From assembly GCA_014654705.1 (NCBI GenBank), contig JACVZY010000038.1, positions 1 to 54,415 on the forward strand: a DNA stretch of 54,415 nt. The letters are read 5' to 3'. The first letter of the stretch is position 1. Each line of letters begins with the position of its first letter. Position numbers and translations under genes: made by a program. This DNA comes from Ignavibacteria bacterium. GTDB lineage: Bacteria; Bacteroidota; Ignavibacteria; Kapaibacteriales; UBA4661. The notes beneath the pieces were generated by a model. It had not been told where the DNA came from and made no database searches. It saw only the letters and a list, made by a program, of their open reading frames with translations. This document shows positions 1-54,415 of this stretch, piece by piece.

Positions 1-1
1 C

Positions 2-43
2 AGACTGGCTGCCGCTTTGATTGCTCTGATTTTTAACTTTTAA
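2..43 (+). CDS. possible 3' end of an upstream membrane-protein gene (partial)
   Basis: One frame is open from the window edge to a TAA at 41-43 and reads RLAAALIALIFNF. This hydrophobic tail could be the last transmembrane segment of a small membrane protein cut off by the window. Only 13 residues are visible, so the call rests on hydrophobicity and on the DoxX membrane gene that follows about 60 bp later on the same strand. It could also be chance. Confidence 0.3.
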   Translation, partial: RLAAALIALIFNF

Positions 44-101
44 TTGGCATTTGTAATGGAATATCTCAAAACCCATAAATAATTCAACCAAAGAGGAAAC
101 T

Positions 102-512
102 ATGGCTATCATTCCAACAACGTCATTTCGCCCCTTTACGGGGCTTGTGCTGTTGCGTCTCGTCGTAGCAGTGATTATGATTACCCATTCACTGCATCGC
201 ATGAATGCTGGTACGGTGAGCAACTTCGGTGAGTTTTTGAATAGCAGTATTTTTTCACCGATTGGTCTTTATGTGGCATGGGGAATCACGCTCTTTGAGC
301 TTGTGGGTGGTACGCTGCTTGTGCTGGGCTTGTATCGGCGTATTATCTGTTTTGGTTTTATGGTGCAGTTGTTCACAGGAATTGTGATGGTGCACCTCCG
401 CAATGGCTGGTTTGTGGTGGGTGCGGGCACGAACGGTGTTGAATATAGCGTCCTTTTGATTGCAAGCTTGATAGCGATTGCGTTTCCCTCATCGTTTGGG
501 CGAAGTGAGTAG
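102..512 (+). CDS. DoxX-family integral membrane protein
   Basis: A small inner-membrane protein of 136 residues with four predicted transmembrane segments at about 12-30, 55-77, 79-97 and 113-129, the usual DoxX layout and length. Family-like features are the arginine at 19 followed by a hydrophobic helix ending THSLHR, the HLRNGWF loop near 98-104 and the NGVEYS segment before the last helix. DoxX proteins are loosely tied to thiosulfate or sulfur metabolism and oxidative-stress complexes, but most have no defined activity. The ATG is preceded by AGAGGAAA at 92-99, one of the few good Shine-Dalgarno sequences in this window, which fixes the start. It stands apart from the next gene by about 70 bp. 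Confidence 0.85.
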   Translation: MAIIPTTSFRPFTGLVLLRLVVAVIMITHSLHRMNAGTVSNFGEFLNSSIFSPIGLYVAWGITLFELVGGTLLVLGLYRRIICFGFMVQLFTGIVMVHLRNGWFVVGAGTNGVEYSVLLIASLIAIAFPSSFGRSE

Positions 513-582
513 TACAGTATTAGAGATATTGCGCCCGTTCATGGCATCATAATCTATTCACGCTACTACCCTAGGAGCAACC

Positions 583-976
583 ATGAAAACCATATATATC
601 CTTGTTCGCACCATATTGCAAATGCTGCTGATGGTGATTGCTTTCGATAGAGCATCCAGCGCCGCGCCCATAGACTCGGCGTCTCGCGCTGAAGCAAATA
701 CATTTTTTCAGAATCAAGATTGGAAAAATGCTGCTGCGCGTTACAAAATGATAACGAAAGAAGAAGCAAATAACGGGCAGGCGTGGTTTCGGCTTGGTGT
801 CTCGCTTCATGGGTTGTCGGAGCATAAAGAAGCAGTTCAGCCCTACAACAATGCTGTGCGCTTAGGCTTCCTATAATCTTGGTGCAGACAAGGTTCGCCA
901 ACATTGGGAAACCTCAACCGACGAAGGAAAAACATGGACGACGGCGTTCGACGGTTTGTACGCCAGAAGAAAATAA
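583..976 (+). pseudogene. TPR plus C-terminal-domain secreted protein, internally deleted and frameshifted
   Basis: The first 97 codons encode a signal peptide and a TPR unit (about residues 33-95: NTFFQNQDWKNAAARYKMI, then AWFRLGVSLHG). The frame ends at the TAA at 874-876. In the +1-shifted frame, from about 866 to the TAA at 974-976, the DNA reads SYNLGADKVRQHWETSTDEG and ends TTAFDGLYARRK. That is the typical C-terminus of a longer family of TPR proteins with a trailing beta-rich domain (about 350 residues). The junction joins the TPR motif YNL directly to the tail and lacks most of the second TPR and the whole central domain. I infer a deletion of several hundred bases that also changed frame. 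Loss of function is likely. Confidence 0.65.
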
Positions 977-1393
977 AACGAAGAGAGTTCCCCGAATAAA
1001 TCTCTTATGGATTAGTGAAAGAATAAGTATCAAAATCTTTTGGCTTTTGGTAGCACAGATATTTCTGTCTGTGAAGTCCTCATGCGACTTCGTCGGAGTC
1101 GCGTAGTTCTCAAGCAATCAAAAACTTGTCGTTCGCAAGACTACGTGCTGTCGCGTATTAAGAGACACAGATAAGTGAACGCGGCGCACAGTCTGTGCTA
1201 CGGTCGAAAAAATTGTACCTTTATTTTGAGCAATTACAATCCCGTGTCTCGTCTGTTTGCGAAGGTCATAGAAGGATTTTTTGAAGGGCGCTGCGCTGTA
1301 CAAAATTCTGCTGAATCCTTCTATATCCGCTCCAATCTGTATCATTCGTGTCCAAAAATCACAAGCTGACTATTTCTACCAATTTTCGAGACG
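977..1393 (+). other. gene-free intergenic stretch with REP-like repeat
   Basis: About 415 bp without a convincing gene. Short open frames exist on both strands, but none has a recognisable motif or ribosome-binding site. The middle (1050-1201) is a palindromic repeat described separately. The last 190 bp before the next gene are AT-rich and probably hold its promoter, which I could not pin down. Confidence 0.6.
1050..1201. repeat. REP-like composite palindromic element
   Basis: The ends are a perfect 10-bp inverted repeat: GTAGCACAGA at 1050-1059 and TCTGTGCTAC at 1192-1201. The left end continues into its own hairpin (ACAGA-TATT-TCTGT). Further in is a 6-bp stem GCGACT (1084-1089) pairing with AGTCGC (1097-1102), and a CTTG/CAAG stem lies near 1128-1140. 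This arrangement of short GTAGCACAGAC-type palindromes resembles dispersed bacterial REP/BIME elements. Only one copy is visible here, so its repeated nature is inferred. Confidence 0.5.
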
Positions 1394-2878
1394 ATGAAAA
1401 TGAAAATGATAAAAATAAAAATGATATGTACGATTTTTTGCCTATTGGCAAGCCTGCATCTTCGCGCCACTGCTGAGGATGCACGAGTTTTTGTACTCAA
1501 AAAAGCGGGTAACGATGTTGCTCTCGAAGCCGTGGTATTGCGTGATGGCGAGACCAAAGAATTTGCTCATGCGAACGGCGACATTACGGTAGTGGTTCCA
1601 CAGAGCGCGGGACGCGCAGGCGATTTTATTCGCCTTTCGATGGGCTTTCGTTTTCGGGTGCAACTCTCGCAGGGTGCGGTAAGCGTGAAACTCATTCAAC
1701 CAAGCGGTGCCGAGCGAGTATTAGCAAACCTATCGCCTGCCGATATGCGCAAATACGACGTGCGTCTGAACGTTACGGCAAAAACACTCCGCCGTGCTTT
1801 TGTGATTCGTGCTGCAGAAAGCATCGTGCAAGACAGCATTGCTCCGGTGACGGATATGTTTCGTGGGCAAATTCCTTTCATGGGAGAAGATTACGCTTTA
1901 ACGATTGAGACCTTGCAGCGTCCGTCTGCAACAATGTTGGTGGGCGAAACTGCTATCACTATTCTACCGATTCCGGGTGCAGAAAGTGCTCGGTATCTGA
2001 TGCTGCGTGGCTCTATCGGTGGCGGAAAAGAAGGTGATTGGGTGCTTGACCTTGCGGCGGCTTCTACGCTTGTTGCGCGAACTGCGCTCCCGAACAATGC
2101 TACGGTCGAAAAGGCATTGATGACCGAAATTTCTGGTCGCGGTCAGCGTTCTGTGCCGATGAGCATTGGTGGTGCAGGCGGCTCAGTGGAAGGGCTTGGC
2201 GCGATAAAATTGCCGGAAATACGCTTTGGAACGCTCACGGTCACGAATGAAGAGGTGTTTGTTGCCGATTCGCTGCCGCGCATTGCCGGACGAGCGATTG
2301 CGGGAATTTTGGGGATGGATATTTTACGTAGAGCCGACGGAATAACGATGGAGTTTTTGTCCGAAACGCAAGGCGTACTGCGCTGCGCGGCGGTAATGCC
2401 GACTGAGAAATTTCTTGCGGGAAGTTCTCCCGTGCCTATTTCTTTTGCCAATGGGCATTTGTTTGCGCGTGGCGAAGCCACGAGTGCTGTGGGAGTAAGC
2501 ATAGCCATTGCGTGTTTGTTTGATTCGGGTTCGCCGTATTCGTTTGTAGGACAAAATCTGGAACAGTGCGTTGCCCCAAATTCCGCACAAAGCGCATCGG
2601 CACGAGGACTGGACGGCAAACCAATCACGACGAGGGAGGGAGTGTTGCAGCAATTTCGGGTGCGTGGTGCGGCGGCGGCAGATGGTCAAGAATATCTGAG
2701 GCAGTCTGTCAAAATAGCGACCTTGCCAGTGATAACAAATATGGGTGCAAATATGCCGATTCTGCTTTTAGGCAATGATTTCCTTTTGCGACACAAAGTC
2801 ATTGCAATAGATTTTGTGCGCTCTGTGGCGTACTTGAGAACTTCAACGTTGAAAATTCCAACTGGTTCTGAAAAATAA
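1394..2878 (+). CDS. secreted protein with two retropepsin-like aspartyl protease domains
   Basis: A 494-residue exported protein with an N-terminal signal sequence (hydrophobic stretch about 10-27, then ATAEDA). Two stretches resemble the retropepsin-like fold, in which a short D-[ST]-G loop is followed later by an ILGxDxL strand. The first half has a degenerate catalytic loop, D219-L-A-A-A-S, followed by GILGMDIL at 304-311. The second half has an intact D377-S-G-S loop followed by LLLGNDFLL near 457-465. One half therefore looks active and the other substituted, as in a pseudo-dimeric protease. Substrate and role are unknown; an envelope or periplasmic location is inferred. The start is ambiguous: ATG codons at 1394, 1406 and 1421 all leave a signal peptide, and none has a clear ribosome-binding site. 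Confidence 0.65.
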   Translation: MKMKMIKIKMICTIFCLLASLHLRATAEDARVFVLKKAGNDVALEAVVLRDGETKEFAHANGDITVVVPQSAGRAGDFIRLSMGFRFRVQLSQGAVSVKLIQPSGAERVLANLSPADMRKYDVRLNVTAKTLRRAFVIRAAESIVQDSIAPVTDMFRGQIPFMGEDYALTIETLQRPSATMLVGETAITILPIPGAESARYLMLRGSIGGGKEGDWVLDLAAASTLVARTALPNNATVEKALMTEISGRGQRSVPMSIGGAGGSVEGLGAIKLPEIRFGTLTVTNEEVFVADSLPRIAGRAIAGILGMDILRRADGITMEFLSETQGVLRCAAVMPTEKFLAGSSPVPISFANGHLFARGEATSAVGVSIAIACLFDSGSPYSFVGQNLEQCVAPNSAQSASARGLDGKPITTREGVLQQFRVRGAAAADGQEYLRQSVKIATLPVITNMGANMPILLLGNDFLLRHKVIAIDFVRSVAYLRTSTLKIPTGSEK

Positions 2879-2917
2879 TTCCATAATTCTATTTCATCAT
2901 CCAAAACGAGATACACC

Positions 2918-3382
2918 ATGAAAACCCTGACCGTAACAGCTGTTCTTATGCTGCTTCTGGTATTTGTTTCTTGCAAAACAAATCAGAGCAGCGAACTATC
3001 CAAAACGCAAGAAGACAATATCAGCATTGCCAAACAAGTGTACACATATTTTAATAAGCATGATTGGCAAGGAATGGCGGGGTTGTATAAAGAACCCGCC
3101 GAGTTCAAAGACCCTTCGTTTGGACAAGAAGCCGTTATGCAAACGCGGAAGCAAATCGTGGAAAAATACAAGGGCTTGGAAAGTATGTTTCCAGATGTCA
3201 AAGACGAGATTGTCAATGTGTATCCATCTGGTGAAAAAAACGTTATTGTTGAGTTTATTTCAACAGGGTCAAACAACGACGGAACACGATGGAAACTGCC
3301 GATTTGTACAATCTTTACGATTGAGAGTGGAAAAATAGTGAAAGATTATAATTACTATGATGAAAATCCTGCAAAGAAATAG
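2918..3382 (+). CDS. NTF2/SnoaL-like lipoprotein
   Basis: A 154-residue predicted lipoprotein: a short basic N-terminus, a hydrophobic core and a lipobox ending FVSC with the lipidated cysteine at 19. The mature part has the SnoaL/NTF2-like pattern, with an N-terminal helix (AKQVYTYFNKHDWQGMAGLY), a FKDPSFG turn and three to four long beta strands ending IFTIESGKIVKDYNYYD. Such single-domain cone folds act as small-molecule binding pockets or as isomerase- or hydrolase-like enzymes. No catalytic residues can be assigned here, so the substrate is unknown. It lies 39 bp after the aspartyl protease-like gene on the same strand and may be co-transcribed with it. Confidence 0.7.
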   Translation: MKTLTVTAVLMLLLVFVSCKTNQSSELSKTQEDNISIAKQVYTYFNKHDWQGMAGLYKEPAEFKDPSFGQEAVMQTRKQIVEKYKGLESMFPDVKDEIVNVYPSGEKNVIVEFISTGSNNDGTRWKLPICTIFTIESGKIVKDYNYYDENPAKK

Positions 3383-3585
3383 CTTTTGCATAGGGCAATT
3401 GATAAGAGCATTGCTCAAATTATCCTGAAATATAATGCAATAATCACAGAGTTTTTACCAACAGTCTTCCAAAAAAATATGCCTCGACATAGAGGCTGAT
3501 AGCAATAGTATATCGCTGATGTATAGTTCCAAAACAACGGTAATTCTCATACCTCCAATTCTTTTCGCCATATTTAACAAATACC

Positions 3586-4638
3586 ATGTCCATATTTTCA
3601 AACACTCGCCCAAGCCAACTCTATGGCTTTATTCTTGTATGCGTAGCATTTCTCCAGGCGTGTACCAACCCAAATACCAACGGAACGAACACAACAGGCA
3701 CGGGAAATAATAATGGAAACACCACTACCGGAAACGTAATGACGGGATTATCGCCTTGGAATGGTGTTGATTTGTCGTATTCGAGAACTCTTTCCAACGG
3801 CATTATTATCTCTTCGCTGGCAGTTTCCGGCGGAAATATCGGGCGGATACTATTGCCCGATGCCGAAGGAATTGACGGTTCGGTTCATTTTCACCGAATG
3901 ACGCAAAGTCCATCGGCGTACAACAATACGCAGGAAAATAACGAACTAGGTATTACCGCATTCGTCGCAGAGCGATTGAAGACAACAATTCCTAAAATCG
4001 AAATTAACGTCGCCGAGCGCACATTTCCTGTTACGCCGCACTTTTTTCAAGGTCCGAATGCAAACGATATTACAGGCATTAACGGCGAGTTTTCTTCGTT
4101 ATTTCCGGGTGCACGATTGCCGCAAGGGCGCTTAACTGCTAACGTTTATATGGATGCCGTGCGCCTTGCCGATAATATTGTTGACATCCCGGCGGCAATT
4201 ACCGTCACCTCGCCAAGCGATGCGGCAACTATTCAGCGTTCAACGACCTTAACCATTGAACTTTCGCAGCCCTTGAACTTTGTTGCCGGCTCGGCGCATT
4301 GCGAGATTACGTTGTTTTCGTCGTTTGGTCTAGGCAGTGGATTGGCATTTGATTTACCGCCGGCTTTGCGTGCGATGGCAGGTGGCAGAGTAGCGGTTAC
4401 GCCACCCGGCAATGTTGGCGGACTAATTAGCGTAGGGGCAGGAAATGGTGGTAGAGTTCTCAATAAAATTCTTCTTCCCGGTACGCAACGTATTTCTTTT
4501 TCGCCGGATGAATTGAAAATTCTTCCTGAGGGCAGATGCCTTGTGTGCATCGTCATTACCGATGCGAAGCGTATTGTGGCGCAACGGTTTATTCTTGCTT
4601 CCACCGTGATGAATGAATTCACCATCAATCTCCGATGA
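3586..4638 (+). CDS. lipoprotein of unknown function, overlapping the next gene
   Basis: A 350-residue protein I do not recognise. It has a lipoprotein signal (FLQAC, cysteine 26) followed by a low-complexity Asn/Thr/Gly linker (about residues 28-50) that would hold the domain away from the membrane. The rest is predicted beta-rich and contains repeated amphipathic strands with no catalytic motif I can name. Its stop overlaps the start of the next gene in an ATGA (4635-4638), so the two are probably translationally coupled and the protein may assist or anchor that large T9SS cargo protein. The start follows a gap of about 200 bp in which I see no other gene. Confidence 0.6.
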   Translation: MSIFSNTRPSQLYGFILVCVAFLQACTNPNTNGTNTTGTGNNNGNTTTGNVMTGLSPWNGVDLSYSRTLSNGIIISSLAVSGGNIGRILLPDAEGIDGSVHFHRMTQSPSAYNNTQENNELGITAFVAERLKTTIPKIEINVAERTFPVTPHFFQGPNANDITGINGEFSSLFPGARLPQGRLTANVYMDAVRLADNIVDIPAAITVTSPSDAATIQRSTTLTIELSQPLNFVAGSAHCEITLFSSFGLGSGLAFDLPPALRAMAGGRVAVTPPGNVGGLISVGAGNGGRVLNKILLPGTQRISFSPDELKILPEGRCLVCIVITDAKRIVAQRFILASTVMNEFTINLR

Positions 4639-7600
4639 ATCAACGTTTCCACTATTCAAGTCGCCGTGCGGTTCAAGGCGTTTCTGGGCATTTGCTCTTG
4701 CAATTTATTTCACTGCTGCTAGCTGTGTTACCAACCTCTCTGTGGTCGCAGATAGGAAATACTGCTTTCAAAACGCCACGAACGCATATCGGAACAGACT
4801 TTTGGTTTGCGATTCCACCAAACTTTCACACCGCACAACTTGATGGTGATGACAAAATTTCCCTTGTTATCAGCGCAGACCGCCCTACGCAAGGCGAAAT
4901 TCGTTTTGCCGATAGCGCAGGACGCGCAACAGTTCTACGGTTAAGCATCCAAAACCCTGCGCAACCTTTTACGGTGGAGATTCCGGCAAAAGATGTGGAA
5001 TTGCAAGTGAATGAACAAGTGTCGAGGCGCTCGTTTCATATTCTGACGGAAAATCCCGTTAGTGTTTATGCGCTGAACACTGCACATCAATCTGCCGATG
5101 GAATGCTCGTTTTTCCTGCCCACGCCTCCGGAAAGCGCTTTATTACGCTCGGTTATCCGAGTGACGATGGTGCGGGGCTTGTTCCCAAAACGCCATCGCA
5201 ACTTGGTGTTGTCGCAACCGAAAATGCCACGCGCGTTCGCATTACACCGTCCGCACCGACAAAGCTGCACGGCACAACGCCCCACGAAATCACCTTGCAG
5301 CAAGGAGAAACATATTTGTTGCAGGCAGATGCTACAATTTCCACTGCCGCCGACCTTACAGGAACGGTCTTGGAAGCATCCAAGCCGATTGTAGTGATAA
5401 GCAGCCACGAGCGGGCAAACGTACCGATTTCCTCCCTTGAGCAAATTCGCACACGCAGTATTTCCCGCGATTATATGCTGGAGCAACTCCTGCCGTTGGA
5501 GTATTGGGGACGAAGCGTTATCGTTCCTCCTTTGCCCATTCCTCAAACCTCTGTGCCTGATGTGACTAGCCATATCGTACGAGTGTTGGCAAGTGGTAAT
5601 GCAACGCAGATTCGCATCAACGGGCGCTTGGCGGCAACGCTTCAAGCAGGGCAGTTCTACGAAACCACTCTCGCATCTGCACCCAATGCTGCCGTGCGCG
5701 GGTTAGTGATTGAAGGTTCCGAGCCGATTGCTGTGGCGGTGTATGCGAGTTCTAACGGTAGCGGCTCCGGCATTAGTGACCCATTTATGCTCTCTGTGCC
5801 TCCGCAAGAGCAGTATTTGAAAGGCTTCCGAAGCGTGAGTGTCAGAAGCATCCAGCGTATTAGCCGAACTATTACCGAAGAGGCATTCCGCGAGCATTAC
5901 CTAACGATTATCGCGCCTTTGAGCGCTCTAGCAAGTATCCGTTTGGATAACCAAGCACTGGCAAACGGTATATTCGAGCGGTTTTCCGCGCCGTCGGGTA
6001 GTGCTGCGGTTGCGGAGTACGTCTTTGCGCACGTGCGAGTAAATGCAGGGGTGCATACCATAAGCGCCGATGCTCCTCTTGGCGTTTTGGCGTTTGGCTA
6101 TGGCAATGCAACATCGTACGGTTTTCCTGCAGGGCAGCGTTTGGAATTGGATAATCTTGCTCCTCGCATCCTTACGCAGGCAACGTGCGGAATGGTGCGC
6201 GGTGTGGTCTATGACAGCGCAATGGTTGATTCCAAGCTGTTTCGGGTGAGTGCGCCCGATTCGTCGCGGAGAAATATCGTTGTGGACGGTCTGGGACGTT
6301 TGATTTCATCGGATTCGTTAGTCTTTACCGCACGATTGGTCAATCCATACCAAGACGGCAGAACGACGATTATGGCGTGGGATTCTCTCGGGCAAGTTTC
6401 ACTTCGGCATTTGGAGATTTCAGGTCTAACGGTTCATGCTGATACGGCTTTCCAAGCTACGCAAATACTCACAAGTTCGGCGACGCTTATCACGGGGCGC
6501 ACCGCTTGTTTTCAGTTGTCGCTGGTCAATTATGGAAAATTCCCTAAACAGATAGATTCTCTCGGCTTTTTGAGCGGGCGAATACGTGTGAATGCGATGC
6601 TCCCGCTAGTTCTGCAACCCAATGAACGGCGGACGATTGAGTATTGTGTCCTCACATCCCAAAGCGGCGAGTTTATTGATACTTTGGCGATTGGTGACGG
6701 CTGTCGGCTGCGCCCCATTTTGGCAGTGAATGTAGAGATATTTGCCGATACGACAGGACCCTTGCTGCGAGAAAAGGTGAGCGAATGTGAGCGAAAAATT
6801 GAGTACATAGCCAGCGACAATGGGCGCTTTCGTACTGGCGTAAGTGCAGAACTTATTGCAGCAACTCATTGCACAGTTCAGATAGAGAGACTTCCCAATG
6901 CGAACTTGCGCATAGTGGTTACGCTTCTAAACAGAAAAAGTGATGCCTATTACAAAATTATTGTCAGTGATTCCGCAGGTAATACTCGCACTATTGAGCG
7001 TAGGATTCCCGGCTTGTTTTTACGCTACACCTTTGCAGGAATGGAAGTTGGTCGAAACGTTCCCTTGCAGTTTACGGCTGTCAATGCCGCAGCAGTGACG
7101 TGCGCAACGCTGTTTGTTGAGAATATGAGTGCTTTTCCGATTCAACTGGATACTCTCCGGCTACATCGCAATCTTACTTTTTCGATTCCGCCGTCAGAAC
7201 TGCCTTTGCGACTTGCTGCTGGTGAAGCAAAACCTCTCCGTATCTGCTTTGCGCCAACCTTTGCAGGCACATTCCACGACACACTTTTTATCGAAAAATT
7301 CTGCGAACGTGAAACTCTTTCCATCGTCGGCGTTGGTGTTGATAGTCAGCTAGAAGCAATTTCTCGATGTAACGCACTTTTGCGCCTTCACACCAGAACA
7401 AAAAACACTCTTGAAATTAGCATTCTACCGCAACCAGCATCGGACGAACTGACGGTAACACTTGCCTCTACGGTCAATACAGGGCAGTTTGACGGCGCGT
7501 CACTGCGTATGAACGTCTTCGACACAAAAGGAATACCTTCCGCAGTAAATCAAGAATATCTATCCTTTGCTGCACCGATAATACATCTTGATACGCGGCA

Positions 7601-7688
7601 ATTACCTATTGGATTGTATTTTTATCAACTTTCAAATACGATAACCGGAGAAATTGTCGCAACGGGAAGCATCCTGATATTGCGCTAA
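4635..7688 (+). CDS. large T9SS cargo protein with IgGFc-binding-like N-terminal domain
   Basis: A 1017-residue secreted protein. After a signal peptide (hydrophobic about 20-40) comes an IgGFc-binding-like N-terminal region that opens HIGTDFWFAIPPN and continues with the PVSVYALN and SPKP/PIVVISSHE-type strands of that family (about 50-480). The middle holds Ig-like and choice-of-anchor beta-sandwich modules; the segment around 780-900 (FVENMSAFPIQLDTLRL ... FAPTFAGTFHDTLFIE) is typical. The last 90 residues form a T9SS type A sorting domain: the start LEISILPQPASDELTV, a central FDTKG, and an end LPIGLYFYQL...GSILILR. The protein is therefore expected to cross the outer membrane and be attached to the surface or released. 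The family relation suggests adhesion, but no ligand can be named. Confidence 0.75.
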   Translation: MNQRFHYSSRRAVQGVSGHLLLQFISLLLAVLPTSLWSQIGNTAFKTPRTHIGTDFWFAIPPNFHTAQLDGDDKISLVISADRPTQGEIRFADSAGRATVLRLSIQNPAQPFTVEIPAKDVELQVNEQVSRRSFHILTENPVSVYALNTAHQSADGMLVFPAHASGKRFITLGYPSDDGAGLVPKTPSQLGVVATENATRVRITPSAPTKLHGTTPHEITLQQGETYLLQADATISTAADLTGTVLEASKPIVVISSHERANVPISSLEQIRTRSISRDYMLEQLLPLEYWGRSVIVPPLPIPQTSVPDVTSHIVRVLASGNATQIRINGRLAATLQAGQFYETTLASAPNAAVRGLVIEGSEPIAVAVYASSNGSGSGISDPFMLSVPPQEQYLKGFRSVSVRSIQRISRTITEEAFREHYLTIIAPLSALASIRLDNQALANGIFERFSAPSGSAAVAEYVFAHVRVNAGVHTISADAPLGVLAFGYGNATSYGFPAGQRLELDNLAPRILTQATCGMVRGVVYDSAMVDSKLFRVSAPDSSRRNIVVDGLGRLISSDSLVFTARLVNPYQDGRTTIMAWDSLGQVSLRHLEISGLTVHADTAFQATQILTSSATLITGRTACFQLSLVNYGKFPKQIDSLGFLSGRIRVNAMLPLVLQPNERRTIEYCVLTSQSGEFIDTLAIGDGCRLRPILAVNVEIFADTTGPLLREKVSECERKIEYIASDNGRFRTGVSAELIAATHCTVQIERLPNANLRIVVTLLNRKSDAYYKIIVSDSAGNTRTIERRIPGLFLRYTFAGMEVGRNVPLQFTAVNAAAVTCATLFVENMSAFPIQLDTLRLHRNLTFSIPPSELPLRLAAGEAKPLRICFAPTFAGTFHDTLFIEKFCERETLSIVGVGVDSQLEAISRCNALLRLHTRTKNTLEISILPQPASDELTVTLASTVNTGQFDGASLRMNVFDTKGIPSAVNQEYLSFAAPIIHLDTRQLPIGLYFYQLSNTITGEIVATGSILILR

Positions 7689-7746
7689 CGATTAAGGTAA
7701 AATTACATTGAAGACGTATCGTATCTCAAATCAAAAAAAATAAACC

Positions 7747-8733
7747 ATGAAACTAATACCATTCTTTGCTGTTTGCCTTCTGTGGTGTTGCTTTGCTTGC
7801 ACATCGCAATCAACTCATCAAGCAAAAAAATTGAGCGATACACTCGCCGTCATCACTGAAAAAGACCTCATTCCGGAAGGTACCGCCTACGACCCCTTGA
7901 CAAAACAGGTATTTGTCAGTAGTACCTACAAACGAAAAATCGTTGCCATCCGTGAGGACGGAACGTACTATGATTTTGTGAAAGAAGCGGAGAACGACCT
8001 TTGGAGCACGATTGGTATGGAAGTGGACACAGTGAGGAAAAAATTATGGGTGATAAGCGCAAAATCAAAATATGTACTCGTGAGCAGAATCCCTACGCCC
8101 CCGCCTGAATGGCAATCCAAACTGATCTGTTACAGTCTGCCGTCGGGCACTCTGGAAGCCTCGTATTTGCTGCCGCCTGACTTCGGCAAGGCATTTTTGA
8201 ATGATCTGACCGTCGCACATGATGGTTCGGTGTATGCCACAGAATCCGTAGGTAATGTGGTATATGTATTGCCGAATGGGGCTAGTGAAATCAAAAAATT
8301 TCTCTCGCCCGTAGTCGGATACACTTTTCTGAACGGACTAACGTTTTCGCCTGATAACAGCACGCTTTTCGTGGCAAGTACCGAAGGCATCCTTGCGGTG
8401 GATATGAAAACACGCGCCTACAAGCCACTGCGGGCGGATTCGCTCATTCGCACAGGTACTTGCGATGGGCTTGCTTTTTATCGCAACAGTCTTATTGGGC
8501 ATCAAAGCAAAATTGTCACGCGGTTTTACTTAAATGAGCGCATGGATTCTATCATTCGCGCCGAAGTCCTAGATGACAATAATTTGAACAGTTCCACCAC
8601 TGGCGAAATCGGGGGCGAATGGTATTACTACATCGCCAATTCCCAAATTCGGTCAGGCATTGATTATTCTACCATGCGCATCAAACCTCTGGACAGCCTT
8701 CAAAACATCATTATCAAAAGGAAAAAACTATGA
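7747..8733 (+). CDS. SMP-30/gluconolactonase-like beta-propeller lipoprotein
   Basis: A 328-residue predicted lipoprotein (CFAC, cysteine 18). The mature domain is a beta-propeller of the SMP-30/gluconolactonase/LRE type. It begins with IPEGTAYDPLTKQVFVSSTY and carries further blades LNDLTVAHDGSVYATES, FLNGLTFSPDNSTLFVAST and CDGLAFYRNSLIG. The E of IPEG and the N and D of LNDL fall where the family's metal-binding residues usually sit, so an active metal-dependent lactonase or hydrolase is possible. Many relatives, however, have unknown substrates. It overlaps the next lipoprotein gene by an ATGA (8730-8733), which indicates an operon. No strong ribosome-binding site precedes the ATG. Confidence 0.7.
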   Translation: MKLIPFFAVCLLWCCFACTSQSTHQAKKLSDTLAVITEKDLIPEGTAYDPLTKQVFVSSTYKRKIVAIREDGTYYDFVKEAENDLWSTIGMEVDTVRKKLWVISAKSKYVLVSRIPTPPPEWQSKLICYSLPSGTLEASYLLPPDFGKAFLNDLTVAHDGSVYATESVGNVVYVLPNGASEIKKFLSPVVGYTFLNGLTFSPDNSTLFVASTEGILAVDMKTRAYKPLRADSLIRTGTCDGLAFYRNSLIGHQSKIVTRFYLNERMDSIIRAEVLDDNNLNSSTTGEIGGEWYYYIANSQIRSGIDYSTMRIKPLDSLQNIIIKRKKL

Positions 8734-9221
8734 GAAGTATTTCGGCAATATTGGCGCTATCTGGTTGTGTAGCGTGTATGCTGTTCGCCGTATCAGCCTG
8801 CCAACAAAGCACCCGCCAAAAAGATAAAGAGATACTTGCTGCCTATCAAAAACAAGAGCAGGCTGCACATCTGACGAACAATGCCTCGTTGCTGTTGGAA
8901 ATGATGAGCGATACCGTGACGCAAGTAAAAGGGGGCGTGGTCAAGAAATTCGTGAAGGCACAAATGCTGGAACGCTTCACGCAGTATTTCGGCATGGTGG
9001 AATTTATCAAATGGGAAGACAGTGCGCCGCCTGTGTACTACCTTTCCGATGATGGCTCAATGGCAAGCGTTATCGTGCAACGCCGCGTGGAACTGCGTGT
9101 GAAAAATGATACCTCAAAAACTATTGAAAAAACAGATTTTGCATGGACGGAGCTATGGAGGAAAGAACACGGGCAGTGGCGAATGCACACAAATATTTCC
9201 ACCGACCGAAAGGGTGAGTAA
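8730..9221 (+). CDS. NTF2-like (DUF4440/SnoaL-type) lipoprotein
   Basis: A 163-residue predicted lipoprotein with a lipobox AVSAC (cysteine 24). The mature region starts with a long helix (DKEILAAYQKQEQAAHLTNN), followed by the LLLEMMSDTVTQVKGG turn and beta strands ending WTELWRKEHGQWRMHTNIST. The last is the usual W...GQWR...H signature of SnoaL/DUF4440 domains. It probably binds a small molecule, but no active site can be identified. It starts inside the stop codon of the SMP-30-like gene, so the two are coupled and may work on the same substrate. Confidence 0.7.
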   Translation: MRSISAILALSGCVACMLFAVSACQQSTRQKDKEILAAYQKQEQAAHLTNNASLLLEMMSDTVTQVKGGVVKKFVKAQMLERFTQYFGMVEFIKWEDSAPPVYYLSDDGSMASVIVQRRVELRVKNDTSKTIEKTDFAWTELWRKEHGQWRMHTNISTDRKGE

Positions 9222-9639
9222 GAAAATTTCCGCTATGTTTATGCTGCTTGCGAATAACCTTGATGACTAATTTTACTTTGGCAAGTTGGTTTTCAGGCGG
9301 CATATCGTCATATGCCAAGATGTCTGCGGCTCTGCGTTTATAGCACTCTTGAATCATTGCTAGAATGACTCCTTCTTCAGTGATTTTCAACGGTAAGATC
9401 ATGACAAAGGATATCGCGAATATCGGCGCAGAAAAGCAGTGGGTGATGGTGTTTATCAGCAATACGCTTTTTGAGAAAAACACTAATGCCATCAAGGAAA
9501 ATGCGCTTTTTAACATTTGGAGCGGGGTTTTGTGGGAAAGATTACCCGACAAAAACGCACCACTTTTCAAGCCTGGACAACCAACCGTGAGCTGTCTGGG
9601 GGCGTACAAACAAAGCTACTCACACCCGCGCCATTGTTC
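9222..9639. other. intergenic stretch with one possible small ORF
   Basis: About 420 bp between two genes that face each other. On the minus strand an open frame covers 9121-9609 and overlaps the previous gene's 3' end. Its part from an ATG at about 9364 is preceded by AAGGAG and would encode a charged peptide beginning MIQECYKRRAADILAYDDMP. Upstream in the same frame is a hydrophobic stretch that could be a membrane helix. I recognise no family and no terminator, so I leave it as a possible small or decayed gene. Confidence 0.35.
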
Positions 9640-10539
9640 CTAAAACTCCTGCACTGGGTCTTCCTTGATTTCCACGCCCAAGATTTCATGCACGTTCAGA
9701 TAGATTGTCCGTGCCATCGCATCAAGTGGAAGGTCGTTGCTGTCCAGTCCGAAGGGTTCTTCAATTTCTCCGGCAATCATCTCAATGCCCATCAGCGCGT
9801 AGGCGGCAAACATAATCGAAGGAATGGTGTAATAACCATATTTGTCCATAAGCAAAAACGGAAGCACACAGACATAAATGGTGATGAAGAGTTTGATATA
9901 AAAACCATATGAAAACGGGATGGGAGTACGCTTTATGCGCTCGCACACGCCGGCAATGTCAATGAATGCGTCGTGATGCGGCTTGACCGAGCGCAAGTGC
10001 GGGTCGGCAATGAGTTTCTGCTTGCGAAGCTGCTCAATACGGGCGAAAAGTTCAGCACCGATGATATTGGGAATGTGCATCGCATTTTGTAAACGCTCAA
10101 GTACCTTGCCCTCTAGCCCTTCAAGCTCCTCAAAGTGGATGTTATCGCGTAAGTGTCCTTTGAGCGAGTGTGCGTAGGCGGAGATATATTTGGCAAAGAA
10201 GGTGCGGTTTTCGATGTCGTCCTTTTCCAAAATACCATGCATAATCATTGCAAAACTGCGGCTGTTATTCACAAGCGAACCCCATGCTTTGCGTCCTTCC
10301 CAAAAGCGGTCGTAGGCAGTGTTTGTGCGAAAGACCAGCAAAAGACTGAGCAGTGTTCCCAAAAGCGATAGCAAGATGGTGTCAATGCGTACCGAAATCG
10401 GAAAAAAGTTTCCGACCACAAACACAAGTATGCCTGTGTAAATACCAAAAAACACAACGCGGCGCAAAAGGATTTTTATTGCCTCGCTCGTGTGAAATTC
10501 CTTGAACGACCGCAATACATGAAGCATATTTTCCCACAT
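9640..10539 (-). CDS. bestrophin-like (UPF0187/RFP-TM) anion channel
   Basis: A membrane protein of about 299 residues in the bestrophin/UPF0187 family, pentameric anion-selective (in some cases cation) channels of the inner membrane. Hydrophobic segments lie at about 23-42 and 47-66 and again near 200-240. The hallmark is the segment LVFRTNTAYDRFWEGRKAWG after the second helix, matching the family's conserved R-x-N-x-A/S-Y-x-R-W/F-x-E-G/A-R pattern. I chose the ATG at 10537-10539 because the longer upstream frame runs into the end of argS. The gap to argS is then 28 bp, consistent with a two-gene transcript. Its physiological ion is not evident. Confidence 0.85.
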   Translation of the reverse strand: MWENMLHVLRSFKEFHTSEAIKILLRRVVFFGIYTGILVFVVGNFFPISVRIDTILLSLLGTLLSLLLVFRTNTAYDRFWEGRKAWGSLVNNSRSFAMIMHGILEKDDIENRTFFAKYISAYAHSLKGHLRDNIHFEELEGLEGKVLERLQNAMHIPNIIGAELFARIEQLRKQKLIADPHLRSVKPHHDAFIDIAGVCERIKRTPIPFSYGFYIKLFITIYVCVLPFLLMDKYGYYTIPSIMFAAYALMGIEMIAGEIEEPFGLDSNDLPLDAMARTIYLNVHEILGVEIKEDPVQEF

Positions 10540-10567
10540 ACTTTTTCCCTGATAGAAATGACACAAA

Positions 10568-12235
10568 CTACATTTTTTCGGGTGCCTTGATTCCAAGCAC
10601 CGCCAGCCCATTGTTCAGAACAGTTTTTGTCGCTCTCAAAAGCGCAAACCGTGCTTGCATGAGGCTCTCTTCCTCACCTAATATACGACAATCATGGTAA
10701 AATTTATGAAATGCTGCAGCCACTTCGCGTAAATATTCTGCGATTACTTGCGGCTCCAGTGTATCTGCTGCCCGCAGAATAACTTCAGGAAAACGCAGAA
10801 CAAACTTGATAAGTTCAATTTCTGACGGGTGCAGAAGTAAAGTCGTGTCGGCTGTTGTGGCAATTTGTACACCGCGCTCTTCTGCCGTGCGCATTATAGA
10901 TGCAATGCGGGCATGAGCATACTGAAGATAAAATACCGGGTTTTTCTCGGACTGTTCCTCTGCCAAATTCAGGTCAAATTCCAAATGCGTCGAAACACCA
11001 CGCATGAGAAAGAAAAAGCGTGTTACGTCTTCGCCAAATTCTTCCAAGAGGTCGTCCAGCGTGTAACTGCGCCCTGTTCGCTTGGACATTTTCACCTGTT
11101 CGCCATCTTTCATCAGCGTTACAAATTGGTGAATCACCACGCGTACTTTTGATTTTTCTTCGCCCAGCGCCTCCACAGCCGCCATCACATCAGGAATCGT
11201 TGCAATATGGTCAGCGCCAAAAATATCAACCACGAGGTCGAATTTACGACGCGCCAGTTTGTCGTGATGATACGCAATATCCGGTAACCGATAGGTCGGC
11301 TCACCGGATGATTTGATAATCACGCGGTCATCCGTCATGCCCATCTGTGAGAGTGCAAGCCATGTTGCACCATCTTTTTCATAGACGAATCCTTTTTCGC
11401 GCAGGCGGTCAATCGTGTCCTTCACTTTGCCGTCGGTGTAGAGCGAATCCTCGTTGAAATATACGTCGTGGTGAATGTTCATACGGTTCATGGTGGCACG
11501 AATCGTGGCGAAGCACCATTCTTCGGCTGCTTTGCGACAGATAGTCAAATTATCATCATTTGCTTCCACGAGCGCCTTGCCGTGCTCGGAGGCAAGTGTT
11601 TGTGCGATTTCTTTGATGTACTCACCGTGATACAAACCTTTATCGTCCTGCGAAAAATCTACCGTACTATCGAATATCTGCAAATAGCGCGTGTGCACTG
11701 ACCGCGCGAGGTTATTCATCTGATTGCCGGCGTTGTTGAAATAGTATTCGCGTGTAACATCGTAACCGTTCCATGTGAGGATATTCGCCAGCGTGTCGCC
11801 AATGGCAGCATTACGACCGTGCCCGACGTGAAGCAGTCCTGTGGGGTTCGCGCTCACATACTCAACATTTGCCTTGATACCGCGCCCGCGCTCATTGCGC
11901 CCAATATTCTCGCCCTCAAGCAATAAATCTTGCAAACGCATTCCATAAAAACTCGGCGCAAACGTGAAATTGATAAATCCTGCTCCGGCGATGGAAATAT
12001 CGGTTATCACGGTGTTGTTGGTGCTGCTTTTGAGAATTTCAACAAGGTTGACGGCAAGTTCGCGCGGATTTTTTTTGAGTGCTTTCGAGAGTGTCATAGC
12101 GACATTCGTTGAAAGGTCACCGTGTTCCACATTGCGCGGTACTTCGAGCGTGATTTCCGTAGGTGCATCAATGCCGTACGTAAGAGAAAGTGTTTTCAGA
12201 GCGTCGTGTAAAATAGGCGTAAGATATGATTTCAT
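10568..12235 (-). CDS. argS: arginyl-tRNA synthetase
   Basis: Class I arginyl-tRNA synthetase, charging tRNA-Arg with arginine in the cytosol. The chosen start gives 555 residues, a normal length. The N-terminal Arg-tRNA-synthetase domain (about 1-85) contains VEHGDLSTNVAM. The catalytic domain has the HIGH-type motif HVGH at 136-139 within ANPTGLLHVGHGR, the GADHI segment near 340, and the KMSKS-type loop as KMSKR (382-386). A DALR anticodon-binding domain follows (YLQYAHARIASIMR ... VLGIKAPEKM). An in-frame extension upstream of 12235 is poorly conserved and low in quality, so the ATG at MKSYLTP is preferred. The bestrophin gene follows on the same strand. Confidence 0.97.
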   Translation of the reverse strand: MKSYLTPILHDALKTLSLTYGIDAPTEITLEVPRNVEHGDLSTNVAMTLSKALKKNPRELAVNLVEILKSSTNNTVITDISIAGAGFINFTFAPSFYGMRLQDLLLEGENIGRNERGRGIKANVEYVSANPTGLLHVGHGRNAAIGDTLANILTWNGYDVTREYYFNNAGNQMNNLARSVHTRYLQIFDSTVDFSQDDKGLYHGEYIKEIAQTLASEHGKALVEANDDNLTICRKAAEEWCFATIRATMNRMNIHHDVYFNEDSLYTDGKVKDTIDRLREKGFVYEKDGATWLALSQMGMTDDRVIIKSSGEPTYRLPDIAYHHDKLARRKFDLVVDIFGADHIATIPDVMAAVEALGEEKSKVRVVIHQFVTLMKDGEQVKMSKRTGRSYTLDDLLEEFGEDVTRFFFLMRGVSTHLEFDLNLAEEQSEKNPVFYLQYAHARIASIMRTAEERGVQIATTADTTLLLHPSEIELIKFVLRFPEVILRAADTLEPQVIAEYLREVAAAFHKFYHDCRILGEEESLMQARFALLRATKTVLNNGLAVLGIKAPEKM

Positions 12236-12312
12236 AGTACTTAGAGCGTGTAAAATGTCGGTGAGAATAGAAAAGAAAATTTGTAATGATGCGAAAAAAA
12301 CGTACAAAAAAA

Positions 12313-12345
12313 GCGTATAGCCCGCTAGGGAAGCAGGCTATACGC
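12313..12345 (-). terminator. Rho-independent terminator for the TPR/thioredoxin-fold gene
   Basis: GCGTATAGCCCGC (12313-12325) pairs with GCAGGCTATACGC (12333-12345), a 13-bp stem with one mismatch and a 7-nt loop. On the minus strand the stem is followed by a run of T residues (complement of 12306-12312). It sits about 14 bp after the stop at 12359 and before argS. Confidence 0.85.
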
Positions 12346-12358
12346 AAAAGAAAACTAC

Positions 12359-14332
12359 TTATTGATTCAAATAAAAGCGTTCACTGCCGAGCAGAAGCAT
12401 CGTTTCTTCGATTTCTTGGGTCAGTTTTAATCCATCGGTGAAGCCGCTTCCTTTGAATTGAATCCGCCCGTTTTTGTCGAGATAAAAGCGCATTGGTAAG
12501 CCCGTTACGCCATATTTCTGCGCCATGACGTTATTGTCATCCACTAAAATCTGAAAATAGAGCGCAGAATTCCTCGCCATATAGTCCTTAACGAGAGTAA
12601 ACTGGTCTTTACCTTTATCTTCCCACGCATCGATGACAACGATATTAAAATCTCCCGCTTTGGCGTATTTGTTATACAGTACATTCACGAAAGGCATAGC
12701 TTTCAGGCAAGGCTCAGCCCATGACGACCAAAACATAATCATCGTTGGCTTACCTTTGAAGGAAGATAGTGTCATTGGTGTTCGGTCAGTGGTGAAAACC
12801 GTACCGTCAATCAATTCACGGTCGAGACGCTGCTTAATTTGTTTGTATGCTTGCAGTGCAGAAGCGGAGTCTTTCAAACGCTGGAGTTCTGAGACGTAGA
12901 GAATCGAATCAACTCTTTTCCCACGTACCGAATCCATTGCTGTTTTGTGCCATTGTAGCAGTACATTGTCGCCGCCAGTCGTGATAATGCCTTGTGCAGC
13001 AATCGCCAGCGACTCGGCAAAGCGTTTTTTCTCAAACAAAATACCGGCTGCTTGCGAAAAAGCAGGTGCAGGAAGTTCGCCCTTCGTGGTTTCTAATGCG
13101 CTTGTGAAGGTGGAAAGCGCATCATCAGGGCGTTTTAATTCCACATAGATTGCACTCAGCGTGTTATAGACATCGCCAAGCGTGGCTGTGGTATTCAAAT
13201 TCCATTCAATTTCGGCAATATGTGAAGGACGCTGATAGAGAGGCTGGCGCTTTGCGAGTTCAAGTGCTTTCTGTGCATAGCGCAAGCCGCGTTCCTGGCT
13301 CGTGTCAGTACGGCACCAGTATTTTGCAAGTTCATTGTATGCTAAGGGCGAAACATTTGGAAGCGTGTCCAGCCACTTCGCGGCATCGGCGAGGCGTCGT
13401 ACTTGTGCAAACGTAGCGACAGCAGCACCTTGCATCATTGGAGCCATCGGTGATTCTTGGAATTTCGATGCAAATTCCACCGCACGCACCAAAAACCAAT
13501 CCGGCACGACTTGAACTTGAAGTATCTGCATTGCGTTGTCTTCTGCAATTTTGCTTTTAGGGAAACGCTTGATATATGCGTCTTCCAGTGCTTTTGCTTG
13601 ATTTGCCATACCAAGAGCGTTCAAGCCACGAATCACGGCGCGGGTGTCGTTTTCGCGCGTGGTGTCGAAAGGCTGGGAAACGTAGCTTTGCAAACTGCGA
13701 CGATACGTCTCCTCCGGTATGTCCTTCACATCATATGCCAATGCTACCTCAGCGACCTTTGCCGAAAGATTATTCGGGTAAAAGCGTAGTTCCTCCCGCA
13801 TAAGCTGGAGTGCTTTTGGAAAATCCGACAAGCGACTGCACTCGGTTGGTAAACTTCCTAAAAAAGTGATTGCGTTTCTGAGCAACGAACCTTGCACAGG
13901 TTTTGAGCCATCGCCGGTAATGCGTGTGTCCCAGTAGTTGCCATTATTGTCGTCGTATCGTGTGCCGTTGAACAATTTCATCATCCAAAATACATCGGTT
14001 TGTTTTACAGCTACCTCGCCACCAAAACTCCCATCCACGCGACGGGTGAGTTTGACGTAGTCTGCCACAGGCTCACCGGAAATTTCTCTAAAACGATAGA
14101 CAAGAAGGTAGATATTCTCAGCATTACGCCAAGCGGAATCCGGTTTATACGTGAACGACGCACGCTCGCCAAGACGCGGCATTGCAGGACTGATGCTGAG
14201 TTCGCCACCCAGTGCTGTCAGCGAAAAAAGCATCGGCAAGAGCATCACAAGCCATACAAGAAAAAACAGTCGTGCAGAGCGTGACGAAAGAGAAGTCTGA
14301 TTTTGTGCGGTGTTTACGCCACAGATGTTCAT
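12359..14332 (-). CDS. TPR protein with C-terminal thioredoxin-like (TlpA/redoxin-type) domain
   Basis: A 657-residue exported protein. The N-terminus has a hydrophobic signal or anchor (about 23-43). A beta-rich region (45-130) follows, then helical TPR-like repeats (about 160-500). A thioredoxin-fold domain spans 515-650: FKGKPTMIMFWSSWAEPC, VIDAWEDKGKDQF, ILVDDNN and the cis-proline loop GVTGLP (P613). TlpA-type proteins normally carry WCxPC and reduce periplasmic disulfides. Here the first cysteine is replaced: W538-A-E-P-C542. Classical dithiol exchange is therefore unlikely, though a monothiol activity or pure binding role remains possible. A terminator follows the gene. The start ATG at 14330-14332 is supported by the signal sequence only. 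Confidence 0.8.
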   Translation of the reverse strand: MNICGVNTAQNQTSLSSRSARLFFLVWLVMLLPMLFSLTALGGELSISPAMPRLGERASFTYKPDSAWRNAENIYLLVYRFREISGEPVADYVKLTRRVDGSFGGEVAVKQTDVFWMMKLFNGTRYDDNNGNYWDTRITGDGSKPVQGSLLRNAITFLGSLPTECSRLSDFPKALQLMREELRFYPNNLSAKVAEVALAYDVKDIPEETYRRSLQSYVSQPFDTTRENDTRAVIRGLNALGMANQAKALEDAYIKRFPKSKIAEDNAMQILQVQVVPDWFLVRAVEFASKFQESPMAPMMQGAAVATFAQVRRLADAAKWLDTLPNVSPLAYNELAKYWCRTDTSQERGLRYAQKALELAKRQPLYQRPSHIAEIEWNLNTTATLGDVYNTLSAIYVELKRPDDALSTFTSALETTKGELPAPAFSQAAGILFEKKRFAESLAIAAQGIITTGGDNVLLQWHKTAMDSVRGKRVDSILYVSELQRLKDSASALQAYKQIKQRLDRELIDGTVFTTDRTPMTLSSFKGKPTMIMFWSSWAEPCLKAMPFVNVLYNKYAKAGDFNIVVIDAWEDKGKDQFTLVKDYMARNSALYFQILVDDNNVMAQKYGVTGLPMRFYLDKNGRIQFKGSGFTDGLKLTQEIEETMLLLGSERFYLNQ

Positions 14333-14481
14333 AGTACAACTGCCAGATAGTGAAACGAATGGATTAGAGAAAGTACAAAGGTACGGATTTTTCAGAATAT
14401 TTCCCGAAGGAACGAAAAAGTTGTAAATTTGGAAGCGTTAAAGCCTTGTATCATCACCACAAAAACAAACAACGAGCGTGT

Positions 14482-15999
14482 ATGCGTTGGCGAACCTCTC
14501 TTTTCACCAAACATCTGACGAGTTTTGGGCTTGTCCTCATGCTTATCGCCGTGCTGGCGGCTGTTGCCTACCGAAGTTTTTCACAGTTTAGTGCGTTGAC
14601 AGATGAGATTGTAAGTGGTCCGATAGCAACAAAAAATCACGCCCTCCTCGCCGAGTCCGAACTCCGCCGCGCCACAGCTCTGGAGCAACGCTTCCTTATC
14701 CATTTAGACACCAAAGACGTACAAATGTTTAAGGCGGCTATTGATACAGCAAAATCTCACGTCTGGATCATTTTAACATCAGACAGCCTCAGTTTAGACA
14801 CAAACACCATACGGATTAAACGCAAAGCAGCAGAACTTGAACGCAGTATAGACCAGTATTTTCAGGGGTTTAGTGATATCGTGTGGGAAATATCTCTTCG
14901 GACTCAAAAGCACGAGATGAGTTTCGTTGACATTGTGCAAACAGACACCACTATTCAGCAAACGTTCAAGAGCTATTCTGCTAAAGCCGAGCGTTGCGGG
15001 GTCTTAGCCAAGGAAATTTGCGAAATTTCCGACCGCAAACTTTCTGCTGTTTCCCTCCAAATGCACCATACACGAGATCACGCAATCAAGATATTTTTGC
15101 TCATTACTGCATTCACGCTGCTTGCGGGGCTGCTGATTTCATTCTTGTTTTCGCGGATGCTCACGCGCACAATCTTACTTCTGCACGACGCAGCAGGTCA
15201 GGTTGCCGGAGGACTGCGGACGGTGCGCCTTGATATTCGTACCGGAGACGAGTTGGAGGATTTAGCAGCGTCCTTCAATACGATGGTAGAGAATCTCGAT
15301 GTGATGTTCAAAGAAATTGAAGTAATGTTTGTAGAGTTGGAGGACAAAAGTCTTGAACTCGCAACAGCCGGCGAGCAAAATAAAGCCCTCCTCCTAAACG
15401 TTCTTCCGGCAAGCATTGCAGAACGCCTCAAATCAGGCGAGACACTGATAGCTGATGAACACCGCGCAGCGACTATTCTCTTTGCCGATATTATCGGCTT
15501 CACTGAGCTTGCCGCCGTTCACTCCGCCGTCGAAATTGTGCAAATGCTCAATATGCTTTTTTCCATATTTGATATGCTGTCGGAAGATTGTGGTGTGGAA
15601 AAAATCAAGACCATCGGCGACAATTACATGGCTGCGTGCGGTATTCCCACTGCCCGGGAGAACCACATAGAAGCTGTTGCTGATATGGCGCTGGCGATGA
15701 TACCGGAAATCAAAGGTTTTGCAGCGCTCTCCGGTGTGCCTCTCGAACTTCGTATTGGCGTTCACACCGGAAACGTCGTGGCGGGAGTTATCGGGCAGAA
15801 AAAATTTATTTACGACCTCTGGGGCGATACCGTAAACACAGCCAGTCGCATGGAATCAAGCGGAGAAGCGGGTCGTATTCACGTGAGCGAAGAAGTCTAT
15901 CTGGCGCTCCGCCACTCCCACACATTCGAGGAGCGTGGCGAAATGGAAATTAAAGGTAAAGGGCTCATGCGTACCTATTTTCTGACGGGCAAACGATGA
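14482..15999 (+). CDS. membrane adenylate cyclase (class III) with HAMP domain
   Basis: Predicted to convert ATP to cAMP at the inner membrane. Layout: transmembrane helix about 12-31, extracytoplasmic four-helix-type sensor (32-200), second helix about 202-224, HAMP (225-278), a coiled linker ending LLLNVLPASIAERLKSGE, and a class III catalytic domain (328-503). All key residues are visible: metal aspartates D336 (ILFADIIGFT) and D380 (TIGDNYM), adenine-selecting K376 and D445 (YDLWG), and N452 and R456 (DTVNTASRME) for the transition state. The K/D pair argues for adenylate rather than guanylate cyclase. I chose the ATG at 14482; a TTG at 14446 would add 12 poorly supported residues. Its stop overlaps the next start by four bases. 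Confidence 0.9.
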   Translation: MRWRTSLFTKHLTSFGLVLMLIAVLAAVAYRSFSQFSALTDEIVSGPIATKNHALLAESELRRATALEQRFLIHLDTKDVQMFKAAIDTAKSHVWIILTSDSLSLDTNTIRIKRKAAELERSIDQYFQGFSDIVWEISLRTQKHEMSFVDIVQTDTTIQQTFKSYSAKAERCGVLAKEICEISDRKLSAVSLQMHHTRDHAIKIFLLITAFTLLAGLLISFLFSRMLTRTILLLHDAAGQVAGGLRTVRLDIRTGDELEDLAASFNTMVENLDVMFKEIEVMFVELEDKSLELATAGEQNKALLLNVLPASIAERLKSGETLIADEHRAATILFADIIGFTELAAVHSAVEIVQMLNMLFSIFDMLSEDCGVEKIKTIGDNYMAACGIPTARENHIEAVADMALAMIPEIKGFAALSGVPLELRIGVHTGNVVAGVIGQKKFIYDLWGDTVNTASRMESSGEAGRIHVSEEVYLALRHSHTFEERGEMEIKGKGLMRTYFLTGKR

Positions 16000-16616
16000 A
16001 TATTGCTCACTACCCGATAAGCCTCATTCTCCTTGCCTCCGGCGCATCCAGCCGTATGAAAGCAAGTCTTGGCAAAGACAAAATGCAGTTGACACTCCCC
16101 GATGACGAGAGAACACTGCTCCAAACGACGCTTGAAATCTATCGTTCTTGCCCTTTTGCAGAAATTCTCGTTATTGTGCGCCAGTATGGACGTGAAGAGC
16201 CGACAGGCAAAACTCGATTTATTGTGAATGATAAAGCAGAACAGGGTATGGCTTCGTCGTTGGCGCTGGGTGTGAAGAGCGCCTCGCCGAATGTAAGCGG
16301 ATATTTGATTGCACTTGCTGATATGCCACTTGTCCAAATAGCAAGCATAGAAGCGCTCTGCAACGAATTTCTTTTGTGCAGGAGTAATGAAGCAATTTGC
16401 GTTCCCACTTTTCGTGGACAACGCGGTAATCCGGTGCTTTTTGGCAGCGCCTACAAAAACGAGTTACTGAGCCTTTTCGGTGATGTCGGCGCAAAGTCAT
16501 TGCTGCGGCAGTATGCAGAACGGGTGTGCGAGGTAGAGACCGATGATGAAGGAATTTTGCTTGATATTGATACGGCGCAAGATTGGCAGCATTTTTTGCA
16601 AAAAAAAGCCGCCTGA
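15996..16616 (+). CDS. MocA/MobA-like nucleotidyltransferase
   Basis: A 206-residue NTP-transferase of the MobA-like family, closest in pattern to molybdenum-cofactor cytidylyltransferase (MocA), which transfers CMP to molybdopterin. Visible motifs: LILLASGASSRM (nucleotide-binding loop, residues about 8-19), EQGMASSLALG, ALADMPLV (metal-binding DMP), RGQRGNPVLF, GDVGAKSLL and DIDTAQDW at the end. The lysine after the first loop is displaced (SSRMKASLGKDKMQ), so the exact substrate is uncertain. It begins in the ATGA that ends the adenylate cyclase gene, an unusual coupling. A shared terminator follows. An orphan molybdate permease lies 12.5 kb downstream. Confidence 0.8.
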   Translation: MNIAHYPISLILLASGASSRMKASLGKDKMQLTLPDDERTLLQTTLEIYRSCPFAEILVIVRQYGREEPTGKTRFIVNDKAEQGMASSLALGVKSASPNVSGYLIALADMPLVQIASIEALCNEFLLCRSNEAICVPTFRGQRGNPVLFGSAYKNELLSLFGDVGAKSLLRQYAERVCEVETDDEGILLDIDTAQDWQHFLQKKAA

Positions 16617-16643
16617 CAGCATAAAAAAATAGTCGGCGGCTTT
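16606..16643. terminator. bidirectional terminator between convergent genes
   Basis: AAGCCGCC-T-GAC (16606-16617) pairs with GTCGGCGGCTT (16632-16642) around a 14-nt loop rich in A. An A-run precedes it (16600-16607) and a T-run follows it (to 16646). It can stop transcripts of the MocA-like gene (+), whose TGA lies inside the stem, and of the DUF4249 gene (-), which ends at 16665. Confidence 0.85.
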
Positions 16644-16664
16644 TTTCGAGGATAGATGAAATTC

Positions 16665-17774
16665 TTACCACTGAATTTGAATTGGTCGTTCTATGCCGGA
16701 GGTTCCTGCAAAGATACCAATTCCATCACCTGAAACATTCCAGACAGGATTTGTACCACCAGCAGAAAATGGCGTTGTTCCAGCACCAAAGCGTGCTGAC
16801 GACGAGCTGTTCAACCAATCAAAGTAGGATGTTTCAGTTATTACCAATGCGTAGTACCACTTTGCACGGCGGAACTGTTCCCGTATTTCTTCAAGTGAGC
16901 CTCGATATGTTACGACAATCTGACCACCGATAAAGTTAGTATTAAATTCGAGCCTTCGTTCAACAGCTACACGCATAGTAGCTGTTCGCTCGCTCACTCC
17001 TTGCGGTACAATAATAGACGATTGAGCATTATTTCCGCCACTAGATCTGCCGATTGCAGTGACGAAAGTATCTATTCTCCCTGTCGTTCGATTTGTAACA
17101 GTGTCACGAGCATACATTATGAGATCATGTGCCAGACCTGGGCGTAAGCGAATAGGTGCTTCCAGATTGATGAGAATACGCGGAGTATTGGCAGTGAGAG
17201 GAATAAATTCGCCATTCGGTCCTCTCGTCCCGCCAAATTGGAACGAAACCGTATCAATCGTTACCTTCGTCTTATACTCTCCTAGAAACGATGATTCTAC
17301 AGTCGGTATAGTAGCTGTTGCCTGAGCAGTCTTGCCTTGCCAGCGCACTGTAATTTGATATGTTTTTCCTGCCTGTACGCGCAGTCCGGGAACGGAATAA
17401 ATCGGAAGAAACTTTGCCGGAGGTGGAGTGCCATTCCCTACGACTGGAGCGCCATAATAACTTTGACGTAGCGTATCGAAGCGAACTTCCGGCGTATAGA
17501 TTTGGTTATCAACCTTGATACGAACTTCCGCATCTTGCAAATACGCTTTTTCTGGTGTGGTTTCCTCCAACGGCGGCTGTGTGCGTGTAATGAAAATATT
17601 GTCAATTGGCTTTCCTGCTTCCAGCAGACCTTCAATAACAATCCGTTCCTCGTGTGGCAATGTGATATTGGTAACAACCTGCTCGCAACTTGTAATTACT
17701 GTACCAGCAGCTAATAACAAAGCTAGGGCAGCGGAACATAAATATCGTGATGTGATTTTGAGAGAATAATACAT
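16665..17774 (-). CDS. DUF4249 lipoprotein, partner of TonB receptor
   Basis: A 370-residue predicted lipoprotein (signal ending VITSC, cysteine 30) of the DUF4249 family. Family features are the opening helix-strand EQVVTNITLPHEERIVIEGLL, the TRTQPPLE segment and the RVKAGKTYQITVRW-like segment (here LRVQAGKTYQITVRWQGK). DUF4249 proteins are nearly always encoded next to TonB-dependent receptors in Bacteroidota and are thought to be outer-membrane accessory proteins, analogous to SusD-type partners, but their ligands are unknown. Here it follows the receptor gene by 41 bp on the same strand, consistent with one transcript. The ATG at 17772-17774 is chosen because it starts directly at the lipoprotein signal. 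Confidence 0.85.
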   Translation of the reverse strand: MYYSLKITSRYLCSAALALLLAAGTVITSCEQVVTNITLPHEERIVIEGLLEAGKPIDNIFITRTQPPLEETTPEKAYLQDAEVRIKVDNQIYTPEVRFDTLRQSYYGAPVVGNGTPPPAKFLPIYSVPGLRVQAGKTYQITVRWQGKTAQATATIPTVESSFLGEYKTKVTIDTVSFQFGGTRGPNGEFIPLTANTPRILINLEAPIRLRPGLAHDLIMYARDTVTNRTTGRIDTFVTAIGRSSGGNNAQSSIIVPQGVSERTATMRVAVERRLEFNTNFIGGQIVVTYRGSLEEIREQFRRAKWYYALVITETSYFDWLNSSSSARFGAGTTPFSAGGTNPVWNVSGDGIGIFAGTSGIERPIQIQW

Positions 17775-17815
17775 GATAGTATCAGAGAAAAGTGGTTGAA
17801 ATTCGGTACGGGAAG

Positions 17816-20245
17816 TTAGAATTTGAAACCGATACTCACGTTCGGAATAATTGGAAATATTGTCGTCTGTACAATTTCGGGGGTACCCGTGCGATAGTTT
17901 TGCCGAAGAGACCACGTAAAAGGATTCCATCGGTTGTAAGCATTATAGACATTCAACGAAAGATTAAACGGCAAGCCAAACCACGAGAAATAGTGCGTAA
18001 AGTTTACATCCAATCGATGATACGCCGGCAAACGTCCACCATTCCGCTCGGTAAAGAGAGTGTATGGTGTAGAATAGAGATTTCTTGTCGTATTGGGTAG
18101 AACAAATTGTGATGCCGGAGCGCTATTGCCCAGCACAGAAAAATAGCGTCCACTGGGCATCGTAAAGGCTTGACCGGACTGGAAAACCCATGATGCACCC
18201 AATTCCCATGCGTCGCTCAGTTTGTAATTCAACGTTACCGAAACATCGTGGCGCGAATCATAGCGCGGGAAGTAGGTTTTGCCGTTGTTGAGTTCGTCAA
18301 ATTGACGTGTTGTCCATGAAAGCGTATAGCCAATCCACCCCGTAAAAGAACCAATTTGCTTGTTGATAAAAACCTCCACACCGTAGGATTCACCTTTACC
18401 GACGGTTAAGTCTTGTTCTCGAGTCGAGAAAATGCTGTTGAATCCTGCATTTTCCTTGAATTCCAGCAAATTGTTCATAGATTTGTAATAACCTTCTACA
18501 CTAACCAATACTTCGTTATCAAAGATAGTCGTTTCTGCTCCCAAGACGTACTGAGTAGAATTAGAAGGCTTAATTGTTTCTGTGGCAGGAAACCATGTGT
18601 CTGTAGGCAAGGTAATGTCGTTTCGCACAACCAAATGCAAAAATTGATTGGCAATAGCAAACGCGCCTTTGATCTTGAAATTATTACCCAAGAAGGTATT
18701 GCTTAGATTATACACCGCCGAAAGTCGCGGCTCCGGCAGCAGACGAGAGCCAAGTTGAAAATACGCCAGCCGGAGACCTGCATTGATAGATAATCCTTCC
18801 ACATCGAAAGCATCTTGCCATTCGTCTTGCGCATACACGCTTGCTTCCACTGATGGGATGGAGGCATTCGCATTGTCCACGCCAAGGGACTGCAGTAATT
18901 GCTCTCCCATCAGGGTTGATGAAATAAGGGTCGTGAAGTTATGATAGGTTATATCAACTCCGGTTTTTATCGTGTGTTGCTTATCGGGAAACCACTGTGC
19001 GTCGCCACGAAGGGTAAAATCTCGAATCCGTGAAAGCGTTGAAAATCCAAATGTAGTATCAGGAATGCCAAGTGAGAATTGGTAATCAGTGTAAATTGCC
19101 GAGAAATTGGTAAAAAGCGACGGCGAAACAATGTGCATCCACCGAAGATTTGCTGTCGCATTACCCCAATCCGTTTTGAATGCATTCGATATGGGAGCAT
19201 CGGCAACATCACGCCCGAAATATCCGCTCAGAAAGAGACGATCATTTTCAGAAATATTCCAATTAAGTTTTGTATTCAAGTCGTAGAAATAGTAGGTTCC
19301 GTCAACCCTCTGTGGCAAGAGTGCTAAAATTGCGTCGAAATACGTCCGTCGCCCCGACACCATAAACGAAACATCCGGCGTAATCGGACCTTCGAGCGTG
19401 AGTCGAGAAGCAATCAGCCCGAGATTTCCCACACCGGAAAACTTTTCCTTAGAACCCTCCTTCATGGTTAGGTCTATTACGCTTGAAAGGCGCCCACCGT
19501 ATTCTGCAGGAAATGCACCCTTGATAACGCGAACATCTCGAATAGCATCGCTATTGAATGTACTTAGAAAACCAGCTAAGTGGGATGGATTATAGACAAC
19601 CACGCCATCCAGTAAAATCAGATTTTGGTCAGGCGAACCACCACGAATATATAAACCGCTTGAAACTTCGCTTGCGGCCTTGATGCCCGGCATAAGCTGA
19701 AGGACACGGAAAATATCAGACTCACCGCCCAAGACAGGCATTTTTTTCGCAAACTCTACATTTAATTCGACTGTACTGATACTCCGCGTCGGAGATGCTT
19801 CGCGCTCCGCCTGCACGGTTACTTCCTGCGAGCGAACACTTTGCGCACCAAGCGCAATGTTTTCCCGCACGGGCGCAGCACCGACAATTATACGCTTGGC
19901 AAACTGCTTATACCCAACACCGCGCACCACGAGGAAATACGTGCCTTCGGGGACATCTGGCAATGAATAGAACCCAAATTTATTCGTGCGCGTTCCCCGA
20001 ATAATTGACGAAGAACGTGCAACAACACTATCGGTGGCAAGTATCACGTTAATACCAATAACAGATTCTCCTGATGCTGCTTCGCTCACGAGACCGGAGA
20101 CGGTAGCACGTTGCTGAGGAGACGGGGAGACCGATGGCGGGGGTGTACCCGGAACAGGAGAATTATCGACCTTTTGAGCCATGATGCGGCTCCCACACGT
20201 TAGAGTGCAGACAAGCAAAAGCGCGGCTAAACGGCAATGCTTCAT
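17816..20245 (-). CDS. TonB-dependent outer-membrane receptor with carboxypeptidase-like N-terminal domain
   Basis: An 809-residue receptor expected to import a specific ligand across the outer membrane using TonB energy. Order: signal peptide (1-25, ending RIMAQ); a Pro/Ser-rich linker; a CarboxypepD_reg-like domain (about 44-130: VSGLVSEAASGESVIGINVI ... GTYFLVVRGVGYKQF); a plug domain (about 150-260) with the classic GLYIRGGSPDQNLILLDGV and FPAEYGGRLSSVIDL segments; and a beta-barrel ending in aromatic residues, NVSIGFKF. The barrel is shorter than in SusC proteins, and a DUF4249 partner follows instead of SusD. The ATG at 20243-20245 starts directly at the signal peptide. A divergent TetR gene lies 381 bp upstream. 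Ligand unknown. Confidence 0.92.
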   Translation of the reverse strand: MKHCRLAALLLVCTLTCGSRIMAQKVDNSPVPGTPPPSVSPSPQQRATVSGLVSEAASGESVIGINVILATDSVVARSSSIIRGTRTNKFGFYSLPDVPEGTYFLVVRGVGYKQFAKRIIVGAAPVRENIALGAQSVRSQEVTVQAEREASPTRSISTVELNVEFAKKMPVLGGESDIFRVLQLMPGIKAASEVSSGLYIRGGSPDQNLILLDGVVVYNPSHLAGFLSTFNSDAIRDVRVIKGAFPAEYGGRLSSVIDLTMKEGSKEKFSGVGNLGLIASRLTLEGPITPDVSFMVSGRRTYFDAILALLPQRVDGTYYFYDLNTKLNWNISENDRLFLSGYFGRDVADAPISNAFKTDWGNATANLRWMHIVSPSLFTNFSAIYTDYQFSLGIPDTTFGFSTLSRIRDFTLRGDAQWFPDKQHTIKTGVDITYHNFTTLISSTLMGEQLLQSLGVDNANASIPSVEASVYAQDEWQDAFDVEGLSINAGLRLAYFQLGSRLLPEPRLSAVYNLSNTFLGNNFKIKGAFAIANQFLHLVVRNDITLPTDTWFPATETIKPSNSTQYVLGAETTIFDNEVLVSVEGYYKSMNNLLEFKENAGFNSIFSTREQDLTVGKGESYGVEVFINKQIGSFTGWIGYTLSWTTRQFDELNNGKTYFPRYDSRHDVSVTLNYKLSDAWELGASWVFQSGQAFTMPSGRYFSVLGNSAPASQFVLPNTTRNLYSTPYTLFTERNGGRLPAYHRLDVNFTHYFSWFGLPFNLSLNVYNAYNRWNPFTWSLRQNYRTGTPEIVQTTIFPIIPNVSIGFKF

Positions 20246-20563
20246 ACAAAGCAACCTTTGATAAAAGTGAAACAAATGAATTGTAAAAAGAGACAACCTC
20301 AACGAAGCAGCCCTAAAAAAAACTGACTTCCTTGAAAAAGAACCGAACAAAGTAAAGGTTACAAAATAGGCAGAGTTCCTATGAAGAAAAGAGATTGCTT
20401 ACAAGGCAGACTACAACAAATCAGACCATGAAAAATTTGTTTGTGAAAGTCGCACTCTAAGATGAGCAGGAGAGTTATTTGACCAGACACAAATATACTT
20501 AAATTTCCGTATATCATGCAAACGACGATAGAATTTTTCTTTTTCTCATCTTTTTCCAACTGT

Positions 20564-20581
20564 TTGTTTGCCTGTAAACAA
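20564..20581. promoter_or_regulatory. inverted repeat TTGTTT-N6-AAACAA, possible second operator
   Basis: A perfect 6-bp inverted repeat with a 6-nt centre, 13 bp upstream of the stronger palindrome at 20595. It could be an auxiliary site for the same regulator. The evidence is symmetry and position only. Confidence 0.35.
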
Positions 20582-20594
20582 GTTTTTGACGATA

Positions 20595-20612
20595 TTAGAA
20601 CAAACGTTCTAA
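20595..20612. promoter_or_regulatory. TetR-type operator palindrome
   Basis: TTAGAAC-AAAC-GTTCTAA is a perfect 7-bp inverted repeat with a 4-nt spacer, ending 14 bp before the ATG of the TetR gene. Its size and AGAAC/GTTCT half-sites match operators bound by TetR/AcrR dimers. A TTGACG hexamer at 20586-20591 just overlaps its left side and could be a -35 element. Binding here would repress the tetR-type gene itself. Confidence 0.65.
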
Positions 20613-20626
20613 GAAATAGTACATTT

Positions 20627-21352
20627 ATGAAAAAACAACCACGCCCCACCAAAACAAGCACTGTCGGAAGAAATACCGCCGGAAAAAGCGCAACTGAAAA
20701 AAGTAACGTTAGAAAAAGTACCGCCAGCACGACGAAAGACAAAATATTGAACGCTGCCCGCGACCTTTTCAACCAACATGGCGTAGAAACTATCACCGTG
20801 CGGCATGTTGCACAGCATCTCGGCATTAGTCACGGTAATTTATGCTACCACTTTCCACGTCGAGAAGACATTATTTTTGCCTTATACGAGCGTGTGGTGC
20901 AGGGCATGAGCGCACAAGTATCGCTCTGGACGCCTGACGCTATCAGCCTTGGGATGGTGCTTGGGGCATTGAGGGCAAGTTTCGAGCTTCAGTACGAATA
21001 TCGGTTTTTGATGATAGATTTTGTGAACATCATGCGCCGATTACCGGAGGTGCGCGAACACTTTCGCATGATGTTTGAGGTTCGTAAGCACCAATTCCGC
21101 ACCGCATTGGAATCACTTCGTACTCAAGGTATTCTGCTACAATCTATTCCCGATGCGCAATACGAACGATTGTTGCTCCATAGCTATCTCATGGGTGATT
21201 TTTGGATGTCGGAAGCGGAAATACTTTTTACTGGCAGCGAAAAGGAGAAAGTGCCGTTTTATGCGGAATTGGTGTGTTCGCTCTTTGTTCCTTACTTAAC
21301 AGCAAAGGGACAAAAAGAATATGACGCTTTCGTGCGGTCTGCGTTCTCCTGA
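20627..21352 (+). CDS. TetR/AcrR-family transcriptional regulator
   Basis: A DNA-binding repressor of 241 residues. A basic Lys/Thr-rich tail (1-36) precedes the TetR N-terminal domain (37-85): KDKILNAARDLFNQHGVETI, then the helix-turn-helix VRHVAQHLGISHGNLCYHF (58-76). The C-terminal part (90-235) is helical and presumably forms the ligand pocket and dimer interface. I chose the ATG at 20627 rather than the in-frame one at 20516 because the longer form would overlap the operator-like palindrome and starts with an implausible Phe-rich stretch. Autoregulation through the palindrome 14 bp upstream is likely. Control of the divergent TonB receptor is possible but unproven. Confidence 0.9.
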   Translation: MKKQPRPTKTSTVGRNTAGKSATEKSNVRKSTASTTKDKILNAARDLFNQHGVETITVRHVAQHLGISHGNLCYHFPRREDIIFALYERVVQGMSAQVSLWTPDAISLGMVLGALRASFELQYEYRFLMIDFVNIMRRLPEVREHFRMMFEVRKHQFRTALESLRTQGILLQSIPDAQYERLLLHSYLMGDFWMSEAEILFTGSEKEKVPFYAELVCSLFVPYLTAKGQKEYDAFVRSAFS

Positions 21353-21380
21353 ATTCATTCATCTGAAGCCATGGGCACTT

Positions 21381-23312
21381 TCAGGCAGCCTCTCCCAATC
21401 CCAGTTCCTGCAAAGCCTCAACTCTGGCGCTCGGCAGTTCCACATAAAATGTTGCGCCTTTGCCGAGTTCGGCTTCGCACCACACGCGCCCGTTCATTGC
21501 CTCCATCATCCGCTTGACGATAGACAATCCCAAGCCAGTGGAATGCTCGTTACCCGTTGGCTGCGCCGAGAGGCGTACAAATTTTCCGAACAGTTTTTTC
21601 TTGTCCTCCTCGGTTAAGCCCGGTCCTTCGTCCTGTACGGCTATGCGAACAACATCTCGCTCCTCCGTCAATCGAACCCAGATTTTCCGACCGGAAGGAG
21701 AGTATTTCACGGCATTGGAAATGAGATTGTCCAGCACCTGACGCGTGGCGATGCTGTCTCCAAGCGCTGGGGCAGATTCCGCCTCGGTCATAAAGTGGAG
21801 CGTGATTCCTTTCTCTTCAGCGCGAAGGATATAGTCTTTGACAGTATCGGCAGCAATATCGGTCAGGTTGAGCGGTTTCACATTCAGTCTCATATTGCCG
21901 GTCTCAATAGCATTGATGTCGAGCAGGTTATTCACAATCGTTACCATACGTTCCACCGAGCGTTGCAGGATTTGCGCGGTTTCCTGAACATCAGTTGTGG
22001 TGAGTTCGTCCGATGCAAGGTCTAATAGTGAAATTAGACCACGCATTCCCATAAGCGGATTTTTAAGGTCGTGTGCGGCAATTCCCAAAAACTCATTTTT
22101 CTCTTGATTCGCCCGCTCAAGGTCGTTGTTGACACGTTTCAGTTTTATGTTTGCGGAGGAAAGCTCAAGATTGGCGCGTTGTGTAGCAATAGTCTGTTCT
22201 TCCAGCAAATCTTTCTGATGTTTGATGAGTGCATTTGCTTTATTCATTTCTTCATTCGTGCGCTCCAATTCATTGGTGCGCTGCCGCACATTTGCGACCA
22301 TAACGTTGAATGCCTGCGCCAGATTGCCAACTTCATCACGACTGCGGACAGGTACAGTAATATCGTGAATGCCGCTTGCCACCTTCTGTGCGGCGCGTTC
22401 AAGTGATAGAATCGGTGAAGAGATGCGGTATGCAAACCAAAACGCCAGCACAACACTACTGAAAAGACAAAACAGCATTACGCCCAATACAACATTTTCC
22501 ACAACCGCTGAACGTTCCTGCCGCACAGCCACAATATTCCCAATCAGCGGCTCAATGCGCTCCATATCGGTATTTAGTTGGTCGTCCAGCATCTTGATAG
22601 CTCGCACAAGCACTGTTGCTTTCTCGAAGGCTTCGATATACGTCGCTAGGTGGTACGCGATTTGGGTGCGCTCCTCCAGTGCCAGCGTTGACGAGGCATT
22701 GACTGCAATAGCGTTCCGAATGAGCTGGCGGACTTCGCCAATGTATGCTTCATCACCCCGCATAAAAAAATCCTTTTCGCGACGACGAGCTTGCAGAAGG
22801 ATAATTTCGAGAGATTTTTGATTTTGCTTTGCAGCTATATTTTGTGCGCCGTGAATAGCATTCCGAAACGTACCTTCTTCGCCCGAGTTTTCGTTCATCC
22901 CTCGCTCGTGGACTTTGGTGGCAAGGTCTTGAAAGACCGCTTGGTAATGCCGAGCCTTGCCCAGAAGTTCCTTGGCATTACCGTCATGTTCAAAGTGCTC
23001 TAAGAGCGTACATGCTTTTGCAAAGTGCGATTCTACATCATCTGCGTCCGCCTTTGAACGTCGAAAGACAAATTTACTTTTGCTGTCGTGCGCTTTCAAT
23101 AGCTCTGCTTGAAGTTCACCCGCTTGCACCGAAGCCGTAAGCACTGCTCGCTGAATAAATGCAAAGGTGGCAATAATGAGCGCAAAAACAACGATAAAGA
23201 GCGCAAAAGCAAGTATTTGTACCCGAAGAGGGACGCGCAGTCGGCGGAATGGCGAGAAAAAAGAATTATTGGCAGTCGGGTGTGGAGATGTACGTACAGA
23301 AAGAGGTTCCAT
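21381..23312 (-). CDS. membrane sensor histidine kinase with HBM-type sensor and HAMP
   Basis: A 643-residue kinase. Transmembrane helices lie at about 33-55 and 270-295. The large periplasmic helical domain between them includes LLQARRREKDFFMRGDEAY, typical of the helical bimodular (HBM) sensor fold that senses small molecules. HAMP spans about 296-350, followed by a coiled coil (345-405). The dimerization domain carries the phospho-acceptor H414 in FLGIAAHDLKNPL. The ATPase domain has the N box (DNLISNAVKYS, about 528-538), DEGPGL (561-566) and STGLGLSIVK. No receiver domain and no response regulator gene are nearby, so its partner is elsewhere. The C-terminal motif AMNGRVWCEAELGKGATF is shared with the two other kinases of the window. 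Confidence 0.92.
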   Translation of the reverse strand: MEPLSVRTSPHPTANNSFFSPFRRLRVPLRVQILAFALFIVVFALIIATFAFIQRAVLTASVQAGELQAELLKAHDSKSKFVFRRSKADADDVESHFAKACTLLEHFEHDGNAKELLGKARHYQAVFQDLATKVHERGMNENSGEEGTFRNAIHGAQNIAAKQNQKSLEIILLQARRREKDFFMRGDEAYIGEVRQLIRNAIAVNASSTLALEERTQIAYHLATYIEAFEKATVLVRAIKMLDDQLNTDMERIEPLIGNIVAVRQERSAVVENVVLGVMLFCLFSSVVLAFWFAYRISSPILSLERAAQKVASGIHDITVPVRSRDEVGNLAQAFNVMVANVRQRTNELERTNEEMNKANALIKHQKDLLEEQTIATQRANLELSSANIKLKRVNNDLERANQEKNEFLGIAAHDLKNPLMGMRGLISLLDLASDELTTTDVQETAQILQRSVERMVTIVNNLLDINAIETGNMRLNVKPLNLTDIAADTVKDYILRAEEKGITLHFMTEAESAPALGDSIATRQVLDNLISNAVKYSPSGRKIWVRLTEERDVVRIAVQDEGPGLTEEDKKKLFGKFVRLSAQPTGNEHSTGLGLSIVKRMMEAMNGRVWCEAELGKGATFYVELPSARVEALQELGLGEAA

Positions 23313-23626
23313 GCGGTGTTTGGGTCTTGTAGCAGAATATAAAAGGCTGATGTGGTTACAGATTCAAATTTACATAGAAGGCTGTAACGACGCGATTACA
23401 CGGCACATCAAATTGTGATAACACGCGGGAAGCGGTACTCTTGATGTGCATCCCGAAAGAATTCACGTTGGATTTGTGGATTTTTTTTGCCAACTTCGCG
23501 CACAATGGACATAAGTTCCCATTGGTAGCGCCTCACGCTTGGGGTAGTACCTTTTTTATTATCATCAAGGTTGTGCAAACTCCATTGCCATTTGAGTACA
23601 AAGGAAATCACAGCCTCTGCCCAATT
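23313..23626. other. divergent intergenic region upstream of kinase and T9SS protein genes
   Basis: About 314 bp between the histidine kinase (-) and the T9SS cargo gene (+). Both strands have open frames here, including an in-frame extension of the downstream gene from a TTG at 23441 and an opposite frame at 23408-23656. Neither shows family motifs, so I treat the stretch as regulatory. No promoter or operator stands out. Confidence 0.5.
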
Positions 23627-26600
23627 ATGCAGATCATGATGCAGAAATATTTTCACTTTCCTACGTGGCTTCTCAGTTGCATAGTTCTCTTTGCGCTGTT
23701 CTCATCCAACTGCGCCATTCGTGCTGTGGCGGACTGCCCAACCGTGATTTTGACGGCAAAAGATGGTGTGTTTTCAAGCCCCGCGTCTTCGCAAGGCGAC
23801 ATTCATTACGATACGCAGCTTCGTTGCAAATGGATACTTAAGCCAACCGATGCCCAGCAAATCCGCCTGTGGTTCAGTGATTTTGCAACGGAAGAAAACC
23901 GTGATGTGGTGCGCATTTACGATGGAGCGGAGAGCACCGCACCGCTTCTCGCCGAACTGAGCGGCTCCACCATTGACGAAGCAACCTCCGTCGTTTCTTC
24001 CGGCGGCGAAATGCTGGTGGAATTTTTAACGGATAATCTTCGCAATATTGACACCGATTTCGGCTGGCGGGCGCACTATGTATCGTCTTCAGTGCGGAGC
24101 ATTTTGAGTGCAGTGCCGAGCAATCTGGATTTTGGCGTGGTTGTGCTTGGGAAAATTTCTGCTCTCAAGTCATGCGTTGTTACGGGATTTCGCCTCACCG
24201 ACGATATCCGCATTGCTGCACCACGCGGGTACTTGCTCGCTCTTTCGCCATCAGGTGCGTTTAGCGATACACTTTTTGTGCCGGGCAACCGCGATAGTGC
24301 CACTTTTACGCTTTACATTCAATTTACCCCACCCACCGTCGGCGACTTCGACAAACGAATTTCTATCACGAGCCGCACTGCTTTTGCAGTTGTGAATGTA
24401 GAAGGTATTGCGCCACCGGCAATTTATTGGGAACCGATGACGGGTCCCTATACTGCATCAATACTAAGTATGGCTGCCGATAAAGATGATGATGTCTATG
24501 CCGGAACGCATAACGGGGTTTATCGCTCCAACACCAACGGGCACGCGTGGATACAAAGCAATGACGGGCTGAGCAATAATGCGGCTCTGTCCGTTCGGAG
24601 TATCGTAGTCTTAGGCGATGAAGTATTTATCGGCACCGAAGACGGTGTGTACAAGTCAAGCAATGGCGGAAAGTCGTGGCAATCGCGCAGCGTGGGCTGC
24701 CCGAAATTTGTTCATACTATCGTCGTCAAAGGAGACACGTTGCTTGCGGGAACAGACCAAGGGATTTTTCGCTCTACCGATGACGGTGAATTGTGGAAAC
24801 CGCTTAATAACGGACTCAAGAACCATGCGGACGTAACGGCAATTTTCATTTCAGAAAATGTCACTTTTGCTGCAACGGGAGATTCGATACTCTATCGCTC
24901 TACCAATCACGGCGAAACGTGGACGCAAGACAATACCTTCGGGAAGCATCGTATTGACTGCTTTGGGCAGCACAAGGACGTAATTCTCGCCGGAACACAA
25001 GGCGGTTGGATATATCGCAGCGAGAACGGCGGCGCATGGAAAAAACTTGATGATCTCACCTTGCCGGAAGATGGCTGGCAATATGTCCTTTCGCTTGCTA
25101 CCGACAAAGATGGGGTGTTTTATGCGGGCACCGAAGAAGGTGTCTTACGTTCCGGGGACGATGGCAAAACATGGGAATTGCGCGACAAAGGATTGACTGA
25201 GCCTATTGTAACAGCACTTGTTGTGGAAGGCACTGATGTCTATGCCGGAACAGATGCAGGCATTTTTGTCTCCGAGGACAAAGCAGCAACATGGCGCGAG
25301 GCAAATCAAGGTTTGACCGGAGCAATCGTAACCGATATGCAAGAGCACAGAGGACTTATACTGGCAGCAACGGCGGGCGACGGCGCATACCGAACATCCG
25401 ACAACGGTGCGACGTGGCTTCCTTCCAATGCGGGTCTGCAAGCACGCTATCTACGCGGTTTTGCCTCCAGAGGAAAAGATTTGTATGTCGCTGCTTACGA
25501 TGAATATGACCCCTCCAATCCACACATCACTATTCCGGGTGTGTATCGCTCCAACAATAACGGAACATCGTGGACACCGGTGCTGATAGATACTGTGCGG
25601 GATGCCGCAGGAAAAATCAAAACATTGCATCCATTCCATTCGATTGTCGCAACGGGCTTCGGTACGCTCATTGCGGTTGGCGACGAAGGCGTGATATGCC
25701 GCTCAACCAATGGCGGCGTTTCATGGACAAAATCAACCATTATACGTCTTGCTTCCGTTGACCTGCCATCGGTAACAACACTCATCATTGGTCTTGAGGA
25801 TGCCATTTTTGCCGGAACTGTCGGCGGCGGAATTTTTCGTTCAGACGATGACGGACTGACATGGCGGCGCACTTTTGGAGACGAACGAGGTCTTCCGGAC
25901 AAAGCCCGCCGTGTCAATCACATCATTCGAGAGCAAACAGCGCTTTTCGCTGCAACAGATGCAGGAATTTACCGCAGTCTGAGCAATGGTCTTTCGTGGC
26001 TGCGTTTGAATTTCCCCGATTCCTCCGGCAGCGTCAAAGACACTATTCTACCGCAAGCTATCATTTCTGTCGGTGGGGCGCTGTATGCAGGAACAGATGC
26101 ACACGGTGTGTGGAGATCGCTCAATGACGGTATATCGTGGGAGCGCGTCAATGAGGGATTGAACGACGATGCCGATATAACCTCGCTTGCTGCTGCGGGG
26201 ACTACCGATTTATACATTGGTTTGCACGGTGGCGTGGTGTATCGCACATCGCTTCAAAGTTCGATAAACTCTGCCCGCGCCGTGCTCGAAATCCCGGAAA
26301 ACCTCACGGCAAAACCCGGCGACGAAGTAGATATACCCATTATCCTCAAAAGTATTCAGTCGCCACCGGCAAATATCCGGTCTATCAAGGGACGATGTAT
26401 TTTGCGCTTCAATGCCTCTATGCTCGACCCGGGTGCAGCTTTGAGCCAAGAAGCTGTCGTCAATGGCGACCGTCTTATTCCTCTAACGTTTGATTTGCGC
26501 CCGAATGCTGGAACAGCGCTTGCTACCTTGCGCTTCCGTGCTCGGCTTGGCGATGCGATTGCTACGCCGCTCATTTTGACCAGTCTTAGCGCGGATGGCG

Positions 26601-26947
26601 TGATTTTGCTTGCCCCGAAGCCCGGTATTCTTACGCTGACAGGGCTTTCATACGCAGGCGGTGCACGGCTTTTTAGCTCTGAACGCGCTCCGTTACTGGC
26701 AGCAACAGCACCTAATCCCGTCAATGACAACGCAAAAATCAGCTACACACTCCAAGCAATGGCTGATGTGAATGTATCGGTCGTCAATATCTTTGGTATG
26801 ACCGTTAAAACATTGGTCGCACAACGCCTGCTGCCGGGAGACTACGAAGTCAATATGTCAACAGATAATGTGCCGCCGGGCGCATATTTCCTTGTGCTGC
26901 AAACAAACGCTCATCGCATTTCCCAACCAATCCGTATCGTGAGATAA
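23627..26947 (+). CDS. T9SS cargo protein: CUB domain, BNR/sortilin-like propeller repeats, cohesin-like domain
   Basis: A secreted protein of about 1106 residues. Signal peptide: about 5-36 (LSCIVLFALFSSNCAIRAVA). A CUB-like domain follows (about 37-155), opening CPTVILTAKDGVFSS, with DVVRIYDGAE and FGWRAHY. An Ig-like anchor module follows (about 160-265). Then come about 14 short blades of the form G(T/I)xxGvyrSxxxGxtW (about 270-880), as in sortilin/VPS10 or Ycf48-like propellers. A cohesin-like beta-sandwich (about 885-1010, starting LEIPENLTAKPGDEVDIPI) and a T9SS type A sorting domain (last about 80 residues: APNPVNDNAKISYTL ... LPGDYEV ... GAYFLVLQT) end the protein. The cohesin-like domain suggests binding to another secreted protein. 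The exact start among ATGs 23627, 23636 and 23639 is open. The OmpA-family gene follows after 3 bp. Confidence 0.82.
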   Translation: MQIMMQKYFHFPTWLLSCIVLFALFSSNCAIRAVADCPTVILTAKDGVFSSPASSQGDIHYDTQLRCKWILKPTDAQQIRLWFSDFATEENRDVVRIYDGAESTAPLLAELSGSTIDEATSVVSSGGEMLVEFLTDNLRNIDTDFGWRAHYVSSSVRSILSAVPSNLDFGVVVLGKISALKSCVVTGFRLTDDIRIAAPRGYLLALSPSGAFSDTLFVPGNRDSATFTLYIQFTPPTVGDFDKRISITSRTAFAVVNVEGIAPPAIYWEPMTGPYTASILSMAADKDDDVYAGTHNGVYRSNTNGHAWIQSNDGLSNNAALSVRSIVVLGDEVFIGTEDGVYKSSNGGKSWQSRSVGCPKFVHTIVVKGDTLLAGTDQGIFRSTDDGELWKPLNNGLKNHADVTAIFISENVTFAATGDSILYRSTNHGETWTQDNTFGKHRIDCFGQHKDVILAGTQGGWIYRSENGGAWKKLDDLTLPEDGWQYVLSLATDKDGVFYAGTEEGVLRSGDDGKTWELRDKGLTEPIVTALVVEGTDVYAGTDAGIFVSEDKAATWREANQGLTGAIVTDMQEHRGLILAATAGDGAYRTSDNGATWLPSNAGLQARYLRGFASRGKDLYVAAYDEYDPSNPHITIPGVYRSNNNGTSWTPVLIDTVRDAAGKIKTLHPFHSIVATGFGTLIAVGDEGVICRSTNGGVSWTKSTIIRLASVDLPSVTTLIIGLEDAIFAGTVGGGIFRSDDDGLTWRRTFGDERGLPDKARRVNHIIREQTALFAATDAGIYRSLSNGLSWLRLNFPDSSGSVKDTILPQAIISVGGALYAGTDAHGVWRSLNDGISWERVNEGLNDDADITSLAAAGTTDLYIGLHGGVVYRTSLQSSINSARAVLEIPENLTAKPGDEVDIPIILKSIQSPPANIRSIKGRCILRFNASMLDPGAALSQEAVVNGDRLIPLTFDLRPNAGTALATLRFRARLGDAIATPLILTSLSADGVILLAPKPGILTLTGLSYAGGARLFSSERAPLLAATAPNPVNDNAKISYTLQAMADVNVSVVNIFGMTVKTLVAQRLLPGDYEVNMSTDNVPPGAYFLVLQTNAHRISQPIRIVR

Positions 26948-26950
26948 TCC

Positions 26951-29104
26951 ATGAAGAAAGCAACTATACCCTTCCTCTGTACGACGCTCACGCTGCTGTT
27001 CGTTGTTGTTTCTTGTCCTTTGTTCGCTCAAACACAAGCAATTGTGCAGACAGCACCGCAAGCGACAACACAAGCATCGGACAACGATGGTATTCGATAC
27101 GGCATAATGGGATTGTTCAACTACAACAGGCATAGCGCTCGTTTCTTACAGCTTCCCCGCGCGGAGCGGGAAAATTTGACTGACTACTATTTTCAAGACG
27201 GCATTGGAATGGGCTTTTCGGCAGGTGCATTTGTGGGAATACCGATTTTTCGCTGGCTCAATCTCGACCTTCGCGCCAGCTACGTTCAGCGCAATGGGAC
27301 GCTCTACTCGCGGCTTGACTCGGAAATCGTCGGACGGCGCGACGGCACAGGCGATGTGGGAATTTTCCGCCGCACATTTAATGCTAATTTGGCAACGATT
27401 GGTTCGGAAGTGTTGTTGAACTTTAATCCAGCGCTTGGCTTGAATGTTTATTTGGGCGGACGTGCAGAATGGGCAATCGCAAAAACGTACCGCCAAGAAG
27501 AAACGATAGTTGCACCGTCTGATGGTGTGTTCCATGATACCGGTGAGCGCACAAGGAATGTGCAAGGTGGTACGCTCCCCGATGTACGCAATCTTGGCGT
27601 GGCAAATATGAACATTGAAGTTCTCGGCGGTATCGGTTACGAAATTCCGATTCATCCATCGGGCGCATGGACAATAGAGCCAACACTGTTTTATGGTGCT
27701 CAGCTATACTCCGTCTTGCAAAATTTGGACAAGGACGAATACTGGAAAATCGCTTCGGTGCGTGGCGGAGTGGCGCTCAGGTATTATCCCGTGCGGGAGG
27801 CGCAGTTTGATAGCCAGTTGTACAAGGTAAAGCAGTTGGCATCCATGGAAAAACAGCTTTCGGAAGAGCGAAAAAAGATTCAATCCGAACTCAAAGAACT
27901 TCGCCAGTCAGGTGTTTTTGTCAAAATCGGTCTGCCGGACGGCTTGCTTGCTGATGGTTCGGAAGTGCAGAACCCGACCGTTCGTGTCGAACAGTTCCGC
28001 TCATCGGCGACCGTTCAGCTTTTGCCGCATATTTTCTTTAACGAAAACTCATCTGTTATTCCGGCACGCTATCGCCGCATTGCTTCCTCTGAGCGCACAA
28101 GCTATTCCTTCAATCGCTTGACCAAACTGCGACCGCTTGAACTCTATTACCATATTTTGAACATCATCGGAAAGCGACTTCAAGAGCGCACCGAAGCTCG
28201 TCTCACGCTCACAGGATACTCGTTCACTTCAGGTACAGAAAGTGGTAATAAGAAACTTGCACAGCAACGAGCCGAATCGGTGAATGATTATTTGCAAGAT
28301 GTATGGAAAATTACGGCAAACCGCTTGACCGTGACCATACAAGACGTGCCTGCTCTTCAGGCGGGAAGCGATGTTGAGGCTGATTACCGCCGTGTGGATA
28401 TTTCTTCGACCGACCCCACGATTCTACAAGCAGTTACCTTTGAAAGTATGTATCAGACTGTTTCACCGCAAGCACTGCGTTTTTCTCTCGACATCAATGC
28501 CGGAGCGGGCTTGAAGCAATGGAGTCTCGAGGTGTCGCAGTTCGAGGGGAATGAAATCAAAACGCTCTTCAATGTGGAGGGCACAAACACGTACTCCAAA
28601 GAATACATCTGGCGCATTGATGAGCGCCCATCATCGGTGCCGAGCTTCAGCGGAACGCTTGATTCAAAATTGGAAGTAACCGATGTGAACAATCGCAATA
28701 GCGATGCGCCTATTCAGACCACGCCTGTGGAGGTAATCATGCTTGCCGACAAAATTACGAAAAAAGTCCCCGACACTCGCGTTGATGTTCTGACGCTAGT
28801 TCCGGCGCTGGGAAAAGAAATTACGGAAGGCGAAACCTTTGCTGCTTTCAAATCCAGCCTATCGCAGAATGTAGCACTTACGGTGGAAGGATGGGCAGAA
28901 GGCAAGGACGATGCAAGTCTGAATACCGATGCCGCCGATGCAAGGGCACGACAGGTTATACAAGCCTCCGGCGTTCCGGCAAAAGTAGTAAGCAGCAAAA
29001 AGAATGTAGCGTGGATGAAAGCATTACACAACGACGCAAGCGTACCCGAAGAACGGCTCTACAACAAGGCTGTGCGTGTGGAGGTTCGGACGCAGGTTCA
29101 GTAA
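26951..29104 (+). CDS. OmpA-family outer-membrane protein
   Basis: A 717-residue outer-membrane protein. After a signal peptide (1-27, ending CPLFAQ) comes a beta-barrel-like region (about 45-275) with alternating strands such as GMGFSAGAFVGIPIFRWLNLDLRASY. A short coiled coil follows (about 285-318, MEKQLSEERKKIQSELKEL). Then comes an OmpA-like peptidoglycan-binding domain (about 345-490): HIFFNENSSVIPARYRR, LTLTGYSFTSG and LAQQRAESVNDYLQ. The C-terminal 220 residues are beta-rich and end in a second, partial OmpA-like stretch (VEGWAEGKDDASLN ... AVRVEVRTQ). It starts 3 bp after the T9SS cargo gene and is surely co-expressed with it. An anchor for that surface protein is a reasonable guess. 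Confidence 0.85.
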   Translation: MKKATIPFLCTTLTLLFVVVSCPLFAQTQAIVQTAPQATTQASDNDGIRYGIMGLFNYNRHSARFLQLPRAERENLTDYYFQDGIGMGFSAGAFVGIPIFRWLNLDLRASYVQRNGTLYSRLDSEIVGRRDGTGDVGIFRRTFNANLATIGSEVLLNFNPALGLNVYLGGRAEWAIAKTYRQEETIVAPSDGVFHDTGERTRNVQGGTLPDVRNLGVANMNIEVLGGIGYEIPIHPSGAWTIEPTLFYGAQLYSVLQNLDKDEYWKIASVRGGVALRYYPVREAQFDSQLYKVKQLASMEKQLSEERKKIQSELKELRQSGVFVKIGLPDGLLADGSEVQNPTVRVEQFRSSATVQLLPHIFFNENSSVIPARYRRIASSERTSYSFNRLTKLRPLELYYHILNIIGKRLQERTEARLTLTGYSFTSGTESGNKKLAQQRAESVNDYLQDVWKITANRLTVTIQDVPALQAGSDVEADYRRVDISSTDPTILQAVTFESMYQTVSPQALRFSLDINAGAGLKQWSLEVSQFEGNEIKTLFNVEGTNTYSKEYIWRIDERPSSVPSFSGTLDSKLEVTDVNNRNSDAPIQTTPVEVIMLADKITKKVPDTRVDVLTLVPALGKEITEGETFAAFKSSLSQNVALTVEGWAEGKDDASLNTDAADARARQVIQASGVPAKVVSSKKNVAWMKALHNDASVPEERLYNKAVRVEVRTQVQ

Positions 29105-29121
29105 ACGCTTGCATTTTTCGC

Positions 29122-29778
29122 TTACTCTTGCTGCCACCACCGAAACGCAGGAAGAGCAGAGAGTAACGCCGCTCCAAGCAGCAGTGCCGCGTAAATGTGT
29201 GCCGTGCTGTAATCAAGCCCCTGCACGGCATCGTACAGCGCAATGGAGGCAGTACGTGTCTCTCCGGCAATGTTGCCGCCAATCATCATCACCACACCGA
29301 ATTCGCCCAGCGAATGGACAAATGCAAGCGCACTGCCCGTGAGCAGACTTCTCCGCGCAATCGGTACTGCCACACGCAAAAACACTTGGCTTCGCGTCGC
29401 ACCATCCAGTATGGCATTTTCCAACACCTCCAGGGGAATTGATTCAAACCCGTTTTTGACAGGCTGCACCATAAACGGTAAACCATAGACAACCGAACCC
29501 AGCACCAGTCCTGTAAAGCTAAAGACGAACTGTATGTCCAGAGTGTTCGCCAGCCAAGCACCAACAGCGTTTCCCCGTCCGAACACATACAAAAAATAAA
29601 AGCCCAGAACCGTCGGTGGAAGTGCTATGGGCAAACTCACAAGACTTTCAATAATCGGTTTGAGACGATGCTTTGACAATGCCAAACCATAGGCAAACGG
29701 CACAGCAACGACAAGCAAGACAAGCACAGTCGTAGCAGCAAGGCGCAAAGAAACAAGTAATGGCGATAGGTCTGGCAT
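29122..29778 (-). CDS. modB: molybdate ABC transporter permease
   Basis: A 218-residue inner-membrane permease of the ModB/CysTW type, normally the channel subunit of the ModABC molybdate importer. It has about five hydrophobic helices and a clear EAA loop (LEVLENAILDGATRSQVFLR, about residues 125-145) that docks the ATPase. Other family segments are SLPIALPPTVLGFYFLYVFG, FSFTGLVLGSVVYGLPFMV and GEFGVVMMIGGNIAGET. The ATG at 29776-29778 gives the normal ModB length; upstream extension is AT-rich and non-conserved. No modA or modC is in the window, so the transporter must be assembled with distant partners. It converges with the OmpA-family gene at a distance of 17 bp. Confidence 0.9.
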   Translation of the reverse strand: MPDLSPLLVSLRLAATTVLVLLVVAVPFAYGLALSKHRLKPIIESLVSLPIALPPTVLGFYFLYVFGRGNAVGAWLANTLDIQFVFSFTGLVLGSVVYGLPFMVQPVKNGFESIPLEVLENAILDGATRSQVFLRVAVPIARRSLLTGSALAFVHSLGEFGVVMMIGGNIAGETRTASIALYDAVQGLDYSTAHIYAALLLGAALLSALPAFRWWQQE

Positions 29779-29924
29779 GAGTCGAAATAGTGGCAAAAAA
29801 GATATTGCATGAACTAATAATGAAAAGTCTTGTACAAAACCAAAAATCTGAATAAGTTTTCGGTTTCTACACGTGCCAATCAAAATACGCAATAAACGAG
29901 TATTCATCAATAATTCCACAATGT

Positions 29925-30317
29925 ATGGACATTTTTCCCAATGATGATTTCCCGACGCTTGAGCGCAATGGAAAAACATTTGTCCAAGTCTGCCACAGCA
30001 GCGAGGTTCTGCGCCGTAAGGGTACGCGCGTGGAATTTGACGAAGAACTTCAAATCGCCATCTTTCGGGTAGGCGAAAGGCTTCATGCGGTCTCCAACAT
30101 CTGCCCGCACAATCACTCGCCCTTGCTCCACGAAGGCGAAATCAACACGGACGATTGCACTATCAGTTGCCCCATGCACGGCTGGACGTATTCGCTGCAC
30201 ACGGGGCGGCATACCTCTTCAAGCCATTCCCACGTGAAAGTTTATGATGTTTTTGAGGAGAATGATTTAGTGTATCTCGAAAAACCGCAGCCCGTGGAAG
30301 TGGAATGGAAGTGGTGA
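29925..30317 (+). CDS. Rieske-type [2Fe-2S] ferredoxin
   Basis: A 130-residue soluble Rieske protein, expected to carry electrons to or from an unknown enzyme. The cluster ligands are clear: C60-P-H62 and C82-P-M-H85 (NICPHNHSPLLHEGEI and SCPMHGWTYSL), with a 19-residue spacing within the family range. The N-terminal part matches the first beta strands of NirD/BphF-like ferredoxins (VCHSSEVLRRKGTRVEF). The absence of a membrane helix argues against a cytochrome bc-type subunit. It overlaps the following QueG gene by 13 bp, so the two are co-transcribed. An electron supply to QueG is possible but not shown by sequence. Confidence 0.9.
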   Translation: MDIFPNDDFPTLERNGKTFVQVCHSSEVLRRKGTRVEFDEELQIAIFRVGERLHAVSNICPHNHSPLLHEGEINTDDCTISCPMHGWTYSLHTGRHTSSSHSHVKVYDVFEENDLVYLEKPQPVEVEWKW

Positions 30318-31339
30318 GCGCAACCCCTACACACAGTATGAACACAGCTGAGCAATCATTTCAATTACTTCACAACAGTACTCAGCACATCAAGCAGTTC
30401 GCTCTCTCCTGTGGCTTCTCGCTTGTTGGTATTGCCGAGGCAGTGCCTATGGAGCGTGAAACAGAAAACTTCTCCGAATGGCTCCGGCAGGGCTTCCACG
30501 CTGGTATGGTCTATATGGAGCGAAACCAAGAAAAGCGATATGATGTTTGCAATATTCTCCCCGGTACGCGCTCCGTCATTGTGGTGGCGCAAAATTACTA
30601 TACCTCGCACCAACACTGCTTGGGCGAGAACAAAGGGAAAATCTCCCGTTACGGCTGGGGCGATGATTATCACGACGTAATTCCCGAAAAACTGGAGCGT
30701 ATTGCTGCCGAGATCAAGCGTCTTCAACCGAAAGCAGAAACGAAAGTCTATACCGACACAGGGGCAATTTTGGAAAAGCAATGGGCTGTTCGCGCGGGTA
30801 TTGGCTGGCAGGGAAAGCACAGCAACATTATCTCGCGTGAGATTGGCTCGTGGTTTTTTATTGGTGTTATTCTCACCACGGCAGAATTTTGCTATGATTC
30901 GCCAATGCAGGATTTCTGCGGCTCTTGTACTGCTTGTCTCCAATCCTGTCCCACGCAAGCCATTGTCCAGCCATACCTTGTGGATGCTCGTAAGTGTATT
31001 CCGTACTGGACGATTGAGACCAAGCCGGATGTAGATTTTCCCCACGAAATGGCTGATAATTTGGACGGCTGGCTTTTCGGTTGCGATACGTGTCAGGACG
31101 TCTGCCCTTGGAATCGCTTCCAAAAGCCCACGAACGAAGACCGCTTCCAGCCTCGCTTCGGAGAAACAACGCTCAATCTCAACGTCGTTCAGCAAATGAC
31201 GCAGGAAGAATTTTCGACCCGCTTCCGTAAAAGCCCCGTCAAGCGTAGCAAAATTGCGGGTTTGAAGCGTAATGCTCTTGCGCTCCGGCGACAAAAAAAA
31301 GCGGATTCAGGCGATGGCGATGTATGCTCATCTTCCTGA
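30305..31339 (+). CDS. queG: epoxyqueuosine reductase
   Basis: QueG carries out the last step of queuosine synthesis, a cobalamin- and iron-sulfur-dependent reduction of epoxyqueuosine in tRNA. The 344-residue product has the N-terminal SCGFSLVGIAEA segment, a central GIGWQGKHSN motif and two [4Fe-4S] clusters: C205-G-S-C-T-A-C-L-Q-S-C-P and, near the end, FGCDTCQDVCPWNRF. These match the QueG consensus at normal length. The start at 30305 follows a purine-rich GGAAGTGG but overlaps the Rieske gene; an ATG at 30338 is an alternative. The final 20 residues (RQKKADSGDGDVCSSS) are low-complexity because the DNA there also forms a terminator for the opposite strand. Confidence 0.95.
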   Translation: MEVVSATPTHSMNTAEQSFQLLHNSTQHIKQFALSCGFSLVGIAEAVPMERETENFSEWLRQGFHAGMVYMERNQEKRYDVCNILPGTRSVIVVAQNYYTSHQHCLGENKGKISRYGWGDDYHDVIPEKLERIAAEIKRLQPKAETKVYTDTGAILEKQWAVRAGIGWQGKHSNIISREIGSWFFIGVILTTAEFCYDSPMQDFCGSCTACLQSCPTQAIVQPYLVDARKCIPYWTIETKPDVDFPHEMADNLDGWLFGCDTCQDVCPWNRFQKPTNEDRFQPRFGETTLNLNVVQQMTQEEFSTRFRKSPVKRSKIAGLKRNALALRRQKKADSGDGDVCSSS

Positions 31340-31348
31340 AATCCGCTT
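31299..31348 (-). terminator. Rho-independent terminator of the minus-strand gene, inside the 3' end of queG
   Basis: AAGCGGATTCAGG (31299-31311) pairs with CCTGAAATCCGCTT (31335-31348), with one bulged base and a 23-nt loop. On the minus strand the stem is followed by eight T residues (complement of 31293-31300). It lies 29 bp past the stop of the alpha/beta-hydrolase-like gene and overlaps the last codons of queG. Confidence 0.75.
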
Positions 31349-31377
31349 GGTTTACTGCAAAGAGAAATTCTCTTGGG

Positions 31378-32652
31378 CTATGGCTGTTGCTTTTCGATAC
31401 TCCACACAAAATTTGCAAAAAGGTCAACAACTTCAGGCAATATCGGCAGTTTTTTCTTTTCCATGGGTGCCATAGCAAGGTCTTGATTGCCGTCTTTGAG
31501 GTTAAAACTCATATTTTTCACGGAGAAATATTGTGCCCGTGGGTTTGCAGCAACCATATTTCGCGTGTGTTCGTCGCCAATGGAAAAATCTAACGTGCCA
31601 TGAACGCCAATAATCGGGATGGTCAATTTGGCAATTTCCGCAAGCGGCTCGTATTTATTGAGTGAGAGAATGTATTTTTGAAGCGACGGACGCATCAAAT
31701 CATACAAAATACCATCTTTGGGTGTCAATTGCGGACGACGACCATTTTCCAGCATTGAGGCAAGCGAGTCAATTTCCCGCGCAGTGCCTTCGGGGAAGGT
31801 TGCGGCAGCCTGACTACGCATATAACGCAGCCAACGACGCGAATCGGGCGCTACCATAATCAAACCGTCCACTTGCTGCCGATACGCCGTGATAATACCT
31901 GCCAATGCGCCTTCGCGCCCAAAATCATTTGGACGACTCAAGCCTAAAATGGTAATTGCACCAAGCCGCTTGTCTTTGCGTAGGGAATCTACCCATCCGC
32001 AGGCGTCCAGAATCGTACGCTCGAAATCGTGAAAATCGTCATCAATGTAGGCATCACGGCTTTTTCCCGAACCGCGCGTGTCATAGCGAAAAGTAGCGAT
32101 TCCCTCACCAGCAAGTGCTTCGGCGAGATACTGACCATAATTGCTTGAATCGCGGTTGTGCCGAGAAATACCATCGCGGTCATAAACCGTATTCGTATTC
32201 AAAATGAGCAGTACCGGCACAGATGCTGTCGTTGTGGCAGTCGTGGGAAGCAGAAGTGTTCCCCAGAGTGTGCCGGTTGTGGTGGAGAGTCGGCGTTCTT
32301 CGCTCGTAAATTTGAGCGGTTGCTTAGGGCGCTTGGGCGAACGCGCCAGTGGTGGAGAGGCAACAACACTTCCGCCGGCAGTAGGAAGTTCTACGGCGGG
32401 CTTGGAAACAGGCTCTTGTGGTGCAGGGGTAGGGGTGCTTGGAGAGGCAGGCTTTGTTTCCTGTGTCTGTTTGTCTTTCTTGCCCGTAGCCTTTTTGGAC
32501 TGCTTTGGTGCAGTTTTTTTCGACGAACCGGGTTGGGATGTTGTTTGCGAAAAGGCAGGACAGGTCATCCCAAACAGCACAAAAACAAATGCTACCAAAC
32601 AAAGTGCAATCGGCTGTTCGGAGAAGAATTTCAAACCACGAGAATTTGTCAT
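31378..32652 (-). CDS. exported alpha/beta-hydrolase-fold protein with degenerate active site
   Basis: A 424-residue exported protein: a signal peptide (about 8-36, ending PAFSQ), a Lys/Pro/Thr-rich linker (37-112) and an alpha/beta-hydrolase domain of the esterase type (115-424). The scaffold is clear: VYDRDG, ATFRYDTRGSGKS and VHGTLDFSIG, where D355 fits the acid position. Three catalytic elements are altered. The oxyanion HGSG segment is replaced by LNTNT. The nucleophile elbow GHSEG reads GLS-RPNDFGR-EG, i.e. a 7-residue insertion. The histidine in the NMNHVLKD-type motif is a phenylalanine (NMSFNLKD, F383). I expect a binding or structural protein rather than an esterase. The ATG at 32650-32652 is preferred over a TTG 9 bp upstream. 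Confidence 0.7.
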   Translation of the reverse strand: MTNSRGLKFFSEQPIALCLVAFVFVLFGMTCPAFSQTTSQPGSSKKTAPKQSKKATGKKDKQTQETKPASPSTPTPAPQEPVSKPAVELPTAGGSVVASPPLARSPKRPKQPLKFTSEERRLSTTTGTLWGTLLLPTTATTTASVPVLLILNTNTVYDRDGISRHNRDSSNYGQYLAEALAGEGIATFRYDTRGSGKSRDAYIDDDFHDFERTILDACGWVDSLRKDKRLGAITILGLSRPNDFGREGALAGIITAYRQQVDGLIMVAPDSRRWLRYMRSQAAATFPEGTAREIDSLASMLENGRRPQLTPKDGILYDLMRPSLQKYILSLNKYEPLAEIAKLTIPIIGVHGTLDFSIGDEHTRNMVAANPRAQYFSVKNMSFNLKDGNQDLAMAPMEKKKLPILPEVVDLFANFVWSIEKQQP

Positions 32653-32696
32653 AAAGCGCAAAAAGTTAGTTCAACAAAATAGAAAAAGAATGTCGC

Positions 32697-32758
32697 ACTC
32701 CCGTGATAGCTTGAGCAAGTTGCAGAAGCTACTTGCTCAAGCTATTTGCTCACGGAGT
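32697..32758. repeat. long intergenic hairpin
   Basis: A perfect 15-bp inverted repeat, ATAGCTTGAGCAAGT (32706-32720) and ACTTGCTCAAGCTAT (32731-32745), encloses a 10-nt loop. An outer stem ACTCCCGTG/CACGGAGT (32697-32705 with 32751-32758) extends it, with a 5-nt bulge. There is no T-run on either strand, so it is not a typical terminator. It sits between pnuC and the hydrolase-like gene, both on the minus strand, and may be a REP-like element, an mRNA-stability structure or a regulatory hairpin. Confidence 0.65.
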
Positions 32759-32834
32759 ATGTGTATTTTTGCGACAATCGTGGTAATGTAGTATACGATA
32801 GAATATGAATCGTTCTGAAAATTTTCACACGCGC

Positions 32835-33425
32835 TTAAACGCTTGCAGTGGCAGATTCTTGCTCATGCATCAGACGCAGCCACTGGCGATAACCAAGCCA
32901 TGCTAAGACCGTGAAGACGACATAGAGCGCTGAGGTGAGCCACAATGATTTGGAAATAAACATTCCGACATAGAGCACATCAGCAGCCAGCCACACAAGC
33001 CAACTTTCACAGTATTTCTGCGCCTGCATCCAAACGGCGCAAAGGCTCATGCTTGTCAACAACGCATCCATTTCCGGCAGTGCGGCATCGGTGTAGAGCC
33101 GAAGAATGAATGCCACTCCAAATGCAAAAACGAGCGTAGCGATAGCGGCAAAAGGCAGTAGTATTGTTGGCAGACGCGAGATACGGCGCTCTGTGTGGGA
33201 TTCGCCACCATGAAGCCACTCATACCATCCGTAAGCGTTCATGCCGCAGAACACGAGTTGCAAAGCCATGTCCGCGTAGAGTTTCTCACGAAAAAACACC
33301 GCCCCATACAGCAAAACACTCGCAATGCCCCACGCCCAGCACCACACATTATTGCGTACGGTCAGCCACACCGAAATAATACCGGTAACGGCACCAAGCG
33401 CTTCAATCCATGTGATGTGAGGCAT
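32835..33425 (-). CDS. pnuC: nicotinamide riboside/mononucleotide transporter
   Basis: A 196-residue inner-membrane PnuC transporter, which brings in nicotinamide riboside for NAD synthesis. Seven hydrophobic helices are expected and can be placed. Family features include WIEALGAVTGIISVWLTVRNN at the start, WCWAWGIASVLLYG, DMALQLVFCGMNAYGWYEW (the central W/Y/N-rich helix) and the late WLVWLAADVLYVGMF. Length is normal once the ATG at 33423-33425 is used; an upstream frame adds ten non-conserved residues. It is divergent from the DndD-like gene, with 291 bp between. No transcriptional link to NAD biosynthesis genes is visible here. Confidence 0.92.
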   Translation of the reverse strand: MPHITWIEALGAVTGIISVWLTVRNNVWCWAWGIASVLLYGAVFFREKLYADMALQLVFCGMNAYGWYEWLHGGESHTERRISRLPTILLPFAAIATLVFAFGVAFILRLYTDAALPEMDALLTSMSLCAVWMQAQKYCESWLVWLAADVLYVGMFISKSLWLTSALYVVFTVLAWLGYRQWLRLMHEQESATASV

Positions 33426-33642
33426 ACTGAATCTTTGACTACAAAAGAGCGACAAGACGTTTAACTCAATTTTCTTTGCAAGACAGCTACAAAATTACGA
33501 AAAACGTGATGATTTTTGTTGGAAAACTGCGATTTTTCCGCTATCCTTAACATCTTTTAACCAAGCGTATTAACCGCTACAAGCTCAAAAGTACCTATTT
33601 ATGAGGCTTCCAGCACTCTTCTTTCTTGGACTATTCCCCACA

Positions 33643-33678
33643 TTTCGTTCCCAGCGCTAGTTTCGTTCTCAGCGCTAA
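33643..33678. repeat. tandem 18-bp direct repeat upstream of the DndD-like gene
   Basis: Two adjacent 18-bp units (33643-33660 and 33661-33678), each beginning TTTCGTTC and ending in the palindromic core AGCGCTA, agree at 16 of 18 positions. They end 38 bp before the ATG of the DndD-like gene, where an operator or promoter would sit. Symmetric AGCGCT cores one and a half to two helical turns apart suggest cooperative binding by a dimeric protein. Confidence 0.6.
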
Positions 33679-33716
33679 GAGAACCAACCCCTACTTCACG
33701 TTCACTTGCCGTTATC

Positions 33717-35774
33717 ATGCTCATCACCCGCATCAAAGCTGACCATTTTAAGACGTATCATGCACTTGACCTCGACCTGAGTGTGAGCGAGGGGAAACCG
33801 CTTGTTCTTATCGGCGGCGCGAATGGCGGCGGCAAAACCACCCTTTTTCAAGCGGTCTGCGGTGCACTGTACGGGTTGAAAATCACCACCGAGCAGCAAT
33901 TTCACGAACTGTACAACACGGGTGATAATGCCCGTGCAGGCTCCGGTATGGCATCGGAACAAGGTATTCGGCACATCACGCTTGAAATTAACTTTGTCGG
34001 ACATCTTTTGGGCGAAGAGAAGCCGCACTTGCTCTCGCGGCGCTATGAAGTTTCTGCAAACGGCAAAAAATCTGAGGTAGTGGAGTATGTCAATGCAAAC
34101 TTTGGCGGAATGAAATATGCTTTCAATAGTGCCATGCCGCAACGCGAGCGCATGAAACATCAAACCGAAATAGCGAAAATTATCAAGGCGAATCTGCCCG
34201 AAGAACTCAGCCGCTACTTTCTTTTTGATGCGATGGAGTCCGGTGCACTCGTGCGTGAGGACGAGATAAACCGCGTTATTCGAGAAAATATCGAAAGCGT
34301 GATGGGCTTTGGGAAATATATTCAGCTTGGGCGTGTTGCCGAAACGCTTGCCAAGCGCACCAATGCTGAAAGGCTCAAACTTGAAAATGAAAAGCATGAA
34401 TACATGAGGCTTCTGGGCGAAAAACGGCAATTAGAAGCTCGTGCCGCCACGCTGGAAATAGAACTTGCGGAGTCATTTGCTTTTCGTCGCAAGAACAAAA
34501 CACTTTACGAAGCCCTCCAACACGACCTCGAAGCCGGGTTCGCTCTTACTAGGACGATAGAGCAAACGAAAAAAGAAATTGAAACAATTCTGAGCCGTGA
34601 ACGCGGCTACCACAGCGCCGTGCAAGGTTTTGCTCAGAACTTTGAGCAGCACGTTATTTTGCCGAATCTTGCCCACGCGCTTCGCAGCGAACTTGTGCTT
34701 ATTATTTCCACCAAAAACGCCGTTGAAAAGCAAGGTGAGGAAACTATCAAACGCGAAACCGTTGAGCGAATTGTCCGCGAGGCGCTGCGGTACTTGCGGG
34801 ATAAAACGTTGATAGAGGAGAATGTTGCTCAATCGCTGGAGGCTTCCTTAGTGGAGTATCTCGTTTCGGCACGAATGTCGGCGGCACAAGCGGATTTCTA
34901 CGAATTTTTGAATCAGCAGGAAGTTCGCGCTTTGGAGAACCTTTTGCACGGCGCACACACGAACCCTTTTGCACAGATTCTTGAACAAAAAAGCCAGCTT
35001 TTGAGCCAATTAGAAAGACTTCCGGGGTTGGAACGAAGTCTCGAAGAGTGGCGTAGCCATGCGGCAAGTAAGGATTTTTCGCTTATTCGTGTTTTTGAGC
35101 GGAACGAAAACACGATTGAACTGCACGAAGAAGAGCAAAAGCGCATCACGGCTGACCTTGCGGCAATCGAAACACGCCTTCATGCGTTTGATATTCAAAT
35201 GGACAATGCCGCCGACCCGAAATATGACCTTCTCCAAAAACTCAAACCTTTTTTCCTCGAAACCGGTGCGACGCTTTTGCAAGCAAAGAAGCGGCAAATC
35301 GAAATGACGATGATGCAAGACCTGAACATCAATCTTGTGCCTTACCGCAGTGTGATTGACCGCGTGGAGCTTTCGGATTCTCTCGCAGACCTGAGTTTTC
35401 GGATGTATCACACAAGCGGCAATGAAATTGCACTTAATCAGCTCAACACCGCATCAAAGCAGATTGTTGTGCAATGCCTCCTGAAAGCGCTGCATCAATT
35501 TGGCGAATACGACCCGCCGGTGATGATAGATACGGTAATGGGTGCGCTTGATGAAGAAAGTCGCCAGACGGTACTTGAAAACTACTTCCCTGAGCTTTCG
35601 CATCAGACAATTCTTCTCAGTTCCGACAGCGAAATTCGCCCCAATGGAGATTTCGATACTCTCGTTCCGTTTATTTCTCGTGCCTACACGCTCAAACGCG
35701 ACAAGGAGCGCCAATGTACGGAGATTGAGGAGGGGTATTTTGGAAAAAGTCTCAGCATTATTCGGACACAATAA
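33717..35774 (+). CDS. DndD-like SMC/RecF-type ATPase
   Basis: A 685-residue SMC-family ATPase resembling DndD, the ATPase of DNA phosphorothioation systems. The head begins MLITRIKADHFKTYHALDLD and has a Walker A, G34-A-N-G-G-G-K-T41. A DndD-typical FLFDAME segment (about 175-182) follows. The coiled-coil arms span about 215-480. The C-terminal head has a signature region QLNTASKQIVVQCLLKALHQ (from 575) and Walker B/D-loop MIDTVMGALDEESRQ (D605), then HQTILLSSDSEI. The usual signature S-x-G-E is altered to N577-T-A-S580. It is followed 62 bp later by a HerA-type gene, with no terminator between. No dndA, dndB or dndC is present in the window. No ribosome-binding site is evident; the ATG is fixed by the conserved N-terminus. 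Confidence 0.8.
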   Translation: MLITRIKADHFKTYHALDLDLSVSEGKPLVLIGGANGGGKTTLFQAVCGALYGLKITTEQQFHELYNTGDNARAGSGMASEQGIRHITLEINFVGHLLGEEKPHLLSRRYEVSANGKKSEVVEYVNANFGGMKYAFNSAMPQRERMKHQTEIAKIIKANLPEELSRYFLFDAMESGALVREDEINRVIRENIESVMGFGKYIQLGRVAETLAKRTNAERLKLENEKHEYMRLLGEKRQLEARAATLEIELAESFAFRRKNKTLYEALQHDLEAGFALTRTIEQTKKEIETILSRERGYHSAVQGFAQNFEQHVILPNLAHALRSELVLIISTKNAVEKQGEETIKRETVERIVREALRYLRDKTLIEENVAQSLEASLVEYLVSARMSAAQADFYEFLNQQEVRALENLLHGAHTNPFAQILEQKSQLLSQLERLPGLERSLEEWRSHAASKDFSLIRVFERNENTIELHEEEQKRITADLAAIETRLHAFDIQMDNAADPKYDLLQKLKPFFLETGATLLQAKKRQIEMTMMQDLNINLVPYRSVIDRVELSDSLADLSFRMYHTSGNEIALNQLNTASKQIVVQCLLKALHQFGEYDPPVMIDTVMGALDEESRQTVLENYFPELSHQTILLSSDSEIRPNGDFDTLVPFISRAYTLKRDKERQCTEIEEGYFGKSLSIIRTQ

Positions 35775-35836
35775 AACGAACTTTTGTACACCACTTTTAT
35801 CTTGCTTTCAGATACTACACTACATATTCTGCTTTT

Positions 35837-37444
35837 ATGTCCCCTCATAGCCTTGAATTTACTGCGCTTCGTCAAGCAGAGTCTCTCCCTACGCTCCTTG
35901 CAAAGCTCAAAGACCGCATTGAATCACTGCTCAACCTCAGCGATTATCACGGCGAACTAAAGCCCGTGCTCGTTAGTACGAATCTCGTGCAGCGCTTGTG
36001 CCTCGCTACGGGCTTGGGGTGTGAAGAAAAGCGTAACCGTGCGGAACTTGATGCAATCAACCTTTCGGACACAACGTATATTCACGATACGGTTTTTACG
36101 CGGATGAATCTTTTGGCGATGTGGTCGGCGCTGGTGAAGATGCGATATAATGCGCTCCCGCTTGATTGGGCAAGTACCACCACCCTCAGCGCTATCGTCA
36201 ATGCCGAGATGCTGCGCGGTGCGGAGCTTCTTTTAGAAGATGATGCTTTGTTATCAGCGCTTGCTTCTACGGCTCTTGAAACAAGCAACCGTGTATCAGA
36301 ACAGCTGCCGATTTTGAACCTGCATATCGGAACCTTTGCGGACGGCAATGCTCAAGCAGCCTCATTAAACCTGAACGGGCGCGATATTCCGAACACCCAA
36401 ATCCTCATCGCCGGCACGACTGGTTCCGGAAAGACCAATCTTCTGGCTGTCCTGCTTCAGCAAATTCGTAGCGCGTCGGTCGAAACGCCTTTTCCTGTCA
36501 ATTTTTTGTTGTTCGATTACAAAGGTGAATTTTCCGACCCCGCCAATGCCGCATGGTTGCAGCACTTCGAGGTGCAGCGCCGTTGCATCATTGACCCGCT
36601 CCACGAGGCGTTGCCCTTTAATCCGTTCAAAGATTTTTCCCAAAAGCAAAATGCTCGCAGCGAAATCAATCTTTACGCAACCGAACTCGCCGAAGCACTA
36701 TTGGCGCTAGACCGTGCCACCATTAGTGCCAATATGGCAAACAGACTCACCGAAGCAGTGATTCAGGCATATGGACGCACCAACAATGCTCCCGTCAGCT
36801 TTGAGCGCATTTACGACGAGTACACCGCGCTCCAAGACCCGCGCGAACAAAGCAAATCGGATTCGATAAAATCTATGCTTTCGCAGCTCATTCGGTCGAA
36901 CCTCTTTGCGGCAAGCGATAGTGCCGATTTGGTGCGGTCGAGCTTTATCATCAAAATGGATACGTTCCCCAAAGACGGCATCATTGCAAAAGCGATGGTT
37001 TATTTCACGATTGCCAAGCTCAATGCGCTCTACGAAACGCTGCCTGTGCAAACAATGAACGACAAACACGTGGAATTACGCCACTTTACTATCATTGACG
37101 AAGCGCACTATATGCTGGACTTTGACAACAAACCGCTTCGCAATCTCATTGCCACCGGACGCAACAAGGGATTGAGCATTATTCTGGCAACGCAAAGTAT
37201 GGAGAGTTTTCGGTCGGATTATTTTGATTTTTACGCCAACGCCCAATATCCACTTATCATGCGTCAGCAAACCATGAACGACCGCGTTTTGCGAGATTTA
37301 TTTGGTCTGTCGGGGCAGGAATTTACAAAGCTGAAAGAGGCAATCAGCAATTTGAAAAAAGGCGAAGTGATTTTGCGCACAGGCTCTTCCACTCTCGCTT
37401 CGTCGCGAAAATTCAGGAAAATTGCGGTAACGCATTTGGTATAG
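35837..37444 (+). CDS. HerA/FtsK-like ATPase, possibly with DndE-like N-terminal domain
   Basis: A 535-residue P-loop motor ATPase of the HerA/DUF87 group, hexameric DNA translocases. The ATPase domain spans about 165-535. Walker A: G193-T-T-G-S-G-K-T200. It also has LLFDYKGEF (about 219-227), Walker B HFTIIDEAHYML (D421, E422), sensor ATQS in GLSIILATQSMESF, and a C-terminal FGLSGQEFTKLKEAI helix. The first 130 residues are helical; STNLVQRLCLATGL followed by NLSDTTYIHDT and EMLRGAELL has the order of conserved segments of DndE. I therefore suspect a DndE-HerA fusion, known in some Dnd loci, but that part is weak. It lies 62 bp after the DndD-like gene, and a strong hairpin follows its stop. 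Confidence 0.75.
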   Translation: MSPHSLEFTALRQAESLPTLLAKLKDRIESLLNLSDYHGELKPVLVSTNLVQRLCLATGLGCEEKRNRAELDAINLSDTTYIHDTVFTRMNLLAMWSALVKMRYNALPLDWASTTTLSAIVNAEMLRGAELLLEDDALLSALASTALETSNRVSEQLPILNLHIGTFADGNAQAASLNLNGRDIPNTQILIAGTTGSGKTNLLAVLLQQIRSASVETPFPVNFLLFDYKGEFSDPANAAWLQHFEVQRRCIIDPLHEALPFNPFKDFSQKQNARSEINLYATELAEALLALDRATISANMANRLTEAVIQAYGRTNNAPVSFERIYDEYTALQDPREQSKSDSIKSMLSQLIRSNLFAASDSADLVRSSFIIKMDTFPKDGIIAKAMVYFTIAKLNALYETLPVQTMNDKHVELRHFTIIDEAHYMLDFDNKPLRNLIATGRNKGLSIILATQSMESFRSDYFDFYANAQYPLIMRQQTMNDRVLRDLFGLSGQEFTKLKEAISNLKKGEVILRTGSSTLASSRKFRKIAVTHLV

Positions 37445-37469
37445 AGAGTAACAATAAGGCGGCTTTCGT

Positions 37470-37499
37470 TTCCCTCGCCGATGGCTATCGGTGAGGGAA
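37470..37499. terminator. terminator-like hairpin after the HerA-type gene
   Basis: TTCCCTCGCCGAT (37470-37482) pairs with ATCGGTGAGGGAA (37487-37499), a 13-bp stem with a single G-U pair and a 4-nt loop, starting 26 bp after the stop codon. There is no T-run, so termination would be weak or Rho-assisted. It marks the end of the two-gene module. Confidence 0.5.
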
Positions 37500-37620
37500 G
37501 GGGTTGAAACCTCTTGGCGCAAAGAGCGCTTCAGCATTTGTGTTTACGATAGTCGCATTTATGCTTCCAACTGAATTCACATAGAATCGTATTTTCTAAT
37601 CATTGTCTTTCAATTTTTCC

Positions 37621-38763
37621 ATGAACCTCCGCTCAAAACTCCCGAATGTCGGGACAACAATTTTTACCGTCATGTCCCAGATGGCGCATGATTACAAAGC
37701 AATCAATCTTGCACAGGGCTTCCCCAATTTTCCGCCTTCCGCCGAACTCTTAGATGCCGCCACAAACGCCATGCAGCGCGGCTTGAATCAATACGCACCG
37801 ATGGCGGGCTATGCACCGCTTCGGGAGCGGATTGCAGAAAAAATTGAGCATTGCTACCAAAGGCGCGTCAATCCTGACACGGAACTTACCGTTACGCCCG
37901 GCGGGACGGCAGCGCTTTTTGCAGCAATGATGGCTATTGTCCATGCGGGCGATGAGGTGATTGTGCTAGAGCCTTGTTACGACTCGTATTTGCCGACTCT
38001 CGAACTCTGCGGAGCATCTGTGAAGCGTGTGCCGATGAGCTTTCCTGATTATTCGATTGATTGGGATGCTGTGCAGCAAGCTGTCTCTCCCAAAACCAGA
38101 ATGCTCGTGCTGAATACGCCACATAATCCCACAGGGAGTATACTACGCAAAATAGATATGGAGCGGCTTGCGACGATTGTCAGCAATACCGACATCATCA
38201 TTCTGAGCGACGAGGTCTATGAGCACATCACCTTCGACGGTGAGCGGCATGAGAGCGTTTTGCGGTATCCTGAGCTTGCCGAACGCTCATTTGTGGTGTC
38301 GTCCTTTGGTAAAACCTTCCACGTTACGGGCTGGAAAACTGGCTACTGCGTGGCTCCGGCGGCTCTCACAAGCGAATTTCGCAAGGTGTATCAATTTATG
38401 AATTTCGCTTCCTTCACCCCAGCGCAAGTAGCATTTGCAGAGATTCTCGCCAATAAATCGCACTACGAAACGCTTTCTCGGTTCTATCAATCAAAGCGGG
38501 ACTACTTCCGTAAACAAATGGAAGGTTCGCGCTTTGAAATGCTGCCTTCCCATGGCTCGTACTTCCAACTTGCTCGCTATTCCGCCATTTCCGACATGAA
38601 GGACAGCGATTTTGCGGTGTGGCTCACAAAAACGCACGGCGTGGCGGTGATTCCTGTTTCGGCGTTTTATGCAGACGGAACGGACAATCATGTTATCCGC
38701 TTTTGCTTTGCGAAGACCGAAGAAACACTGGAGCTTGCTGCGGCGGCACTTAGGAAAGTGTAA
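37621..38763 (+). CDS. PLP-dependent aminotransferase, methionine/kynurenine aminotransferase type
   Basis: A 380-residue class I/II aminotransferase, cytosolic, closest in pattern to methionine aminotransferase YbdL and kynurenine/glutamine transaminases. Typical segments: INLAQGFPNFPP (substrate-binding loop, about 30-41), NQYAPMAGYAPLRERIA, VTPGGTAALFAA, NTPHNPTGSI, LSDEVYEH, and the PLP lysine K231 in SSFGKTFHVTGWKTGY. The C-terminal arginine is in NHVIRFCFAKTEETL. It may serve methionine salvage or transamination of methionine to its keto acid. The ATG at 37621 is preferred over a TTG at 37603. The hairpin after the preceding gene argues that it is a separate transcription unit. Confidence 0.9.
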   Translation: MNLRSKLPNVGTTIFTVMSQMAHDYKAINLAQGFPNFPPSAELLDAATNAMQRGLNQYAPMAGYAPLRERIAEKIEHCYQRRVNPDTELTVTPGGTAALFAAMMAIVHAGDEVIVLEPCYDSYLPTLELCGASVKRVPMSFPDYSIDWDAVQQAVSPKTRMLVLNTPHNPTGSILRKIDMERLATIVSNTDIIILSDEVYEHITFDGERHESVLRYPELAERSFVVSSFGKTFHVTGWKTGYCVAPAALTSEFRKVYQFMNFASFTPAQVAFAEILANKSHYETLSRFYQSKRDYFRKQMEGSRFEMLPSHGSYFQLARYSAISDMKDSDFAVWLTKTHGVAVIPVSAFYADGTDNHVIRFCFAKTEETLELAAAALRKV

Positions 38764-38846
38764 AACGAATCTGAGGAACACCAAGCGGTTCTTTCTGCTC
38801 ATTAGCAAGAAGAGTCAGCAATGTGCCTGCATATACTAGGTCGTGT

Positions 38847-39719
38847 TTACAGAATCCAGCAATGCCGAAAATCATGGATAAACGCTGCAATCGTGCGTGG
38901 TGAGCGTCCCAAAAGGTTTTCCAAATCGGAAGAGTAAACATCAGCGGCTCCGCTAATGGTCTGGTGGTAAAGATAAATCATAATGAGCGTAAAGGTCAGC
39001 GATGTTCCTTCACGCCATTTCCGAAGAAAAAAATGCACCTTTGAGGGATTGGCATAGCGAATCGTGCGACCAAGTTCGTTGGTCAGAAGTGCGGCAATTT
39101 CATTGTACGTGTAGGAAGCGTTGCCCGTCAAATCAAATGCTTTCCCTACGTGCTGCTGAGGGTTCGCCAAAATGTGCGCCGCTGCCTCGCCAATATCTCG
39201 CACATCCACAAAATTTGTTTTTCCCATGCCCGCAGGAACAAAAATTTCGCTCCGTGTGCGTATCTCCTCCAAATGTGTGGTGGACAAATTTTGCATAAAA
39301 AAGCTGGGACGTAAAAACGTCCACTGAACGCCACTTGCGCGGAGATATTGCTCGATAGCATAATGCGGGGTGCGTGTTTGCCGCTCCACACCTTGCAGGG
39401 AAAGAAAAACAATATGCCGCACACCAGCCTCTTTTGCAGCCTCAATGGCAGGGGCAATATAGCGCGGCACGTCGGAAATTGGCGGCGGACGCAAGAGGAA
39501 GAGCGTATCAATACCACGCAGCGCCGATTTTACCGTTGGAAGCCGCATAAAATCAAATTCTACTGTCTCCACACCAGAGTTGTTCTGTCCGATGCTGCTT
39601 GGTGAAGTAGCAGCAAGGACAATTTCAACCGTGTCAGTATGAAAGCGCTGCAAGGCGCTGACAACCTCGCATCCAACATTGCCGCTGGCACCGGTAACTA
39701 AAATTCGTGGTTTCTTCAT
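38847..39719 (-). CDS. NmrA-like NAD(P)-binding protein
   Basis: A 290-residue atypical short-chain dehydrogenase of the NmrA/NAD(P)-binding type. The Rossmann fold starts with ILVTGASGNVGCEVVSAL (dinucleotide loop G-x-S-G-x-x-G), followed by ALRGIDTLFLLRPP, AKEAGVRHIVFLSLQGVER, the WTFLRPSFFMQNL segment and NFVDVRDIGEAAAHIL. These match NmrA/NAD(P)H-quinone oxidoreductase-like relatives. No classical Y-x-x-x-K catalytic pair is visible, so the protein may bind NADP as a sensor or act as a reductase of quinone-like compounds. It lies downstream of another NAD(P)-binding gene on the same strand, about 40 bp apart, and may be co-transcribed with it. Confidence 0.85.
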   Translation of the reverse strand: MKKPRILVTGASGNVGCEVVSALQRFHTDTVEIVLAATSPSSIGQNNSGVETVEFDFMRLPTVKSALRGIDTLFLLRPPPISDVPRYIAPAIEAAKEAGVRHIVFLSLQGVERQTRTPHYAIEQYLRASGVQWTFLRPSFFMQNLSTTHLEEIRTRSEIFVPAGMGKTNFVDVRDIGEAAAHILANPQQHVGKAFDLTGNASYTYNEIAALLTNELGRTIRYANPSKVHFFLRKWREGTSLTFTLIMIYLYHQTISGAADVYSSDLENLLGRSPRTIAAFIHDFRHCWIL

Positions 39720-39758
39720 GTGGTTTGCGCCTTGCTCGTGAAAAAATTACATTTGCTG

Positions 39759-40397
39759 TTAATAACTGACAAATGGCATAGAATGGATGTGCTGCGGATC
39801 CACTAGCTCTTTGGCAATAAACGCCGCCAAATCTTGATAGGCAATTGTCGTACTGGCGTTCACGCCCACCAAGCCAACTCTGTACTCTCCCTTAGCAGGT
39901 GCATCCAAAATTCGTGGGGCACGGACAACTGTCCAATCGGTTGCAGAAGCAGCAAGTACATTTGCATGAGCAACAGCATCGGCTACAACATCCTTTGCTA
40001 CGAATCCCATTACTACTTTGAACGCTTTATCAATAAATTTTGGCTGATCGTGTTTGTAGGGCACTGCACCACCGGTCAGACTGATAATGCGCTTCACACC
40101 GTATTTCTGCATAGCAGCGAGAATGTGCTTCGTTGCCACGGTCTGCATATCCTTGTTCTGATTATCGCCGCGGACATGACCAAGTACGCTTACCGCAGCT
40201 TCCGTACCTTCGATAGTACGCTCAATATCACTTTTATTGAGCACATTTCCTTCAATAATCGTCAAATGGGGGTGTTTTATTTCTACCTTTTGTGCATTGC
40301 GAGCCAGAGCATGGATAGCAAACCCTTGTTTCAAGAGCATTTCAGCAAGTGGCTTTCCTGTCCGTCCCGTTATTCCAAAAAGAGCAATTGTTTTCAT
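39759..40397 (-). CDS. NAD(P)H-binding atypical SDR oxidoreductase
   Basis: A 212-residue NAD(P)-binding protein of the SDR_a5/NAD(P)H-binding type. It begins with MKTIALFGITGRTGKPLAEML (dinucleotide loop G-x-T-G-x-x-G) and continues with IIEGNVLNKSDIERTIEG, VSVLGHV, KYGVKRIISLTGGAVP, and WTVVRAPRIL, the last typical of this group. Relatives are often quinone- or flavin-related reductases of unknown substrate. The ATG at 40395-40397 starts directly at the Rossmann strand; an upstream extension is implausible. It is divergent from an HxlR regulator gene, an arrangement seen for regulator-oxidoreductase pairs that respond to electrophiles. Confidence 0.85.
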   Translation of the reverse strand: MKTIALFGITGRTGKPLAEMLLKQGFAIHALARNAQKVEIKHPHLTIIEGNVLNKSDIERTIEGTEAAVSVLGHVRGDNQNKDMQTVATKHILAAMQKYGVKRIISLTGGAVPYKHDQPKFIDKAFKVVMGFVAKDVVADAVAHANVLAASATDWTVVRAPRILDAPAKGEYRVGLVGVNASTTIAYQDLAAFIAKELVDPQHIHSMPFVSY

Positions 40398-40454
40398 AGA
40401 TTCGGTGATAAAGGTGAGAATGAAATATTTCTTTGCAAATCTACAATAATCACT

Positions 40455-40490
40455 GTACTTTAAGCAAGTACCTACCAAAAAGTAGGGTAC
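40455..40490. promoter_or_regulatory. overlapping operator-like inverted repeats, HxlR intergenic region
   Basis: Two inverted repeats share a GTAC. The first is GTACTT-TAAGC-AAGTAC (40455-40471), a perfect 6-bp arm. The second is GTACCTAC-CAAAAA-GTAGGGTAC (40468-40490), with one extra base in the right arm. They lie between the divergent HxlR and NAD(P)H-binding genes (start codons at 40508 or 40532, and 40397), where an HxlR dimer would be expected to bind. Confidence 0.6.
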
Positions 40491-40507
40491 ATACCTAATT
40501 GTAAACA

Positions 40508-40894
40508 ATGTGCAATTATCAGCTGTCTGCCATGAAAAGAAATATATCAACTCTGCCTTCTGCATCTGTACACCATGCCGGAGATAATTCTCACTCGCCT
40601 GGCTGCCCTGTGCGCAAGGCAATGGAAATCGTCGGTGGGAAATGGAAATTATTCATTATCCAGCAGCTAGGTACTGGAATGATGCGCTATGGTGATCTAA
40701 AACGTGCAATACCCGACATTAGCGAAAAAATGCTTATACAAGAACTGAAAAGCCTTGTAGATTTGGGCATTCTGGAGAAGAAATCATTTGGAGAAATACC
40801 ACCCCGAGTGGAATACAGACTTACACAACAAGGCAAAAAAGCGCTTCCGCTCTTGGAACACATAAAAGCGTTTGGCGAAGCCATGATGGACTAA
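40508..40894 (+). CDS. HxlR-family transcriptional regulator
   Basis: A winged-helix regulator of 128 residues (120 from the alternative start at 40532). Family marks: the conserved cysteine C33 in PGCPVRKAMEIVGGKWKLFI, the helix-turn-helix region RYGDLKRAIPDISEKMLIQELK and the wing GIPPRVEYRLTQQGK-type segment (here GEIPPRVEYRLTQQGKKALP). Many HxlR proteins (YodB, HypR, QorR) sense electrophiles or thiol stress through that cysteine and control a neighbouring oxidoreductase. The divergent NAD(P)H-binding genes fit that pattern, and operator-like repeats lie between them. The longer ATG start is kept, but the conserved part begins later. Confidence 0.9.
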   Translation: MCNYQLSAMKRNISTLPSASVHHAGDNSHSPGCPVRKAMEIVGGKWKLFIIQQLGTGMMRYGDLKRAIPDISEKMLIQELKSLVDLGILEKKSFGEIPPRVEYRLTQQGKKALPLLEHIKAFGEAMMD

Positions 40895-40898
40895 GAAC

Positions 40899-43058
40899 TC
40901 AAAACCGCACATCTACTTGCACCATCAGCTGTGCATCGGTGTTGCTGTTAATTTGCGTGGCTCCGCTTCCGAGCGTGGAAACGTCGAAGCGCCGCGTGAG
41001 CGAACCCCGTGCATAGAGCGTGATTGCTGGAAGCGGCTGCATTTCCAGCATACAATACGCCCTCACGCCCTGTCCATACAATGGTGGATTGGAAAGCGTA
41101 CCCGGGAGCGCCGTTTCATACTGCCACACCGCCGAATCAAAACTCTCCGTACGAAAAGCAACCATGCGCCCTGTGAGACTAAGCCAAGGCGCAGGCGACC
41201 ACGATGCGCCCACAAATCCCAGCATCCCAAATTCCGGCGTTTGATTACCTTCATAGCTCACGAATGCTGCTTCATAGCGGGCTTGAAAGCGCAGTACGTC
41301 GGAAACAGTGTACGAACCGTGCAGCCGCAAGCTCGTTTTGCCACGCCCATAGACCACACGGCGGCTGTTTCGCCCTGTGCCCATCGTCAGCACATCCGTC
41401 TTGGTTTCGTGGCGAAGGCGCATTACGCCTTGCAGGTTGGGTGCAGCATCCCATGTTGTTTCGGTAAAAATATCCACACCGCGCACTTGCAAGGGCACAG
41501 TTGCCGTGCTGGTAAGCGTCGTGTAGGCATCCAGATACGCATTCACACGAAGCCTCGGAAGCTCCTTCCAGACTACTCCGATGTAGAATCCCGCTTCATT
41601 GGTTGGTTTTGGGTTCTCACCAAAATTCATTCCGAATGGTGAACGAAAATCCGTCGGGAACACGCGGGCAGATACTGCCAACTCCCACGATTTCAAGCGC
41701 CACTCCGCCGCCATGCGCCCGCCGACGTTTCCTGCTCCGTCGCGTGCCATTTCTCCCATCACCACCACGTTGCCAAGCGAGTATGTGCCAAAGAGTGTCG
41801 CAAGTGCGCCATTTTGCTGCGGGAAAACCATCACCGAGCGTGATGTAATAGGTTTTTCGTATTCCAACGAAAGGACACTTGCACCAAACGACCAATGCTC
41901 AATACCGCGCTCTGTTTTTTGCTCTGTTTTTTCTGCTTGTGCGTCCATTCGTGAAGAAACTTCCGCGCTCACGCCGAAGAGTCGTTCCGGCAGGGTGTTT
42001 TTCGTGGAAAGTTCGGAGCGAGTACGAAAAAGCCCGTCGAAATCCAGCGACGTAGCCACATTGCTCACTGTGTCTATGCGAGCCGAGCGCTGCTGCCATG
42101 AACCCCAGCCAATAAAACGTGCCGAAAGTTTTTCATTCAGAAGCAGATTTTGCTGCACCGCCGCGCCGCGAAAGAACTGCTGCTCCGTGGAAGAGCGATA
42201 GGGAATGAGGTTCTGCGAGGTTTCGGTGACGGGGGAAATTACGTCTGCGCCTTTACGATTTGCGTAGATACTCCACAGAGTTGTGCCCAAGCCACTTTCC
42301 ACCAAATAATCGCCCACAACGACGCTGGTGTTGGATACCGGCGAGCCAACTTCAGCACGGACGTAGCCGCTCAGAAAATCCGTCACGCTCAGTTCACCCG
42401 CGTCTTTTGCAACGGTTAGATTTGCTTCAAAAAAGCCAACAGAATCTTTGCGAAATGAGGCAGTAAGGCGCTGGTAGAGTTCTAGAGGCGAGCCTTGAAA
42501 TTGCTGACTCGCCGTAGCATCTGCCGTAAATCCTCGCTGTGGTGTCGCCCAAAATCGTGTGCGGGCGCGGTACCAGAGCGCAAAATTTGATTGTGGAGAG
42601 GCATTTTTTTGAGCAACAATAGGGCTGCCGGACGTTATTTCATGCGGTTTGTCTTGCAGTGTTTCCAATGTGGTACAAAATTTCAACAAATACACCTGTG
42701 CAAAAGAAAGCGCAAGGGAGTCTTCAAGCAACGTGTAATCAGCGTCAGGATATTTTCGCACGAATCGTTTTATCGCCAGTGCCGTTTCGAGCGAAACGCC
42801 CGGAATGGTCTGCAAATCCCGCACAGAGGCTGTTTTCAGATGGAGTGGATGCTGGCGATAATACTCCAGCAAGTCCACGCTGGGCGATATGCCTGTTGAC
42901 TGAGCAAGAAATTCCAGAACCTGCTCCAGTTCTTGCGTCGCGGGTAGTCGGGATGGTGATTGAGCAAACAAGCTCAAGGATGATGACACCGAAAGCAAAA
43001 GCAGATAAGACACCGTCAGTCGGAATACTGTCAATCGGAGTACCGCATCAATAAACAT
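40899..43058 (-). CDS. helix-hairpin-helix envelope protein, probable outer-membrane barrel
   Basis: A protein of about 719 residues, exported (hydrophobic signal about 9-31, ending LSLFAQ). Residues about 40-130 contain a helix-hairpin-helix region: LKTASVRDLQTIPGVSLETA followed by AIKRFVRKYPDADY. This is the ComEA-like DNA- or protein-binding motif often found fused to envelope proteins in Bacteroidota. The rest (about 150-719) is beta-rich with aromatic-terminated strands (SLRLHGSYTVSDVLRFQARY, WLSLTGRMVAF) and ends AQLMVQVDVRF, which is typical of an outer-membrane barrel. Function unknown. The start is uncertain: ATG codons at 43056-43058 and 43101-43103 are both possible; I prefer the former because it opens directly at the signal peptide. 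Confidence 0.65.
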   Translation of the reverse strand: MFIDAVLRLTVFRLTVSYLLLLSVSSSLSLFAQSPSRLPATQELEQVLEFLAQSTGISPSVDLLEYYRQHPLHLKTASVRDLQTIPGVSLETALAIKRFVRKYPDADYTLLEDSLALSFAQVYLLKFCTTLETLQDKPHEITSGSPIVAQKNASPQSNFALWYRARTRFWATPQRGFTADATASQQFQGSPLELYQRLTASFRKDSVGFFEANLTVAKDAGELSVTDFLSGYVRAEVGSPVSNTSVVVGDYLVESGLGTTLWSIYANRKGADVISPVTETSQNLIPYRSSTEQQFFRGAAVQQNLLLNEKLSARFIGWGSWQQRSARIDTVSNVATSLDFDGLFRTRSELSTKNTLPERLFGVSAEVSSRMDAQAEKTEQKTERGIEHWSFGASVLSLEYEKPITSRSVMVFPQQNGALATLFGTYSLGNVVVMGEMARDGAGNVGGRMAAEWRLKSWELAVSARVFPTDFRSPFGMNFGENPKPTNEAGFYIGVVWKELPRLRVNAYLDAYTTLTSTATVPLQVRGVDIFTETTWDAAPNLQGVMRLRHETKTDVLTMGTGRNSRRVVYGRGKTSLRLHGSYTVSDVLRFQARYEAAFVSYEGNQTPEFGMLGFVGASWSPAPWLSLTGRMVAFRTESFDSAVWQYETALPGTLSNPPLYGQGVRAYCMLEMQPLPAITLYARGSLTRRFDVSTLGSGATQINSNTDAQLMVQVDVRF

Positions 43059-43200
43059 TTTGAGGAAGAAATTTGTCGAAACAAGTGGAATGAACTTGGT
43101 CATATCGGCACAAGAGACTATTTTGTGATGGAAAGTGTCTTTATCATTACCCCAAAAAGATAGCAAAATCATTGCTTTTTCCCAATATCAATTCTTCATT

Positions 43201-44172
43201 ATGCAGAAAATTCGCTTGAGCGCTTTGGTATGCGCGGTTTGTGTACTTATGGTGCCCACAATGACGCTTCGCGGGCAAGAACTTCGCGCAACGGTAACGG
43301 TTGATTTTGCACCCGGTTTTGATCTTAATGAGCGGGATAATTTTGCGTCGTTTCGCCAAGAACTTCAGGCATATCTGAACACACAATCCTTCACGGGCAA
43401 AGAGATGAAGAGCGAAGTGGATAAAATTATGTGGAAAGACGAGCCAGTGAATCTGAACGTGAGTTTTACGTTGCTTAGCGGTACACAAACAACTCGTTAT
43501 AATGCAACCATGCTCATCAGCGCCAAACGGACACTCTACGGCACAAAAAAGCAGTCTTCGACGGTGATTTTTCTTGACACCAAGGTCATGTTTCCGTATC
43601 AGCGTGGGTCGTCGTTTTCGTATCAGCCCTTGCGCTTCGATGACTTGCTGAGTGTTCTGGATTTTTACGCCTTGATGTGTATTGGTTTTGATTTGGATTC
43701 GTTCTATCCGCTTGGCGGAACCCCGTATTTTCAACGCGCACAGCAGACGTTGCAAATTGCAGGCACGACACAAAGCCAGTATGTGAGCATGAACGAGGAC
43801 AATGGCTGGAATCTGCGCGGAGACGAACCTGGAAAAATCTCGCGGGCAAGTGTGGTCAGCGAACTTTTAGACGCACGATACAGTGAGTTTCGCACGCTCA
43901 CTTCGGCATACTACCTCAATGGATTGGATTTTTTAGGTGATAAACCCGATGAGGCGAAAGCTACGATTGACGACCTGCTAACAAAATTCGCTGACTTCAA
44001 AGATAAATTACCCAATCGCAGTGCGCTTTTTCAGCTTTTTTTCGACTCAAAATTCCGTGAACTTGCCGAACTCTTTCGTGGCTATCCATCCGAAAAAGTA
44101 TGGGCAAAACTCAAATACAATGACCCCTCGCGGACAATTATTTACGAGGATACGCGGACAGGCAGGAAGTAA
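43201..44172 (+). CDS. porD: PorD-like type IX secretion protein (DUF4835)
   Basis: A 323-residue exported protein of the DUF4835 family, named PorD for its association with the type IX secretion system. It has a signal peptide (1-25, ending TLRGQ), and its mature region matches the family throughout: an opening strand ELRATVTVDF, a central YQRGSSFSYQPLRFDDLLSVLDFYA, WNLRGDEPGKISRASVVSELL and YHLNGLDFL-type helix (here AYYLNGLDFLGDKP). This is typical of the family, whose members are often encoded beside a pantothenate or CoaBC gene; that neighbour is missing here. It should act in the periplasm. The ATG at 43201 is chosen over an upstream in-frame ATG because the signal peptide starts here. 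Two T9SS cargo proteins occur in this window. Confidence 0.85.
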   Translation: MQKIRLSALVCAVCVLMVPTMTLRGQELRATVTVDFAPGFDLNERDNFASFRQELQAYLNTQSFTGKEMKSEVDKIMWKDEPVNLNVSFTLLSGTQTTRYNATMLISAKRTLYGTKKQSSTVIFLDTKVMFPYQRGSSFSYQPLRFDDLLSVLDFYALMCIGFDLDSFYPLGGTPYFQRAQQTLQIAGTTQSQYVSMNEDNGWNLRGDEPGKISRASVVSELLDARYSEFRTLTSAYYLNGLDFLGDKPDEAKATIDDLLTKFADFKDKLPNRSALFQLFFDSKFRELAELFRGYPSEKVWAKLKYNDPSRTIIYEDTRTGRK

Positions 44173-44200
44173 TTCAACGTTTGCAGTAAAAGCCTAATGT

Positions 44201-46177
44201 ATGCAGTACCGATACATATTTGCTCACTACTTTTCTTGCAGAATCAACCGCCAACCGTCACGAAATCTTGTGGTCGGACGATTGTTGGTTCTTATTGCGC
44301 TTTTTTCGTTGTTTGCTTGTGCTTCCGAAGTGCCATCAAGCCTCTTTGCTCAAGAACGCTCTCCTCTACCTCGCATCAAATCACCCATTGCCGATAGTTT
44401 AGAAAAATTGCTGACGACAAATTTATCGGACTCTGCGCGGGTGGATATTCTTGTTGAACTTGCACGGGCGCTCTGGGCAAACAAACTTGAGGATTCGCGC
44501 AGAATCGCTTTTGAGGCGCTGACTCTTGCCGAGCGCTTGGGATATCAAAAAGGCATCGCTAATTCGTTCAACACGATTGGCGTAACCTACTATTATCAAG
44601 GCTGGTACGACATTGCGCTAGGGTATCACCAAAAATCGCTTGCCATCAGAAAAAGCCTGAATGATACTGCCGGAATCGGTCATTCGACCAATAACATCGG
44701 GCTTATTTACATGGGGCAACGCAAGCATGAAGAATCGCTCACGTATCTGCTGGAAGCCCTCCACATCTACAAGACTCTTAATCGCACACCAAGCATTGCT
44801 GCCGCCTACAATAATATCGGCACCATTTACCGACGACAAAAGAGGCTCGATTCTGCTGCCAAAATGCACGAAGAGGCAATTAAAACGCTTGAGGGGAAAA
44901 ATAATCGTGCCGGCATGGCGCTTAGTTACAACAGTCTGGGCGGTGTTTTGGAAGACGCAGGTTCGTTTTCGGAGGCTCTTCGGTTACAAGAGCAAGCACT
45001 CAAACTCTACGAGGAAATTCCAAACCACAAAGGCATCGTTAATTCGCTTTATGCTTCGGCAAGCGTTCTTGCGAAAATGAAGCGGTTCCCGGAGGCGCTC
45101 ACAAACTTACGCCGTGCTATTGACATCGCAACAGCAATGGATTCTCGCCCTGAGCTGCGCGACTGCCTGGAATTACTTTCCCAAATTGAAGAATCTATCG
45201 GCAACATTCAAGGAGCACTTTTTAACTTCAAACGCTTTGAGGCGCTCAAAGATTCCCTCATTTCCGAAGAAGCAGCCGCACGGTCGGCTGAGTTCAATGC
45301 CAAGTACGATACTGAGCGAAAGGCAAAGCAGATTGAACTTCTGACGGCGCAACGCCAGCGTCAGTCCGTAGAGCGCAATTTATTACTCGCGCTTGTGACA
45401 GCGAGTTTGATGGCTGTTGGGCTATTTTATACGCGCTATCGTATCAAACGCAAGTCTGAAACTGCTCTCCAGAATGCGAACGCCCAATTACAAGAGAAAA
45501 ATGACCTCTTGAGCCAAGCCCGTTCTATCGCCGAAACACTGCTCTTGAATGTTCTGCCAAAACCCATTGCAAGACGGATGCAAGCTGGGGAGCTTCGGAT
45601 AGCGGAACATTTTTCGGATGTTACTGTTCTTTTTGCAGACATTGTTGATTTCACGCAGTTGGCATCAGATCTGCATCCCGAAGAATTGGTATCTCTCTTG
45701 GATGCTATTTTTACCGATTTCGATGCTCTGGCAGAGCGCTACAACCTTGAAAAAATCAAAACCATTGGTGATGCCTACATGGCAGTCTGCGGTATCCCCG
45801 AACCAAACCCTCAACATTGCCTCAACGTTGTACGGTTTGGATTGGATATGCTGCGGGTGATTGAGAAATATAGCATCCACGGCGCTCCTCAGCTACCGAC
45901 GTCTGACAACCATTTACGTCTTCGCATAGGTATTCACACTGGCGCTGTGGTGGCAGGAGTTATCGGCAAAAAGAAGTTTAGCTACGACCTCTGGGGCGAC
46001 ACGGTGAACATCGCTTCACGTCTGGAATCGCACGGAGTGGCAGGCGAAATCCATTGTTCGCAAGAAGTTTATGAAATGCTCCAAGAATCGTGTATTTTTG
46101 AGATGCGTGGCGAAACTGAGCTAAAAGGCAGTATTACTATGACAACGTATTTTCTTCGTGGTTTTAAGCCGTTGTAA
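44201..46177 (+). CDS. TPR-adenylate cyclase (class III), membrane-anchored
   Basis: A 658-residue protein predicted to make cAMP. An N-terminal signal-anchor (about 24-40) precedes a periplasmic array of about six TPRs (about 85-350; e.g. IANSFNTIGVTYYYQGWYD), a transmembrane helix (393-411), a coiled linker with LLLNVLPKPIARRMQAGE, and the cyclase domain (472-654). Catalytic residues are present: D480 (LFADIV) and D524 (TIGDAYM) for metals, K520 and D596 (YDLWG) for adenine, N603 and R607 in TVNIASRLES. The usual glycine in DIVGFT is D483. TPRs as the sensor suggest a protein ligand. It precedes three further signalling genes on the same strand and probably opens that cluster. No good ribosome-binding site is seen. 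Confidence 0.9.
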   Translation: MQYRYIFAHYFSCRINRQPSRNLVVGRLLVLIALFSLFACASEVPSSLFAQERSPLPRIKSPIADSLEKLLTTNLSDSARVDILVELARALWANKLEDSRRIAFEALTLAERLGYQKGIANSFNTIGVTYYYQGWYDIALGYHQKSLAIRKSLNDTAGIGHSTNNIGLIYMGQRKHEESLTYLLEALHIYKTLNRTPSIAAAYNNIGTIYRRQKRLDSAAKMHEEAIKTLEGKNNRAGMALSYNSLGGVLEDAGSFSEALRLQEQALKLYEEIPNHKGIVNSLYASASVLAKMKRFPEALTNLRRAIDIATAMDSRPELRDCLELLSQIEESIGNIQGALFNFKRFEALKDSLISEEAAARSAEFNAKYDTERKAKQIELLTAQRQRQSVERNLLLALVTASLMAVGLFYTRYRIKRKSETALQNANAQLQEKNDLLSQARSIAETLLLNVLPKPIARRMQAGELRIAEHFSDVTVLFADIVDFTQLASDLHPEELVSLLDAIFTDFDALAERYNLEKIKTIGDAYMAVCGIPEPNPQHCLNVVRFGLDMLRVIEKYSIHGAPQLPTSDNHLRLRIGIHTGAVVAGVIGKKKFSYDLWGDTVNIASRLESHGVAGEIHCSQEVYEMLQESCIFEMRGETELKGSITMTTYFLRGFKPL

Positions 46178-46249
46178 AAGCTGAAGCAACCATTTGGTCA
46201 GCATTTCGCCCAATGATTTCTTTCCCTAAAAACGTACGTTCAAACATTC

Positions 46250-47905
46250 ATGCAAAACGCACCGCTTCAGAGCACTGCACGATATTATTCGTCGGCAACA
46301 CAGTCCACCGTTCTTGTTTCCGCGTGTATTTTGATTGCCACACTGCTCAATATAGCCATTGCCACGTGGCAGCAAGAAAAGAACAGCCGTGAATGGATAT
46401 TGAACCAAGCCCGTTCTGTCGGGCTTCTGGCAGCATCGGGTAGTGTCAATGGTGTTATTTTCACGGATGACCGAAGTCTCTTGGAGCGTGCCGCCGCAGG
46501 TGTGGAAAGTCTCACTAATTTTGAATGGATTATTATTCGGAATGTAAACGGCGACACACTCTACACCAAGAATTTTCATCTCGCGCCCGACGCAATACGG
46601 CAAGGCGCAACATTCATGCCGCAAGGCGCAGTACGCACGATGGAGCAGAGCAATGGCGACATTATCGTCGCAGCGCCCGTGCAAGCCGTCGTTGACACAG
46701 AACGCCGTGGCGAGGTCTTGCTGGAGCTAAACACGGCGGATATGCAAGCAGCGATGAATCGGAGTCGTGTGGCAATGTCCTTGGGAAGCCTCTTGGCGGG
46801 TTTGGTACTGAGCGGACTTAGCTTCTTTGCGATTCGGCTCATCTCCAAAACAACCGAAAAAAATGTTTTCGTGGCGCAGCGAGTTACGCAAGGTGATTTG
46901 ACCCTGCGCTTGGGAAATGTGTTCTCGCGCTTCACCCCGCGTGAAACGGTGATTGTCAATCAAGCATTCGATAAAATGTTGGACAGTTTGGAGCAGTCGC
47001 AGGAAGAAATGCTCATCAAAAATGAGCGTTTGCAGGAAGCAACCGAAGAGCTACTTCAGCTTAACCAAGCCGCAAACAACCACGCCAAGGAAATGGAGCT
47101 TCGCAATATCGAACTGGCGGCGCTGAACACCGAACTGGATGCACGCACGAAAGAATTAGAAGAAAAAAACCGCCAGATTGAGAAGCAAAACGATGAATTG
47201 CAAATGATGAACGTTGAGAAAAACGAGTTTTTGGGCATTGTTGCGCATGATCTTAAAAACCCACTTAGCGGCATACAAGGTCTTGCCTCAATCTTGGAAG
47301 ATAGTGCTCATTCGCCAGAAACGGTCAAGCAAATTGCGGAAGTGATTATGCGTGGTTCCGAAAAAATGTTTGACTTAGTAAAGAACCTTTTGGACGTGAA
47401 CCAACTGGAACGCGGCGGTCGCAAGTACGAGTTGCAACCTCTCAATACCGCATGGCTGCTTATGCCGGTGGTAGAGTCTTACATGGGACGGGCAGAAGAA
47501 AAAGGTATCACCATACACTTTGCTCCTCCCGAACAAACGGTTGTTTGTTTTGCCGACTCGATGGCATTGTCGCAAGTGCTAGACAATCTCGTTTCTAATG
47601 CTGTGAAGTATTCGCCGCCGAATAAAAATATATGGGTTGATATTCAGGAAACGACCGAAAACGTGCGTATTGCCATCCGCGACGAAGGTCCGGGTCTTTC
47701 GGATGACGACAAATCAAAACTATTCGGCAAATTTGCCCGCCTTTCGGCACAGCCCACAGGTGGCGAACACAGCACGGGCTTGGGCTTGAGCATTGTTAAA
47801 AAAATGATAGAAGCCATGAACGGTAAGGTTTGGTGCGAGTCCGAACTTGGGCACGGCGCGACCTTTTTTGTGGAAATTTCTCGTACCCCTTCAGACGTCA
47901 AATAA
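46250..47905 (+). CDS. membrane sensor histidine kinase with HAMP domain
   Basis: A 551-residue kinase. Transmembrane helices lie at about 18-40 and 174-196, flanking a periplasmic sensor of about 130 residues with PAS/Cache-like strands (IIIRNVNGDTLYTKNF, GDIIVAAPVQAVVDTERRGE). HAMP (197-250) and a long coiled coil (250-320) follow. The phospho-acceptor H333 is in FLGIVAHDLKNPL. The ATPase domain has DNLVSNAVKYSPP, DEGPGL, STGLGLSIVKK and EAMNGKVWCESELGHGATF. It is strongly similar to the kinase at 21.4 kb. It lies 72 bp after the TPR-cyclase and 15 bp before the next one, so it is very likely in the same operon. No receiver domain is attached. Confidence 0.92.
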   Translation: MQNAPLQSTARYYSSATQSTVLVSACILIATLLNIAIATWQQEKNSREWILNQARSVGLLAASGSVNGVIFTDDRSLLERAAAGVESLTNFEWIIIRNVNGDTLYTKNFHLAPDAIRQGATFMPQGAVRTMEQSNGDIIVAAPVQAVVDTERRGEVLLELNTADMQAAMNRSRVAMSLGSLLAGLVLSGLSFFAIRLISKTTEKNVFVAQRVTQGDLTLRLGNVFSRFTPRETVIVNQAFDKMLDSLEQSQEEMLIKNERLQEATEELLQLNQAANNHAKEMELRNIELAALNTELDARTKELEEKNRQIEKQNDELQMMNVEKNEFLGIVAHDLKNPLSGIQGLASILEDSAHSPETVKQIAEVIMRGSEKMFDLVKNLLDVNQLERGGRKYELQPLNTAWLLMPVVESYMGRAEEKGITIHFAPPEQTVVCFADSMALSQVLDNLVSNAVKYSPPNKNIWVDIQETTENVRIAIRDEGPGLSDDDKSKLFGKFARLSAQPTGGEHSTGLGLSIVKKMIEAMNGKVWCESELGHGATFFVEISRTPSDVK

Positions 47906-47920
47906 AATCAGGAATGCCTT

Positions 47921-49960
47921 ATGCGCCCAATACCCTCAATAACCGCACTATATCTATTGTTTGCACACTGCAATAACATTATGGGCAGCAATGCAAAGGT
48001 ATTTGGCAAGCTATTTTCGGCAACAGTTAGCCTGTTTATTTTTATTATACTTCTCGCTTTGCCGTTCTATGGTTTGCAAAAGCCGCTCTATGCACAGTCA
48101 GCCACTATCACCGACAGCCTCCAACGTGCTCTGATGCAAAATCCGCCGGACAGTGTAAAAGTTCGACTCTTGAATGCGTTGGCGTGGGAATATCGCGGTG
48201 TGCAGATGCTTCGTGCGCTCGAATACGGCAAACAGGCGTTGGAACTGGCAACAGCACTGGAGTTGGAAGACGATATGATAAACAGTTACAACTTTATTGG
48301 TGTTAGCTACCGCAATATGGGCAGCTACGCGCAAGCAATGTCCTCCTATCTCAAAGCATTGGAACTGGCGGAAAAAACACGCAACGACAAGCAAATTGCG
48401 TATTGCTACAACAACATCAGCAATTTGTACCAGAAGCAAAAACTCTACCGTCCGGCATTAGAAAATGCCATGAAAGCGCTGGCAGCATTTGAGCGGCTTT
48501 CAGACAAGCGTGGCACAGCCTACTCGCATTTGCGCATCGGCGAGGTCTATGAAAAGCAGCAGCTCAACGAACAGGCTGTGGAGCATTATCAAGAATCGCT
48601 GCGCCTCCGCAAAGAAATTGGCGATCAGGAGGGTTTGATTACTCCGCTTATCAATCTTGCAACGGTCTATCGGCAAATGGGGCAGGATGACCGCGCCTTC
48701 GAGACCTACAAACAATCGCTTGTGATTGAGAATGAGTTGCACCATGACAAGGGCTTGGCGGGCAGTTTGGTCGGTCTTGGCTCTCTGCATTTGAAGCGTG
48801 GAGACTACCAAAAAGCAATTATTGCGGCAGAAGAAAGCCTGACGCACTCTCGCAAATCGTCGGCTATTCAAGAAGAAATAGCGGCACTGAAACTGCTGAC
48901 CGAAGCACACAGCAAGAAAAAAGATTTTGCACAAGCCTTCTACTGGCAGGAAGCATTTATCTACCTTCGTGATTCTTTGCAAAATGACGAAACCTCCAGC
49001 CAGATTGCTTCATTGCGCTCAGAATACGAAGCAGAAAAACGTGCTGCGGAAATCATGCTTCTCAATAAAAACCGCCAAATGCAAAACTGGCTTCTGAGTG
49101 GCGCAATGGCAGCAATTGTCGCTTTTGCAATTTTGACCATCAGTCTTTTTCGCCTGAATAAGCAGCGTCGCAAGGCAAACCGTGAACTGCGCTGGCAAAA
49201 TGAGCGTACCGAAGAAGAGCGCCGACGCTCTGAATCGCTATTGCTCAATATCCTTCCGGCTGCTATTGCCGAGCGTATGAAATCAGGGGAAACAACCATC
49301 GCGGAATACTTCGACGGCGCGACGGTTCTCTTTGCCGATATTGTGGGCTTTACCACGCTCGCGTCCTACCTTCCACCACGAGAACTGGTCGGTATGCTCG
49401 ACAGCGTGTTTTCTGATTTTGATACTCTTGCCGAAAAATATGGGCTGGAAAAAATCAAAACGATTGGCGACTCATATATGGTCGTCAGTGGCGTGCCGCA
49501 GCCCCGCACAGACCACGTGCAGCGCGTCGCACTTTTTGCACTGGAAGCAATGCTCACGATGCAAAAATATACCCGCATACAAAATACAACCTTGACCAAT
49601 GCTGACGTGGCAGATACAGGCGGAATATCGGCACAAACTCCGTCAGAGACACAAACTACTGCACCCTTACAATTACGCATCGGTATCCACACCGGTAGTG
49701 TCATCGCGGGTGTTATTGGCAAAAAGAAATTCGCGTATGACCTTTGGGGTGATGCTGTTAATGTAGCCTCACGCATGGAAGCACACGGTATGAGCGGGCA
49801 AATACAGGTCTCGGAAGATGTACGAAAAAAACTAACCGACGACGGAATCCAGATTCATGGAGTTGGTCAATCGCAGTCGCGGTTTCGTTTTGAAGAGCGT
49901 GGTGAAATTGAGGTGAAGGGCAAAGGCATGATGAAAACATATTTTCTTCATGCGGCGTAA
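47921..49960 (+). CDS. TPR-adenylate cyclase (class III), second copy
   Basis: A 679-residue paralogue of the cyclase at 44.2 kb. A signal-anchor at about 32-50 is followed by six TPRs (about 85-345), a transmembrane helix (390-410), a coiled linker with LLLNILPAAIAERMKSGE and the catalytic domain (465-675). Active-site residues: D473 (FADIVGFT), D517 (TIGDSYM), K513, D607 (YDLWG), N614 and R618 (NVASRME). All are those of an adenylate cyclase. An insertion of about 30 residues rich in Thr/Gln lies before LQLRIGIHTG (about 552-582) and is absent from the other copies. AGGA lies 7 bp before the ATG and supports the start. It follows the histidine kinase by 15 bp. Confidence 0.9.
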   Translation: MRPIPSITALYLLFAHCNNIMGSNAKVFGKLFSATVSLFIFIILLALPFYGLQKPLYAQSATITDSLQRALMQNPPDSVKVRLLNALAWEYRGVQMLRALEYGKQALELATALELEDDMINSYNFIGVSYRNMGSYAQAMSSYLKALELAEKTRNDKQIAYCYNNISNLYQKQKLYRPALENAMKALAAFERLSDKRGTAYSHLRIGEVYEKQQLNEQAVEHYQESLRLRKEIGDQEGLITPLINLATVYRQMGQDDRAFETYKQSLVIENELHHDKGLAGSLVGLGSLHLKRGDYQKAIIAAEESLTHSRKSSAIQEEIAALKLLTEAHSKKKDFAQAFYWQEAFIYLRDSLQNDETSSQIASLRSEYEAEKRAAEIMLLNKNRQMQNWLLSGAMAAIVAFAILTISLFRLNKQRRKANRELRWQNERTEEERRRSESLLLNILPAAIAERMKSGETTIAEYFDGATVLFADIVGFTTLASYLPPRELVGMLDSVFSDFDTLAEKYGLEKIKTIGDSYMVVSGVPQPRTDHVQRVALFALEAMLTMQKYTRIQNTTLTNADVADTGGISAQTPSETQTTAPLQLRIGIHTGSVIAGVIGKKKFAYDLWGDAVNVASRMEAHGMSGQIQVSEDVRKKLTDDGIQIHGVGQSQSRFRFEERGEIEVKGKGMMKTYFLHAA

Positions 49961-50218
49961 ATTGTGCTTGCCGGGCGTTTTGACGTGTGGGCGAAAGCAT
50001 GATTCCGTACTTTGTTCTTGTTTTTCCCCAAAAACCTCCCTATTTTCCTTTCTTTTGGAAATTTTGAGCAGATTATTGAGAGAATGTCTGCATTGGTTAT
50101 CACGCACGACTTTGTAGAAAACCCTATTGTTTCACCATGCTTCATAAACATCACGATGAAGTACGTTGTTTTATTGCCATTCTGCTTGATAAAGCTCATC
50201 TTTACTGATGTGCCTAGA

Positions 50219-53200
50219 ATGGTTTGCCAACATACTTCTGCTACTACGTGGTCTGGTTTGTTCGCTGCCGGGTTTGCAGCATTACTTCTTGCTTCTTTTT
50301 CTTCTCGGCTTCAGGCACAATCACAGGAATATCGCTTCGAGCGCCTGAGCGTTGCCGATGGTTTATCGCAGAATAGCGCATTGGCGCTTTTGTACGACCG
50401 CCAAGGCTTCCTCTGGATGGGAACATACGACGGACTGAACCGTTACGACGGTACGGGGTTTCGTGTTTTTCGCAGTAGTCGTAATGATTCAACAAGCCTT
50501 GCCAAAAACTGGGTTACGGCACTTGCAGAAGACACCCACGGCATGATGTGGGTAGGCACAAATGGAGCGGGCTTGTCCCGTTACGACCCGCGCACAGAGC
50601 GCTTTCGCACTATCACAAGCAATCCACGCAATTCCTCCTCTCTGCCAAGCAACGCAATTACCGCACTATTATCTGATAGTGCATTGGGGATTCTCTGGAT
50701 TGGCACAGATAACGGCTTGGCTTCGCTGCACCTCGCTAGCGGTGCAATCACTCGTTTCTCATCTGACCCGCAGAATCCGGCTTCTCTGCCCGGCATTGCC
50801 ATTACTGCCCTTTACAAGGATTATTCGACGGGTCGTCTCTGGATTGGTACTCGTTCAGGAATAGCAGTATGGAATCCTGCTCAAAAGCAAACTGCTCAAA
50901 AACAATCTGTTCAAGGGCAATTTGTTCAATACAATCTGCCCGATAGCATTGCACAAATTCCGGGGGTAAAGAATATTTACACTTTTTGCCTTGATAGACA
51001 AGGAACGATGTGGGTTGGCACAAAAAGCGGGCTGGTACGTCTTGACAATGCAAAAACTCCACCGTCGCCAGCGGGTGTGATTGCTAGAGAAGTTCGGTAT
51101 TACAATAATTTTATCGAAGCACCCGCAACATCGTCCGTTAATTCGGTCTTTGAAGATAGTAAGGGGCGTTTGTGGGTCGGTACAAAATTTGGACTATGCC
51201 TTTTCGACCGTGCTGCCGGACGCGCCGTTAGATTTCGCCACAATGACAATGAAGCGACCAGCCTCAGCGATGATTTTATCGGGAGTATTTGCGAAGATTC
51301 TGCGGGTATTCTGTGGGTGGGGACTTCTAACGGATTGAACAAACTGGACGCGCTTTCGCAGCGTTTTCCCGTTTATTATCGTTCGCCCCAAAGCCTTCCG
51401 GAGTTAGCAAATAACAGCATTTCCGCATTCTGCGAGGCTAGTGATGGCGCGCTCTGGATTGGCTCGGACGAGGGCATCAACGTTTGGCAGCGCCGCACCG
51501 GAGCAATGACGCTTATTTCTCAACAAACAGCCCCCGTTCTCCCTACAGACCGCATCAAATCAATCTGCCGCGACAGCACAGGAACGCTCTGGATAGGTAC
51601 AGACAAAGGTCTTGCTTCCTACAATTCCTCCTCGAAACGATGGAATTCTTTCGCCAAAGAGCTGTCGGATAAAACTATTGCTTGCCTCACTGCTGACAAT
51701 TTTGGTCGGGTATGGGTAGGAACGACCGAAGGACTGAGCGAGTACAACGTTCAGAAAGCTACATGGCGGCATTATGCGCACAATCCGGCAAATCCGCTTT
51801 CGCTCTCCAATAATCTCATTTTTGGCGTTGTGGTCAATAGTGATGGTACGGTTTGGGTTGGCACTGACGGTGGGGGATTGAACCTTCTCGACCCGCGCAC
51901 AGGCAGAGTGCAGGCTTTTCTGCGCCACAAAGCAGAGGATTCGAATAGTCTGGCAAGTGATTACATTTTATTTTTGGGAGAAGACAGGCAGCACGGTAAT
52001 TTGCTTATCGGTACCGATGGCGGCGTAAGCATTATGAACAAAGCCACAGGGCGCATCCGCTCTTACACGTTGCTTGATGGTTTGCCCAATGAAATTATCA
52101 ACGCAATACTCGCAGACGACAAAGGACGGTATTGGATAAGCACGAACAGAGGCATTACGTGTTTGGATGTTGCTTCGGGGCAAGTTCGCAATTACAGTGC
52201 TGATGACGGCTTGCAAAGCGATGAATTTACAACGAATGCGGCGCTTGTCGGAAGCGACAAAACGTTGTATTTTGGCGGTGTTTACGGGTTTAATGCGTTT
52301 TATCCCGATAGCATTCAGCGCAATAACTACGCTCCACGTGTCGTGATAACGGGTTTGAAGAAATTTAACAAGCCGATTGTTCTTGATTCATCGCTAGTTT
52401 TTGCTCAAACCCTCACGCTACCTTACTCCGACAACACGATTACCCTTGAATTTGCCGCGCTTGGTTTTAGTTTTCCCGAGCGCAACCGCTATGCCTATAA
52501 ATTGGAAGGCTTTGATGAAGACTGGATTGATGCAGGCACAAAGCACGAAGCCACATATACCAATCTCGACGGCGGCGATTACGTCTTTACCGTGAAAGCT
52601 GCCAATAGTGATGGCGTGTGGAGCAGTCATAGAGCCATTCTCAGGCTGGTGGTTGTGCCGCCGTGGTGGCGGAGTTTGTGGTTTCGTGTCATCAGTTCTG
52701 TTTGCCTTTTGGGCATAACAATCTATCTTCTTCGGCGACGATTGATAAGTGATAAAGTGCAGAATATCGAACTGGAGCGTCTCGTGCGCAAACGTACGAG
52801 AGAGCTGGAGCGCGTCACGGACAACCTTTCGGCAGCAAACGAGGAAATTAAATGCCAACTGGAGATACGCGAGCAGCAGAACGTGGAGATTGAAAGTGCA
52901 AATATGGTGCTGCAAGAAACAAATGCTCAGTTGGAGCGTTCCTACGACACCGTGCAGAAGCTCAGCGAACTGGGGCAGAAAATCACAGCCGCCCTCAACA
53001 CAGAGCGCATCGCATCATTGGCATTTGTGAGCTTTTACGAACTTTTAGATACCACCTCGTTTATCATTCAGACCCTCAGCAGCAAGGATACAAACACGCT
53101 GGAAACCATATTTTGTGTGGAGAGCGGCTTTCGGCATCAAACCATAACTCCGGCACTGGAGCGCTCCATGCACTATATCAGCGAGTCCGGCAAACAGAGA

Positions 53201-54253
53201 CGTGAAATAATCATTCACGACCTTGACGAAGAAACGTTGCTTCAGCAGCCCAATAGCTCTGACAATTCTTCGTTACCCATTGACCGAATGCGCTCGCTGG
53301 TGGCTATTCCGCTTATGTTAGAGGGAAATTTGGTAGGAGTGGTATCGGTGCAAAGTGTTCGGGCAAATACGTACTCGAAGTACGATTTGGACGTGATTCG
53401 TGTGCTTTCGTCGTATTTGGCGATTGCCCTAGAAAACGCACGCGCCTTCAAAGCGGTCGAAGAGCTAAATTCCGATAAAAATATGCTTTTGGGTGTGGTG
53501 GCGCACGACCTCAAAACGCCACTTGCGGGCATAATGATTGCCGCTTCGACTATACATTCTTACTTTGAGCGCTATACCAAAGAGCAGATACAGCACAAAA
53601 TCAGCCAAATCATTAGCGTTGCGGACAATATGACGCGGCTTATCACGGATTTGCTGGACGTAAGCGCGATTGAATCCGGGCAAATCAGTCTGGAAAACGA
53701 GAACATTGACGTACAAGCGCTCGTGCAGCGCTGCGTGGAGCAGCAACGTTCGCAAGCAGACAAAAAGCATATTCGCTTTGTAGTGCAGGCTTTGGGTGAG
53801 AACCTTCGTGTAACTGCCGATGCAAACCGCTTCGAGCAGGTTCTTGGCAACTTAATTTCTAATGCCTTGAAGTTTTCCCCAATGGGTACAAGCATCACGA
53901 TTAGCATCGGTAGCCAAGCGCTGCTTGAGCAAAATTCAGAACAGCAGGTGCAGAGCGACGCGTTGACGCTACCCAGCACGGCAGCGCGTGGCATCAACGA
54001 CCAAACACGTTTGCGCCGCAATGATATTTTCATCGCTATCGGCGATGAAGGTCCGGGTCTGAGCGACGAGGACAAAACCAAACTGTTCGGAAAATTCGCC
54101 CGGCTCTCTGCTCGCCCTACCGGCGGCGAACACTCATCGGGTCTGGGGCTGGCGATCGTCAAAAAGCTGGTAGAAGCCATGAACGGACAGGTCTGGTGTG
54201 AGTCCGAAATCGGCGAGGGCGCGCTGTTTGTGGTTGCATTGCCCGCTTCCTAA
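50219..54253 (+). CDS. two-component propeller histidine kinase (Reg_prop, Y_Y_Y, GAF)
   Basis: A sensor kinase of about 1344 residues. After a signal peptide (about 1-33, ending SRLQAQ) come about 13 beta-propeller blades of the two-component regulator type ((L/M)W(V/I)GT..GL.R/Y; residues about 45-690), a Y_Y_Y beta-sandwich (about 735-810), a transmembrane helix (about 825-843), a coiled coil, a GAF-like domain (about 895-1070), and the kinase core: H1096 in VVAHDLKTPLAG, DEGPGL and SSGLGLAIVKK. Such receptors in Bacteroidota sense polymers or surface signals. The ATPase domain carries an insertion of roughly 35 residues (about 53914-54027). Several upstream ATGs exist; 50219 begins directly at the signal peptide. 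No receiver domain is attached, unlike the hybrid forms of this family. Confidence 0.88.
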   Translation: MVCQHTSATTWSGLFAAGFAALLLASFSSRLQAQSQEYRFERLSVADGLSQNSALALLYDRQGFLWMGTYDGLNRYDGTGFRVFRSSRNDSTSLAKNWVTALAEDTHGMMWVGTNGAGLSRYDPRTERFRTITSNPRNSSSLPSNAITALLSDSALGILWIGTDNGLASLHLASGAITRFSSDPQNPASLPGIAITALYKDYSTGRLWIGTRSGIAVWNPAQKQTAQKQSVQGQFVQYNLPDSIAQIPGVKNIYTFCLDRQGTMWVGTKSGLVRLDNAKTPPSPAGVIAREVRYYNNFIEAPATSSVNSVFEDSKGRLWVGTKFGLCLFDRAAGRAVRFRHNDNEATSLSDDFIGSICEDSAGILWVGTSNGLNKLDALSQRFPVYYRSPQSLPELANNSISAFCEASDGALWIGSDEGINVWQRRTGAMTLISQQTAPVLPTDRIKSICRDSTGTLWIGTDKGLASYNSSSKRWNSFAKELSDKTIACLTADNFGRVWVGTTEGLSEYNVQKATWRHYAHNPANPLSLSNNLIFGVVVNSDGTVWVGTDGGGLNLLDPRTGRVQAFLRHKAEDSNSLASDYILFLGEDRQHGNLLIGTDGGVSIMNKATGRIRSYTLLDGLPNEIINAILADDKGRYWISTNRGITCLDVASGQVRNYSADDGLQSDEFTTNAALVGSDKTLYFGGVYGFNAFYPDSIQRNNYAPRVVITGLKKFNKPIVLDSSLVFAQTLTLPYSDNTITLEFAALGFSFPERNRYAYKLEGFDEDWIDAGTKHEATYTNLDGGDYVFTVKAANSDGVWSSHRAILRLVVVPPWWRSLWFRVISSVCLLGITIYLLRRRLISDKVQNIELERLVRKRTRELERVTDNLSAANEEIKCQLEIREQQNVEIESANMVLQETNAQLERSYDTVQKLSELGQKITAALNTERIASLAFVSFYELLDTTSFIIQTLSSKDTNTLETIFCVESGFRHQTITPALERSMHYISESGKQRREIIIHDLDEETLLQQPNSSDNSSLPIDRMRSLVAIPLMLEGNLVGVVSVQSVRANTYSKYDLDVIRVLSSYLAIALENARAFKAVEELNSDKNMLLGVVAHDLKTPLAGIMIAASTIHSYFERYTKEQIQHKISQIISVADNMTRLITDLLDVSAIESGQISLENENIDVQALVQRCVEQQRSQADKKHIRFVVQALGENLRVTADANRFEQVLGNLISNALKFSPMGTSITISIGSQALLEQNSEQQVQSDALTLPSTAARGINDQTRLRRNDIFIAIGDEGPGLSDEDKTKLFGKFARLSARPTGGEHSSGLGLAIVKKLVEAMNGQVWCESEIGEGALFVVALPAS
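50877..50936 (+). repeat. 15-bp tandem repeat inside the propeller kinase gene
   Basis: Four 15-bp units (50877, 50892, 50907 and 50922) of the form CTG(C/T)TCAA-N2-(G/A)CAA-N, with increasing divergence, encode an AQKQT-like pentapeptide between propeller blades 4 and 5. The repeat adds a Gln-rich loop and is a candidate site for slippage variation. Confidence 0.7.
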
Positions 54254-54415
54254 TACCATTTATATTGTGAACTTATTATTTCCAATTCTTTGTCAATCAA
54301 GGAGTGTGCTGCCTTGGTGAAATCATGAGTAGAAAAATTCGATGCTAATGGTATAACATCATTAGGACTTTCGCAAAAGCCGGAAAAGTGAGTAGATTAG
54401 AGTTAATTTTACCAT
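54254..54415. other. intergenic end of window, possible insertion-sequence end
   Basis: No coding sequence is evident in the last 162 bp. ATACCATT (54254-54261) is repeated inverted as AATGGTAT (54348-54355). From 54362 the sequence TTAGGACTTTCGCAAAAGCC resembles the terminal repeats of IS5-type insertion sequences (G-A-C-TTT-GCAAAA). The window ends before any transposase would appear. Confidence 0.3.

What the first reader, a model, noticed from the sequence alone, without database searches (positions are those of the whole stretch)
33643..37444. Stand-alone DndD plus HerA-type (possibly DndE-fused) ATPase module without dndA/B/C
Seen: an SMC-type ATPase with DndD features, followed after 62 bp by a HerA motor ATPase whose N-terminus has the conserved-segment order of DndE. 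Known: Dnd phosphorothioation needs DndC (PAPS-reductase-like) and a cysteine desulfurase. Neither is here: upstream is divergent pnuC, downstream an aminotransferase behind a hairpin. Inference: this may be a self-contained SMC-HerA defence or DNA-repair module derived from Dnd machinery but not depositing sulfur, or half of a split Dnd locus.
Basis: partly seen in the sequence, partly recalled or inferred. Interest (0 to 1): 0.78.

Follow-up and report, generated by a model that had tools for sequence, protein, structure and literature searches.

The report
Scattered Dnd-derived DNA motor, no modification genes
Two neighbouring genes make a DNA-clamping ATPase and a DNA-reading motor taken from a bacterial defence operon; in this genus the matching DNA-cutting gene and nearly always the DNA-marking gene are gone, yet these two and a third small partner gene are kept at scattered places, which suggests the machine now works on its own.

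Summary
A DndD-like ABC ATPase (33717-35774) is followed after 62 bp by a DndE-HerA fusion (35837-37444). The DndE half, invisible to Pfam's DndE model, is a DndE fold by prediction (Z 11.5, rmsd 2.3 over 106 residues to 4lrv). The genome has no detectable dndC or dndB. Of 54 related loci outside the genus with at least 6.9 kb upstream, 54 have DndD and 50 have four partners: type III methylase, ResIII helicase, small Sp-DndD protein and DndD, in operon order before DndE-HerA. In the window's genus (8 genomes) Sp, DndD and DndE-HerA occur together in the same 5 genomes, without the operon-type helicase and (4 of 5) without the operon-type methylase; Sp is unlinked in 5 of 5, DndD and HerA in 3 of 5. 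dN/dS points to purifying selection; two sister species lack all three. So this is neither a self-contained pair nor a split Dnd locus, but part of a three-protein DNA-scanning and pumping core kept without its modification and restriction arms. DndD-DndE dyads and DndE-HerA fusions are in print; the dispersed triad is the new part. Its function is inferred, not shown.

The parts
33717..35774 (+). DndD-like ABC ATPase with coiled coil, 685 aa; Walker A GGANGGGKT, degenerate ABC signature LNQLNTASKQ, Walker B VMIDTVMGALDE
   Evidence: motif survey
35837..37444 (+). DndE-HerA fusion ATPase, 535 aa
35837..36295 (+). DndE-like double ribbon-helix-helix domain (about residues 5-140, plus the following helix to 153)
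   Evidence: AlphaFold2 model; Foldseek; VIA-align
36320..37441 (+). HerA/FtsK-type motor domain (Walker A GTTGSGKT, Walker B HFTIIDEAH)
35775..35836 (.). 62-bp gap between the two genes; in sister genome G001 an Uma2-family ORF lies in the corresponding gap
37472..37497 (.). hairpin between HerA and the aminotransferase gene, no T run
32835..33455 (-). divergent pnuC neighbour (context, not part of the machine)
37603..38763 (+). PLP-dependent (methionine-type) aminotransferase neighbour (context)

Best explanation
The two window genes are two thirds of a three-protein DNA machine (Sp-DndD + DndD + DndE-HerA) that descends from a five-gene, PbeABCD-like / type III restriction-modification-like defence operon of Bacteroidota, and that this genus keeps without sulfur genes, without the operon's helicase and mostly without its methylase. 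How it most likely works: a DndD dimer clamps DNA between its ABC heads and coiled coils; the DndE half (double RHH) ties it to a preferred DNA site and to the DndD coiled coil; the fused HerA ring pumps or tracks along duplex DNA; the small Sp protein regulates or bridges. With no mark-writing and no nuclease partner found, I think it now acts on DNA by itself as a vertically inherited, domesticated accessory factor (DNA clearance, segregation or repair of the host chromosome). Shown: the genes, domains by sequence or predicted fold, motifs, distribution, loss pattern, low dN/dS. Inferred: complex formation, clamping, pumping, and the housekeeping role.
For: Family and domains. Parent operon: 76 of 80 fetched loci carry DndD upstream; of 55 with at least 6.9 kb upstream, DndD 54, Sp 52, ResIII helicase 53, type III methylase 51, all four 50, and the one without any is genus member G005. 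Triad in genus: DndD-like and HerA in the same 5 of 8 genomes, Sp in the same 5. Unlinked: in G007 DndD, HerA and Sp lie more than 33 kb from contig ends on three contigs; also on different contigs in G002 and G005; DndD-HerA next to each other only in G000 and, with one ORF between, G001. Joint absence: sisters G005+/G006- and G002+/G004- on the rpoB tree. Operon-type helicase in none of the five triad genomes (weak partial hits of 56 and 51 bits in G000 and G002 against 903 in G006). DndC only in G006 and G007. dN/dS 0.05-0.21 for the whole genes where dS is finite. Sp is 89.5% identical G000-G007 against 75.2% for queG, 78.5% Rieske, 93.2% rpoB. Genus sequences form one clade for DndD and HerA. 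Nine of ten flanking proteins have Pfam matches and none is a defence family at E<=1e-5 (PADLOC not run on them).
Against: Present in only 5 of 8 genomes, so not essential. Dispersal does not by itself prove a change of function. G002 keeps a methylase of the operon type (607 aa) and G006 a methylase-helicase pair without the triad, so parts still circulate. G004 is only 86% complete. All genomes are fragmented assemblies (90-680 contigs). dS is mostly near saturation, so dN/dS is only a rough sign. No experiment.
Confidence: 0.5

Rival explanations
1. The triad is still an anti-phage / anti-plasmid system that needs no mark and no nuclease: it loads on invading DNA and stalls its replication, as PbeBCD does weakly without PbeA.
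For: Ancestry is a defence-type operon. Xiong et al. 2019 (PMC6459918, passages): cells with pbeA deleted still had low-level resistance, and viral DNA showed no sign of cleavage. Patchy presence in the genus.
Against: The same passages say PbeABCD needed phosphorothioation, whose DndC is missing here; genes are scattered, each gene family forms one genus clade, and the ten flanking proteins are not defence genes.
Confidence: 0.32
2. The five-gene system is still whole but its genes are dispersed; methylase and helicase were missed because the assemblies are incomplete.
For: G006 has methylase and helicase near a contig end (10,055-base contig) and G002 a methylase near a contig end.
Against: No operon-type helicase in G000, G001, G005, G007 (97-99% complete; best 56 bits, G000) and no full-length operon-type methylase in those four (best 1.5e-26 in G000, 8.7e-15 in G001, 6.1e-4 in G005, 1.4e-57 in G007, all partial; the G007 one sits beside a different 968-aa helicase-like ORF, by eye).
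Confidence: 0.07
3. Half of a split Dnd phosphorothioation locus with dndBC in trans.
For: G007 has a separate complete-looking dnd operon and G006 a dndC.
Against: G007's dnd operon has its own DndD and DndE-HerA; the window genome has no dndC or dndB found; its two PF01507 hits read as CysH and CysD (assignment by eye); G005 has no PF01507 match.
Confidence: 0.03
4. Decaying remnants of a lost defence operon.
For: Partner genes lost, linkage broken, and sister species without any of the three.
Against: DndD and Sp ORFs are open in five species and HerA in four (the G001 HerA is cut by the contig end, so its rest is unseen); motifs kept; dN/dS 0.05-0.21; Sp highly conserved.
Confidence: 0.06

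Closest known systems
DndD-DndE dyads without PT genes, and DndE-HerA/FtsK fusions next to a DndD-related ABC ATPase (Rakesh, Aravind, Krishnan 2024, PMC10853773; abstract, sections 11, 13, 14, 16, 17, 22 and passages seen)
   Same: Same domains and pairing: DndD-type ABC ATPase plus DndE fused to a HerA/FtsK (their clade 3; clade placement of ours not tested)
   Different: [quoted passage not shown] here the two are unlinked in 3 of 5 species and go with a third unlinked gene, without the operon's helicase
PbeABCD (Xiong 2019, PMC6459918; passages)
   Same: Same logic and order: helicase (PbeA), small protein (PbeB, 66 aa), ABC ATPase (PbeC), DndE (PbeD, as reread in PMC10853773)
   Different: Our DndD family has no CxC in the coiled coil (regex hit in 1 of 71 family rows); DndE is fused to HerA; the helicase is absent with the triad in the genus. 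Homology of Sp and PbeB was not tested
Five-gene Bacteroidota operon MTase-ResIII-Sp-DndD-DndE-HerA (assembled here; may be in Krishnan 2020, not held)
   Same: Closest relatives of the genus proteins outside the genus (HerA 49-58%, full-length DndD about 38-49% identity in BLAST; Sp 41-54%)
   Different: One operon; carries methylase and helicase
DndFGH (DptFGH)
   Same: HerA motor domain of DptH/DndH is related
   Different: The window protein lacks the long N-terminal DndH part; DndF and DndG were not searched for

Membership tests
DndD (TIGR03185 equivalog) | Full-length match above the curated cut-off of 245.85 bits | tested here: not met
   163.2 bits, residues 1-675 to profile 1-650: a DndD-clade relative, not an equivalog
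DndD clade / coiled-coil ABC ATPase | Walker A, Walker B and ABC signature around a coiled coil | tested here: inconclusive
   Walker A and B present; signature region reads LN[TA]ASKQ in 52 of 71 family rows (9 rows no regex match, 10 other forms), against LSAGEKE in the canonical DndD of G007; no structure of DndD was predicted
CxC clade (PbeC) | CxC Zn-hook at coiled-coil apex | tested here: not met
   C-x-C in the middle region in 1 of 71 family rows (regex)
DndE | Two tandem ribbon-helix-helix units with long H2b and C-terminal helix | tested here: met
   AF2 model E11-14, H17-32, H48-61, E76-82, H85-91, H93-103, H114-133, H137-153; 4lrv Z 11.5. A predicted, not a solved, fold
DndE | Match to Pfam PF08870 | tested here: not met
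   No hit at E<=1; the canonical DndE-HerA of G007 does match (6.5e-11)
Dnd phosphorothioation system | DndC and DndB encoded in the genome | tested here: not met
   No TIGR03183 or PF14072 in G000
Dnd phosphorothioation system | DndA encoded in the genome | not tested
   not searched; housekeeping desulfurases can stand in (PMC10853773)
Dnd phosphorothioation system | Phosphorothioate in genomic DNA | not testable with these tools
   needs mass spectrometry
PbeABCD-like / type III R-M-like five-gene operon | ResIII helicase and methylase linked to the Sp-DndD-DndE core | tested here: not met
   Absent beside the pair; no operon-type helicase in the five triad genomes
Sp-DndD (PF20306) | Match above the gathering score of 27.2 bits | tested here: not met
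   24.7 bits for the G000 protein (E 2.6e-5), 15.9 for G005; G000 Sp aligns along its length with seven operon Sp proteins at 41-54% identity
HerA (NF040937 and anti-phage HerA models NF042943, NF042944) | Equivalog cut-off | tested here: not met
   18.1 of 800 bits; 13.0 of 800; 12.4 of 850

The most novel reading that the evidence does not exclude
A restriction-modification-type defence operon has been taken apart in one bacterial genus: its marking and cutting arms were discarded while its three-part DNA-scanning motor (Sp, DndD, DndE-HerA) was broken into unlinked genes and turned into a vertically inherited chromosomal machine, a bacterial SMC-like complex with its own sequence-reading domain and its own translocase.
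Probability: 0.4. Interest if true: 0.8.

Novelty: new variant of a known kind. Interest (0 to 1): 0.56.

Why it matters
It isolates the DndD-DndE-HerA core from the modification and restriction partners it normally travels with, in a natural setting. Which step of Dnd/Pbe action the core performs by itself is open, because in the studied systems it acts together with a mark-writer; the species here offer it alone. It also suggests that defence machines can be domesticated as host DNA factors, and gives a three-gene set whose joint gains and losses can be followed although the genes are not neighbours.

Tried and rejected
Tried without result: sequence-level proof of DndE failed (Pfam, hhalign); the predicted structure gave the answer. 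Fold of the small protein (model, mean pLDDT 80.3, from the Flavihumibacter copy L042) gave no usable PDB match (best E 5.7). Promoter- and terminator-like sites at chance level. tRNA and Rfam: nothing in the window. Plasmid collection: no match to the Bacteroides nordii HerA at 1e-20. Phage collection: one unannotated human-faecal record, MT835906, 51% identity to the window HerA; not pursued. Weak hit G055 (3.8e-4) taken as unrelated. First idea dropped: that the genus lost conserved DNA-contact residues of DndE. Position 81 (Arg in 42 of 59 others) is not Arg in the genus, but nor in the Hymenobacter relatives; only position 119 (K/R in 58 of 59 others; A, A, E, K in G000, G002, G007, G005) stays suggestive. 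Considered and rejected: island-borne pair (flanking families); assembly artefact (long contigs in G007). The HerA tree is a quick tree (careful search unfinished) and does not repeat the Hymenobacter sister group of the DndD tree. Literature not seen: Krishnan 2020 (NAR, doi 10.1093/nar/gkaa726, title and doi recalled) is not held and may already draw the five-gene operon; so no claim is made that the operon is new. Searches for prior reports of the dispersed triad: (listings only, capped); none of the listed papers named it.
Full report
What is there. The window is contig C38 of an unnamed 5.72-Mb genome (G000, 99.2% complete). The first gene, 33717-35774, encodes a 685-aa DndD-clade ATPase: TIGR03185 163 bits over its whole length but below the 246-bit equivalog cut-off, PADLOC DndD 1.1e-53 and PbeC 9e-45. 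The second, 35837-37444, encodes a 535-aa protein with a HerA/FtsK motor related to DndH/DptH.

DndE fusion. Sequence tools do not prove it (no PF08870 at E<=1; hhalign probability 1.5%). An AlphaFold2 model of residues 1-179 built on 63 sequences shows strand-helix-helix twice, a long second H2 and a C-terminal helix, and its best solved match is DndE (4lrv Z 11.5, rmsd 2.3 over 106 residues; 5wtu 11.2; 7x4e 11.0), with F-plasmid relaxosome chains next at 7.5 and below (probably TraY, which PMC10853773 likens to DndE). Foldseek's own best E-value is 9.7e-3. I take the fusion as established at the level of predicted fold. In a sample of 198 genomes of the phylum, PF08870 itself was found in 5, not in G000.

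Parent system. A scan of the 84,980-species collection with the genus HerA alignment, through two peptide patterns, confirmed 165 loci and kept the best 80; 72 bear Bacteroidota titles, 5 Ignavibacteria or Kapaibacterium, 1 each Opitutales, Alphaproteobacteria and an unnamed bacterium. DndD homologues lie upstream in 76 of 80; the other four are three genus members and one locus cut 110 bases before HerA. Clustering and tblastn give the operon methylase - ResIII helicase - small protein - DndD - DndE-HerA: of 55 loci with at least 6.9 kb upstream, 54 have DndD, 52 Sp, 53 helicase, 51 methylase, 50 all four; the five incomplete ones are L035 (genus member G005, none of the four), L060 (no methylase in tblastn, though one search shows a piece at the contig end), L070, L084 (broken DndD) and L091. 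Some of the counted genes have broken frames (for example DndD of L083, L092 and L098). For the Flavihumibacter copy: methylase = PADLOC MTase_III 2.9e-79; helicase = PF04851 2.3e-16 and REase_III 1.7e-13; small protein = PF20306 Sp-DndD 7.1e-10. The layout parallels PbeA-PbeB-PbeC-PbeD as reinterpreted in PMC10853773 (section 16).

The genus. Eight genomes were searched. HerA: G000, G002, G005, G007, plus G001, where a 3,506-base contig ends 57 residues in. Outside the genus, 123 genomes of the order gave one further match at 1e-30, G257, which is the operon locus L038; of 61 relatives only one non-genus genome had a weak hit, 3.8e-4. DndD orthologue: the same five (other hits cover at most profile residues 1-118 in other ORFs, apart from the canonical DndD of G007). 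Sp: the same five (G000, G001, G002, G007 at about 1e-56, G005 1.6e-30; best in G003 and G004 0.5 and 0.9, none in G006). DndD and HerA are neighbours only in G000 (62 bp) and G001 (an Uma2-family ORF between). In G007 DndD sits on C61 in the pnuC-hydrolase-queG-Rieske-modB neighbourhood of the window with two cobalamin-type genes inserted (by eye), HerA on C57, Sp on C44. Operon-type helicase: G006 only, 903 bits; G000 and G002 have partial hits of 56 and 51 bits. Operon-type methylase: G006 (634 bits) and G002 (324 and 291 bits for two pieces) only; other genomes have weaker partial hits. Those two methylase genes share 94.7% of 809 and 90.0% of 561 bases, so that gene seems to move by itself. 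In G006 the contig goes on for 204 bases past the helicase, and no Sp was found in that genome.

Evolution. An rpoB tree (8 rows, G002 and G003 partial) pairs G005 with G006 and G002 with G004, both fully supported; one member of each pair has all three genes and the other none, so at least two joint losses of unlinked genes if they were inherited from the genus ancestor (G004 is only 86% complete; its absence is weaker evidence). The genus forms one clade in the DndD tree (SH-aLRT 100, with two Hymenobacter as sisters at 93) and in the HerA tree (99, quick tree, sister unresolved). Nei-Gojobori dN/dS is 0.07-0.21 for DndD, 0.10-0.16 for HerA, 0.05-0.14 for Sp, and 0.22-0.27 for the N-terminal 160 residues of HerA, where dS is finite (2 of 29 comparisons had infinite dS; most dS values exceed 1, so these are rough). 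Sp is more conserved between G000 and G007 (89.5%) than queG (75.2%), Rieske (78.5%) and pnuC (62.2%), less than rpoB (93.2%); HerA 77.0%, DndD 61.5%. The DndE half of HerA changes faster than the whole (52-60% identity against 77-80% among G000, G002, G007).

No phosphorothioation genes. dndC only in G006 and G007, dndB only in G007, where both lie in a canonical operon with its own DndD and a DndE-HerA that does match PF08870. G000's PF01507 proteins look like CysH and CysD (by eye). G005, with the triad, has no PF01507 match. dndA was not searched.

Mechanism. From the literature: DndD heads are predicted to dimerise like Rad50 and DndD to bind DndE through its coiled coil 2 (predictions, PMC12193691, passages); DndD/CxC-DndE is proposed to be a DNA-scanning core (PMC10853773); PbeBCD without PbeA leaves weak resistance, with no sign of DNA cleavage, but PbeABCD needs PT (PMC6459918, passages). 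From this I infer a clamp (DndD) plus site reader and pump (DndE-HerA) with a small regulator (Sp), acting on DNA without mark or cut. A host role is favoured by scattering, single genus clades and low dN/dS; a defence role by ancestry and patchiness. Neither is shown. The unusual ABC signature (LN[TA]ASKQ in 52 of 71 rows) is shared with operon members and is no sign of decay.

Novelty. DndDE dyads and DndE-HerA fusions are published (PMC10853773); the five-gene operon may be (Krishnan 2020 not available). I found no report of the unlinked triad in the listings; open-access papers only.

Noticed in passing
L012 (G007:C83), 9223-16012: A canonical dnd operon in the same genus: dndC, dndD, a GIY-YIG-like gene (by eye), dndB, DndE-HerA fusion; beside genes that look like rpoA and ribosomal proteins (by eye).
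   Followed up: partly
L031 (G006:C87), 15011-17345: dndC followed by an ORF that looks like an HNH-type gene (by eye), with no dndD orthologue found in that genome; same rpoA-side place as the dnd operon of G007.
   Followed up: no
L129 (G006:C38) 5431-9851 and L144 (G002:C618) 5220-7043: Operon-type methylase (with helicase in G006) without an adjacent DndD-DndE core; 90-95% DNA identity in two blocks between species whose rpoB proteins are 88% identical.
   Followed up: partly
L011 2400-3330 (G001:C14): Uma2-family ORF between DndD and HerA, preceded by an inverted repeat that reads like a small mobile element (by eye).
   Followed up: no
L040, L041, L046, L052, L055, L056, L060, L067, L070, L074-L076, L079, L083, L088, L091, L092: Optional extra genes (clusters c5, c6, c14, c23/c24) inside or just after the five-gene operon, as if it had cargo slots.
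   Followed up: no
L068 and L069 (Pontibacter arcticus): Two copies of the operon with identical DndD and HerA proteins about 74 kb apart on one contig.
   Followed up: no
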